The notes under the pieces: generated by a model
What the model was told of the DNA's origin: nothing
The model's input: only the letters and a program-made list of their open reading frames with translations
The model's database searches: none
Shown: piece after piece, positions 1-64,000 of the stretch
How positions within the stretch are numbered: position 1 is the first letter of the stretch
How the letters are laid out: each line of letters opens with the position of its first letter
Program-made: the position numbers and the translations under genes
Source: Cornus controversa
Taxonomy: Eukaryota; Streptophyta; Magnoliopsida; Cornales; Cornaceae
NCBI GenBank assembly: GCA_026545225.1
Contig: CM048848.1
Span: forward strand, 25,770,806 to 25,834,805
Direction of reading: 5' to 3'
DNA: 64,000 bases

Positions 1-1222
1 AGTTTTGTTTGTAAAACTATTGCATGAATGTAAAAACAATAAATGTAAAGAGTTTAAAAGTTGGGAGAGAGTGATAGGGGTGGTTTCCACCACTAGCCAT
101 TCACAAGTTCATAAGTGTAGTAACCTTGGGATTCATCAATTAAATGCCTAACAATGTCATTAGGCTTGTGACCTCAATGACATATCAAAAGATTAATGTG
201 AGCACCAACCTATCATAATCCATCTTCAACAAGCATAGTTCTTCAACCTAACTAATTACCCTACTTTCTAAGTGAACCTACATGCATCCAAACTACCTTA
301 TCTCAACATGATTTATACAAGCAAGCACACCACATACATTTAAAGTACCATTACTTAGCCATCATTTGCCCTTCTTGTGGAAGAAACAAATGTTGTGCAT
401 TCACAAGATAGATTCTACTCTATGACAAGAACAAAACCAAAATCAAATGAATATATATAAGAAATGTATTAGTGTACATGGTCACTAGGCTAAATAATCA
501 ACTTTTAAGAACAAATCCCAAAATGCTACAAAAATGAACAAGTTTACATGGCTAGGTGTTTCAACCACACCCTAGAAGAGGAGTTAGTTGGTCATGGCAG
601 CCTTGCACTCTTCCATTGATGGAGAAGATGAAGCTTCTTGGTCTGGTTCAGCTCTTTTTTCTCCTCTCCCGAATGTCTCTCCTTGTGTATTCTGATGTGT
701 GTGAGAGATCCTTGAGAATGGCTTCTTTTTGTGCTTTATTGGCCACCTTTTCAACCTTGGGGCCCACCATATATATATATATATATCAATATATATACCA
801 ACTATATCAAAAAGGTTCCCAAAGGTCTTGTTCAAGTCAGAGAATCCCTCTAAGTTGTGCAAAAAGGGAGATTTTGTTGCAAGTGGGAAAGCAGGTGAGC
901 AAGTGGGCAAGTGGCTCTGCAGAATCTCGATCAATCGAGATTGGAATCTCGATTGATCGAGATTTCGATCAATCAAAATAAGATCTCGATCAATCGAGAT
1001 CTCGATTGATCGAGATCAACATCTCGATTGATCGAGATGCCTTGGTTGTAATTCTGACTTTTCTCTTCAGTTGCAAATAGCCTCAAACTTTGCTCCTTTT
1101 ACTACAAGACCTGCAATACATCAAAAATACAAAAACACCGAAAACATATCTCGGTAAACATAGAAACGAGACAAACATATGCAATAAAGAGGGTTCAAAT
1201 GCATAAAATTGAACACTTATCA
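1..1222 (-). mobile_element. Athila-type LTR, partial (runs off left edge)
   Basis: The sequence is clearly homologous to the LTRs of elements A and M (for example 32800-34055 and 44380-45439), in the same orientation as M. The LTR start (minus TGATAAGTGTTCAATT) is at 1222. It carries the ATATAT promoter tract (about 770-805) and the palindrome array (923-1038). The inner LTR end and any primer-binding site are left of the window, so this is either a 5' LTR or a solo LTR. It abuts a Tekay-like LTR that starts at 1226. Open frames inside it are LTR noise. Confidence 0.9.
923..1038. repeat. GATC-centred palindrome array in Athila LTR
   Basis: There are several copies of ATCTCGATCAATCGAGAT and its mirror ATCTCGATTGATCGAGAT. 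Each copy is itself an imperfect palindrome, and the copies alternate in orientation. The array lies upstream (in LTR sense) of the TATATA tract at about 770-805, where upstream promoter elements would be expected. Confidence 0.85.
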
Positions 1223-1225
1223 ACT

Positions 1226-2095
1226 TGTAATACCCCGTAATTTGAGGATATCTAAATTAGGTTTTTATTTATTTGATTAAGTTTTTAATTATTTAAATGC
1301 TTTAATTAATTTTGTCAATGCTTGTTTTTATATGTTTAATGTGGATGTTTGAATTGTTGCTAAGTGTTGATTGAGTTTAATTGTGTGTTAAATATTTGTT
1401 TTAAATATAGTTTTTTTTTCTGTTAAATAAAAATATGTTGGTTATGCTGCATTTTCTTTATTTTTGTTTTATTATTATTATTATTAAGTTGGGCTAGGCT
1501 GCTGGACTGGGCTATATATATGTATATATATGTCTATATATATATATTTATATATAGTTGGGCTAAATATTTTATATTTCTTAGTTTAATTATTTTGGAA
1601 TATTAAATAAGAGAAAATAAATTAGGATTCAGTAGTTTTTACGCACAGATAGGGAGAAAACGGTAGACGCGAGGTAAAGAGAAAAAAAGTGATTTTTGTT
1701 CAACATCACAAGGCAAGTTCGAACTCTTCTCTTCCCCTTTGAATCTGTATATATATATTATTTGTATATACATGTTGCTGGAATATATATATATATATAA
1801 TATATTAATTGTATAGACATGTTGCTAGAAATTTTTATGCAATTAATTATGAAATTAAATGATTTTGCATGCTAAGAATAATTCTGTGAATTAAATATGA
1901 AGATTTTGGAGTTTTGGTATTGTTTTAGGGTATTTTTTGCTTTTGTATATACATGTATATATGACTGTATAGGCAGGTATATATATATATATTAACATGA
2001 AATTGGGTTTACTGTATTCATCATTTTTGAATATTTTTGTTCTAATTAAAAGGTAGATCTTACTTCCTAGAACAATCCTTGAAAGTTTGGTTATG
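1226..2095 (+). mobile_element. Tekay-like LTR, left part (interrupted)
   Basis: It starts TGTAATACCCCGTAATTTG, the typical LTR start of this group. It is nearly the reverse complement of 4640-5425. The match stops abruptly at 2095 and resumes at 6691, so the LTR was split by an insertion with TSD TTATG (2091-2095) and TTGTG (6691-6695). An uninterrupted relative near 4635 reads straight through this point. AT-microsatellite stretches lie at 1515-1560, 1750-1800 and 1975-1993. Confidence 0.8.
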
Positions 2096-5000
2096 TGAAA
2101 TACCCCCTAGAAAATTTCGCATATGAGGTGGCTAGTCTCATACACAAAATCTAGGAGATACATACAATTAGCAGCAACAAGCATAGAATACAAAAGACAG
2201 TAAAATAAATCCTAAAAGCTGAACAGAAGATCCCACTGAATTGAAATAACTAGTAAACAAATAATTATATGTTCGTTGAGACAATTTGGAAGTTCCGTAA
2301 CCCAAGGACCCCTTAATCATAATAAACAAAAGTTTAAGACTCTAATTTAAAATTAACAACCAAAATCTCTAAACGAGTTCATAGTATGACCTTTGAATAA
2401 GATGATAGGTTTCTACCCTGTGACCGATGAGAAGAGATATCTGTCACAACCAACCCTAAAACTCTATCCTCGTAGTGGAACCCGTCTAAAACCTGAAATA
2501 TCAACAAAGTGGGTTAAACCCACGAGCAAGTCCTATCTACTACATCCCAATCAGAGAACCAATATACATACCCTCAATATAAGGGACACAAAATAAATCT
2601 ATAGATTTAACATACAAGTTATTCTTTTATCCAGTTTCATGTTTCCAAAGCAACAGTCAATATTTATAATATTCCACCCAAACCCATATTACGCAAAAGT
2701 AAACACATTCCTTGAGTTGAGCAGAAATAAACATAACATGAAATACTATCAAGTTTAAACAATCCTAACGTGTCACCATTTTATCCTTTGATACCTTAAT
2801 AGGTATAGGTATATACATACTGGTCATTTCCTACCTAGTTCATGTTTTCAGAAATCAAAATCATCTTATACGTTGTCCCAACAAACCCTTATCATTCAAC
2901 AATGAACCCATTCTTTAAGTTCAAAGTAAAGAAACATATGCATGCATTTTATTAAATCTAGGCAATCATGACAAAGTAATTATAATGTATAGATACCTTA
3001 TTAGGTATGGGCGATCCTGAAACGCCTGACAATCCTGACATGGCAAATAAAATGTATAGATACCTTATTAGGTATGGGCGATCCTGACACGCCGGGCAAT
3101 CCTTACATGCCAAAATAAAATGCATAGATACCTTATTAGGCATGGACGATCCTGAAACGCCGGACAATCCTTACATGCCAAAATAAAATGCATAGATACC
3201 TTATTAGGTATGGGCGATCCTGACACGCCGGGCAATCCTTATATGCCAAAATAAAATACATAGATACTTTATTAGGTATGGGCTATCCTGACACCCCAGA
3301 CAATCCTTACATGCCAAAATAAAATGTATAGATGTATTCCCAATATGAAACATAAAATAAACAAGGTGCATTATGATTTTAATTTGCACAAACAAAGTAA
3401 TTCAAATTAACCGACATGAAATTATCACCATAAGACAAATCGTTCATAAGTAAGCTATAATCAAGTATTTAATGCCATTTATATCCTTAAAGGAAAATAC
3501 ATTCAAGTAAATGAAATAACACAATTTAACCACTTTAGAAGCAAACACCCAATCCAACTCCCAATGCACTCAAATCTATGAGGGAGTCTAAACCAAACTC
3601 TTATCTAGGTTTCTGGGCCTAATCTACTTCTATTAACCATGTTCAATCATTTTGAAATTTTCTAGAATTTTACAAAATACTTTCAACAAATAAAAGAAGG
3701 TGAAAACAAACTTTTAGACACTTTAAAAATTAATTGAACACTAAGGGAAGCTCATTTCAAGATGAAAATTTAAACCCAAGTCTATTTAACCTCTAGAAAT
3801 TACAAAAAAAATTTGAGAATTTTTGGAATTACAAAAGTATTTTCTAAAATTACAGAAAGTGAAAAACCCAACTTTTGGACACTTTAAAAATCAATTGAAC
3901 AACAAAAGAAGATTATTTTGAGCTAAAAATTTAAACCTAAGTGTATTTAGCCTCCAGAAAGTTACAGTAAAAATTTGGGAATTTTCGGAACTTTATAAGT
4001 ATTTTCTAAAATTATAGAAGCTGAAAAATCCAGTTTTTAGACACTTTAAAAATCAATTTAAAGACAAGGTAAATCATTTTGACATGAAATTTAAACCCCA
4101 TGCTCCTTAAGCTCCCAGGAAGTTGACATAAAATTTTGGAAATTTTTAGAATTATAAAAGTATTTTTAAAAAATGATTTTCCAAATTTTTAAGTTTTTTT
4201 CCAAAAATTTTAAAAATTCAAAACAAATAATAAAATAATTCGGAATGGGCCCATATCGAACCCAGAGGTGGGCCCCCACGAATGGGGCTTAAAAATACTT
4301 TTCTGGCCACCGGCGCCTGTGGCACGCGCCCCCATACGCCGGTGGCACGCGTGGCCACCTTTTTTTTTTTTTTGCTTTCTTTCTTCTTCCTTCTTCTTCT
4401 TCCTGAAGCCTCCACGCAACAACAATGGTGGATAAACTTTCCGATCACTTCTGGGCACCAAATCGCGCATATGAATATAACATTGAACTCGTATCGATCT
4501 AAGTTACGCATTGGTACCAAAACCATCCCCTCTCGAGGTCTAAATCAAAAACGCCCAATTTTAAGTTTCGAAAATCTAAAATTTCAAACTAATTTTCCGT
4601 CAATCTACCCAACGGTTCACAATCAAACTTTCAAAGATTGTCCTAGGAAGTAAGATCTACCTTTTAATTGGAACAAAAATGTTCAAAAATGATGATTACA
4701 GTAAACCCAAATTTTATATATATATATATGCAAAAATACCCTAAAACAGTACCAAAACTCCAAAATCTTCATGTTTAATTCACAGAATTATTCTTAGCAT
4801 GCAAAATCATTTAATTTCATAATTAATTGCATACAAATTTCTAGCAACACGTCTATACAATTAATATATATATTATACATATATTCTAGCAACATGTATA
4901 TACAAATAGTATATATGTATATAGATTCAAAGGGAAAGAGAAGAGTTCGAAGTTGCCTTGTGATGTTGAGCAAAAATCACTTTTTTTCTCTTTTTCTGAC

Positions 5001-5425
5001 GTCTACCGTCTTCTCCCTATCTGTGCGTATGAATCCTCTATGCATAGAAACTACTGAACCTTAATTCCTTTTCTCTTATTTAATATTCCTAAATAATTAA
5101 ACTAATAAATATAAAATATTTAGCCCAACTATATATAAATATATATATAGTCCAGCCTAACCTAATAATAATAATAATAAAACAAAAAAAATAAAGAAAA
5201 TGCAGCCCAAACCAACATATTTTTATTTAACAGAAAAAAATTATATTTAAAACAAATATTTAACACAAAATTAAATACAATCAACACTTAGCAACAATTC
5301 AAACATCCACATTAAACATATAAAAACAGGCATTGACAAAATTAATTAAAGCATTTAAATAATTAAAAACTCGATAAAATAAATAAAAACCCAATTTAAA
5401 TATCCTCAAATTACGGGGTATTACA
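2096..5425 (-). mobile_element. Tekay-like LTR, 3.33 kb (3' LTR of the inserted remnant)
   Basis: On minus it starts TGTAATACCCCGTAATTTG at 5425, immediately after the polypurine tract (plus TTTTTCCCCCC, 5426-5436), and ends GGGGTATTTCA at 2096. Its halves match 1226-2095 and 6691-9187. It contains a 68-bp tandem repeat (2986-3330) and a conserved stretch near 4995-5030 (GTCTACCGTC...TCTGTGCGTA) shared with the other LTRs of this family at 10070-10100 and 12289-12316. Confidence 0.85.
2986..3330. repeat. 68-bp tandem repeat, about 5 copies
   Basis: Unit starts (TGTATAGATACC, TGCATAGATACC and similar) fall at 2986, 3053, 3121, 3189, 3257 and 3325, giving spacings of 67-68 bp. Each unit carries TTATTAGG(T/C)ATGG and a CGATCCTGA(C/A)ACGCC box. 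It is the inverted counterpart of the 69-bp array at 7931-8290 and corresponds to degenerate copies near 11225-11360. Confidence 0.9.
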
Positions 5426-5689
5426 TTTTTCCCCCCTAGAAAAGAAATTCCGTCCTCGAAATTCGCCTCAGACCTAAAATAAAAGATCTGGGTATTTTGA
5501 CTTTATTTGATCCTCCCTCATCTAAGTAGACTTCGCCTCATTGCGGTGGAGCCTGCACATGATCTGGCATGACGTTGTAGACCCTCCTATAGTGCATTTA
5601 TTGAATAGATTACCCTACTATTTCTATTTTTCTTTTCCACTATCTGGCTAACGAAGTATCTATCATTTCGTTTCTCCCCCTATCATTTC

Positions 5690-6162
5690 CTATAATCCCT
5701 CCTTATTTGACAGTGCTGCAATGCAACATGAACCACCTGAGTGTAAATGGAATAAGCTAGATTACCCACAATGACCTGTCGAGTAGTCTAAATCAATCCC
5801 TTCACAAAATAGCTCACCTTTTTATCTTTAGTGTTCATCTCCTCAGGTGCAACAAAGATAAATTGGTGAACTCCTGCTTCGACCCTGCAATTGTCCTGTC
5901 CTTCTTCTGTAAGTCCAGGAATTCCCTTATGTAAAAGAGTTTTGAATCCTTCCCAACTGTTAGGTTGTTCCACTGGTAATGGAACACGCGCCATTTGCAG
6001 TGGCTATTGTGATGGCTACTGATTCTAAAGAGCAGTCGCCACTCCTGTAGCTATAGCCTAAGCGATCATGGCTGCCAAATTGAGAGGAATTTTAACATTT
6101 CCATCCTGAACATTATCTTGACCTTAGTTATGGTTCGTCTTCCTCCTCCTACGAGGTGACAT
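5690..6162 (-). pseudogene. gag N-terminal remnant, Tekay-like
   Basis: On minus a start at 6162 gives a MSPRRRRK-like N-terminus, typical of chromovirus Gag. It has several in-frame stops, then an open stretch (5994-5788) with the PNSWEGFK region. The frame closes again after VSYFVKGLI. From about 5690 down to 5437 the sequence jumps to the extreme 3' end of pol and the polypurine tract, so the rest of gag and nearly all of pol are deleted. It is non-coding today. Confidence 0.65.
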
Positions 6163-6299
6163 CTAATTAAGCCCCAATAATAAACTAAGATGTATAAAGT
6201 ACAATGAATCCTCTACTTAAATTCTATTTATCAGAATATGCAACGCAGAAGATACCCTACGACGGACCCTACAGACCCGAGAATACTTGAACCTGGAAT

Positions 6300-6311
6300 G
6301 CTTTGATACCA
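6300..6311 (-). other. Primer-binding site, tRNA-Met type
   Basis: Minus TGGTATCAAAGC matches the initiator tRNA-Met primer-binding consensus with one change. It directly follows a short LTR end (minus GGGGTATTATA) and precedes the gag remnant. Confidence 0.75.
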
Positions 6312-6315
6312 AATA

Positions 6316-6368
6316 TAATACCCCGCTCCAACACATGGTACCATACCATGTGTTGGAGCGGGGTATTA
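6316..6368. repeat. Perfect 25-bp palindrome: two LTR ends tail to tail
   Basis: The left arm 6316-6340 and right arm 6344-6368 are exact reverse complements around a 3-nt loop CCA. Each arm is an LTR terminus (GCGGGGTATTA), and each is followed outward by its own tRNA-Met primer-binding site (6300-6311 minus, 6373-6384 plus). Confidence 0.9.
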
Positions 6369-6370
6369 CA

Positions 6371-6690
6371 GTTGGTATCAGAGCCTGAACCCAACTGGAA
6401 GTGTGCCAACGAGGAGGTCGGGCCTCATAGGGGGGTGGATTGTAGTAACCCTTGTGGTCGGGTGTGAGTGGGCGGGTGCGAAGATAGACACTGGGCTGAG
6501 CTACCACACTGACAGAATATAGGGTGCTCAGTCCCACATTGTTTGGGTGTGGAAAAGGGGATTTGCTTATATGTAGTATGTTCTCTTCAAATGGTATGAG
6601 GCCTTTTGCGATAAAATCTAAGAGCAAAACCGTGATGGCTCAGGCCTAAAGCGGACAATATCATACCATGTGTTAGAGCGGGGTATTACA
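6371..6690 (+). mobile_element. TRIM-like unit: PBS, 70-bp internal region, 250-bp LTR
   Basis: TGGTATCAGAGC (6373-6384) follows an LTR end. A polypurine tract GGGGGGTGGAT (6430-6440) precedes a 250-bp LTR starting TGTAGTAACCC (6441) and ending GGGGTATTACA (6690). The LTR contains CCCACATTG and GGCTCAGGCCTAAAGCGG, features typical of plant TRIM elements. The 5' LTR survives only as its last 25-30 bp in the palindrome. No coding capacity is expected or seen. Confidence 0.7.
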
Positions 6691-9187
6691 TTGTGAACCG
6701 TTGGGTAGATTGACAGAAAATTGAGTTTGAAATTTTAGATTTTCAAAACTTGAAATTGGATGTTTTTGATTTAGGCCGTGAGAGGGGGTGATTTTGGTAC
6801 CAATGCGTAGCTTAGATTGATACGAGTTCAATGGTATATTCATATGCGCGATTCGGTGCCCGGAAGTGATCGGAAAGTGATCGGAAAATTTCTCCACCAT
6901 TGTTGTTGCATGGAGCCTTTGGCGCCGGTGGCCAGAAAAGTATTTTTGGGCCCCATTCGTAGGGGCCCACCTCTGGGTCCGATATGGGCCCATTCCGAAT
7001 TATTTTGGTATTTTTCTTGAAGTTTTGAAATTTTTGAAAAAAAAATTTAAAAATTTGAATAATCATTTTTTTAAAAATACTTTTTTAATTCCAAAAATTC
7101 CCAAAATTTTTATGTCAACTTTCTGGGGGTTTAAGGAGCTTGGGTTTTAAGTGTCATGTAGAAATTATTTTCCACTTATTTTTAAATTAATTTTTGAATT
7201 GTCTAAAACTTGGATTTTTCATTTCTTTTATTTTAGAAAATACTTAGAAATTTTCAAAAATTCCCAAATTTTTATTGTAACTTTCTGAATGTTAAAAGAA
7301 CCCAGGTTTAAAATTTCATCTCAAATGAGTCTTCCTTATTGTTATTTTAATTTTTAAAATGTCTAAAGGTTGGGTTTTCACATTCTTTTATTTTAAAAAA
7401 AATATTTTAAAATTTCAGAAAATTCAAAAAAAAATTCAAGTTACTTTATAGGATTGAATTGAACCTGGGTTTTAATTTTCGAATGAAAAGGAGTTTCCAT
7501 TGAGGTTGTCTCGATTGTATAAGTATGCATTTGACTATGCTTTATCTGTCTCTTATTAGAAAATATTTCTTTTAAATTTCAAAAAATATGAGAAATTTCC
7601 AGAATATCTAACATGATTTGAGGAACAGAATAGGCCCGAGAACTTAATTTTTGAGTTAGGTTTTGACCGCTTAAAGTTTTAGATAAATTGGAGGTTTGAT
7701 TGGGTGTTTGCTTCTAAAGTGGATAATTGTGTTATTGGATTTATTTGAATGTATTTTCTTTTAAAAATATAAATGCTCATGAAATACTTGGTTATAGTTT
7801 ACTTGTGAATGATTTCTCTTATGGTGATAATTTCATATCGGACAATTTGAATTACTTTGTTTGTGCAAATTAAGATCATAATACACCTTGTTTATCTTGT
7901 GTTTCATATTGGGATGGTATTTATGCATTTTATTTGGCATGTAAGAATTGCCCGGTGTGACAGGATCGCCCATACCTAATAAAGTATTTATGCATTATAT
8001 TTGGCATGTTGAGATTGCTAAGGCGTGTCGGGATCGCCTAATACCTAATAAGATATCTATGCATTATATTTGGCATGTTGGGATTGCCAAGGCGTGTCAG
8101 GATCGCCTAATACCTAATAAGGTATCTATGCATTATATTTGGCATGTTGGGAATGCCAAGGCGTGTCAGGATCGCCTAATACCTAATAAGGTATCTATGC
8201 ATTATATTTGGCATGTTGGGATTGCAAAGGCGTGTCGGGATCGCCAAACACCTAATATGGTATCTTTATATTTTATTTGGAGCATGTTAGGATTGCCTAA
8301 TATCTAGTAAGAACGTTTCTCGTTATATATTCAAGCATGTTATGATTGTTTCTTGTGTTAACTTAAAACTAGTCTACACTTGCATTAAGATAACAAATGT
8401 GTTAGTGTAGGGTGTGGGGCGGCTCTATTCTTGGGTCATAAGGTTAATTGGAGATATATATTTATGAGTTGGTGGGTTATCTTTAATTGTATATAAACAT
8501 AAATTTGTTGTCTTGGGAAAGGATTATTGGTGGAGGTAGGATAGGTTTGCCTAATACCTTGTAAGGCATTTGTAGAATATATGGAAGAAGGTATGTTAGG
8601 ATTGTCTATGGTTTGAACTTAGAAATTTGTTTTATCTTTATTGTGATAATGGATGGGTTAGTTCATAACGTAGTTCTAGTTACTTCTAAGATAGGAGATT
8701 TAATGACTAAACGGTATAATTATATCTATATGTCTTTACTGTCCTCATATAGAGGGTTTGTTTACCGGTTCTCTGATTGGGTTGTAGTGGAGAGAATTTT
8801 TTATGGGTTTAACCCACTTTGTTGATATTTGAGGTTCCAGACAGTTTCTACTTGGAGATTTGTGCGTGGAGTTCGTAGAGTGTGACAATCATCCATTCCT
8901 TACCATACTTTAGAGTAGGGACTTAAATCTGTTCATAAAGTTTTACTTTTATGTTTTTTTTTGGTTAAGGGGTCCGTGGGTTACGGACTTCCAAGTTGTC
9001 TCAATCAGAATAACACAATGTTATTTAACATGATTATTTATTTCAGTTAGACTTTCCTTTCAGCATTTATAATTCTTTTTCTTTTGTCATTGTATTCTAT
9101 GCTTGTTTGCTATCAGTTGTTAGTATCCCTCAAGTTTTGTGTATGAGACTGGCCACCTAATGCGCGAAATTTTGTTGGGGTATTTCA
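6691..9187 (+). mobile_element. Tekay-like LTR, right part (continues 1226-2095)
   Basis: It resumes the LTR interrupted at 2095 (TTGTGAACCGTTGGGTAGA) and ends GGGGTATTTCA at 9187. It is the reverse-complement counterpart of 2096-4640. It contains a 69-bp tandem array. The combined LTR length (about 3.37 kb) agrees with the intact minus copy. Short open frames here are not genes. Confidence 0.8.
7931..8290 (+). repeat. 69-bp tandem repeat, about 5 copies
   Basis: The unit start TATTTGGCATG occurs at 7931, 7998, 8067, 8136, 8205 and 8274. The spacing is 69 bp in all but the first unit. Because 69 is 3 x 23, one frame stays open for about 119 codons with a repeated 23-residue pattern. That is a consequence of the repeat length and not evidence for a protein. 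Confidence 0.9.
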
Positions 9188-10567
9188 ACACTGATGTCCG
9201 GTAAGAACATATCACTGCCACTCTCTAATCTAGGTTTCTGTGCATACTCTACCTTTAAAAGTCTTGTTTTGTTTTTCACGAATTTTCTGGTAATTTAAAA
9301 TATTTTTCCTAATTTTCTACAATTTAAAATGATTTAAAATTTTTTTTAAATATTTTGGACTGGGCCCAGAGGTTGGGCTCGGCGAGTGGGACCGGACTGC
9401 CCCTTTTCCTGTCCCCGTCAGCCGCTGGAGATCGCTGCACGAGCTGGCGGTGAATGTGCGCGTTGCGCTGTGCTGGGGCAGTGCGTTGATCCCGCTAGTT
9501 TTCCAGCCACTTTCTGGCCACCAAAATTTGACTTTTTATATATCAAAATGCTCCCCTTCATCTAAGCTTTCTAATGGTGTATGAATCGCCTCCATTTGTA
9601 GCGTAAACCAGAAACCCCCAAATTTAAGTTCATTGGGTTCTCCAACTTAAATCTCAAAATTCTATCAAAGTTCTCAATCCTTTACATCCCGATTATCAAG
9701 GGTCACTCATAGAGGGCAAACAGACACTTTATTCGGATTACATTCCAACAAACACAACTTAAATGTTCATATACGAATTTGGTTGCTTGTATATATTAAT
9801 ATATATTCATATATACGTGTATATATATCTCACACTAATACATCCTAACAATGATCGTCCACATGAATTTATAGATGTGTGTACATTGGATTTCATACCA
9901 TTATGCATGTTCATACAGACATTCATGTATACATATATGTATATATACACATACACATACAAATCAAATAACACAATTATTTATCTATGTTTAGAAGTTC
10001 AAAGGGAAAGTGAAGAGATTAAACTTGCCTTTTGATCTTAACAAAATAACCCTTTTCTCATTTTTCTCTAGCGTCTACCGTTCTCTCCCTGTTTGTGCGT
10101 AAAAACTCTCTGTGCGTAGGAACCAATGAACTCTATTTTTTTTTCTCTTTGTTTTATTAATAATTTTCTTTTCTAGAAACACCAAAATAATTTCTAAATA
10201 ATTAAAATAATAATTATAAATATATTAGCCCACATCTATATATATATATATCTCAACCCAGTAGTACGTGTAGCCCAAACTCTCCCTAGCCCAACCTGAA
10301 AATAATTAAAAATAAAAGAAAAATATAACCAAGTAACTGAAAAATTTTAGAAACATTTAACATAACAATTTTACAAACATTTAACACCAACAATTTCACA
10401 AACTCATAAAGTCAATCAACACTTAGCACCAATTAATCAACCATGTACATTAAACCATAAAGAACATGCATTAATCAAAACTAACTAAAGCATTTAAATA
10501 CCACAAAATAAATAATTTAAATAAATAAAAATCAAAATTAAATATCCTTAAATTACGGAGTATTACA
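9188..10567 (-). mobile_element. Truncated Tekay-like LTR
   Basis: Minus start TGTAATACTCCGTAATTTAA at 10567. The sequence is homologous to the first half of the LTRs at 2096-5425 and 10621-12791, including the CGTCTACCG...TGTGCGTA block near 10070-10100. The inner end is lost near 9188-9200, where it meets the LTR end at 9187. A 53-bp unassigned spacer (10568-10620) follows. Confidence 0.7.
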
Positions 10568-10620
10568 TATAGCCTCTTTTTATTAAATGATCGGTCTTTC
10601 AAACCTTAACTTCAATAAGC

Positions 10621-12791
10621 TGAAATACTCCCTATAATTTCACGCATGAGGTGGCCAGTCTCACACATAAAACATAAGGAATACCAACAATTGATAGCAT
10701 ACAAGCATAGAATACAAGTGACAAAAGAAAAAGGAAATGATTGCGAAAGGAAACTTTAATTGAGATGATTAACAATATTAAAAAAAAAAAACTTGTGAGT
10801 CCGAATAATACAACTTGGAAGTCCTGTAACTCAAGGACCTTAATCCCAAAAATAAATAAAGATTAAACAATCTAAAATAGCATCCCAAATTATTCCACAT
10901 CTTAGACATAAATAAAATTAAGTCCCTAAAATGAAGTCTGGTAAGGAAACACTACTGCCACACGCTACGAACTCTATGCTCTAACCTCGAGGTGGAAATG
11001 ACTTAAGACCTGAAATATCAATAAATTGGATTAAACCCACAAGCAAGTTCCCTCTACTACCACCCATCAAAGAACTGATAAACATACCCTTTATATGAGG
11101 ACAATAAAACATATAGATATATATGTATATATATCACTTCCTCATTTAACCTCCTGCTCCAAAAAAAAATATATAAAAATAAAATTATGTACTGTACCAA
11201 CCCATCCATTAATTTTCCTACTAAGTATTATGCAATCCTGACATGCCTATACCTATATTTTATGAATACCTTATTAGGTATTAGGCAATCCTAACATGCC
11301 TCCACATGTAATTTACAAATACCTTAATAGGTATTAGGTAATCCTAACATGCCTTTCCATAATCTTTAAAACATAACATTCACTTAAAAGCATTAATGAT
11401 GATATAAAATGAAAATAAACCAATCCACAAGGATACCATAAAAACTATTCAAAATCGAACTGTTCTTTTTCTTTTGTTCACAATAATAATAAATAAAAAC
11501 AAATGTAAAGCTATTACATCATACATTCACCTTTTACAATGATAATACCCAAAGAAAATAAAACAATATTTTCAACCAGATATTTAAATAAGCGCCGAGC
11601 AAAAGAACATACAATATCCCAACCTTAAAAGCTTATTTTTTGTGCTAACTCTACAACAAAGGTGACCAAATCCATCTCCATCACCCCTATGTTCTGCAGC
11701 GCGTCCCAGCCCCTCCGACAACTTTCTGGGCTCTTTTCGGCCACCGTTCATCTCCTTTTACACACCAAACTATTCCTCTTCATCCACGCTTTCTATTGGC
11801 ACAAAAATCTCCTCCATCCATGGCCTAAATCAAAAATCCCCAATTTTCAAGTTTCTAAACTAAAATTCTAAATTCTATCAAATTTCTCAACAATCTACTT
11901 CTCAATGATCAAGGGTTATTCACAAGAGCTAGAGCAACACAATAATCGGATTAAAATTCGTCAACACACATAATTTCCTACTCATATATGAATTTTAATG
12001 CTTATATATATACAACATATATGCATATATATATATATATTCACGTATATATAACCATACACATGTTCATCCTCACACGAACCATCCACACTGATTTACA
12101 TATGTATTCAGGCAAAATTTCATACCATTATACGTATTCATACAATAACCCAAATATATATACTTGTATATGCACAGAATCAAACAACAGAAATATTAAT
12201 CTATGTTTATAAGCACAAAGGGGAAGTGTAGAGCATGAACATGCCTTTTGATCTGAACAAAATTACTCATTGTCTCCCTCCTCTTTGACGTCTACTCTTC
12301 TCTCCCTCTCTGTGCGTAAAAATGACAGAACCCTATTTTCTTTCTCTCTCTTTTTTTTTTTGAAATACAAATAAAACACTAAAAGAAATAAAGAGAAATA
12401 AAAATAAAAATATATTTAGCCCAACACCTAAACAATTAAAATGAACATGTAGCAATACCCCAGCCCAAACTCAATAATCCAACCCAAACTCCCCCTAGCC
12501 CAACATAAAGAGAATTAAAAAAATAATAATAAAAGAACATACACTAATATGGTCCAACAAAATTATTAAACACCCACACATTTTTACTTATACATAAAAA
12601 TGCAATTACAATAAAAAAATGCACAATTAATAAAACAACCAACCACTTAGTATCACATAATCAAACATATACATTATAAATAAAAACATACATTGACAAA
12701 ATTTAACTAAAGCATTGTAACACTCACAAAATAAAGAATTTAAATAAATGAAAAACCCAAATTAAATAACCTCAAAATTATAGGGATTACA
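10621..12791 (-). mobile_element. Tekay-like LTR, 2.17 kb (3' LTR of element B2)
   Basis: Minus start TGTAATCCCTATAATTTTG at 12791, next to a polypurine tract (plus TTCTTCTCCCCTAAAAAG, 12792-12809). Minus end ...AGTATTTCA at 10621. Degenerate copies of the 68/69-bp repeat occur at 11225-11360. It follows the B2 integrase in the expected order. Confidence 0.8.
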
Positions 12792-13797
12792 TTCTTCTCC
12801 CCTAAAAAGAGAAATTTTGTCCTCTAAATTCACCCCATACATGAAATTAAAAGCTCTGGAAACTTTTCCTTTATTTCATCCTCCCTTTCCCAAGTGGATT
12901 ATGTCTCGTTGTGGTGGCTCCACTAGACATGTACTAAAGGAATAGTCTTGGAATGAAGGACCTGATTGCTATGGTCAATAATATAGTATGGTTGCTCTGC
13001 ATATGTTGCATCTAGCTATAACTTAATCTTCCCAACCTCAATGTGGTGATAAGTATCCTCATCATGAAGAAATTTTTGATCTCTATCCAATATAATGGAC
13101 AAAGGCATGCCATGAAGCTTCGCTATCTCTGCAATATAAAGCTTCGCGTATTACTTTGAGCGAACTAGCAAGAAATGGGCTAATTTTGTCAACCTGTCCA
13201 CTATAACCCAAATAGCATCATGATTCTTCTAGGAGGTGGGAAGTCTTACTATAAATTCCATAAAAATGCTTTACCATTTTTACTCTGATATAGGTAGTGG
13301 CTATAAAGATCGCGGTGGTCTCTGGTGATTAATCTTGATCATTTGACAAGTGCTACACTTATAGACAAATATAGCAATGTCCCTTTTCATGACTGCCCAC
13401 CAAAACTGTCAATTTGTATCCTTGTACATTTTATCCCCTCCTGAGTGTACCAAAAACTGAGAACTATGGGTCTCACTCATCATTGCCCTCCTCAATTCAT
13501 CCTTGGGAGGAACCACTAACGGTCACTTATACCTCAATCCTCTTTCTATTCCCACTGTATAGAATGGTACCTCTCTAGATTTCAACTTAGCCACTTTCTT
13601 TGCGCAATGTGGGTCAAAAAGCACATCTGTAATTACTCTCCGAATGATAGTAGGTGTAACAACTACACATGTTACAAAAGCAACATCTAACTCATTAATG
13701 CCTCCCAAATCATTTTATTTTACTTCAAATAGTGGTGAAAGACTAGCATAGGGTCAACAACTGAATGTGCTAGTTACTACATTCACTTTCCTTGGGT
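12792..13797 (-). pseudogene. Integrase of element B2 (Tekay-like), decayed
   Basis: Read on minus, the HPRKVNVV segment of the RNase H/integrase linker appears at about 13790. It is followed by an HHCC-type zinc region (HSGGDKMYKD, then CSTCQ) at about 13480-13330 and the start of the catalytic core (DAIWVIVDRLTK) at about 13220-13170. Several stops and frameshifts break it. The end is compressed and runs into the polypurine tract before the LTR at 12791. The upstream half of the same gene continues at 17962, beyond a solo LTR. Confidence 0.75.
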
Positions 13798-13802
13798 GTT
13801 AC

Positions 13803-16800
13803 TGTCACGCCCCGATTCCCGAGGCCCGGAAACCGAGGTGTGAACCCGTGAGATCACCCTCACGACATAACCATCACCTGATCATACAACTCAATTTCCT
13901 ATTATTTTTACGAAAATCGGGCATGACCCATTCTAAATAATCAGCTCTTGGCATGTCATACCTGCTTTACAATTCATATGGACACTTCTGGGCACGTGTC
14001 CCCCCAGCATTTATATCTAACAATAAAAATGGACACTTCTGGGCATGTGTCTCCCCAGCATTTCTACAACATGCATAATACAATCATAAATATACACGCC
14101 TCAGTCCTTGAATGTCCGTATTATATACATACATCACATGAATAAAATACAATTGAAGGAACTGAATCAACATAAATCACTTTATACATTTAATCCAAAT
14201 GTAAAGCATCTATCTATCCACTATCCTGTACATACATTAGATTCTAAGGAATCTACTTACTACCTCTGCGACTGGTGCTATTAGTTTTCCCAACTGACTC
14301 CAAAACCAGCAATACCTGCAAAACCTGGGAGGGGGTGAGCTCAAAGGCCCAACAAGGTAAGTAGAACCATACTATCACCGCTGCAGCAGGTTGATCCTCA
14401 CATATTCTCAAAAATATACATGCACTTAAATATATCACCATATTTAAGACCATGCTTTACCTAGCATGCATGAACCAATGATGTATGTGGCTACTCTAGC
14501 ACATATGAACATACAAAACCCGCTATACATGATTTTAGAAATCATTTTCAACATGCTTGAAAGCAGTAAACATTCAGCACCAATATGTATATAGAACATA
14601 TATATATCAACACATTTACATAAACGATGTAAATCAGCTACCACATCTTCTACTCGTCAAGTAGCACATCTCAAATGCAATACGGATGCATTTAAACAGG
14701 AAACATGCTTAACAGATAAACACATAAGCATAAAGGTATTTTTCACCTTCCACGGTCATAATCCGATACATAAGACAAGCATCAAAGCTTGCACATACTC
14801 TCACTCTCGGTCCTCATCCGATACCCCACATGATTGGCCCGCTCCGAGGATTATGTGACCTAGGACAACTCCGATAACCAACCTATGACCTGGACCACTC
14901 CAAAAGGTCATCCTACTCTGGCAATGTATAGGATTGCCATTATGTGAGGGGACAGCTCCGAGGCTCACATTCATTGGACATACTCCGATTCCCAGGCTTT
15001 AAGCCTTAGCATGGCGGGTCCACTCCGAGGGCCATACTTGTTGGATATACTCCGATGGCAATATATTGGTTTGCCAAATTGTGAGGGGGCAACTCCGAAG
15101 CTCACAAACGTTGGACATACTCCGATTCTAGGCATAAAGCCTTCGTATGGCGGGTCCACTCCGAAGGCCATACGTAGTGGATGATTATACCACTTCTCGT
15201 GACACGGTTGGACCACTCCGAAGTCCCGTGCACCCCTCTTTGCGTTAATTTTCCCGCAACCTCCCATATATGCAATATGGATGTATACTTAACTAAGCAT
15301 TCTATTTTATGCTATCCCAATGCACCAGCTAGTATACAAGTACATAGCATGCATTCCTCTCTACACAAACCCACATATAACCACGTATGTGTCATTTCCC
15401 TCCTATACATGCAATATGGATGCATATACACACAGCATAATACTTTCATGCTTCAACCCATGCTTATGAATACTAAAAAGAAGTATTTGGCATGATTTTC
15501 ATCACTTTCCAACACATATAGCACATATATGTTCAAAACTCGCATAAAACCTCTTATATGCAAACAACTTCAACTTAGCACATTTTTATCATGCTATAAC
15601 CAATGCGTGCGTTCAATATATATATATATATGAAGCTAGTACGCATCTCACATTCACATTCCCACATACAAACACATATATGTCCAATCTTGCATATAAG
15701 TCCTATATGCACGTACACTAGCATAAGTACAGTCATGCTCTCATTCAATGCATGTATTCACTACAAGTAGCTAACATGCATTCCAATCACAATATATATA
15801 CACACATATATATATTACATCACCCACATATGTATCAAGAACATATAACGCACTTAGCACATTTCATGCTTTTCAAATACTCGCCAGAAGTTAAATTCAT
15901 ACTTAGCATGCATTTCTACCGCTGCAACCATATATATAATCACCTATATATATATACTGAACCTCATGCATAAGAGTCACATATGCATACAATATAACAC
16001 ACAGCTAAACAGATATTATTTAGCAAAATTTTCATAGACTTTAATCTATACATACATGCATACCATCATGCAAATAGGCGATAAATCTAACATGTTATCG
16101 TTTCCCAAACCCGCACATACATATATATACACACACACATATGTATATCCTCTAACATCCCATGTATGTACCACATTCCCTATACACATATATATATAAG
16201 CGCCTACATATATATGTATATACACATACCACATATGATTAAATTGAGACATATGTAAATTACTCAACATACATAAAATATCTGTATGAGATAGAGGCAA
16301 GAATCAACTTGCCTTAGGTCCTGCTTTCGCTAAGTCCGCGCTTGCAAAGCGGCCCTTTTTCCATGTTCGGTCCAGTTCAGCCAAACCATAGCCAGCTGTG
16401 AATCCCTCTCGTTCGGCTACCCAAAACAACCCACAACCCGAGTTGCCAACCGAACCCCATGTGCAATTCAAGCCTGTAACTAATTTCAGTCCACATCTGA
16501 ATTAACCCAAATAACCAATTTCGGCTCACTGTCATGTCCAACCCAACCCATATATGAATGTGTTGAACACACACACTCCATTATATACACTTGCACCAAA
16601 TTTCACCCAGGAAATCCTCCAATCAAAACCATGTAAATAGGCAGCCCACTGTCCATGCCGACACCACAAGGCCGCCATTTCCACGGCCAAACAGTTCACG
16701 AACCAGCCCCTTTTTGGTACCACTATGGCTCTGAGATTATGAGCAACCCATGAAGAAACACACAACTGTCAAGGACCCATATCAGTTACCATGTTCGGCC

Positions 16801-17806
16801 AAGAAGACTACCACAGGACAGGCCATAATAGCCCACTTTTCAGCCACGAAACTGGCCGAAAGACCCCCTTGTCGCACCTCCGTTGGGCACCACCGTGTCT
16901 TCCAAAAACTACCCAATCAAAGCCCCAAGCTTCGGCACTCTCACAGACTCCAAAGCCGAACCCATGCACAACCATACCCGAAGTCAAAACAGCCACCACT
17001 CACCACCCTGGACAGCCTGAACAACCACCATTTACTGTTAAACCGAATTGCTATGGCCACCCAAAAACTCACCACTCCAACTACCCAAACGAAATCCATT
17101 TGAAAACCAAACCTAACCAACTCACCTCAACCGCGAAGACTCAGCCGAAGCCACCGTCGGCACCAGCCACGGCCAAACCCACCACCGTGACCACCACCAT
17201 CCGGCCGCCACAACCGAAACCACCCGAAAACCCACCGTGATCGGACCCCCATTGAACCAGCCGAAGCCCCCTTCGCGAACGGCCCAGCTACGAAACCCCC
17301 AGTCACGGCCAGCAACTCGCAACCAGCCGCCGTCAGCAACCACTCCAGCCATTGCCGGCTTACCGCCTTCGCCGTCGTCCAGGCGGAGCCCCGTCGTGAG
17401 CACCCCGAGCCGATCTCGCCTTCGGCTTCTCCCTCTCTCTCTCTTCTCGGTTTTCTCTCTCCCCGATTTTCTCTCCCTTTCTCTTTTCTTTTTCTTTTCT
17501 TCTTTCTTTCTTTTCTTTTCTTCCTTCTTTCTTTTCTTCTCCCTTTTTACTTCAGCCGAAGACCTCACTTTGGTCTCCTCTTCTATCTTCTTGTATACTC
17601 TTCTTTTTTTGGTCCACATAAATTATAAGATAACCCCAGCCACATATTCAAATCATGTATATTTATAATATACATATACATCACATGGGCATATTATTTT
17701 GTATAAACATATGTATATACATCATCTCATACACTCTTGCCCCTCCACATGCACAAAATTATAAATGTGCATCTCCACTCATCAATAATTACATAAAGAC
17801 CCACCA

Positions 17807-17837
<31 letters not shown>

Positions 17838-17956
17838 TCCCATATATATCTATATATATGTATATCCACATTCTTTTTGAATTTAATTTATTCGAAAAAA
17901 AATAAATCCAGCCCAAAAATCATCCGGGACCGGTCAAAATTATTCCGGTCCTTACA
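13803..17956 (-). mobile_element. Solo LTR, 4.15 kb, TSD GTTAC
   Basis: The plus ends are TGTCACGCCCCGATTCC (13803) and CCGGTCCTTACA (17956), flanked by GTTAC at 13798-13802 and 17957-17961. The likely sense is minus, starting TGTAAGGACCGG, because this group ends in ...GGGCGTGACA. No primer-binding site or coding region is attached. It carries a 137-bp repeat, AT-rich microsatellites (15630, 15790, 16115, 17816-17840), a C-rich block (16750-17400) and a pyrimidine tract (17420-17545). Proline-rich open frames in the C-rich block are compositional. Confidence 0.9.
14935..15182. repeat. About 137-bp imperfect tandem repeat in solo LTR
   Basis: TTGGACATACTCCGATT occurs near 14974 and 15111. 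The flanks GTGAGGGG(A/G)CA and GGCGGGTCCACTCCGA repeat in the same order, giving just under two copies. The motif ACTCCGA recurs through 14800-15230. Confidence 0.75.
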
Positions 17957-17961
17957 GTTAC

Positions 17962-19200
17962 TGGATGAAAAAGTGATAATCTTTCACGAATTTCAACCAC
18001 CTACGCTACCTCATATTTAGTTTTTTCTGTGAGAACAGATACTACAAACTCTTGTGGTCGCTGGACAATCTGAAGGCCTCACCCAAGAGGTAATGCCTCC
18101 AAATTTTCAAGGCCAAAACTATAGCTGCCAACTCTAGATCATGAGTTAAGTAATTAAGTTCGTGAGGCTTAAACTTCCATGAAGCATATGATATTGGTCT
18201 CTCCTCCTACATCAACACACATCCCAAACCCTACAATGACACATCAATAAATACCAAGTACTCAATTCCGCTCTGAGGGGTAGCTAGAATAGGTGCAGTT
18301 GTCAACTCACTCTTCAACTCATCAAACGCCACCTGACAAGAATCATTACGATGATAACCAGCTAACCCAAGAAAATTACGAATCTCTGAGGGTGAGGTTG
18401 GCTACTCCACTCCAAAACTGCTAACACTTTACTTGGATCTATTGCTATCCCTTTCTTAGATACTACGTAACCCAAGAACTTCACCTCCATCTGCCAGAAA
18501 TCACATTTTTTAAACTTTACATATAACTGGTGGTCTCTTAGTGTCTGTAGAATAATACTGAGACTTCTGGCATGGTCCTCCTCTAACCTAGAATAAACCA
18601 GAATGTCATCGATGAAGATAATAACAAACTAATCTAAGTAGGCTCTGAACACTATGTTCATCATATTGATGAAGACAACTGGGGCATTTGTTAACCCGAA
18701 AGGCATAACCCAAAACTCATAAGATCTATATATGGTAAGAAAGGTTATCTTTGGTACTTCTTGTTCCCTAATTCGAAGTTGATGAAACCCGAATCTTAAA
18801 TCTATCTTTGAGAAGTATGTGGCTCCCTTCAGCTGATCGAACAAATCATCAATCCTTGGTAACTGGTACATATTGTGAATTGTGACCTTATTTAACTCTT
18901 TGTAGTCTATAAAAGGTGAAGAGACCCATCTTTATTTTTCACAAATAGCACCAGTGCTCCCCACAATGAAATACTCGTCTGAATGAATTTCTGGCTGAGG
19001 AGTTGCTGAATATGATCTTTCAGCGCCCTCATTTCCACATGAGCCATTCTGTGTGGGGCCCAAGCACTAGGTCTGATGCCTGGGACTAGAACATTCACAA
19101 AATTAATCTCACGACACGGTGGTAGCCCTAGGATTTCCTAAAACACATCCAGGAAGTCTCGCATCACTGGAATCGAATCCATAGAAATTGTAGTTCCCTA
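17962..19200 (-). pseudogene. Reverse transcriptase and RNase H of element B2, decayed
   Basis: On minus the order is the pre-RT segment (near 19190-19100), [12 protein letters not shown] (near 18925), the RT core [13 protein letters not shown] (near 18810), MPFGLTNAP (near 18700), the catalytic FIDDILVYS (near 18610), LGYVVSKKGI (near 18470), and the RNase H remnant ending SDHKSL...YLFSQKKLNMR (near 18050). The frame passes straight across the solo LTR to HPRKVNVV at about 13790 once one copy of GTTAC is removed. Many stops and frameshifts are present. The protease is missing. Confidence 0.85.
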
Positions 19201-20110
19201 CTGTAGTGGCCAATTTGATGGCAATTATAGCACTCCGTAGAAGATCTTAAAGATCTGGTAGGCAAGGCCAATGAAGGTACCGGGCGAGGTTGCTGCTGCC
19301 CCTGAAAATTGGATCTGCCTTCCCTATTCCTCTTCCGTCCTTGGCTACCCGAAGACGCCCTCGCACTCTTCGCTTGTTGTTTAGACTCCCATATCCTTTG
19401 GGTGTCTCTGTCATCTTCCTCAGCCACAAAGGCTCTATCAACCACATCACAGTAGGTCCTCAATCCCAAGATGGACACCCTCTTCCTAATTGAGGTTTTT
19501 AATCCCTTCACGAACTTTTTCACCTTTAGCTCTTCATTAGCTACCATCTCTGGGGCAAAACGAGCTAATGAGGTGAATTTGGTCTCGTACCCCATCACGT
19601 CTAAATCCCCTTGGACTAAGTCTATAAATTCTTGCCTCATCCGGTCTCTCACCGATGTTGGAAAGAACTTATCGAAGAATAAACCCTTAAAGGTTTCCCA
19701 GTCCATAGTCTCAATGTCGTGGGTATTCCCGATGAACTGCCACCACCGATCCGCTTCCCCTTGCAAGTGAAGCGCCGCTATTCCCACTTTCAAGTCCTCA
19801 TCGATTGCAAGAGTAACCATGAGCTTATGTGTCTGATCTATCCAACCCTCCGCCACTAGTGGGTCACGTGCACCATCAAAAGTAGTGGGTCATGTGCACC
19901 ATCAAAAGTAGGCAGCTTAAATTTCACATATTCTTTCATTGCAACCATTTGGCGGCTCAAGGCAACCCTAGGCAATGCCTGCACCTCCTCTTCTCTAGCT
20001 TCCCTAGCCATCCGCCTCATAGTGTCTGCCATATCACGCATAAACTGCGTTCCATCATTTGGTTCCTGAGGAGCATCAGCGCCTACGTCTCGCGCTCTCC
20101 TTGGAGGCAT
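19164..20110 (-). pseudogene. gag, Tekay-like, broken by a 26-bp duplication
   Basis: The start at 20110 gives MPPRRARD, the usual chromovirus Gag N-terminus. The frame then runs to KLPTFDGAHDP, where a 26-bp tandem duplication (19858-19909) shifts it. The second part continues AEGWIDQTHKLM, LQGEADRWW and FFPTSVRDRMR, through a retrotransposon-Gag domain and a basic linker to a CX2CX4H zinc knuckle (CYNCHQIGHYSRE) near 19210. The last cysteine of the knuckle is absent because the sequence jumps there to the region just before RT. Apart from the duplication the reading is well preserved. Confidence 0.85.
19858..19909. repeat. 26-bp tandem duplication in gag
   Basis: AGTGGGTCACGTGCACCATC... 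(19858-19883) repeats at 19884-19909 with one difference (CACG/CATG). 26 is not a multiple of 3, so it breaks the gag frame. Confidence 0.95.
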
Positions 20111-20344
20111 TTTGCTATATGCACCACAAGAAGAAAAATTTAGAATTAAGGAATGTACTCTTCTTACATCATTTCCATCATGCCTACACATGCCAAGTCA
20201 ATTCAATCCACAAAAGCAAGCCAAGAAAGCGTAAGTATAATTCAAGTTCCACATAAGCAATCTCCAGTTAAGGTCTAAACATTCATGTGAATCCAACCTT
20301 CTCAATTCACACATGATATAACCATCACCCGTCGTTCTAACCTA

Positions 20345-20358
20345 GAGCTCTGATACCA
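20345..20358 (-). other. Primer-binding site, tRNA-Met type
   Basis: Minus TGGTATCAGAGCTC, directly inside the LTR end at about 20362 and upstream of gag. Confidence 0.85.
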
Positions 20359-20739
20359 TTCAGTTACGCCCTGGAATTCGGACCCCGAGACTCCCCCGGA
20401 CCGACTCGAATCCCGAGTGTGAACCTATCCATTAATTCCTAATGGACCATCTTAACCTTTCATTACCACAGAAGCCTAGTCACCCACTTGTAATTACCTA
20501 TGCACAAGTCAACATCACCTAACCTCAATGGCCTCAACCAAACAACCCTTCGAATGCTTTCAACCCACAAATACGAACACATAACTCCTTGTGAGTTTAT
20601 AACAAATGTCTGAAAATGAAACCATTGGAAAGTGGGTTTAAAAATACACAATTTCAAAAAAAGAATCATCGAAATCCAATTTGAAACGAAGGAGATATGC
20701 CTCTTTGAAGTTAGATAAAACATTGTTTGAATAGTGCAT

Positions 20740-20820
20740 GCTGTAAAAGGGGGATCAATCGCCCAAGGTCGACCGAGGCCAGATTTTGGCCTTTTACAAG
20801 GGCGATCGATTGCCATAAAT
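20740..20820. repeat. GATC palindromes and a box shared with element C
   Basis: It contains ATCGCCCAAGGTCGACCGAG (20758-20777) and GGGCGATCGATTGCC (20800-20814). Both have near-identical counterparts in the ORF2 promoter region of element C (47491-47695), which belongs to a different lineage. Confidence 0.75.
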
Positions 20821-21994
20821 CCCTGGCAAATTTTTGCAACCCTAATTCAACTACAACTTCACCCAAACTTCAAATTTGAATATCTCACAATCTATAAATC
20901 CGTTTGACCTGAAATTTGGCATGGATCATCCTCAACATGTCTATCATCCAACCCTATTAGAATCATCTAAAAATACCAACCAAAACCCAAGCTATATCCA
21001 AATCAATGACTATGGGTCGGAAATTAAACCCATACACTAAAACATGCCTATCTTCCTCATTTTATATCCAAACAAGGCCCATGACCTATCAAATTGAAGC
21101 TAATATAATTATCCTTCAATACATATAAATTTCATCCATGCCATAAACTCAAAATGGACACTTTTGGGCACGTGTCCCCCCAATGGCTACTCTAATGCCT
21201 TAATGGCCATCAAGTATATTCATATAACATGCATTCCACATTTGAAATGTAATTCCATCAATTTTTCCTTGCCATCTTCATTCAACAGTACATGCATACA
21301 TTCATTCCATACTCCACTAACTTATAAATATCCATACAAGAAGTCATAACTCAAGAGGAAAATAGTTCTATAGTGCCATACTTTTCCAACACATACACTT
21401 TTCTCAAGAAGCACATATCATTCATATGATTTTCCAAGTTTATAGTCATACAAGAATTCATACATAAGGTTCAAAATGCAACGAATTCTACCATGACTAC
21501 AACTAGATCATTATCGTGCCACAAGCCGGCACAGATAGCCAAATGTACAAATATCCAAAATGTAGCAAAATATAACTAAAATTTCACTTGGACACTCAAG
21601 TCCCATCTGTCATCGGCGCCTTATCTGTAAAAAGTTTAGAATAAAGGGGTGAGCACCACTGCGGCTCAGTAGAGATACCCTAACCCCCCTAAGTGCCGAC
21701 TTGACACGACCTACATGAATGCATGTCACCACATTTCATGTATCATTCAACATATGCCATGTTCATTGACAAGCGATGCATATATAAATAAGAATGCATT
21801 AAACACGTGTATCATGCTTCACGATTTAAAATGAAAGCAATAACATACCCTCGTTCCTCTCTAGGACTCAACCCGATACCCTAACATGGTTTTTGACCAA
21901 CCATATAACCTGGGACACCTCTCACAACCGTCTCCCGACTTTGGCCCACTCCGCCAAGGACATACTTTTGGGGCAATATTTTGCTTTACCCATT

Positions 21995-22170
21995 GGTGAT
22001 TAGACTATCTCAGCACTGTCACCACATATTTGGTTACTCAAGGTGATTAGACCATATCAGCACCGTCACCGAGTGTTACGTGGCTCAAGGTGGTTAGTCC
22101 ATGTCAGCACCGCCACTGAGCATAATTGAATTTAAGGTGATTAGTCCATATCAGCACTGTCACTATAGAC
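21995..22170. repeat. 47-bp tandem repeat, 4 copies
   Basis: GGTGATTAGAC or GGTGGTTAGTC units start at 21995, 22042, 22089 and 22136, exactly 47 bp apart. Each contains (T/C)ATCTCAGCAC or ATATCAGCAC, then (T/C)GTCAC. Confidence 0.9.
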
Positions 22171-23347
22171 CACTTTCCCCGTTTCCTCACAACGGCCTAT
22201 ATACGCATTTTGAACATATAGTAATCAAGCACTGAAAATTCATGCTTCACAATGCATTCTCCAGTTATGAAGGAATATAGCATGCATTTCATCTCCATAA
22301 AACCACACATAGCATATATATGAATAACTCATACATATAATCTCTCATATACATGCAACTCCAAAATTTAGCATGTTTTTCTCATACCACACTAAATGCA
22401 TGAATTTAGCATATAGAGCTCACATACATTTAATCATCACACATTTCACATATAATCACATCAATATGTCACACATTTCACATTTATCACATATACCCCA
22501 AATTGAGCATATAATCGTACATACTCACAATTTCTCAATTTATGCACATTGAACCCATATGTTATACTCAACACAAGGTACACTATCTTGCAAGGAAAAG
22601 GAACTCAAGAGAAGTAGAACACATCCATTCCTCCCCTCTCACTACCACAAAACATGCAAAACACAACCTATACCTTCCATCTGCACCCAAAATCCTAGAA
22701 TCAACAAGTAGAAGAGAAGGAGAACCCCTACCTCAAAATTCATGCTTAGAAGTGGAAGACCCAAATTTCACTAAGCTTCAAACTCCTCCAACGACAACTT
22801 TCCACCGATCAAATCGAAGAGGAGAGTGAGGAGAACAACTTTAATTCTTGGCTTTACCCTCAAATCTCACTTCTAGGCCCTCAAAACTTAGAGAGAAGGA
22901 GAGAAGAGAACTTGTAGAGAGAGAGAGAGTAGTAGTGCCGGCCAAGAGAGAGAGAGAGGAGTGGAAAATCTGATTTCCCCTCTTTTTTCCATGTATATAT
23001 CATATATGTATAATATATTTGGCCCTTTGCAACTAAACCCTCCACCTCTCCTTATTTGCTCCTTGTTATGGGTCATTTGCACTTATTCGCAAACTAGCCT
23101 TTTCCCTTTTTCTAGAACTTCACTTAAGTCCTTAAACTTACATCCATACCCCCACGACACTTTCTAGAGTCCGTAGTTATTTTTCGCGGGTCACCCGAAC
23201 CCATTTCGGTCCCACACCCAAGTCAAAACATAAAGAGACATAAAGAGATCATTTAAGTCCACTAAGCATGTTATCAAATAATTAATCATGCTTAAAAGTT
23301 ATCGACCCGTAATTATAATTTAAAAAAAAAATATTTGGGTCATCACA

Positions 23348-24351
23348 ACCTCCCCACCTTCAAGGAATTTCGTCCTTGAAATTAGACACATAACTCAAGT
23401 AGTAAATAGCTCGGGGTACTTTGAGCGCCCTTCTTGTTCTCTCTCCCACGTAGCCTCCTCAACTCCGTGATGCTTCCAAAGGACTTTAACCAATGGAATG
23501 GTCTTGCCCAGAAGCACTTGCTCCCTAGCATCCAAAACTTGTACTGGTCTTTCTTCATAAGACACGTCCTCCTAGACAGCAAGATCCGCCCAATCTAATA
23601 CATGTGAAGGATCCGGTTCATACTTTCTCAGCATTGAAATGTGGAAAGTATTGTGTACGCTTGACAGCGGTATGCAACCTCACCCACACGATCCAATATC
23701 TCGAATGAACCCATAAACCGGGGGGCTAGCTTCCCGCTACGCCCAAACCTCATCAAACCCCACCGTGGCGAGACCTCCAAAAACACATGGTCCCCCACCT
23801 CAAATGCTAAAGGCCTCCGCCTTCTATCGGCATAGCTCTTCTGATAACTCTGAGCCGTAAGCAAACGCTGTCGTATGATCTTTATTTTTTCTGTAGTCTC
23901 TCGGACTATATCTGGCCCCAAAACCACTGCCTGCCCGACATCTGTCCAACAAATCGATGACCTACAAGGTCTCCCATACAAAGCCTCAAATAGAGCCATC
24001 TCAATACTAGCTTGGTAGCTATTGTTGTATGCAAACTCCACTAATGGAAGGTGATACTCCCAACTGCCTCTAAAATCAAGTGCACATGCTCTAAGCATAT
24101 CCTTTAAAATTTGTATAGTACGCTCTAACTGACCATCTGTCTATGGATGGAAAGTCGTACTGAAATGGAAGTCCGTATCAAGTGCAGCCTTAAAACTCTG
24201 CCAAAATCGTGATGTGAATCTCGGATCTCTATCAGACACTATAGAAACTACCACTCCATGCAGCCTCAAAATCTGATCAATGTACAACTGACTGAGAGTA
24301 TCCACATCATCTGTCATTCGAATCGGAAGGAAGTGAGCCACCTTGGTCAAT
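23348..24351 (-). pseudogene. Integrase C-terminal half, Tekay-like (element B1)
   Basis: On minus it starts at DRLTKVAHFLPIR, immediately inside the TSD at 24352-24356. It continues through SIVSDRDPRF (second catalytic Asp), the segment before GQLERT (catalytic Glu, with one nonsense change, TFHP-stop-TDGQ, near 24140), YNNSYQASI, and GDHVFLEVSPRWG. The tail is frameshifted and contains GRENKKGAQ. It precedes the polypurine tract and LTR at 23347. The N-terminal half is at 62868-64000; element A lies between them. Confidence 0.9.
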
Positions 24352-24540
24352 CTATCTGATAAGTGTTCAATTCTATGCATTTGAACCCTCTTTATTGCTT
24401 ATGTTAGTTTCGTTTTTGCGTTTATCGAGATATGTTTACGGTATTTTTGTGTTTTTGATGTATTGCAGGTATTAGAGTAAATGGAGCAAAGTTTGAAGCT
24501 ATTTGCAGCTGAAGAGGAAAAGTCAGAATTGCAGCCAAAG

Positions 24541-24660
24541 GCATCTCGATCAATCGAGATGTTGATCTCGATTAATCGAAATCTCGATTGATTGAGATCT
24601 CATTTTGATTGATCGAAATCTTGATCAATCAAGATCCAATCTCGATTGATCGAGATTCTA
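24541..24660. repeat. GATC palindrome array in LTR of A
   Basis: Alternating ATCTCGATCAATCGAGAT-type units, some with C-to-T decay (GATTAATCGA, GATTGATTGA). It lies about 125 bp upstream of the TATATATA tract, as in M. Confidence 0.85.
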
Positions 24661-24783
24661 CATAACCCACTTGGCCACTTGCTCACCTGCTCTCCCACTT
24701 GCAACAAAATCCCCCTTTTTGCACGACTTAGGGGGATTGTCTGACTTGAACAAGACCCTTGGGGACCTTCTTGATACAAGGGA

Positions 24784-24811
24784 TATATATATTGATATAT
24801 ATATATATGGT
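24784..24811 (+). promoter_or_regulatory. Probable LTR TATA tract of element A
   Basis: Two blocks of alternating TA (ATATATATATTG, then ATATATATATATATGG). The same tract lies downstream of the palindrome array in every Athila LTR here (about 770-805, 33601-33635, 45183-45217, 59430-59461). Assignment as the promoter is inferred from position. Confidence 0.5.
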
Positions 24812-25788
24812 GGACCCCAAGGTTGAAAAGGAAGCCAAGAAAAGCACAAAAGGGCCATATCTCTCATATCTCACATATCTCTCAACATACATCAGACCAT
24901 CCAAGGAGAGACCTTCGGGAGAGGAAGAAGAGGAGCTGAACCAGACCAAGAAGCTTCACTTTCTTCATCAATGGAAGGGTGCAAGGCTGCCATGACCAAC
25001 TAACTCCTCCACTAGGGTGTGGTTGACACACCTAGCCATGTAAACTTGTTCATTTTTGTAGCACTTGGGGATTTGTAGTTAAATGTTGATTATTTAGCCT
25101 AGTGAATATGTACACAAATACATTTCTTTTATATATTCATTTGATTTTGAGTTTATTCTTGTCTTAGAGTAGATTTTGTCACTTGAATGCACAACATTTG
25201 GATATTCCACAAGAAGTGCAAATGATGGCTAGATAATGGTGCTTAAATGAATGTGTGATGTTTGCTTTTATAGACCATGCCAAGATAAGGTAGTTTGGAT
25301 GCATGTAGGGTTCACTTAGAGAGTAGGGTAATTAGGTAGTTAGTTAGGTTGAAGAGCTATGCTTGTTGAAGATGGATTATGATAGCTTAGCACACACATT
25401 GATCTTTTGATATGTCATTGAGGTCACAAGCCTAATGACATTGTTAGGCATTTAGCTTATGAATCCCATGCTTGCTACACTTATGAACATGTGAATGGTT
25501 AGTGGTGGAAACCACCACTGGCTCTCTCTCCCAACTCAACTCTTTAATTTTATTGTCATTTCATTCATGCAATAGATTATAAACAAAAATCCAAAAACCT
25601 ATTTTTAGAATTAAAGTAGAATTAATCTTCCTTTAAGGAAATTTCGACTAGCCCTCGTGGGATCGATACCCTCTATATAGAACCTTATCTACAAATATTC
25701 GTGCTCTTGCGAGTGGTTAAATTATATTTTGATAAAAAGGGCAAAATTAAGCTTACAATTTAATCCGAGTTTAGCCACATCAAAATTT

Positions 25789-25806
25789 TGGCGCCGTTGC
25801 CGGGGA
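25789..25806 (+). other. Primer-binding site, tRNA-Asp type (Athila)
   Basis: TGGCGCCGTTGCCGGGGA, the characteristic Athila-lineage primer-binding site, 6 bp inside the 5' LTR. A leader of about 270 bp (to 26078) with no other recognisable feature separates it from gag. Confidence 0.95.
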
Positions 25807-26078
25807 CTACGGTGTAATTGTCGCCATTGAAAGATTAAATCTGGTTTAATTCTTAGGCTAGAAATTCTTTCATTCTTTTTGTATATATTTTGTTCTTATT
25901 GCTCAAACTTCTTGATTTTAGGTATACCACATAGCGGGCATCTAAAAGGATTAAAGTTGGAACCCTTTGTGAGTATATAATCTAAAATTAGTGGTTTGAG
26001 TTCTTTCATTCTTTTTGTATATATTATTGTTTAATTTAATTATTTTTGTGTATTGAGGTGTTGTTCTATAATTAATGC

Positions 26079-29000
26079 ATGCTAGGTAGACGGTCCTTGT
26101 CACTTCCTTTGCTTCCTTGTAATATTGAACTTGAAAGAACACTTAGAGAACGTAGAGGAACCTCTAGGGACCCTATATTGCCTAAGACTGAAAACATGGA
26201 TCCAAATGAAAGACAACCTCCCGGACTACCTCCTTTTAATCATAAACAACCACCTCCACCTCCACCTTCTCAAGGAGAGTTGCTTATGGACTTTTACCCT
26301 CCGACTACATTTGAAGTACCTTCGTGTATCCAATTTCCGGATGTAGCGGCAAATTAATTCGAAATAAAGTCCTCCACCATCAATCTTCTTAATAGCTTCC
26401 ATGGTCTCCCTAATGAGGATCCATACTGGCACTTAGATTACTTCCTTTCTGTGTGTTCCACTATTCGTGTACCACACTTTACGGAGGATGATCTAAAGCT
26501 GCGTATGTTCCCCTTCTCCTTAAAAGATAAAGCTAGAAGTTGGTTCAATTCTTTAGAACCTAACTCAATCCATTCTTGGGCGGAGATGCAAATCGAGTTC
26601 TTAAAAAAATATTTCCCAATGGGAAAGACGAGTGATATTCGGAGAGCCATCACCGGATTCACCCAAATTGACCAAGAACAATTTCATGAGACGTGGGAAA
26701 GATTAAAAGACCTTCTTAAATCTTGTCTGCATCATGCTGTCCCAAAATGGCAGCTAGTGTAAAGCTTTTATGATGGGGTGAGTGAGCAACATAGACAAAT
26801 GATAGACTTCACGTGTGGGGGTGGATGCCTTTTGAAAAGCCCTGATGAGGCATGGAAACTTTTTCAAACCCTAAGCAACAATTCAGCTCAACGCTCCTCC
26901 ACTAGGAAAGGGAAGGCCACCCAACCTTGTAGAGGAGGGCATGAAATTTCACGGGTAGATGAGGTTGCCATGCAAGTAGAAGCCCTATCCCGAAAAATGG
27001 ATTTAATCATGAAAAATGGGCTGCCTACTCCAAGCCAACCTGTTCAAAATCAGGAAGGTTGTTCGTTTTGCTATAGTACTTCACATTTCGTGCGAGATTG
27101 TTCTATTGCCGGGCAATCTCCCGATTATGCTCAAGAGCAAGCGAATGCCTTGTACTCTAAACAAATGAATGATCCATATTCAAACACGTACAATCCTGGT
27201 TACAAGAACCATCCGGCATTTTCATGGAAACCTCAAGAATCAAGTCCCTCTTTTGAAGGGCAAAATTCTTTCAATTCCCAATCTCAACAGCCTCAATATA
27301 GGCCCAATCCTCAACCCTACCATCAAAGATCTAATTACCAACAACCACCACCTCCTCCGAGAAGCCAAGGCTTTGAAGAAAGAGTGATAAGCAATCTTGA
27401 GGCTAATACCTGATTATTGCAAACTCATTCTTAATCAATCGCTAAGCTTGAAGCTAATGCTCAATCTATGGCTAGGTTAGAAGCTCAAATCGGGCAACTA
27501 GCTAATGCCTTAAATAGAAGGGAGGAAGGTAAGTTGCCGAGTCAACCGGTGGCAAATCCTAAAGGTGTTCATATGATTGAGGATCCATCATCTTCAACTT
27601 GTAATGCTCCTCCGGAGCAAGTTCAATCAATCACCACCTTAAGGAGTGGTAAAATCATCAATTCCAAGGTAGGGGAGGAACAGAAGAAGGAATTCAATGA
27701 CCAATCCGCAAATCCAAAAGAATCTCAATTAAATCCAAAATTATTTCCGTTGAATCCAAATTTGCATAACATCCCTTTACATCCAAAAGGAAACGCAAGT
27801 GAAGTTGTGTCGTCATCAATTCCAAATCTTGACACTTCTTTTGAATCTCCGGTTCCTTTTCCTCAAAGATTGAAGGTACCGTCTCATTTTGGGAAGCAAG
27901 GAGAGAAAATCCAAGACATGATGCAGATCTTCAAACAAGTAAAAATCAATCTCCCTCTCCTTGATGCTATTCGACAAATTCCCTCCTATGCTAAATTCTT
28001 GAAGGACTTGTGCACTCAAAAGCGCAAATCTAAGAATAATGTTCCTAAGAAAGTCCTCTTAACTGAGCATATAAGCTTCATTTTCCAACACCAAGCCCCT
28101 CCTAAATTCAAAGATTCGGGTGCTCCGACCATTTCGTGCACCATCGGAAATCATTCTTTTGAAAAGGCACTTCTTGATTTAGGGGCTAGTGTCAATTTGC
28201 TTCCATTCTTGGCCACGGCAAACGCTTGCATTAATTGCCGTACCGGAGTGATGGACATCTCTTTCGGGAATATGAAAGTCCGCTTGAACATCTTCAATGC
28301 TTCCCACCACACATCCGAAGATGAAAGTGAGTGCTTTTGTGTCGATGTTGTGGAAGACCTTGTTCAAGAAGCACTTCCTTCTATTCTTTCCAAGGATCCT
28401 CTAGAGGCATGCCTAAATCACTTCAACTATGATGATTTTGACGTTGAGCAATCTATTTGTGAAGTTAACTCAATGCTCGATGTCAACACTGTCATGGACG
28501 TGCCTAAATGGAGAGTTCCAAGGGAACCCTTGCCTCCTTTGTCCGAAACTTCCCAAACTCCTTCTCTAATTTCCCTCCCACAACTTGAGCTCAAGCCTCT
28601 ACCGGCTACACTCAAGTATGTTTTCTTAGGCGCTAATGAGACCCTTCCAGACATTATTGCTTCCAATCTCACCAATGATCAAGAGATGGAACTCATTAAA
28701 GTGCTAAAAGAGCACAAGGAAGCAATAGGATAGAGTGTGGCAGATCTTAAGGGAATAGACCCTTCTATTTGTATGCACCGCATACACTTGGAAGAGGATG
28801 CAAAGACCTCAAGGGAGGCACAACGTTGATTAAATCCAAATATGAAGGACGTTGTAATGAAGGAGGTGGTGAAGTTACTAGATGCGGGAATTATTTACCC
28901 CATCTCAGATAGCAAGTGGGTTAGTCCCACTCAAGTGGTTCCAAAGAAGTCAGGTATTACGGTGCAACCAAATGAAAAGGGTGAATTAGTTCCCCAACGC

Positions 29001-30084
29001 ACCACCACGGGCTGGAGAGTGTGCATAGACTATAGGAAATTAAATTCAGCCACTCGGAAAGATCATTTTCCCCTCCCATTCATTGATCAAATATTGGAGA
29101 GATTAGCCAGGCAAAGTTTTTATTGCTTTTTAGATGGATACTCTGGCTTAATCAGGTTGCTATAGACCCGAGGGACCAAGAGAAAATCACCTTTACATGT
29201 CCTTTCATCACATTTGCTTATAGACGCATGCCCTTTGGGTTGTGCAATGCACCGACAACTTTTTAACGGTGTATGATATCTATCTTTTCGGACATGGTGG
29301 AAAAATTCTTGGAAGTATTCATGGATGATTTTTCCGTTTTTGGGCCTTCATTTGAATCATGCCTCCAAAATCTATCCAGTGTTCTCAAACGATGTCGAGA
29401 GACCAACCTAATTCTTAGTTGGGAAAAGAGCCACTTTATGGTTCAAGAGGGTATCGTCCTAGGGCACATTGTGTCTAAGAGAGGAATAGAGGTTGATAAA
29501 GCCAAGGTTGAGCTCATTTCCAAACTTCCTCCACCATCAACGGTGAGAGAGATTCGTTCATTCTTTGGGCATGCGGGCTTTTATCGCCGTTTCATCAAAG
29601 ATTTTAGCAAGATCTCTTGGCCTTTGTGTCGCCTTCTTGAAAAAGAATCTTGCTTTACCTTTGATGAAGCGTGCCTTAACGCTTTTGAAAAACTCCGCAC
29701 CATGCTCACAACCGCCCCAATTCTAATCCCTCTAAATTGGGCTTTCCCATTTGAGATCATGTGTGATGCATCCGATTATGCCATGGGTGTGGTCGTGGGG
29801 CAACGAGTAGACAAACTACCACATGTCATTTACTACGCAAGTAAAACCCTTTCCGAGGCTCAAATCAATTATACCACAACGGAAAAGGAGTTGCTTGCGG
29901 TAGTATTTGCATTAGACAAGTTTCGAGCTTATTTATTAGGTTCAAAGGTCATTGTCTATTCGGACCATGCTGCCCTCCGGCATCTTTTGGCCAAAAAGGA
30001 CACCAAGCCTAGGTTGATCCGATGGATACTCTTGTTGCAAGAGTTCAATTTTGAAATTAGGGACAAAAAGGGAACTGAAAATAT
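26079..30084 (+). pseudogene. gag-pol of element A, first part (Gag, PR, RT, RNase H)
   Basis: Collinear with the intact M polyprotein from its first residue ([12 protein letters not shown]) to KKGTENMV, where element C is inserted. It contains the Gag domain, zinc knuckle CX2CX4HX4C ([14 protein letters not shown]), LLDLGAS of the protease, RT up to FMDD ([11 protein letters not shown], near 29320), and RNase H DASD, TEKE and SDH. It is broken by nonsense codons (near 26357, 26761, 27412, 27433, 28732, 28828, 29266), a 1-nt deletion near 29150 (YSG), and an in-frame loss of about 71 codons that removes the protease body near 28208. Most stops are explained by C-to-T or G-to-A transitions. 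Confidence 0.92.
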
Positions 30085-30089
30085 GGTGG

Positions 30090-31596
30090 TGATTCGTGTG
30101 TGAGTGTGACTCAAAAAGTATACCAATTAAAATTTTCCACACTTCGCAATAGAACGAATTCCTTGCAGAATAGGGCTATCGAAAGGAATGGGTATCGTAC
30201 CTCAGGGATTATGTTCTGATGAGTTGGAACACAGAACTAATTCTAATTAAATTTATAAGAAAATAATTCTGATTTTTAACTAATTAAAAAGATAAAATAA
30301 AATAAATCAAAGGTAAACAGATAATGAAGATAATAAGAGAGAAACCTAGGGTGTTTGACTTCACCACTAACTCCACAATCAATGGTCAATTGAATCAACT
30401 ATAGGGGAATTACATCATGCATAAGTGGTGTCGGTGGCTACAAGCACACCTTCATCCGTCAAGAAGATAACATATGATTAAGGCTAAGCCATGGACTATC
30501 TTCGATTGGCATGGGCCATCTGCCTAACTACTCTAATCTAGGGTGCAGTATGGTTCATCTTCTCTAGGCATAATCCATCAAAGCTCATAATAATATATTC
30601 AGTGATTACCATTATGTAATAATCTCTCTCATGATCACAGAAAACAAAAGAGATTGAGTTCAATAACAACAACTAAATATCTAAGACAAGATAAGAAATC
30701 ATTGAGATTGAATTTACAAGACTTTTATTGCTCAATTCATTAATAAGAATCCTCACAATTACACAATCTATGCATGTATATAAAGGTCCCCAATAATTAA
30801 AACAATCAAACCATTGATGCTTTGTTAGGGCTACATCAAAACCCTAGTGGATGAACTAGCCGCTCATGGTAGAAGAAGCTTCAACTGTTGAGGAAGAAGA
30901 CATCATCTTTCTGAATTACGCGTATGACTTCGTTCTCCAATGGCTCTGCAATATGTTCTGTTCTCTTCTCAGCCCTCTCAGACTCTCCAATCTCTCTGTG
31001 TAAGCTCTCCCTCTTCAGCCTCCAAGTCTTCACTTTATTCCCCAAGAGAATACACCAAAGTCCTAATCCAATTAGGAATTAATTAGGGTTTCCCGCAGCA
31101 CTAATCAGGTGGGTTTTTCCTGCTGACTTCGGCCCAACTTTTGACCCACTAGAAGTCCGATTCACGGAATTTTCGTGAAATACAAAAGTGTGCAGAATCA
31201 AATTTCGTTCAACCCCACGTGAAAATAATGTCGATTTGAGGCTCGGAAATAAGACTTCTGGTCCGTTTTCCAAAACGGGATTAAGACTGCATTATGCGCA
31301 GATTTGGGCTTCAGGCCCGAAACCTTCTTAAGCAGCTGTAATTCTCTTGGACCTCTTTCTTGGGCTGATTTGAGTTGAAATAAATGGTTGAGTGAATCTC
31401 CTTGATGTAGGCTTCATCTCACCATCTTGGATGTCTTCTTTAAAAGCCCAAAAGCTTGGTTTTAACTGAAATACTCATTAAGGCCCTGAAAATACAGAAA
31501 ACACTAAAACAAAGTAAAATAACAAAATAATCTATCACTAAGAGAATAAAATACATAAGTTAAGAGGCTAGAATGCGTAACATTCAACGCCGATCA
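30090..31596 (-). mobile_element. 3' LTR of element C
   Basis: Plus ends TGATTCGTGTGTGAG (30090) and AACGCCGATCA (31596). The polypurine tract (minus AAGTTTGGGGGTG) abuts at 31597-31609. Nearly identical to 51871-53377. It lacks the palindrome array found in the LTRs of A and M. Confidence 0.95.
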
Positions 31597-32630
31597 CACC
31601 CCCAAACTTACATATTGCTAGTCCCTTAGCAATAGAATAAAACAAAACTAAAACAAAGGAAACTAACAAATACTAACTAAACTACCAAACTCCACTTTCG
31701 TGGGAGAAACGATTGCATTTAGCATATGCAACAAGCCTTTAAACCCCTAGGTTCCCCCTAGTGGACGAGTATAGTCTCGTGAGGGTTTCCAGAAATGTTA
31801 CCCACAAACATTCAAAATTCTGTTTCAACATTAATTCAAGAAGAAGATTACAATACATAGTTACAAACTTGCATTCAAGAATAGTTTCAAACTTTCAAAT
31901 TCTATAATTCAAAGCAATGGTCCTCATACATAATTCACATCAACATATCTCAAAATAATCAACTCTAGTCTCCTCGTGTAAAGTGAACTAGCAGTCATCT
32001 CATGTAGCATAACCAAGTTCTGAATATATTAAGACACATACCCTTTCAACTCACTAGCTCCCCTTATTGAACTCATACTTCCCAACATGCATACATGACT
32101 TTTTCATTTTTTTTTTCATCATTCTTTTTTTCATTACTTTATTGGTTGTGCAATGTCTTGATTTATTAAGCTTTCTGAAAGATCCATGTAGCAAGCTTTC
32201 AGTCAGTGGCTCCCAAACCAGATGGCTTTAGGGCACTAGGCTTTAAGATACCCCGAAGACCTAATTACTCGAATCAGTCAGGCTACAAATCAAGACAACC
32301 AATGCTCATCTTTTCTCACCCTTTCACTTTTGACGCGAACACTCCGTGCTTCCTGAGGCATAGAGGCCCGGTTACTCATGAAAAGGATCAAATTGATTTG
32401 CTTATTCATCACTTTTTTTTCACTTCTTTTTCTTTTTTTTTTCATTGAAGTCAAGTATAACACATCATCGGTACTCATTCTCAAGAGATACTAATTAATA
32501 TCAAGCATATGTAACTCAATAACCCAAAACATAGGTTTATACCTCACAAGATTATGCTAGTGTGTTTGTGCATGTAAGGAAACTAAAATTAATTACTCCA
32601 AAACATGTTATTGCAAACCATGATTAAAAC
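31597..32630 (-). other. 3' noncoding region of element C (LTR-proximal part)
   Basis: Between the 3' LTR and the M insertion. It contains the polypurine tract, a T-rich stretch (32098-32140, 32408-32445) and a block (32195-32395: CCCAAACCAGATGG, TTTAGGGCACTAGG, GAGGCATAGAGG) conserved in the equivalent place in M (34480-34700) and A (58400-58620). No credible gene. Confidence 0.7.
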
Positions 32631-34055
32631 TGATGTGGTCGGAACTAAATTATATTGCAAGCTTAATTTTGCCCTTTTTATCAAAATATAATTTAACCAC
32701 TCGCAAGAGCACGAATCTTTGCAGATAAGGTTCTATATAGAGGGTATCGATCCCACGAGGACTAGTCGTTAATTGTCATAGAGAAAGATTAATTCTACTT
32801 TAATTCAAACAAAACAGATTTTTGGTTTTGTGATTAGAAACTATTGCATAAAGGAAATGACAATAAAATTAAAAAGTAAAGTTGGGAGAGAGAACTAGGG
32901 TTGGTTTCCACCCCTAGCCATTCACATGTTCATAAGTGTAGCAAGCAAGGGATTCATTAATTAAATGCCTAACAATGACATTAGGCTTGTGACCTCAATG
33001 ACATATCAAAAGATCAATGTGTGTGCTAACCTATCATAATCCATCTTCAACAAGCATAGCTCTTCAACCTAACTAACTACCTACTTACTCTACTCTCTAA
33101 GTGAACACTACATGCATCCAAACTACCTTGTCTTGGCATGGTCTATACAAACTAGCATCACACATTCATTTAAACACCATTATCTAGCCATCATTTGCAC
33201 TTCTTGTGGAATATGCAAATGTTGTGCATTCAAGTGACAAAACCTACTCTAAGACAAGAATAAATTCCAAATCAAATGAATATATAAAAGAAATGTATTT
33301 GTGTACATAATCACTAGGCTAAATAATCAACATTTAATTACAAGTCCCAAGAGCTACAAAGATGAACAAGTTTACATGGCTAGGGGTTGAAACCAACACC
33401 CTAGTAGAAGAGTTAGTTGCTCATGGTTGCCTTGCACCCTTCCATTGATGAAGAGAATGAAGCTTCTTGGTCTGGTTCAGCCCTTCCTCTTCCTCTCCCG
33501 AAGGTCTCTCTCTTCTTCCTCTGATTTGTATGTGTTGAGAGATATCTGAGATATGTGGCTTTTGGTGCTTTTTGTATGCTTTTTGGCTCCCTTGGGCCCA
33601 CCATATATATATATATATCATTATATATATCTCTTGTATCAAGAAGGCCCCCAAAAGTCTTGTTCAAGTCAGACAATCCCCTTAAGTCGTGCAAAAAGGG
33701 GGATTTTGTTGCAAGTGGGAGAGCAGGTGAGCAAGTGGCCAAGTGGGCTCTGCAGCATTTCGATTGATCGAAATTGCATTTCGATTGATCGAGATTTCGA
33801 TCAATCGAAATGAGATTTCGATCAATCGAAATTTCGATTGATCGAAATCCACATCTCGATTGATCGAAATGCCTTGGCAACAGTTTCTGATTTCATCTCT
33901 TGACTGCAGAAAACTTCCAACTTTGCTCCATTTACTCCAATACCTGCAATACATCAAAAACACAAAAATACCGTAAACATATCTCGGTAAACGCAAAAAT
34001 GGAACTAACATATGCAATAAAGAGGGTTCAAATGCATAGAATTGAACACTTATCA
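32631..34055 (-). mobile_element. 3' LTR of element M, 1425 bp
   Basis: Minus start TGATAAGTGTTC at 34055 after polypurine tract AAGTTTGGGGGTG (34056-34068). Minus end CCGACCACATCA at 32631. The palindrome array is at 33756-33870 and the TATA tract at 33601-33635. The internal sequence is nearly identical to 44216-45439. Confidence 0.95.
33756..33870. repeat. GATC palindrome array in LTR of M
   Basis: About six ATTTCGATTGATCGAAAT or ATTTCGATCAATCGAAAT units in alternating orientation, better preserved than in element A. About 120 bp upstream, in LTR sense, of the TATATA tract. Confidence 0.9.
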
Positions 34056-35875
34056 CACCCCCAAACTTACATATTGCTAGTCCCTTAGCAATACAATATT
34101 ACAAAAATGAAATTAACTATCTTATACAAAAATTTAATCATGCTCAGTCATCAACTAGATAAAGGGCGCTCATCCATTCATTTCACAATTGGCAAATGCA
34201 ACAAGTATTACAGAACTATGCGGCCATTAGCAAAAATGGACTTTCACAAGCTATAAATGAACGACAGTCCCCACATGCTGGCCAGCCCGAACAACTATAA
34301 CAATTCCAACCCCAAAATCCTCTTTGAAAAGTGAACATGCATTCTAACGTGCGGCTTTTGTCATATTTGGAGAAGAAAACGAACAAATCTGTTTTTAAGA
34401 GAAAAACTCATTGAAAATGCTCAACCCGGCTGTTTCATTATCACAAAACATTCATGATTGCTCATGTGCGGATGACTGTGCAATGCTTAGCTCTTTTTGC
34501 TTTCTTGTAAGCCCACGTAGCGGCATTGGGCCAATGACTCCCAAACCAATTGGTTTTAGGGCATTAGGCGAAGAAGCACCCCTCGGACTTAATAACCGAG
34601 CTTACAAGGCGATGAGCGTAAGCAAGCCATCCGCTTATTACTGCTCAACCTTACACACTTTTACACGAATATTTCCTGCTTTGAGGCATAGAAATCCGGT
34701 TTATTTAGTGAGAAGGCTTATTGCATATTTTTCTCTTTTTATTTCTTTTTTTTTTTTTTTTTTTTTTTTTTACAACAACCGGAAGAACTTATTCTTTAAG
34801 ATGTTCAGATAAAAACAGAAATTTTCAAAAATTCTCCCTCAGACTTATACCCCACAATTTAAACTGCATGTGTGCGAATTTGTGCGGTTAAGGACAAATT
34901 TAGGGCAAGAATTGTACGTGCTCGAGTTTGGACAAAAATGTAGACCGCTCTAGCCTACTATAAAGCTTGCAAAAGTGCGGGTATTTACAATGTTAAAGTT
35001 CTTAACTACCTGCTGCATTTACCTCGGACATTTATTCGAATGATCTTCCTTTACAAAGCAAGACATCATAGCAAGCATGCAAAAATATCACAGAAAAAAA
35101 CTGCTCTACAATGACACTCAATATAATGACTGAACATTGCATGCATATGCAAGTGGTATAGCATACCGCACCCCCAAACTTATATGCAACATTGTCCTCA
35201 ATGCTTGGACAAGAAGAGCAAGGAAAGAAGTTACCGGGATGGCAGAATGCGAGAAAAATGGAAGTCCACAGCAGCGGTCATCCTGTAAATAAGAAAAATC
35301 TGCACAGAATACCAACTGGATACCACGAGCATTACGAGGAACAAAAAGTAGATAAATAGAACATAATGAAATACTTATGCACAAACAGACAATGCCAATA
35401 TCACTGTAAATCTAATGGTCTGAACTGGTGTTTCCCGATTGTCTAAGAGGTCTATGCGACAAGATATTGACTATCCAGGCGCGCTAACGTATAGCACGCA
35501 AAGGGGCTGCCTTTCTTTATTACCGCCATACTGTGTTGAAGCAATCTCAACAGTATTGGGAATTAAAACCAGGCGGTAATAAACGGAAATCATCAACTGA
35601 ATCGCATATAACAAGTAGACAAGTGGTACTACATACATAGTCAAAGTCTAGAGAACAGATAAATTGACGGAAAGCAAAAAGAAAAGGCAGTAAAGATAAC
35701 ACATGTCATAAAAGCAAATATAAATGTATTCCATAAAGATGAAAATGCGTTTCAGTACAAAGGGTACATGTAGGCGGAATACGCAAAAAAGAAACTAAAC
35801 ATGGCCAACATGGCCTATCAAAAATAAAGAAAGTAAAATACAGAAAGTAAAGTATAAAAGGTGAATAAAGTGCAG
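34056..35875 (-). other. 3' noncoding region of element M
   Basis: It lies between the ORF2 stop and the polypurine tract. It holds a block (34480-34700) conserved in A and, more weakly, in C, with a hairpin-forming CTCGG...CCGAG (34584-34602), a T run of about 30 (34742-34771; poly-A on the element strand, also present in A at 58344-58363), and a second purine-rich AAGTTTGGGGGTG (35172-35184) that copies the polypurine tract. No gene seen. Confidence 0.65.
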
Positions 35876-37099
35876 CTACTCGAGGGCGGGTGGTGGTGGT
35901 GGTGGCTCGGTGGGAGCAGAAGTGGAGGTGGAGGCTCGACCTGCGAACAGGAACTGCAGATCCTGCCGGAAGGCTCGGAACTCATCTAAGATCGCTCTCT
36001 GGCCCTGCACCAGAGAAGAAATGTCCGTCCGAATACCCGCCAGCTGACTCTGCGTCACCTGGACGTGCTCGTCAAAACCCTGCTGGAGCCGCTCTACGTC
36101 AGCCGCCAGGCAGGAATAGCCTGTCGCTAAGATATCATGCCGCTCTGCAGCGACATCCATCTCCTCCTCCTCCATCTCCTCGTCCTCCGCCTCAGCCCCT
36201 GCTGGCTCTCCCTCATCCATCTCCACTGGGGCATCCATATCTACATCGTCTGGTGGATCACCCTGATGGTCCTGTCGCTCTAAGTGTCGCCTCACCCGAT
36301 CCCACTGAGTAGATGTGAAGCGGGTGGGCGGTGCCAACTGAATGTCAGTCCGACTGACTGGTATACTGGCACTGCTGAGAAAAGCGGCGATCAGGAATGG
36401 AAAGGGAAGCCGCCAACTCGCTGTTCTCCTCTTCCTCTTGTTGACGAGGCCATCCCAAACTTTGTGCATCTGCCCCCAGATAAGCGATGGGACAGAAAAC
36501 CAAGCGCCTGTATGGAAAGCATAGAGGCAACGGAGGAGGTCACCCCTGCGCTCGGCCACGTGCTGCAACGGACACGCGTTCTTGAGGAGAACGGTGTCCA
36601 GGAACCAATATCTGCTCGGGCACATCGACTTGGACGTGCAGTTGTGGTTGGGCGTGGTAAACGCCCCGCCACACATGTCCATCACTATCGAGAAGAGCGT
36701 GGTATCTGCTGGGAGCGCGGCACTATAGAGTGGCTGACCGTCCGGGCCAACCATGTCCGGCGGCTGCTGGTGAGGAATGCCGAGCATATGAGCAATCCGG
36801 CTCGGCGTAATCGTGATCGTGACTGTGGCCACGGTAGTCTCGAGTGTATCTGGCGCTGTGCAGGAGTAGGTCATATGCTCGTAAAAGACCTGCACTAGGC
36901 GCTCGTGTGCCACGTCTGTGGGAGGCACGCATAGCCGGTCGAGGCGACGCCTCCTGAGCTCGGCAACCGTCCACTCGGTGTCGGGACGCCTCTCAAACTC
37001 GGCTAAGTCGAAAACCTGCTCCGGGTGGAACTTCCGAGACCGGAAGGCTCGCCCGGGCACGTCACGAACAGCACCGGCGGCGTTCTTCACTCTTGCCAT
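35876..37099 (-). CDS. ORF2 of element M, 407 residues, unknown function
   Basis: The product resembles what databases call putative plant transposon protein (I recall Transposase_32, PF20167); its function is unknown. The start at 37099 (MARVKN) is chosen because the longer frame from 37129 begins inside a likely intron, and the copy in A starts at the same Met and has the same length. It has an N-terminal globular part with RRRRLDRLCVPP and TITITPSRIAHMLGIP, and a core WFLDTVLLKNACP...ERRGDLLR...WGQM shared with element C. An acidic stretch (EDEEMEEEEMD, about residues 305-315), a probable coiled coil (about 330-382) and a PPPPPP tail follow. There is no signal peptide or membrane segment, which argues against an envelope protein. 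It sits where Athila elements carry their extra gene. Confidence 0.85.
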   Translation of the reverse strand: MARVKNAAGAVRDVPGRAFRSRKFHPEQVFDLAEFERRPDTEWTVAELRRRRLDRLCVPPTDVAHERLVQVFYEHMTYSCTAPDTLETTVATVTITITPSRIAHMLGIPHQQPPDMVGPDGQPLYSAALPADTTLFSIVMDMCGGAFTTPNHNCTSKSMCPSRYWFLDTVLLKNACPLQHVAERRGDLLRCLYAFHTGAWFSVPSLIWGQMHKVWDGLVNKRKRRTASWRLPFPFLIAAFLSSASIPVSRTDIQLAPPTRFTSTQWDRVRRHLERQDHQGDPPDDVDMDAPVEMDEGEPAGAEAEDEEMEEEEMDVAAERHDILATGYSCLAADVERLQQGFDEHVQVTQSQLAGIRTDISSLVQGQRAILDEFRAFRQDLQFLFAGRASTSTSAPTEPPPPPPALE

Positions 37100-37113
37100 G
37101 GCCGCGGAACAGT

Positions 37114-37516
37114 CTGCACTGGATTCCAAAAGGTACGTAAATAAAAGATGAATAAGAAGAAAGTGAAACTACTACTAGACTAAAAGAATAAAATAAAAAT
37201 AAAAAAAATAAAAATGAAGTCCTAGTCCAAGGTACTGACAAAAATGCAAAAAGTTGCACTCGAAGAGGCAATGTGAACAGGCGCAACCGAAACGAAGGTG
37301 CCACGGTTATACACCGAACACTAAGCGTTTGAAATGAAGAAAATGCCAAATCCCACTCCCGCTTGAATTCCTACCCCCCCCCGAAACCCACAAAAACTGG
37401 ATTCGGACATCGCACTCGCAACCATCCACCCCAACATGATCTAACTATGTTTATTCCGCTGTAAAACTATCAAAAATGGCGAGAGAATAAACAAAAAGTA
37501 GCCATGCATCACTTAC
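37114..37516 (-). other. Predicted intron in the 5' leader of ORF2 (M)
   Basis: On minus a perfect donor CGAG|GTAAGT starts at 37516 and an acceptor AGTGCAG| ends at 37114, 14 nt before the ORF2 ATG. Element A has the same donor and acceptor at 55608 and 55993. The T-rich interior fits a plant intron. Not confirmed by transcripts. Confidence 0.65.
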
Positions 37517-37737
37517 CTCGTGAGGAAGAAGATGAACGGCTCAACCGAAGAAAACTCCACGCGCAGCCGCGAAGAGAAGATCGCGCAGATGCTTGCGGCG
37601 GATCGGACTGCGTCGGATGGCGGCGGATGATCGGGAATGGAAGATCGAGTGCTCGGGAGTGCTTGGATAGGGCTTGGATCGCACAGAGGGAGAGAAGAAG
37701 TCGGATGGTCTTTTAAAATGGGAGGGAAGCCCAACGG

Positions 37738-37745
37738 TTTAAATA
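37738..37745 (-). promoter_or_regulatory. TATA-like box upstream of ORF2 (M)
   Basis: Minus CTATTTAAACCG, followed by pyrimidine-rich CTTCCCTCCC. It lies about 30 bp downstream of the palindrome array and is conserved in A (55375-55382). Proposed core of an internal ORF2 promoter. Confidence 0.6.
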
Positions 37746-37776
37746 GATTTTCGGCTCACGTGCAGGCTCCGCGTGC

Positions 37777-38132
37777 ATTTCGATTGATCAAAATCTTGCT
37801 TCGATCAATCGAAACTAACTTCGATGGATTGAGATTGTCTCTTCGATCAATCGAACATTCCTTCCCTAAATCACATTTTTACTTCGATCAATCGAACATT
37901 TAATTGATGCAATCGAACTTTTAGTTCGATCAATCGAAATCCAATTTCGATCAATCGAAAGTTTCGATCGATCAAAGACCTATCGAAGTGCAATCGAAGA
38001 ATATCACCTCTCGGGACTTTGGACTTGGCAAATCTTTGCAATTTTTCGATCAATCGAAACCAAAATTTCGATCAATCGAAATTTTCGATTGATCGAAATT
38101 TTGGTTTCGATCAATCGAAATGCTCAAAAACA
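37777..38132. repeat. GATC palindrome array in the pol-ORF2 spacer of M
   Basis: More than ten copies of TTCGATCAATCGAA or TTCGATTGATCGAA (dense at 37795-37860, 37880-37975 and 38045-38125). The motif class is the same as in the LTR. The array lies between the pol stop and the TATA-like box of ORF2. Confidence 0.9.
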
Positions 38133-38290
38133 GTCAGTTTAAAATATGCTTCAGAGACTTGGATATTGGGGAATTAGATACTACATTGCTTAGATACAAA
38201 CCTACTTTGGATTAAAGGGACACCATGGAAGCTTGATAGCGACCATGGCGTCGCCACCTTACACGTCTATGGCGCGACGTCCGGATCGGC

Positions 38291-41200
38291 TTACGAGTCA
38301 AAATACACGGGATCCGTCAAAGTGACGACATCCACGTATTCGGTGGTGACTTGGTCATCCACGCACACTTTTAAGCGCTGCCCGTTTACTTTGAACATCG
38401 AGCCATCTTTCAAGTCCTTCAATTCCACCGCTCCGTGGGGGGCGACGGAATTAACCAAAAATGGTCCATCCCAACGGGAGCGAAGTTTTCCGGGAAACAA
38501 ATGGAGGCGCGAGTTGTACAACCAAACTTTTTGGCCCGGCGAAAATGTTTTGACTCGAATATTACGATCATGAAAGGCTTTAGACCTTGCCTTATAGATT
38601 TTCGCGTTCTCATACGCGTCATGTCGCAATTCTTCCAATTCATTTAATTGAAGCTTTCGATTAGAGCTGGCCTTTTTCATGTCAAAATTGAAGGTCTTGG
38701 TGGCCCACATAGCTTTATGCTCCAATTCAACCGGAAGATGGCACGCCTTGCCATAAACTAACCGATAAGGTGACATTCCAATGGGAGTTTTGTATGCGGT
38801 TCGGTATGCCCATAATGCGTCGTTTAGTCGCAATGACCAATCCTTCCGGTCAGGCCGAACAGTTTTCTGAAGAATGTTCTTAATCTCCCTATTGGATACT
38901 TCTACTTGGCCACTAGTTTGAGGATGGTAGGGGGTGGCTACTTTGTGTGTGACGGAGTATTTGAGAAGCAAGGTTCGAAGGAACCGGTTACAGAAATGCT
39001 TACCTCCGTCACTGATGATGGCCCGAGGCGTACCAAACCGGCTAAAAATGTTAGCTTGTATGAATTTAACCACGACTGCGTGATCGTTGGTTTTGGTAGC
39101 AACGGCCTCTATCCACTTAGATACGTAGTCCACCGCCACAAGTATGTACTCATGACCAGTAGAGGGTGGAAATGGTCCCATGAAGTCAATGCCCCACACA
39201 TCAAATATTTCAATGATAAGAATAGGGTTAAGAGGCATCATGTCCTTCCGAGACATCGCGCCGAGGCGCTGACATCGCTCACACGAGCGGCAGAATGAAT
39301 ATGCATCCCGATGAAGTGTCGGCCAGAAAAATCCGCATTGAAGAATTTTTGCTGCGGTTTTCTTAGCACTAAAGTGCCCCCCACAAGCGAGTGTATGACA
39401 AAATTTAAGAATGCTTTGGAATTCACTGTTGGGTACACACTTACGAATTATTTGATCGGGGCAGTATTTGAACAATTGAGGATCGTCCCAATAATATGAT
39501 CGTGATTGGGAGAGAAAACGATCCTTCTCTTGTTTGGTCCAAGAAGATGGTATTTTACCGGTTGCCAAATAATTAACCACATCCGCATACCAAGGGATAC
39601 TTTCTTGAGAGATGACAAAGAGTTGTTCATCCGGGAAGGATTCACAAACTGGAATGGAATTATGGAGGGATTCAACAAGAATTCTAGAAAGGTGGTCAGC
39701 TACCACATTTTCAGTTCCCTTTTTGTCTCTAATCTCAAAATTGAACTCTTGCAACAAGAGTATCCAGCGGATCAACCTAGGCTTGGTGTCCTTTTTCGTC
39801 AAAAGATGCCGGAGGGCAGCATGGTCCGAATAGACAATGATCTTTGAACCTAATAAATAAGCTCGAAATTTGTCTAATGCAAATACTACCGCAAGCAATT
39901 CCTTTTCCGTTGTGGTATAATTGATTTGAGCTTCGGAAAGGGTTTTACTTGCGTAATAGATGACATGTGGCAGTTTGTCTACTCGTTGCCCCAAGACCGC
40001 ACCCATGGCATAGTCGGATGCATCACACATAATCTCAAATGGGAGAGTCCAGTTTGGAGGGATTAGAACTGGAGCGGTTGTAAGCATGGCGCGGAGTTTT
40101 TCAAAAGCGTCAAGGCACGCTTCATCAAAGGTAAAGCAAGACTCTTTTTCAAGAAGGCGACACAAAGGCCGAGAAATCTTGCTAAAGTCTTTGATGAAAC
40201 GGCGATAAAATCCCGCATGCCCAAGGAATGAACGAATCTCTCTCACCGTGGATGGTGGAGGAAGTTTGGAAATGAGCTCAACCTTGGCTTTATCAACCTC
40301 TATTCCTCGCTTAGACACAATATGCCCTAGGACAATACCCTCTTGAACCATAAAGTGACTCTTTTCCCAACTAAGAATTAGGTTGGTTTCTTGACATCTT
40401 TTGAGAACACAAGCTAGATTTTGGAGGCATGATTCATATGAAGGTCCAAAAACGGAAAAATCATCCATGAACACTTCTAAGAATTTTTCCACCATGTCCG
40501 AGAAGATAGACATCATACACCGTTGAAAAGTTGCCGGTGCATTGCACAACCCAAAGGGCATGCGTCTATAAGCAAATGTGCTGAAGGGACATGTAAAGGT
40601 GGTTTTCTCTTGGTCCCTCGGGTCTATAGCAACCTGATTATAGCCGGAATATCCATCCAAAAAGCAATAAAAGCTTTGCCCGGCCAATCTCTCCAATATT
40701 TGATCAATGAATGGGAGGGGGAAGTGATCTTTCCGAGTGGCTGAATTTAATTTCCTATAATCAATGCACACTCTCCATCCTGTGGTGGTGCGTTGGGGAA
40801 CTAATTCACCCTTATCATTAGGTTGCACCGTAATACCAGACTTCTTTGGAACCACTTGAGTGGGACTAACCCACTTGCTATCAGAGATGGGGTATATGAT
40901 CCCCGCATCTAGTAACTTCACCACCTCCTTCAGGACAACGTCCTTCATATTTGGATTTAATCGACGTTGTGCCTCCCTTGAGGTCTTTGCATCCTCTTCC
41001 AAGTGTATGCGATGCATACAAACAGAAGGGTCTATTCCCTTAAGAACTATCACACTCCATCCTATTGCTTCTTTGTGCTCTTTGAGCACCTTTATGAGTT
41101 CCAATTCTTGAGCATTTGTGAGATTGGAAGCAATAATGACTGGAAGGGTCTCATTTGCGCCCAAGAAAACATACTTGAGTGTAGCTGGAAGAGGCTTGAG

Positions 41201-43924
41201 CTCAAGTTGTGGTGGGGAAATTAAAGAAGGAGTTTGGGGAGTTTTGGACAAAGGGGGCAAGGGTTCTCTCGGAACTCTCCACTTAGGCAAATCCATGACA
41301 GTATTAACATCGAGCATGGAATTGACTTCACATATGGATTGCTCAATGTCAAAATCGTCATGGTTAAAATGATTTAGGCATGCCTCTAAGGGGTCCGTGG
41401 AAAGAATAGAAGGAAGTGCTTCTTGAACAAGGTCGTCCACTACATCGACACAAAAGCACTCACTTTCATCGTCGGGTGTGTGGTGGGAAGCATTGAAGAT
41501 GTTCAAGCGGACTTTCATATTCCCAAAAGAGATGTCCATCACTCCAGTACGGCAATTAACGCAAGCGTTTGCCGTGGCCAAGAATGGACGACCTAGAATG
41601 ATAGGAATATGATGATTCGGATTTTGAACCGGTTCCGTGTCAAGGACTATGAAGTCCACCGGAAAATAGAATTTGTCCACTTGAATGATGACATCCTCAA
41701 TGATGCCACGTGGTTGCTTCACCGAACGGTCGGCAAGTTGCAACACAACCGTGGTATGCTTGAGTTCCCCCAAACCTAGTTGTTGGTAAACTGAGAATGG
41801 AAGCAAATTGACACTAGCCCCTAGGTCAAGAAGTGCTTTTTCAAAAGATTGATTTCCGATAGTGCACGAAATGGTCGGAGCACCCGGATCTTTGAATTTA
41901 GGAGGGGCTTGATGTTGGAAAATGGAGCTTATGTGCTCAGTTAAGAGGACTTTCTTAGGAACATTATTCCTAGATTTGCGCTTTTGAGTGCATAAGTCCT
42001 TCAAGAATTTCGCATAAGAGGGAATTTGTCGAATAGCATCAAGGAGAGGGAGATTGATCTTTACTTGTTTGAAGATCTCCATCATGTCTTGGATTTTCTC
42101 TCCTTGCTTCCCGAAATGAGAAGGTTCCTTCAATCGTTGAGGAAAAGGAACCGGAGGTTCATAAGAGGTGTCAAGATTTGGAATCGATGGTGACATAACT
42201 TCACTTGCCTTTCCTTTTGGATTTGAAGGGGTATTTTGCAAATTTGGATTTAACGGCAACAATTTTGGATTTAATTGGGATTCTTTTGGATTTTTAGGTT
42301 GCTCTTGAAATTCTTTTCTCTCTTCCTCCCCTACCTTGGAGTTAATGATTTTTCCACTCCTCAAGGTTGTGATTGATTGAACTTGCTCTGGAGGAGCATT
42401 ACAAGTTGAAGATGATGGATCTTCAATCATATGCACACCCTTGGGATTCGCCACCGGTTGACTTGGCAACTTACCTTCCTCCCTTCTATTTAAGGCATTA
42501 GCTAGTTGCCCGATTTGAGCTTCTAACCTAGCCATAGATTGAGCATTGGCTTCTAGCTTAGAGATTGATTGAGAATGAGTTTGCAATAAGCGGGTGTTGG
42601 CCTCAAGATTGCTTATCACTCGATCTTCAAAGCTTTGGCTTCTCGGAGGAGGTGGTGGTTGTTGGTAATTAGATCTTTGATTGTAAGGTTGAGGGTTTGG
42701 CCTATAATGCGGCTGTTGAGATTGGGGATTAAAAGAATTTTGCCCTTGGAAAGGGGGACTTGATTCTTGATTCTTCCATGAAAAAGCCGGATGATTCTTG
42801 TAACCAGGATTGTACGTGTTCGAATATGGATCATTCATTTGTTTAGCGTACAAGGCATTCGCTTGCTCTTGAGCATAATCGGGAGATTGCCCGGCAATAG
42901 GGCAATCTCGCACAAAATGCGAAGTGCTATAGCAAAACGAACATCCCTCCTGATTTTGGACGGATTGGTTAGGAGTAGGCAGCCCATTTTTCATGATTAA
43001 ATCCATTTTTCGGGACAAGGCTTCTACTTGCATGGCTACCTCATCTACCCGTGAAATCTCATGCACTCCTCTACAAGGTTGGGTGGCCTTCCCTTTCCTA
43101 GTGGAGGAGCGTTGAGCTGAATTGTTGCTTAGGGTTTGAAAAAGTTTCCATGCCTCATCGGGGCTTTTCAAAAGGTACCCACCCCCACACGCGGAGTCTA
43201 TCATTTGTCTATGTTGCTCACTCACCCCATCATAAAAACTTTGCACTAGCTGCCATTTTGGGACAGCATGATGCGGACAAGATTTTAAGAGATCTTTTAA
43301 CCTCTCCCACGTCTCATGGAATTGTTCTTGGTCAATTTGGGTGAATCCGGTGATTGCTCGCCGAATATCACTTGTCTTACCCATTGGGAAGTATTTTTTT
43401 AAGAACTCTATTTGCATTTCCGCCCAAGAATGGATTGAGTTGGGTTCTAGGGAATTGAACCAACTTCTAGCCTTATCTTTTAGGGAAAATGGAAACATAC
43501 GTAGCTTTAGATCATCCTCCGTAAAGTGTGGTACACGAATGGTGGAACACACGGAAAAGAAGTAATCTAAGTGCCGGTATGGATCCTCATTAGGAAGACC
43601 GTGAAAGCTGTTAAGAAGGTTGAGGGTGGAGGACTTTATTTCAAATTGATTTGCCGCTACATCCGGAAATTGAATACACGAAGGTACTTCAAATGTAGTC
43701 GGAAGGTAAAAGTCCATAAGCAACTCTCCTTGAGGAGGTGGTGGTGGAGGCGGTTGTTCATGATTAAAAGGAGGTAGACCGGGAGGTTGTCTCTCATTTG
43801 GATCCATGTTTTCAGTCCTAGGCAAAATAGGGTCCCTAGAGGTTCCTCTACGTCGTCTAAGTGTTCGTTCAAGTTCACTATTACAAGGAAGCAAAGGAAG
43901 TGACAATGACCGTCTACCTAGCAT
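38291..43924 (-). CDS. gag-pol: Gag-Pol polyprotein, Athila lineage, intact (1877 residues)
   Basis: Encodes all core replication proteins of a Ty3/gypsy element in one uninterrupted frame. Gag domain about 90-235 ([20 protein letters not shown]). Zinc knuckle C328, C331, H336, C341. Proline-rich linker 385-430. Aspartic protease with D700 in DLGAS, the usual Athila variant of D(T/S)GA. Reverse transcriptase 1010-1190 with FMDD at 1152-1155. RNase H with D1301, E1340 and D1367. Integrase zinc finger H1510, H1517, C1548, C1551; catalytic D1580, D1639, E1675 with D-x35-E spacing. The C-terminus ends in GPFLVNSV...VNGQRLKVC without a chromodomain, as expected for Athila. The start is the first Met after a 267-bp leader, matched in A and C. 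All catalytic residues are present, so it is potentially functional. Confidence 0.97.
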
Positions 43925-44191
43925 GCATTATCAATTGAACAACACCGCTATACACAAAAGTAACAAAAATATATACAAAAGAATGTGAATGAACTCAAAC
44001 CACCAGTTTTTGAAGTTATACTCACAAAGGGTTCCAATTTGAATTCTTTTAGATGCCCGCAATGTGGTATACCTAAAATCAAGAAGTTTAAGATATAAGA
44101 ACAAGAAATATATACAAAAAGAATGAAAGAATTTCTAGCCTAAGAATTAAACCAGATTTAATCTTCCAATGGCGACAATTAAACCGTAGAG

Positions 44192-44209
44192 TCCCCGGCA
44201 ACGGCGCCA
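44192..44209 (-). other. Primer-binding site of M, tRNA-Asp type
   Basis: Minus TGGCGCCGTTGCCGGGGA, 6 bp inside the 5' LTR. The leader from here to gag (43925-44191) holds nothing else recognisable. Confidence 0.95.
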
Positions 44210-44215
44210 AAATTT

Positions 44216-45439
44216 TGATGTGGTCGGAACTAAATTATATTGCAAGCTTAATTTTGCCCTTTTTATCAAAATATAATTTAACCACTCGCAAGAGCACGAA
44301 TCTTTGCAGATAAGGTTCTATATAGAGGGTATCGATCCCACGAGGACTAGTCGTTAATTGTCATAGAGAAAGATTAATTCTACTTTAATTCAAACAAAAC
44401 AGATTTTTGGTTTTGTGATTAGAAACTATTGCATAAAGGAAATGACAATAAAATTAAAAAGTAAAGTTGGGAGAGAGAACTAGGGTTGGTTTCCACCCCT
44501 AGCCATTCACATGTTCATAAGTGTAGCAAGCAAGGGATTCATTAATTAAATGCCTAACAATGACATTAGGCTTGTGACCTCAATGACATATCAAAAGATC
44601 AATGTGTGTGCTAACCTATCATAATCCATCTTCAACAAGCATAGCTCTTCAACCTAACTAACTACCTACTTACTCTACTCTCTAAGTGAACACTACATGC
44701 ATCCAAACTACCTTGTCTTGGCATGGTCTATACAAACTAGCATCACACATTCATTTAAACACCATTATCTAGCCATCATTTGCACTTCTTGTGGAATATG
44801 CAAATGTTGTGCATTCAAGTGACAAAACCTACTCTAAGACAAGAATAAATTCCAAATCAAATGAATATATAAAAGAAATGTATTTGTGTACATAATCACT
44901 AGGCTAAATAATCAACATTTAATTACAAGTCCCAAGAGCTACAAAGATGAACAAGTTTACATGGCTAGGGGTTGAAACCAACACCCTAGTAGAAGAGTTA
45001 GTTGCTCATGGTTGCCTTGCACCCTTCCATTGATGAAGAGAATGAAGCTTCTTGGTCTGGTTCAGCCCTTCCTCTTCCTCTCCCGAAGGTCTCTCTCTTC
45101 TTCTTCTGATTTGTATATGTTTTGAGAGCTATGAGATATGTGGCTTTTGGTGCTTTTTGTATGCTTTTTGGCTCCTTTGGGCCCACCATATATATATATA
45201 TATCATTATATATATCTCTTGTATCAAGAAGGCCCCCAAAAGTCTTGTTCAAGTCAGACAATCCCCTTAAGTCGTGCAAAAAGGGGGATTTTGTTGCAAG
45301 TGGGAGAGCAGGTGAGCAAGTGGCCAAGTGGGCTCTGCAGCATTTCGATTGATCGAAATTGCATTTCGATTGATCGAGATTTCGATCAATCGAAATGAGA
45401 TTTCGATCAATCGAAATTTCGATTGATCGAAATCCACAT
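44216..45439 (-). mobile_element. 5' LTR of M, truncated at its outer end
   Basis: Matches 32631-33860 almost base for base, then stops at CCACATC (45439), inside the palindrome array. The outermost roughly 190 bp of the LTR (equivalent to 33862-34055), including the terminal TG, is missing. The adjoining sequence (GATTGTCCTCAATG) belongs to C's 3' noncoding region. The TATA tract (45183-45217) and most of the array are retained. Confidence 0.9.
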
Positions 45440-45707
45440 CGATTGTCCTCAATGTACACCCAATTAAAGCATAGAGAAGAGTAAGAACGATGTTACCAGG
45501 ACCAAGGAGTAGTGGCAAGAAAATAGAGCACATCACTAGCATGAAGGCAAGGCAAGCACACCCCCAAACTTGGATGATTCAACCTGTCAAAACAAACCAC
45601 TATACCCCAAAGATCAAGTGAAAATAGTATGGGTGAAAATAAATATGAAAGAAAAAAAATCCTAAATAAAAAAATAAAAAAAAAAAAAAATATTTTTTTC
45701 ATTTTTC

Positions 45708-45738
<31 letters not shown>

Positions 45739-45816
45739 GAGATTTGAAATCTAACTAAAAAAACTAAACAGAAAAACTAAAAATAAAATAATATACAAAA
45801 GATGGTTACCTTCCTG
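45440..45816 (-). other. 3' noncoding region of element C (ORF2-proximal part)
   Basis: Follows the ORF2 stop of C. It contains long A/T homopolymer runs (45653-45738) and a purine-rich AAGTTTGGGGGTG (about 45558-45570) like the one in M at 35172-35184. Its continuation is at 32630-31597 beyond element M. Confidence 0.7.
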
Positions 45817-47040
45817 TTAAGGATGTGGTGGTGACTGAGCATCCGGATCTAAGTTTGCTTGGCGCATCAGTGCACGCATCATCCTCCTCATCTCTAGTTG
45901 CTCTTGGCGAGTGTCACGAAAGTGATCCACCATCTCTGCTCTCATTGCACCAAACTGTGTGGAGACCTCTGTCTGTAAGGTGCCAAACTGGGCTGTCAAC
46001 CCAGCAATCTGCCCTTCTAAGTATTGATAATCATGGCCACCAGCCTGTGCATGAACTTCCTCTTCCTCTGCCTCCATCTCCTCTGGATCATCTACCGGTG
46101 GTGGTACATCTACATGCTCTCCTCCTTGGGCCAACCGAGATACCTCACCAGGCACCGCTATGACTCTCTGGTGCATATGAGATCGACTCAAGTTCCAGTC
46201 ATGCGTGCCATAATGAAGGTCATGTGGAAAGGCAAGCTCATCCTCGTGGACTGCATACCCCTGTGTTACAAGCAACTGGTGAATAATAGTAGGGAATGGG
46301 AACTCCCAGTCACTTGCACTGTCTGGTACCTTGGCCACAACCTTGGAATAGAATTTCTCCATCTGGCCCCAGACAATCTGTGGGAGTGACAGCCAATGCC
46401 CAAAATGTATGGCATATAAGGCTCGGAGGAACTCTTGACGTCTTTCGGTTTTATGTCCAATTGGACATACATTCTTGAGTAGCACAGCGTCAAGGAACCA
46501 TAAATGATTTGGCATTGAAGACTTTGAAGCTGCATTCCTTTTTGGCCCGGAGAATTGGTTGGCACACAATCGTGCAACCATATTGCCCACCGACAACTCG
46601 TCGGGTAAAGGAGTGTAGATATGAGATAAATCAGCTGGGCATTCATGAGGACAACCCATGGCAATGGCAATGGATGACATGTCAACTCGAACTATTGTTC
46701 CATCTACGGAAGAAGTAAGCACATCCCGCTCATCAGGTTTCGGCATCAAGTTTTGATAAAATACCTTGACAAGCCTCGGGTAAATGGTAGATGATAGTGG
46801 AACAAAAATGGATGCCGACCGACGACGACGGATGTCGGAAATCCCCCATCGTGTCTCGGGAAACATACCATAAAGTTCAGCTATGTCAAACGTTGTTTCA
46901 TAGTTCAACGCCCTTGGATGCCATCTCTCTTGAATACCGTCTCGGCGAGATCGTGAAGAACCTGTGGTCGGATCATTCCTCGCTCGGCGAGGATTACGTG
47001 AACTTGAAGCATCTTGGTGACTTGCTCTCTTTGGTGCCAT
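45817..47040 (-). CDS. ORF2 of element C, 407 residues, unknown function
   Basis: Intact homologue of the M and A ORF2, diverged over most of its length but same size. Basic, serine-rich N-terminus (RNPRRARN, SRSRRD, about 12-34), possibly nuclear-targeting. Conserved core WFLDAVLLKNVCP...ERRQEFLRALYA...WGQM (about 181-227). Acidic patch EEMEAEEEEV (about 320-329). Probable amphipathic coiled coil with 7-residue periodicity (LEGQIAGLTAQFGTLQTEV, about 341-395). No signal peptide or membrane segment. Same start context as its relatives, ending just before the 3' noncoding region. An open ORF2 in an element without RT suggests ORF2 is retained for a purpose. Confidence 0.85.
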   Translation of the reverse strand: MAPKRASHQDASSSRNPRRARNDPTTGSSRSRRDGIQERWHPRALNYETTFDIAELYGMFPETRWGISDIRRRRSASIFVPLSSTIYPRLVKVFYQNLMPKPDERDVLTSSVDGTIVRVDMSSIAIAMGCPHECPADLSHIYTPLPDELSVGNMVARLCANQFSGPKRNAASKSSMPNHLWFLDAVLLKNVCPIGHKTERRQEFLRALYAIHFGHWLSLPQIVWGQMEKFYSKVVAKVPDSASDWEFPFPTIIHQLLVTQGYAVHEDELAFPHDLHYGTHDWNLSRSHMHQRVIAVPGEVSRLAQGGEHVDVPPPVDDPEEMEAEEEEVHAQAGGHDYQYLEGQIAGLTAQFGTLQTEVSTQFGAMRAEMVDHFRDTRQEQLEMRRMMRALMRQANLDPDAQSPPHP

Positions 47041-47450
47041 AGAAGTAGAAAAAGTGTAGTTGAGGAATTAAATCGAACACTTGGTGTGCACAATTCTTTT
47101 GTAACCTTCAACCTCCTTTTTTCGGCAATTTTTCCACCCAAATCGAACAAGTAATTGCACCAATTTGATCCCCCAAACTTGGTCTTCAAAAGCCCTCAAA
47201 AAGATTTGAATAATTTCTTCAAGGAAAAACTTCACTTACTTTGATGTTGAACTTGAAAAAGTGTGAGCTTCCTTTGAGAACTAGTGATTTTTGATCCACT
47301 TTGATGTTGAAGTTGATGTTAATCAATGTTGAATCCTTGTATAATAATCACTAATTGAAGAAATTAGTTTTCCGGATGATATAGGACTTGAATTGGAGTT
47401 CAAAGAGGTAGAAGATGTAAGTAGTAGCAACCAAATAGGATAAGGAGTCC

Positions 47451-47457
47451 ATTTATA
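47451..47457 (-). promoter_or_regulatory. TATA box upstream of ORF2 (C)
   Basis: Minus CTCTATAAATGG, a near-consensus plant TATA box. It lies about 35 bp downstream of the palindrome array and about 410 bp upstream of the ORF2 ATG. A possible donor (minus GTAAGT at 47239) follows, but no convincing acceptor was found. Confidence 0.65.
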
Positions 47458-47490
47458 GAGCAAACTTTCGGCCAGCCCCTCTATACCCTT

Positions 47491-47695
47491 GGGCGATCGA
47501 TCCCCCTTGGAGTGGGCGATCGATCGCCCACCTGCTGGTGGGGATCTTCAAGAATTCCCATGGGGCGATCGATCCCCCTTGACTGGGGCGATCGATCCCC
47601 CCCCTGAAGGCCTGTTTGACCCTCCATCGCCCAAGTTCGACCGAGACTTGATATTTTTGAGTCTCCATCGCCCAAGGTCGACCGAGAGCACGATT
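47491..47695. repeat. GGGCGATCGATC palindrome array in the pol-ORF2 spacer of C
   Basis: Includes a perfect 16-bp palindrome GGGCGATCGATCGCCC (47514-47529), GGGCGATCGATCCCCC at 47491 and about 47562 and 47585, and two copies of ATCGCCCAAG(G/T)TCGACCGAG (47626-47645, 47667-47686). The core GATCGATC is related to, but differs from, the GATCAATC arrays of A and M. The rest of the spacer (47041-47929) shows nothing coding. Confidence 0.9.
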
Positions 47696-47929
47696 TTTCA
47701 CCCGTCTTGAGTCCGAATACCTCGGTACACCTCTTGGCATCCTCCGAAAGCAACTTATACATCAAAAACTCAAAGAAAAAACATTAAAACGCAACTAGAA
47801 TTGAAGAAAAACCTAAGAAAACTAGAATCAAAAATTAAAATTAAAGAAAACTAAACGAAAGAAAGTATAGAAATACATACAAAACCTACTATTTAACGTC
47901 CGTAGGAGACGATTGACTCTCTGAAGGGA

Positions 47930-50900
47930 TTAAGTCGGATAGATGGGATCCGTCAAGTCGACGGACTCCACGTCTCTTCTTGGCACACATCCTTCCACAC
48001 AATGTTTCAACCTTTGGCCATTAACTTTCATCAACGTATTATCTCTAAAGCTTCGAATTTCCACGGCACCATGAGGAAAAACCGAAATCACTTGGAATGG
48101 TCCATCCCACCTTGAACGCAATTTTCCGGGGAACAACCGAAGCTTGGAATTGAAGAGCCACACTTTATCACCTGGAGAGAAGGACTTTCGTGAGATGTGT
48201 CGATCATGAAATGCTTTCGTCCTCTCCTTGTAAATTCGTGAACTTTCATAAGCATCACGTCTAAACTCTTCTAATTCATTCAATTGCAACTTCCTCTCTT
48301 CCCCAGCTCTTTTTGCATCGAAATTGAATTTTCGAATTGCCCAAAGTGCCTTGTGCTCAATCTCGACTGGAAGATGACATGCTTTCCCATACACTAACCG
48401 ATATGGTGACATACCGATAGGGGTCTTGTAAGCAGTCCGATACGCCCATAGTGCTTCGCTCAGTCGTAACGACCAATCTCTTCTATCTGGTCTCACTGTC
48501 TTCTCGAGAACATGCTTAATTTCTCGATTGGACAGCTCTACTTGCCCACTTGTTTGAGGATGATAAGGCGTTGCCACCTTATGTGTCACTGAATATTTAG
48601 CAAGCAAACCTCTCAAGAATTTATTGCAAAAGTGAGTACCACCATCACTGATCAAGGCTCGAGGAATTCCAAATCGACTCAGAATATTCTCATGCATGAA
48701 TTTGATTACCACCTTGTGATCATTGGTTCGAGTTGCAATGGCCTCCACCCACTTGGAGACATAATCCACTCCAACCAGAATATATTCGTAGCCAAAAGAA
48801 GGTGGAAAGGGTCCCATAAAATCAATTCCCCAAACATCAAAAATCTCCACCACCAGAATGGGGCTCATTGGCATCATATCACGTCTTGACATTGAACCCA
48901 ATCTTTGACAACGATCACAAGTCTTACAGAAAACATATGCATCGTGAAATAGAGAAGGCCAAAAGAATCCGCATTGAAGTACTTTTGCCGCTGTTTTCCT
49001 TGCACTGAAGTGGCCTCCACATGCCAATGAGTGGCAGAACTTGAGAATATCTTGAAACTCATGGTCTGGGACACATCGCCGAATGATCTGATCTGGACAA
49101 TATTTAAATAACTCTGGATCCTCCCAAAAGTAATGATGCACTTTAGCGAAAAATCGATCACGTTCTCGCTTGGTCCAGTCTTTTGGCACCTTTCCCGTGG
49201 CTAAATAGTTCACAATATCAGCATACCATGGTGTGGAGTTGTCGGACACTCCAAACAATTGCTCCCTCTGCAGTGTTTTGGAAAGTGTAGTGCATACAGA
49301 AGTTACCACCATGGTAGAAATTTGATCTTCAAACACCTTCTTCTCCTTCTGTTTTTCTTGCACCCTTACTTCATCTACAGATTCAATCACCTCTTCAGAG
49401 TCCATGAAGAAAACATCAGTCTGATCTGGAGGATTCTCAACAGCATTGAAAATATTAAGTTTAACCTTCATGTTGCCAAAGGAAATATCCATGATCCCTG
49501 ACCTACAATTTATGCAAGCATCAGCAGTAGCTAAGAAAGGTCGACCAAGGATCACAGGAATGTGCCTCTTCGGATTGTGAACCGGCTCAGTGTCAAGTAC
49601 AATGAAATCAACAGGAAAGTAGAACTTGTCCACTTTAATGAGCACATCTTCTATGATTCCTCGGGGTTGCTTTGTTGATCTGTCTGCAAATTGTAATACC
49701 ACCGAGGTAGGCTTCAATTCTCCCAAGCCCAATTGTAAGTAAACTGAATAGGGTAGCAAATTAACACTTGCACCCAAATCAAGAAGAGCTTTATCCACAT
49801 GGTGCTCCCCAATAATGCATGAGATAGTTGGAGCACCAGGATCTTTGTACTTGGGAGGAGTACACTGCTGAATTATTGAACTTACTTGTTGTGGCAGCAT
49901 TACTTTCTTTGGCACATGGCTTTTAGAACGCCTTTTCTGAGTGCACAAGTCCTTCAAAAATTTTGCATAAGGAGGAATTTGCTTGATGGCATCAAGGAGT
50001 GGCAAATTAATCTTCACTTGGCGAAACACCTCCATCATGTCATGCAGCTTGTCCCCTTGCTTCCCCAATTTAGATGCTTCAAGAAAACGTTGTGGGAAAG
50101 GAGCCTTGGGCTCATAAGGAATTTCAGCACTTGGACTTGTGATCACTTTTTCTTCTTCTTTCTTCTCACCCACCTTATTGTCAATTATTTTCCCACTTCT
50201 CAAAGTGGTAATGGCTTGAACTTGCTCATGGTGTGGGTTGCTTGTGGAAGCTTGCATCCCTCTTGGATTAGCAATTGGTTGACTAGGGAGCTTCCCTTCT
50301 TCTCTTCTACTCAATGAAGTAGCAAGCTGTCCAAACTGAGATTCCAGTTTGGCAATGGATTGAGAATGCGAGTGCACTAGCTGAACTGTAGATTGTACTG
50401 TTGCTGCAGTAGCTTGCACTGTCTCTATAAGAGAATCAAGCTTGTCAAATTTAGACAAGGTAAGAGTCAGCTTGTCTTCAATAGCAGAAATTCTTTGGGC
50501 CATAGGACTTTGTGTTTGATATTGCTGTTGAGGCACAAAAGTCCTAGGTTGATATGATGGTTGCATTGCTGCCCCTTGGTTACTGTAAGAAAAACCAGGA
50601 TGATTCCTCCATGTGGGATTGTAAGTATTACCTCGTGGAGGATTCATTGGTCCAGTGAAAGTAGCTTGAACTTGCTCATGTTGAATATCAGAAAATTGCC
50701 CCATTGAAGGACAATTGCTCACATTATGCATAGGACTAGAGCAGAATTCACACGGGCCTAGCAATGAAGAATTTGAAGCAGAAGGAGTTTGATTGGCAGC
50801 CATAATTGCTGCTACCTTCTGTGCAATTAAATCAATATCAGTTGGCATAGCTTCTGAAGCACCAACCTCAAAAATCCCATCAGTCTTCCTGGTAGTGGCA

Positions 50901-51724
50901 GGTCTGCTAGAACTAGTAGAGGACACATGTTGTAGAGAGTTGTCACTAAGATTTTCAAATAAGGTCCATGCCTCTTCTTCACTCTTCAACATAAAAGTAC
51001 CTCCACATGACGCATCAACCATCTGTCTGTTGGCTTCTGTGAGCCCTTCATGAAAACTCTGCACTAGTTGCCACTTAGGAACTTGATGATGGGGACACTT
51101 CCTAAGAAGGTCCTTGAATCTTTCCCATGTCTCATAAAATTGTTCCCCCTCATGTTGGGAGAAACCAGTGATAGCACGTCTGAACTGATTGGTCTTCCCT
51201 ATCGGAAAATACTTCTTGAGAAACTCATGTTGCATCTGAGTCCAAGTCGTGATAGAACCAGCCGGTAGAGAGTTGAACCAATACTTTGCTTTGTCTTTCA
51301 AAGAGAATGGAAAAAGTCTCATTCTGAAAGCATCTTCAGAGAAGTTGTGAATTTTTGTAGTTGAGCACACTTCAATGAAGTCATCCAGATGCTTGTAAGG
51401 GTCTTCTTGAGTCAGCCCAAAATAAGATGGTAGCATCTGAATAATGCTGGACTTGATCTCATAATTCTGTGCTGTGACATTGGGCAGTTGAAAACCTGCT
51501 GGCGAGGTATATGTCTCAGGAACATAGTAGTCCCTAAGCAATCTAGCTCTTTCTCCATCAGCATTAGGAACAAGGTTATTATTCCTCTCTTCTGCCATGT
51601 CTTCAATTATTTCTTCCTCTTGCACACTGGTGTCAACAGGGATGTTCCTCTGTTGTCTAAGAGTACGTTCAGGCTCAGGATCAAGAGGTATCAAAGGATC
51701 AGCCACAGAACGACGACCTTGCAT
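47930..51724 (-). CDS. Gag-protease-integrase fusion without RT/RNase H (1264 residues)
   Basis: One open frame. Gag about 85-245 ([23 protein letters not shown]). Zinc knuckle C325, C328, H333, C338. Protease with D649 in DLGAS and [13 protein letters not shown] at about 725-737. Then, after a short linker (about 766-820), directly the segment before integrase ([18 protein letters not shown]). HHCC finger about 898-941. Catalytic D968, D1027, E1063 (D-x35-E). C-terminus VNGQRLKHC. Compared with M, about 600 residues covering all of RT and RNase H are absent, and the frame is retained across the join. Such a product could assemble particles, cleave and integrate, but not reverse-transcribe. 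Confidence 0.95.
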
Positions 51725-51847
51725 ATATTACCAAAAGCACCTGAAAAGAAAACAAAAACAAGAATAAAAATAAAATATATAAAAATTTCCTAAACTAAAA
51801 ATCCAATTAAAACTAATTCTGTAAAATCCAATCAATCAAATAGATAA

Positions 51848-51865
51848 TCCCCGGCAACGGCGCCA
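51848..51865 (-). other. Primer-binding site of C, tRNA-Asp type
   Basis: Minus TGGCGCCGTTGCCGGGGA, 5 bp inside the 5' LTR. A leader of about 120 bp leads to the gag start at 51724. Confidence 0.95.
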
Positions 51866-51870
51866 AAAAT

Positions 51871-53377
51871 TGATTCGTGTGTGAGTGTGACTCAAAAAGT
51901 ATACCAATTAAAATTTTCCACACTTCGCAATAGAACGAATTCCTTGCAGAATAGGGCTATCGAAAGGAATGGGTATCGTACCTCAGGGATTATGTTCTGA
52001 TGAGTTGGAACACAGAACTAATTCTAATTAAATTTATAAGAAAATAATTCTGATTTTTAACTAATTAAAAAGATAAAATAAAATAAATCAAAGGTAAACA
52101 GATAATGAAGATAATAAGAGAGAAACCTAGGGTGTTTGACTTCACCACTAACTCCACAATCAATGGTCAATTGAATCAACTATAGGGAAATTACATCATG
52201 CATAAGTGGTGTCGGTGGCTACAAGCACACCTTCATCCGTCAAGAAGATAACATATGATTAAGGCTAAGCCATGGACTATCTTCGATTGGCATGGGCCAT
52301 CTGCCTAACTACTCTAATCTAGGGTGCAGTATGGTTCATCTTCTCTAGGCATAATCCATCAAAGCTCATAATAATATATTCAGTGATTACCATTATGTAA
52401 TAATCTCTCTCATGATCACAGAAAACAAAAGAGATTGAGTTCAATAACAACAACTAAATATCTAAGACAAGATAAGAAATCATTGAGATTGAATTTACAA
52501 GACTTTTATTGCTCAATTCATTAATAAGAATCCTCACAATTACACAATCTATGCATGTATATAAAGGTCCCCAATAATTAAAACAATCAAACCATTGATG
52601 CTTTGTTAGGGCTACATCAAAACCCTAGTGGATGAACTAGCCGCTCATGGTAGAAGAAGCTTCAACTGTTGAGGAAGAAGACATCATCTTTCTGAATTAC
52701 GCGTATGACTTCGTTCTCCAATGGCTCTGCAATATGTTCTGTTCTCTTCTCAGCCCTCTCAGACTCTCCAATCTCTCTGTGTAAGCTCTCCCTCTTCAGC
52801 CTCCAAGTCTTCACTTTATTCCCCAAGAGAATACACCAAAGTCCTAATCCAATTAGGAATTAATTAGGGTTTCCCGCAGCACTAATCAGGTGGGTTTTTC
52901 CTGCTGACTTCGGCCCAACTTTTGACCCACTAGAAGTCCGATTCACGGAATTTTCGTGAAATACAAAAGTGTGCAGAATCAAATTTCGTTCAACCCCACG
53001 CGGAAATAATGTCTATTTGAGGCTCGGAAATAAGACTTCTGGTCCGTTTTCCAAAACGGGATTAAGACTGCATTATGCGCAGATTTGGGCTTCAGGCCCG
53101 AAACCTTCTTAAGCAGCTGTAATTCTCTTGGACCTCTTTCTTGGGCTGATTTGAGTTGAAATAAATGGTTGAGTGAATCTCCTTGATGTAGGCTTCATCT
53201 CACCATCTTGGATGTCTTCTTTAAAAGCCCAAAAGCTTGGTTTTAACTGAAATACTCATTAAGGCCCTGAAAATACAGAAAACACTAAAACAAAGTAAAA
53301 TAACAAAATAATCTATCACTAAGAGAATAAAATACATAAGTTAAGAGGCTAGAATGCGTAACATTCAACGCCTATCA
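51871..53377 (-). mobile_element. 5' LTR of element C, 1507 bp
   Basis: Minus start TGATAGGCGTTGAATGTTAC at 53377, plus-strand left end TGATTCGTGTGTGAG at 51871. Same length as the 3' copy. Differences seen by eye: one near 52188, three at 53000-53022 and one at 53373. Confidence 0.95.
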
Positions 53378-53382
53378 GGTGG

Positions 53383-54791
53383 CTGACCACCTTTCTAGAA
53401 TTCTTGTTGAATCCCTACATAATTCCATTCCAGTTTGTGAATCCTTCCCGGATGAGCAACTCTTTGCTATTTCTCAAGAGAGTATCCCTTGGTATGCAGA
53501 TGTGGTTAATTACTTGGCAACCGGTAAAATACCATCTTCTTGGACCAAACAAGATAAGGATCGTTTTCTCTCCCAATCACGATCATATTATTGGGACGAT
53601 CCTCAAATGTTCAAATATTGCCCCGATCAAATAATTCGTAAGTGTGTACCCAACAGTGAATTCCAAAGCATTCTCAAATTTTGTCATACACTCGCTTGTG
53701 GGGGACATTTTAGTGCTAAGAAAACCGCCGCAAAAATTCTTCAATGTGGATTTTTCTAGCCAACACTTCATCGGGATGCATATTCATTCTGCCGCTCTTG
53801 TGAGCGATGTCAGCGCCTCGGCGCGATGTCTCGGAAGGACATGATGCCTCTTAACCCTATTCTTATTGTTGAGATATTTGATGTGTGGGGCATTGACTTC
53901 ATGGGACCATTTCCACCCTCTACTGGTCATGAGTACATACTTGTGGCGGTGGACTACGTATCTAAGTGGATAGAGGCCGTTGCTACCAAAACCAATGATC
54001 ACACAGTCGTGGTTAAATTCATTCAAGCTAATATTTTTAGCCGATTTGGTACACCTCGGGCCATCATCAGTGACGGAGGTAAATATTTCTGTAACCGGTT
54101 CCTTCGAACCTTGCTTACCAAATACTCCATCACACACAAAGTAGCCACCCCATACCATCCTCAAACTAATGGCCAAGTAGAGGTATCCAATAGGGAGATT
54201 AAGAATATTCTTCAGAAAACTGTTCGGCCTGACCGGAAAGATTGGTCATTGCGACTAAACGATGCATTATGGGCATACCGAACCGCATATAAAACTCCCA
54301 TTGGAATGCCACCTTATCGGTTGGTTTATGGCAAAGCGTGTCATCTTCTGGTAGAATTGGAGCATAAAGCCATGTGGGCCACTAAAACTTTCAATTTTGA
54401 CATGCAAAAGGTCGGATCTAATCGAAAGCTTCAATTAAATGAATTGGAAGAATTGCGACATGACGCGTATGAGAACGCTAAAATCTATAAGGCAAAGTCC
54501 AAAGCCTTTCATGATCGTAATATTCGAGTCAAAACATTTTCGCCAGGCCAAAAAGTATGGTTGTACAACTCACGCCTCCATTTGTTTCCCGAAAAACTTC
54601 GCTTCCATTGGGATGGTCCATTTTTGGTTAATTCCGTCGCTCCCCATGGAGCGGTGGAATTAAAGGACTTGAAAGATGGCTCGTTGTTCAAAGTAAACGG
54701 GCAGCGCTTAAAAGTATGCGTGGATGACCAAGTTACCACCGAATACGTGGATGTCGTCACTTTGACGGATCCCGTATATTTTGACTCGTGA
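53383..54791 (+). pseudogene. pol of element A, second part (integrase)
   Basis: Resumes exactly where 30084 stops: removing C and one GGTGG restores [13 protein letters not shown]. Integrase HHCC (HTLACGGH...CERCQ), [26 protein letters not shown] and the C-terminal VNGQRLKVC are all readable. Only one stop (TGG to TAG, near 53758) breaks it, and the last 321 codons from 53826 are open. Confidence 0.92.
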
Positions 54792-54959
54792 GCCGATCCG
54801 AACGTCATGCCATAGACGTGTAAGGTGGCGTAGCCATGGTAGCTATCATGCTTCCATGATGTCCCTTTAATCCAAGTTAAAGTTTGTATCTAAGCAATGT
54901 AGTATCTAATTCCCAAAAATCTAAGTCCCTGAAGCATAACTCAAGCTGACTGTTTTTGA

Positions 54960-55345
54960 GCATTTCGATTGATCGAAGCTAGGATCTCGATCAATTGAGA
55001 TTTCAATTGATCGAGATTTCAGTCTCGATTGATCGAAAAATTGCAGAGAATTGCAAATCCAAAAGTCCCAAGAGGTAGTATTCTTTGATAGCATTTCGAT
55101 TGGTCTTCGATCGATCGAAAATTTCGATTAATCAAAGAGGAATTTCGATTGATCGAAGTAAATTTTGATTGAACGAAATAAATTTTTGATTGATCGAATT
55201 AAAAGTCTCGATTCACCAAAGACAGTCTCGATTAATTGAAGGAGAGATTTTGATCGATTGAAGGTGATCTCGATTGATCGAAGTTGGATTTCGATTAATC
55301 GAAATCTCTATTAATTGAGATGCACATCTCGATCAATCGAGATGC
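54960..55345. repeat. GATC palindrome array in the pol-ORF2 spacer of A
   Basis: Decayed counterpart of 37777-38132 in M: many TTCGATTGATCGAA or CTCGATTGATCGAG units, several with GATTAATC or GATTGATT changes. It ends about 30 bp before the TATA-like box. Confidence 0.9.
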
Positions 55346-55374
55346 ACGCGATGCCTGCACGTGAGCCGAACTCC

Positions 55375-55382
55375 TATTTAAA
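55375..55382 (+). promoter_or_regulatory. TATA-like box upstream of ORF2 (A)
   Basis: CCTATTTAAACCGTTGGACT, identical in its core to M. A second A/T box (ATTTAAAAAAA) follows at 55401. Confidence 0.6.
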
Positions 55383-55607
55383 CCGTTGGACTTCCCTCTC
55401 ATTTAAAAAAAAAACCATCCGACTTCTTCCCTTCCTCCGTGCGATCCAGAGTCTTTGCAAGAGCCATTCCGCACGTGATCTTCCATCGCTGATCATCCAC
55501 CACCGTTCGACATAGTCCGAGATCGCCGCGAGCACACTCACGCTCATCTCTTCGCGGCTGCGAGTGGGTCTTCTTCTGTTTGTGCCGTTCATCTTCTTCC
55601 TCTTGAG

Positions 55608-55993
55608 GTAAGTGATGCATGGCTACATTTTGAGTCCTTTCTCGCTATTTTTGATAGTTATACGGTGTAATAAACATATACAGTTGATGTTGGGTTGGAT
55701 GGGTGCATTTGCGTTTTTCGTAATGAAATTTTGCGGGTTTTTGGGGGTAGGAATTCATGTAGGAGTGAGATTTGGCATTCTTTTTGTTTCAAATGCTTAG
55801 TGTACAGTTTGTAGCCGCGACCCATCGTTTCGGTTGCATCCGCTCGCGCTGTCTCTTTGAGAGCGACTTTTTGACTTCTTGTCAGCATCATGGACTAGGA
55901 CCTCATTTTTATTTTTCTTCTTTTATTTTTATTCTTAGTTTATTATTCCTTTTAATTTCTTTGTATTTACGTAATTTTTGGAATAAAGTGCAG
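55608..55993 (+). other. Predicted intron in the 5' leader of ORF2 (A)
   Basis: Donor TTGAG|GTAAGT at 55608; acceptor AAAGTGCAG| at 55993; T-rich interior with a long pyrimidine stretch 55912-55965. The ORF2 ATG follows 14 nt after the acceptor, exactly as in M. Confidence 0.65.
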
Positions 55994-56007
55994 ACCGCTC
56001 CGAGATC

Positions 56008-57231
56008 ATGGCGAGGGTGAAGAATGCACCCGGTGCAGTTAGAGACGTGCCCGGGCGAGTCTTCCGGTCTGGAAAGTTTCACCTGGAGCATACATTTGAC
56101 TTGAGAGAGTTCGAGACGTGTCCCGACAGCGCGTGGGCTGTCGCCGAGCTCAGGAGGCGTCGCGTCGACCGACTATGTGTGCCTCCCACTGACGTGGCAC
56201 ACGAGCGCTTAGTGCAGGTCTTCTATGAGCGCATGACCTACTCCTACACAGCGTCGGACACATTAGAGATGGTCGTGGGAACCATGACTATTACGATTAC
56301 GCCGAGCCGGATTGCACAGATGCTCGGCATCCCTCACCAGCAGTTGCCAAATCTGGTTGACCAAGACGGTCAACCGCTTTTCAGGGCCGCGCTTCCAGTA
56401 GACACGACACTGTTCTCCATCGTGATGGACATGTGTGGCGGGGCATTTACCACGCCCAGTCACAACTGCACATCCAAATCGATGTACCCGATCAGACTGT
56501 GGTTCCTGGACACCGTTCTCATCAATAACGCGTGTCCCCTGCAGCACGTGGCAGAGCGTAGGGGCGACCTCCTCCGTTACCTTTATTCTTTCCACACGGG
56601 CACGTGGGTTTCTGTCCCATGACTGATCTGGGGGTAGATGTACAAAGTCTGGGATGGCCTCGTCAACAAGAGGATGAGGCGATCAGCGAGCTGGCCGCTT
56701 CCCTTTCCTTTCCTAGTCGCAGTTTTTCTTAGTCGTGCCAGCATACCGGTCAGTGATACTGACATCCAGTTGGCACCGCCCACCCGCTTCACATCTTCTC
56801 AGTGGGAGCTGGTGAGGCGACACTTAGAGTGACAGGACCACCAGGGCGATCCACCTGACGATGTAGATATGGATGCCCCAGAGGAGATGGAGGAGGGAGA
56901 GCCTGCAGGGGATGGGTCTGAGGACAAGGAGATGGAGGATGAGGAGATGGATATGGCTGCAGAGCGGCACGACATCCTGGCGACGGGCTATTCCTGCCTG
57001 GCGGCTGATGTTGAGCGGCTCCAGCAGGGTTTTGACGAGCACGTCCAGGTGACGCAGAGTCAGCTAGAGGGCATTCGTTCAGACATTTCTTCTCTGGCTC
57101 AGGGTTAGAGGGCGATTCTAGACGAGTTCCGAGCCTTCCGGCAGGACCTGCAGTTCCTGTTTGCAGGACGAGCTTCCACCTCCACTTCTGCTCCCACCGA
57201 GCCACCACCACCACCACCCACCCTCGAGTAG
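56008..57231 (+). pseudogene. ORF2 of element A, four nonsense codons
   Basis: Same length (408 codons including stop) and frame throughout as M ORF2, starting MARVKNAPGAVRDVPGR. It is interrupted by stops near 56620, 56635, 56830 and 57106. Relative to M these correspond to Ser, Gln, Arg and Gln codons, the last three explained by C-to-T changes. No indels. The WFLDTVLINNACP core, acidic segment and proline-rich tail remain recognisable. Confidence 0.9.
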
Positions 57232-59049
57232 CTGCTTTTATGTTCTTTCTTTATGTTTGATAGGCCATGTTGGCCATGTTTTCTTTCATTTTTAGTTTCT
57301 TTTTGAGTATTCCCCCTACATGTACACCGTGTACTAAACTCATTTTCACATTTATGGAATACAGTTATTTTTCTTTTTTCTGTTCTACCATGTGTCATCT
57401 TTACTGTCTTTATTTTTGCTTTCTGTCAATATCTCTGTTCTCTATACTTTGACTATGTATGTAGTACCACTTATCTAATTGTTATATGCGATTCAGTTGA
57501 TGATTTCTGTTTATTACCGCCTGGTTTAAATTCCCAATACTGTTGAGATTGCTTCAACGTAGTATGGTGGTAATAAAGAAAGGCAACCCCTTTGCGTGCT
57601 ATACGTTAGCGAGCCTGGATAGTCAATATCTTATCGCATAGACCTCTTAGACAATTGGGAAACACCAGTTCAGACCCTTAGACATACAGTGATATTGGCA
57701 TTGTCCGTTTGTGCATAATTATTTCATTATGTTCTGTTTATCTACTTTTTGTTCCTTTTAATGCTCGTGGTATCTAGTTGGTGTTCTGTGCAGGTTTTTC
57801 TTATTTTCAGGATGACCGCTACTGTGGAATACCATTTTTGTCGCATTCTGCAATCCCGGTAACTTCTTTCCTTGTTCTTCTTGTCCAAACATTGAGGACA
57901 ATGTTGCATATAAGTTTGGGGGTGCGGTATGATATACCACTTGCATATGCATGCAATGTTCTGTCTTATATTGATGGTCATTGTAGAGCATGTTTTCCTT
58001 TTTTTTCTTTCTTTTCTTCCTTGATATTTTTGCATACTTGCTATGATGTCTTGACTTCTTTTTAAAGGAAGTTCATTCGAATAAAGGTCCGAGCTAAATG
58101 CAGCAGGTAGTTATGAACTTTAACATTGTAAATACCCGCACTTTTGCAAGCTATATAGTAGGCTAGAACGGTCTACATTTTTGTCTAAATTTGAACACGT
58201 ATGGTTCTTGCCCTAAATTTGTCCTTAACCGCACAAATTCGCACACATGCATTTTAAACTGTGGGGTATAAGTCTGAGGGAGAATTTTGTAAATTTCTAT
58301 TTTTATCTGAACAACTTAAAGAATAAGTTCTTCCGGTTGTTGTAAAAAAAAAAAAAAAAAAAAAGAGAAAAAGAGAAAATCTGCAATAAGCCTTGTCACT
58401 CAATAAACCGGATTTCTATGCCTCAAAGCAGGGAATATTCGCGTATAAGTGTGCAAGGTTGAGCAATAATAAGTGGGTGGCTTGCTTAAGCTCATCGCCT
58501 TGTAAGCTCGGTTATTAAGTCCGAGGGGTGTTTCTTCACCTGATGCCCTAAAACCAATTGGTTTGGGAGTCATTGGCCCAATGCCGCTACATGGGCTTAC
58601 AAGAAAGCAAAAACAGCTAAGCATTGCACGGTCATCCGCACATGAGCAATCATGAAGGTTTTGTGATAATGAACGGTTGTGGCGAACATTTTCAATGAGT
58701 TTTTCTTTTAATAACAGATTTGTTCGTTTTCTTCTCCAAATATGACAAAAGCCACGTGTTAGAATGCATGTTCACTTTTCAAAGAGGATTTTGGGGTTGG
58801 AATTGGTATGTTTGTTCGGACTGGCCATTATGTGGGGACCGTCGTTTATTTATAGCTTGTGCAAGTCCATTTTTGCTAATGACCAGATAGTTCTGTAATA
58901 CTTTTTGCATTTGCCAAATGTGAAACGAACGGATGATCACCCTTTATCTAGTGATGACTGAGCATGATTCAACTTTTGTATAATATAGTTAATTTTATTT
59001 TTGTAATATTGTATTGCTAAGGGACTAGCAATATGTAAGTTTGGGGGTG
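57232..59049 (+). other. 3' noncoding region of element A
   Basis: Equivalent of 34056-35875 in M: purine-rich AAGTTTGGGGGTG near 57914-57926, a run of about 20 A (58344-58363), the conserved block 58400-58620 with a possible stem CTCGG/CCGAG (58507-58525), and the true polypurine tract AAGTTTGGGGGTG (59037-59049). No gene. Confidence 0.7.
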
Positions 59050-59643
59050 TGATATGTGTTCAATTGCGTTTAGCGAGATATGTTTACAGTATTTTTGTGT
59101 TTTTGATGTATTGCAGGTATTAGAGTAAATGGAGCAAAGTTTGAAGCTATTTGCAGCTGAAAAGGAAAAGTCAGAATTGCAGCCAAAGGCATCTCGATCA
59201 ATTGAGATGTTGATCTCGATTAATCGAAATCTCGATTGATCGAGATCTCATTTCGATTGATCGAAATCTCGATCAATCGAGATCCAATCTCGATTGATCG
59301 AGATTCTGCAGAACCCACTTGGCCACTTGCTCACCTGCTCTCCCACTTGCAACAAAATCCCCCTTTTTGCACGACTTAGGGGGATTGTCTGACTTGAACA
59401 AGACCCTTGGGGACCTTCTTGATACAAGGGATATATATATTGATATATATATATATATATGATGGGCCCCAAGGTTGAAAAGGAAGCCAAAAAAAGCACA
59501 AAAAGGGCCATATCTCTCAACATACATCAGACCATCCAAGGAGAGACCTTCGGGAGCGGAAGAAGAGGAGCTGAACCAGACCAAGAAGCATCACTTTCTT
59601 CATCAATGGAAGGGTGCAAGGCTGTCATGACCAACTAACTCCT

Positions 59644-62093
59644 TGATGAACCTAGAGGGGGAGGGGGTGAATAGGTTCTTCTCTTTTTCTTACTTATATT
59701 TGCGGGTTTGGCTGGCACATGCAATCACATAATTTTATGGACACACAAATTTATAGAGGAAACCCCAAGGTGGGGAAAAACCTCTTCGAACTGAGCTCCA
59801 CTATGTCAGAAAGGGTAGTACAGTGAATCTCTCAATCACTCTCTCACTCACCCAACTCACAACATAGTTCGCTCCAGCACTCACCCAGTTCACAGCCTCC
59901 CTAGGCCTGAACCACTCTCACCAAATCTCACAACAGCTTTTCCGCTCTCAATCCCAACTTGGACTTCCCAAAGCCCAAGTTATCTCACCTCAATCTCACC
60001 ACAATCACTCACACTCCCCCTGTCCAAAGTATCCCAATACTTGGACTGTACATAGTGATAGTGGAGTCTGTTCGATGTCTTGAGCAGCGGCAACGTCTTC
60101 AAGCTTTGTAACTTGGTCTTCAAAAATGGTCTTCAAGTATGATATGGTCTTCAAAGGATGATCTTCAACTCTTCCAACTCTAACAGTTAGTCTTTAATGT
60201 CCGGTATGACAAATGACACAGTCACTTGTCTTCTTGGTAGATCACGACACTTGAACTTCTTCAATAATGTGCTTCAATAAGAACACCCTCAAGGTGTGGC
60301 TACAACGAACTTGTAGTAGTTGCTCCCTTTCAATGAATCGCAATCTCAGCTTCTTCAAAACTCTGCATTAGCTTGATATTCTTCATGATCAAATACTCTT
60401 GCTATTCTTGAATTTTGAACCTGTTTAAATAATTTACACACAACTGCAACAAGGGTAGACGTTAGTAGCATATGCAGTTTAAGATATAAATAGCAATTTA
60501 AGAGTGACAAATTAGCTATTCCAAATTAGTAAAACAGAATTCCAAATCAGCAAAACAGAATTCCAAGTGCACAGAGTTAATTCCAAATTAACAGAACGAA
60601 TTCCAAATCAGCAGATTCAATTCCAGATTAGCAGAACGAATTCCAAATCAGCAGATTCAATTCCAGATTAGTTGAACGAATTCCAAATCCGCAGATTCAA
60701 TTCCAGATTAGCTGAACGAATTCCAAATCAGCAGATTCAATTCCAGATTTCATAACCAGCAACAATCAGCAACAGTAAATTAGGAGATCTAAGTATCAAA
60801 TTTCAGCTCCAGCATTTTCAGCATTTATGTTAAACTTTCAGCATAAATTAGTCTCACGAACCAGCATTTAGAGTCTCAAAAATCAGCAATATAATTTCAG
60901 CATTTTCGAACTCAAAATTCAGCAACATTAACACTTAAGGTTCAGCATGATAGCATAGAGATTTCAGCAATTTCAAACTCAAGGTTTAGCAAATTCATAT
61001 TTTAGAAGCAAGTATTCAGCAGTTTAAATCAACATTGTCAGCCCACTATTCAGCAAAAACAGATAGAAGAACAGAGCATTTTTAAGATTAAAATTCAGTC
61101 AGCAATGTCCACCAATTTTATCAGCAAGATCAATTCATCATAGACACAACAAGGAACTTGCAAGATTGATTTCAACAACCAAACTCAATGAGAGCTTTCA
61201 AACAAAAACACGTGTGAATGTGTGAAATCATGAGCATGTTTTGTGTAATGAGAATGAAAGTTCTGATGAAGAGATTTTACCCGAAATTAACTCAAGATGA
61301 ATGGAATCATACTTACAGAGATTTAGGAACCTCAACAAAGTTGGTATATTCTGGAACGTCAATGAAGGAGTTGAACCGAGATTGTTGTTCGAAGGGAGTG
61401 AACCCGGTTCACAGTTCGTAGAGAATAAAGATGTTCAAGAGAAACCCAGTCTGCTGAAGGTCGCCGGAGAAGAAGAATCATAAACAGATCGGCGGCGAAG
61501 TGACCTTCTTTGATCCAAGATGCAACCAGCCATCTGCGCTTCCAATGATCGGTGATGAGTGATGACGGCGACGGTGACTCTAGAGATCAACGGTGTAGAC
61601 GCCAGCCATTCTCACAGATTCTCTTTCAGCTCTCTATACGCCGCCCCAAGCCCCATTTTCTCACACTTTTCGCTAATACTTTCTCTCTCTCACTTGTCTC
61701 TTTTTCGGCTGCCCTAGTCTCCTTTACTCTACTTCTTTATATATGAATACATGAGCCTTTAAATTCCAAGCAACCCTACTGTCCTGATAAAATATATATA
61801 TCTATATTTTATATCCCTTTTGAAATGCAGCCCTAGCAAATTAGCTTTTCCAAAATGCCCCTTGCACTATTTCCATTTGACCTTATTTGAAAATTGACGA
61901 TACTATCCCTGCAATTTTAATTAGTGCAAATACATGGCATAATATAATAAAGCAGGACTAATCATAAAATCAAAAGATTAAGATTATAAATTTGCATTCA
62001 ATATAAAATTACCCTCATACCCCTACAAGTGCTTTTGACATTAAAACTTGGGCAAACATATTCATGGACTTTTCGGACTATCACTCCTCCACT
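59644..62093 (-). mobile_element. Solo LTR, 2.45 kb, probably Ty1/copia, TSD CTCCT
   Basis: Plus ends TGATGAACCTAGAGGGGGAG (59644) and TTTTCGGACTATCA (62093), flanked by CTCCT at 59639-59643 and 62094-62098. The minus sense would end CCTATTCACCCCC...CTAGG...TCA, a style of LTR terminus common in plant copia elements. It contains a 40-bp repeat. No coding capacity; short frames near 61218-61746 are not supported. Confidence 0.88.
60595..60750. repeat. 40-bp tandem repeat, about 4 copies
   Basis: GAACGAATTCCAAATC(A/C)GC units with TTCCAAATC starting at 60601, 60641, 60681 and 60721, exactly 40 bp apart, each ending AATTCCAGATTAG. A looser AATTCCAAAT pattern extends back to about 60520. Confidence 0.92.
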
Positions 62094-62867
62094 AGGGTGT
62101 GGTTGACACACCTAGCCATGTAAACTTGTTCATTTTTGTAGCACTTGGGGATTTGTAGTTAAATGTTGATTATTTAGCCTAGTGAATATGTACACAAATA
62201 CATTTCTTTTATATATTCATTTGATTTGGAGTTTATTCTTGTCTTAGAGTAGATTTTGTCACTTGAATGCACAACATTTGCATATTCCACAAGAAGTGCA
62301 AATGATGGCTAGATAATGGTGCTTAAATGAATGTGTGATGTTTGCTTGTATAGACCATGCCAAGACAGGGTAGTTTGGATGCATGTAGGGTTCACTTAGA
62401 GAGTAGGGTAATTAGGTAGTTAGTTAGGTTGAAGAGCTATGCTTGTTGAAGATGGATTATGATAGGTTAGCACACACATTGATCTTTTGATATGTCATTG
62501 AGGTCACAAGCCTAATGACATTGTTAGGCATTTAACTTATGAATCCCATGCTTGCTACACTTATGAACATGTGAATGGCTAGTGGTGGAAACCACCCCTA
62601 GCTTTCTCTCCCAACTCAACTCTTTAATTTTATTGTCATTTCATTCATGCAATAGATTATAAACAAAAATCCAAAAACCTATTTTTAGAATTAAAGTAGA
62701 ATTAATCTTCCTTTAAGGCAATTTCGACTAGTCCTCGTGGGATCGATACCCTCTATATAGAACCTTATCTACAAAGATTCGTGCTCTTGCGAGTGGTTAA
62801 ATTATATTTTGATAAAAAGGGCAAAATTAAGCTTACAATTTAATCCGAGTTTAGCCACATCACTATC

Positions 62868-64000
62868 CACAATGACCCAAACTGCGTCGTGACTCTTCCT
62901 CGTCCTAGGTAACCCCGTCACAAAGTCCATAGTGACGTGTTCCCACTTCCACATAGCTACCGGTAATGGTTGTAACAAACCTGCCGGTCTTTGATGCTCG
63001 GCCTTCACTTGTTGACAAGTGAGGCACCTCGCCACAAATCGTGCGATGTCGTTTTTTATGCCCTTCCACCAATACTATCTACAGAGGTTGTGGTACATCT
63101 TGGTACCACCGGGATGTACTGCAAGTCTGGAGCTATGAAACTCCCTCAGAATCTCATCCCTACAAGCCAATGGAACAACCATTCTACCTCTGAACCTCAG
63201 ACCTCCGTCTGAATGGATAACCCAATCTTCCACTGTTTCCCCGCTCGTAATCCAAGTGTGAACGCTCTCTAACTCGATGTCATGCCTCTGCTCCTCAACC
63301 ACCCTACTCACTAGAGTTGGTTGTGCTATGAGTGTGAACAAAGTGGCCTGTCCATCACTCTCACTAAAGTACAATCCCATTTCTGAGATGTCTTCCATCA
63401 TCTTCCACTCTCGGATGGCAATACTAGCTAGAGTGCCGTGTGACTTCTGGCTCAATGCATCAGCAACCACATTAGCCTTTCCCGGGTGATACTAAATATC
63501 AAAGTTATAGTCTTCCATGTATTCGACCCATCTCCTCTGCCTCATATTCAAGTCCTTTTGTGTAAAAAGGTACTTCAAGCTCTTATGATTGGAGAAAACC
63601 TCAAACTTCTCTCCATAGAGATAATGCCTCCACATTTTTAAAGCAAAAATTATCGCTGCCAAACTCCAAGTCATGAGTCGGGTAGTTCTGCTCGTGGATT
63701 TTCAACTGTCGAGAACCATATGCAACAACCTTCTCGGTCTGCATCAACACACATACCAAACCATCCCGTGAAGCATCACAATAGATGACATAACCCAAAT
63801 CACGTTCGGGAATAATCAAAATTGGAGCACTGGTCAATCTATGCTTCAATTCCATAAAGGAATGCTCGCAAGCCTCATTCCACTCAAACTTAACTCCTTT
63901 ACGAGTAAGCTTGGTTATCGGCACCGCGAACTTTGAAAAGTCCTTAACGAAACGCCGATAATCTCCTGCCAATCCCAAGAAGCTACGTATCTCAAATACG
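62868..64000 (-). pseudogene. RT C-terminus, RNase H and integrase N-terminus of element B1 (Tekay-like)
   Basis: Enters from the right edge at [16 protein letters not shown]. RNase H follows (YCDASRDG near 63770; a frameshift near 63660; [22 protein letters not shown]), then HPGKANVVADALS after one stop near 63490. The integrase zinc finger HPGGTKMYH...CLTCQ has a stop near 63075. The core begins [22 protein letters not shown] and ends at the TSD 62863-62867. It continues at 24351. Confidence 0.92.

Follow-up and report, generated by a model that had tools for sequence, protein, structure and literature searches.

Palindrome arrays and candidate ORF2 promoters between pol and ORF2 in Athila-type retrotransposons, with a similar layout in Ty1/copia families of the same genome

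The window, i.e. the whole 64-kb stretch of DNA that was analyzed, includes three nested elements, named A, M, and C, that were delimited by self-comparison. Element A (+ strand) has LTRs at positions 24357-25782 and 59064-62862, the second of which is split by an insert. Element C (− strand; LTRs 30090-31596 and 51871-53377, 99.7% identical to each other) is inserted into A at about 30088, and element M (− strand; LTR copies 32631-33855 and 44216-45440, 99.3% identical to each other) is nested within C. The window also includes an LTR fragment of the A/M type with a palindrome array (2-1222). Pfam analysis of M showed a single frame in which gag, protease, reverse transcriptase (RT), RNase H, and integrase follow one another, which is the gypsy order, and the pol sequences of A and C can be aligned to that of M. 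All three elements have the structure of a gypsy gag-pol followed by a separate ORF, named ORF2, ahead of the 3′ LTR; the pol of C is found without RT. On the basis of this architecture, and following the naming used in a preliminary description of this DNA, A, M, and C can be considered putative members of the Athila lineage.

The spacer between pol and ORF2 includes, in each of the three elements, a palindrome array followed by a TATA box, and the coordinates given for this order in the preliminary description were confirmed. In A (+ strand) the array consists of 12 near-palindromes with the core CGATNNATCG and at most one mismatch, seven of them strict (54964..55341). It is followed by a G-box-like CACGTG within the array-TATA interval (55358..55363), the TATA box TATTTAAA (55375..55382), a predicted leader intron of 386 bp (55608..55993, GAG/GTAAGT ... 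TGCAG/AC) that would end 14 bp before the ORF2 start, and ORF2 itself (56008..56622, ATG at 56008), which has a weak PF20167 match and is open for 204 codons in the window copy. The M features, all on the − strand, are 12 near-palindromes, nine of them strict (37779..38119), the TATA box TATTTAAA (37738..37745), a predicted leader intron with splice sites as in A (37114..37516), and an ORF2 of 407 amino acids (35876..37099, ATG at 37099). In C, also on the − strand, four palindromes of the GGCGATCGATCGCC type with a spacing of 23, 49, and 23 bp (47492..47600) precede the TATA box TATAAAT (47451..47457), located 34 bp past the last palindrome, and a PF20167-like ORF2 of 407 amino acids (45817..47040, ATG at 47040). 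The C array had been assigned to 47491-47695; its palindromes are located at 47600-47492, and the rest of that interval is a direct repeat including GGTCGA and not the same palindrome. The G-box-like site and the leader intron of A and M are additions to the preliminary description. Just past pol and upstream of the A array, the segment 54836-54921 ranks among the non-coding sequences best conserved between the two elements, reaching 0.92-0.94 identity over 40 bp of the A-M comparison.

All 41 strict CGATNNATCG sites present in the 64 kb are located inside A/M-type LTR arrays or the three spacer arrays. The commonest 4+4 palindrome per 600 bp was found seven (A), nine (M), and four (C) times, while the maxima in 30 dinucleotide shuffles of each 600-bp stretch were 3, 2, and 2, respectively. 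The A/M palindrome has the sequence TTCGAT-nn-ATCGAA, in which the center is mostly TG or CA, and the C palindrome is GGGCGATCGATCGCCC. C had been described as using a different palindrome, which is correct for the arms; since the core CGAT-nn-ATCG is common to A/M and C, the motif has changed in its arms and not altogether. The central dinucleotide was TG, CA, TA, or CG in 30/30 A/M strict cores taken from five window regions. One base beyond the invariant flank position 25 of the 30 were complementary (17 T-A and 8 C-G), a count that covers five of the window's seven A/M-type array regions and in which cores within an array are not independent.

Arrays of the A/M motif are also present in the LTRs, as had been reported. 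The A 5′ LTR includes one (24545..24654, +) upstream of a TATA tract (24784..24808, +), and the others are found in the A 3′ LTR (59195..59300, +), the M 3′ LTR (33761..33866, −), and the M 5′ LTR, minus the first ~200 bp of the LTR (45346..45429, −). A search of C's own LTR for the C palindrome found no copy. A separate LTR-like repeat at 20600-20900 includes two C-like palindromes (20748-20815) with GGTCGACC between them; it is found at several places of the genome, paired about 7.7-8.0 kb apart, and is apparently another family with C's motif.

To follow these features in other copies, 40 scored places were listed per spacer type by a genome search, and eight of each 40, window copies included, were examined as loci. 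The array and the TATA box were kept in 16/16 A/M-type loci (8 A-type and 8 M-type) and in 8/8 C-type loci; copies lacking either feature, which the preliminary description had named as evidence against its proposal, numbered 0/16 and 0/8, respectively. Because the C copies are 99-100% identical, their 8/8 retention says little. TATTTAAA, the donor GAG/GTAAGT, and the acceptor TGCAG were each present in 16/16 A/M loci, and CACGTG was found within 40 bp upstream of the TATA box in 15 of the 16. Five of the eight M-type loci carry one CC-centered core. The distance from the last 14-bp palindrome to the TATA box was 33 bp in 15/16 A/M loci, 39 bp in the remaining one, and 34 bp in 8/8 C loci, which bears out the nearly equal spacing previously noticed; it is nearly equal in A/M and C although the M and C ORF2 products are only 33% identical over aligned residues. 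ORF2 is open for 407 codons in 8/8 M-type loci, window copy included. The longest ORF2-side frame in the eight A-type loci has 104-339 codons, so these copies look decayed.

A comparison of the conservation of the array and the TATA box with that of their flanks had been proposed as a check. Between A and M, gaps excluded, the identities were 92.6% for the pol end, 88.1% for the pre-array segment, 80.3% for the array (11% gaps), 78.6% from the array to the TATA box, 92.2% for the TATA octamer, 88.4% for the next 45 bp, 70.5% for the rest of exon 1, 77.9% for the intron, 67.2% for the last 14 bp before the ATG, and 82.7% for the first 600 bp of ORF2. The TATA octamer and the 45 bp behind it were better conserved than the remainder of exon 1, the intron, and the start of ORF2. 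Taken as a 40-bp stretch, the core promoter was not outstanding. When gaps were counted as mismatches, it had an A-M identity of 0.84 from 55360 and 0.75 from 55370, and 0.84 is reached by 26% of all 40-bp stretches (16% when counting from 54960), an ordinary value that argues against strong selection on the whole core. In the same scan, from pol to the ATG, the splice-donor zone was the second best separate 40-bp stretch (0.934).

In A, M, and C, the spacer between pol and ORF2 is probably an RNA polymerase II promoter for ORF2, in which the palindromes would be bound by a dimeric regulator. This reading builds on the observed layout, on its persistence across copies, on its reappearance with another motif in other families, and on the agreement between LTR and spacer motifs within families. 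The array would function as an enhancer and would be followed, in A and M, by the G-box-like CACGTG and then the TATA box. Transcription would start about 30 bp past the spacer TATA box, and the RNA would begin with an untranslated leader that precedes the ORF2 ATG and that includes, in the case of A and M, an intron that is presumably spliced. The palindromes, mostly about two helical turns apart, could serve as paired sites for a dimeric DNA-binding regulator and, since the A/M sites are also found upstream of the LTR TATA, one regulator may set the levels of both genomic RNA and ORF2 mRNA in these two elements.

Alternatively, ORF2 could be expressed by splicing of genomic RNA initiated at the LTR, as reported for barley Bagy-2, while the array and the TATA box would be incidental or active in some other way. 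Passages of Bousios 2010 describe splicing as a route for some env-like ORFs and report predicted Athila acceptor sites (PMC2829016), a 2020 review states, where it deals with env-like genes, that they are transcribed from the 5′ LTR promoter (PMC7264820), and in both A and M the ORF2 start is directly preceded by a good acceptor. However, the spacer also includes a strong donor 386 bp upstream of this acceptor, kept in 16/16 loci, that would be needless if splicing occurred from an LTR-proximal donor, and a TATA box at a fixed distance from the array is not expected from splicing alone. We consider expression by this route quite improbable.

In a search of the same genome for PF20167, 150 places received a score; 30 of these were examined as loci and divided by upstream similarity into families S (21 loci) and G (9 loci). 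A copia-type pol (RVT_2, with integrase before RT) was found upstream of the S ORF2 and a copia-type gag (PF14223) upstream of the G ORF2. Judged by these domain predictions both families are Ty1/copia and Sirevirus-like, and the possibility that they are further Athila families was ruled out by the copia-type ORFs. The S palindrome AAGTCGACTT is present as at least four strict cores in 18/21 loci (shuffle maximum 3), and loci L025, L035, and L044 have fewer than four. The G palindrome GGACCGGTCC is found as 2-4 relaxed copies upstream of ORF2 in 8/9 loci (none in L026) and as 3-4 relaxed copies downstream of ORF2 in 9/9. As the strict G core exceeded the shuffles in 0/9 loci, the support for G comes from the recurrence of the motif, at a fixed spacing, in related copies. 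In one copy each of S and G, the predicted 3′ LTR has the family's own motif ahead of TATATATA; the LTR bounds of S and G, as well as those of U (below), were defined by the polypurine tract only and not by comparison of two LTRs. A strict TATA box between the array and ORF2 was found in 0/29 array-bearing S and G loci.

Two further PF20167 places, T and U, were fetched from the same search. T carries the G motif. U includes TTTCAG(N4)CTGAAA at positions 1482, 1504, 1526, and 1548 of locus L061, in 22-bp steps directly after a copia pol, followed by TATATATA from 1574, 10 bp past the last palindrome, and by the ORF2 ATG at 1748. Eight of the same palindromes, in 22-bp steps with one of 49, precede TATATATA at 1928 in the predicted 3′ LTR of U (L062). 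U had been missed by the automatic scan, in which the gap limit was 2 bases versus 4 in the U palindrome; the place, the spacing, and the presence in the LTR were as expected, and the motif itself was recognized after the fact. The U spacer copies resemble the S core (AG-YCGM-CT), so that here too the arms differ most. The claim that the arrangement is conserved while the motif has changed holds more widely than it was made, reaching Ty1/copia families, and the same layout in Ty3/gypsy and Ty1/copia elements suggests module transfer or convergence. The proposed ORF2 promoter has good support from sequence features in A, M, C, and U; the S and G results indicate that the TATA box is not a general part of it.

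Twelve regions of A/M, C, S, and G include 70 spacings between neighboring palindromes that do not exceed 60 bp; 39 of these are 20-23 bp, and another 13 are the 16-17 bp spacings with which the A/M arrays alternate. S spacings are often 22, 49, and 22 bp, and in U values of 20-23 bp were found in 3/3 spacer and 6/7 LTR spacings. Two turns of DNA correspond to about 21 bp. Since tandem duplication links the spacings within a family, the independent evidence consists of five families, two of which are sisters. These figures bear on the possibility that the palindromes act as RNA hairpins, for packaging, export, or as a source of small RNAs, and not as protein sites on DNA. The palindromes are able to pair mutually, and the arrays in the spacer and in the U3 of the 3′ LTR are both expected within the genomic RNA. 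On the other hand, the interval of about 20-23 bp, found for each of the five motifs, suits the DNA helix and not RNA, the LTR arrays sit upstream of TATA boxes, and the restricted TG/CA/TA/CG centers of the A/M strict cores are not a requirement of RNA pairing. A role as hairpins is thus very unlikely.

The motif of the spacer is also that of the LTR in A/M, S, G, and U, and in C it is found only in the spacer. A table of five motifs by twelve regions was nearly block-diagonal, departing from this pattern only in U, where weak matches to the S motif were found (2 and 1), and in the row of the C LTR, which was empty. The earlier suggestion that one regulator could control both RNAs gains strength from the matching motifs of A/M, S, G, and U, and fails for C. 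A comparison of the sister families S and U, one copy each, showed that their pol is 93.0% identical in amino acids over 388 residues and their ORF2 44.2%. Their LTRs can be aligned on the flanks of the array zone (138 bp with 89% identity, 129 bp with 70.5%, and 652 bp with 72.5%), no alignment was found for the array zone or the spacer, and the motif differs between S and U in both the LTR and the spacer. M and A are 95.7% identical in pol and 84.1% in ORF2, and M and C 71-74% and 32.6%, respectively. By these values ORF2 and the motif change fast together, which could reflect co-evolution of a protein with its site or exchange of linked modules.

The match between LTR and spacer could also be the product of copying by template switching, from one similar repeat to another, during reverse transcription, with no common regulator. 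Copying predicts the spacing pattern of 22, 16-17, and 21-22 bp that the A/M arrays share at both places, and it is in line with an S versus U motif that differs at both places. It is nonetheless unlikely as the explanation: the S and U LTRs can be aligned on either side of the array zone, which makes the swap of a whole block insufficient, and neither the position of the arrays before two promoters nor the spacer-only array of C is explained by copying. The concerted change of the motif points, as far as these comparisons go, to a co-evolving regulator. A function of the palindromes as insertion targets was also considered and rejected, as the preference described in the relevant passages of PMC6911290 is slight and the arrays before two promoters would be left unexplained.

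The regulator of the proposed ORF2 promoter could be a host transcription factor, the elements having captured host sites, and we give this possibility, which overlaps with our preferred reading, only a little less than an even chance. Plant LTR promoters are usually driven by host factors, the core is common to A/M and C, the U spacer copies resemble the S core, and the C-like palindrome pair also occurs in the LTR-like repeat (20748-20815). In addition, a comparison of Sirevirus motifs with PLACE mainly retrieved sites of stress-related factors, according to the portion of Bousios 2010 that deals with them (PMC2829016). A single host factor, however, would favor one motif, and the full motifs differ among families of one genome, even between sisters.

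More tentatively, and with a clearly lower probability, the env-like ORF2 may itself encode, instead of an envelope, a dimeric regulator that binds the palindrome of its family both at the LTR and at the ORF2 promoter, with the site co-evolving, in a Tas-like manner. Three lines of evidence support this possibility: S and U differ in motif at LTR and spacer alike, and ORF2 has diverged between them at a much higher rate than pol; basic patches and a strongly acidic stretch characterize the M, C, S, and U proteins, to which a long predicted C-terminal helix is added in M; and both the ORF2 domain and the arrangement occur in gypsy as well as in copia elements. The Transposase_32 domain (PF20167) was detected in ORF2 with E values of 1.3e-8 (M), 2.7e-10 (C), and 0.0095 (A, short frame), all of them scoring below the curated cut-off of this family, and a search for homologues of the M ORF2 scored 7993 candidates, none at E ≤ 0.001. 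The net charge of the most acidic 30 residues is −17 in M, −12 in C, −14 in S, and −18 in U, and only −6 in G. On the Kyte-Doolittle scale the most hydrophobic 19-residue segment averages 1.60 in M, as compared with 1.13-1.33 in the other ORF2 products. Membrane segments usually reach about 1.6 on this scale, and by this prediction ORF2 has no clear one, M being borderline and the others below. The AlphaFold2 model of the M ORF2 product includes a long C-terminal helix (residues 310-391), in a model that is poor overall (mean pLDDT 44.7). Together these features fit, as a suggestion and not as proof, a nuclear regulator better than an envelope protein. The difference in switch between sister families is a natural experiment on whether the reader is a host factor or the ORF2 product.

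The preliminary description knew of no standard account of such a module, but at least two reports precede it. Passages of Bousios 2010 describe family-specific palindromes in Sirevirus LTRs upstream of the TATA box and 5′ of ENV, and discuss an internal promoter, none of which was conclusively identified upstream of ENV (PMC2829016). The arrays described here are like these Sirevirus RM palindromes in that the LTR copies are located upstream of the TATA box in A and in one copy each of S, G, and U (M has its array in the LTR, and C does not), and in that extra copies are found directly upstream of the env-like ORF in A, M, C, S, G (weaker), and U. They differ in that A, M, C, and S lack the CGG-CCG core, having CGATNNATCG (A/M), GATCGATC (C), and AGTCGACT (S), with only G (ACCGGT) being near, and in that the array precedes a TATA box in A, M, C, and U, as well as leader intron sites in A and M. 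Unlike the Sireviruses, which are Ty1/copia elements as are S, G, and U, elements A, M, and C are Ty3/gypsy.

The second precedent is Athila6A of Arabidopsis, for which passages of Panda 2016 name an ‘ENV ORF promoter’ and an ‘internal promoter region’ and define transcriptional start sites, ORFs, and an intron (PMC4977677). It is likewise an Athila element with a separate ENV ORF promoter, and those passages make no mention of a palindrome array. Gene23 of Grande, a plant Ty3/gypsy element, is located between pol and the 3′ LTR and has its own promoter (Gomez-Orte 2013, as described in passages of PMC11963269 and PMC7264820); unlike the ORF2 of A, M, and C it is antisense to gag-pol, and no array shared with the LTR is mentioned in these passages. 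Foamy viruses, which are vertebrate retroviruses, combine the LTR promoter with an internal promoter for the 3′ genes, both having response elements for one DNA-binding protein, according to passages of PMC8670036. The presence of the same motif at the LTR and the internal site in A/M, S, G, and U, though not in C, resembles this system, in which the activator Tas is encoded behind the internal promoter; that ORF2 has the same role is a hypothesis of this work. Going by the portions of these sources that treat the subject, an ORF2 promoter of this kind already has precedents in the Sirevirus motifs (2010), Athila6A (2016), and Grande (2013). No report of Athila palindrome arrays upstream of ORF2 was found in the open-licence literature. 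As far as our searches of that literature show, what is new is the presence in Athila elements of arrays accompanied by a core promoter, together with the concerted change of the motif. The expression and purpose of the extra ORF behind pol in plant retrotransposons are still debated, as passages of PMC2829016 and PMC7264820 indicate, and a second promoter under the same family-specific switch as the LTR would be a concrete, testable circuit.

Several of the copies examined have lost parts of pol. A-type loci L002, L004, L006, and L008 are found without the region from RT to integrase and keep the last about 57 pol codons, the ORF2 promoter region, and the ORF2 start; no clear GT-AG was found at the borders of these deletions that would indicate an origin from splice sites. 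Among the 40 C-type spacers, which come from the copies most similar to that of the window, 24 have a junction without integrase and 16 a junction without RT-RNase H, and an undivided pol was found in 0/40. Both junctions are located at the same RNase H/integrase border. The copies covered (L017-L024 and L064-L077) include six integrase-less loci, all with RT-RNase H upstream, and the RT-RNase H-less junction is present in the window copy, in L024, and in 14/14 others checked. An uninterrupted frame runs through the junction in the C copy of the window (47930-51724, −) and in 5/6 integrase-less loci, and the integrase-less junction has 134 genome-wide occurrences with at most two mismatches (control 0). 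C is possibly a bipartite retrotransposon, the two forms of which would complement each other.

In one G-type copy (L058 with L049) only about 1.1 kb separates the end of the copia-type gag frame from the ORF2 array, a gap too short for a complete copia pol, so this copy is apparently a non-autonomous element that has retained gag and ORF2. The leaders of C (47073-47089, −) and G (L049, 1223-1239) both include GCACACCAAGTGTTCGA shortly before the ATG.
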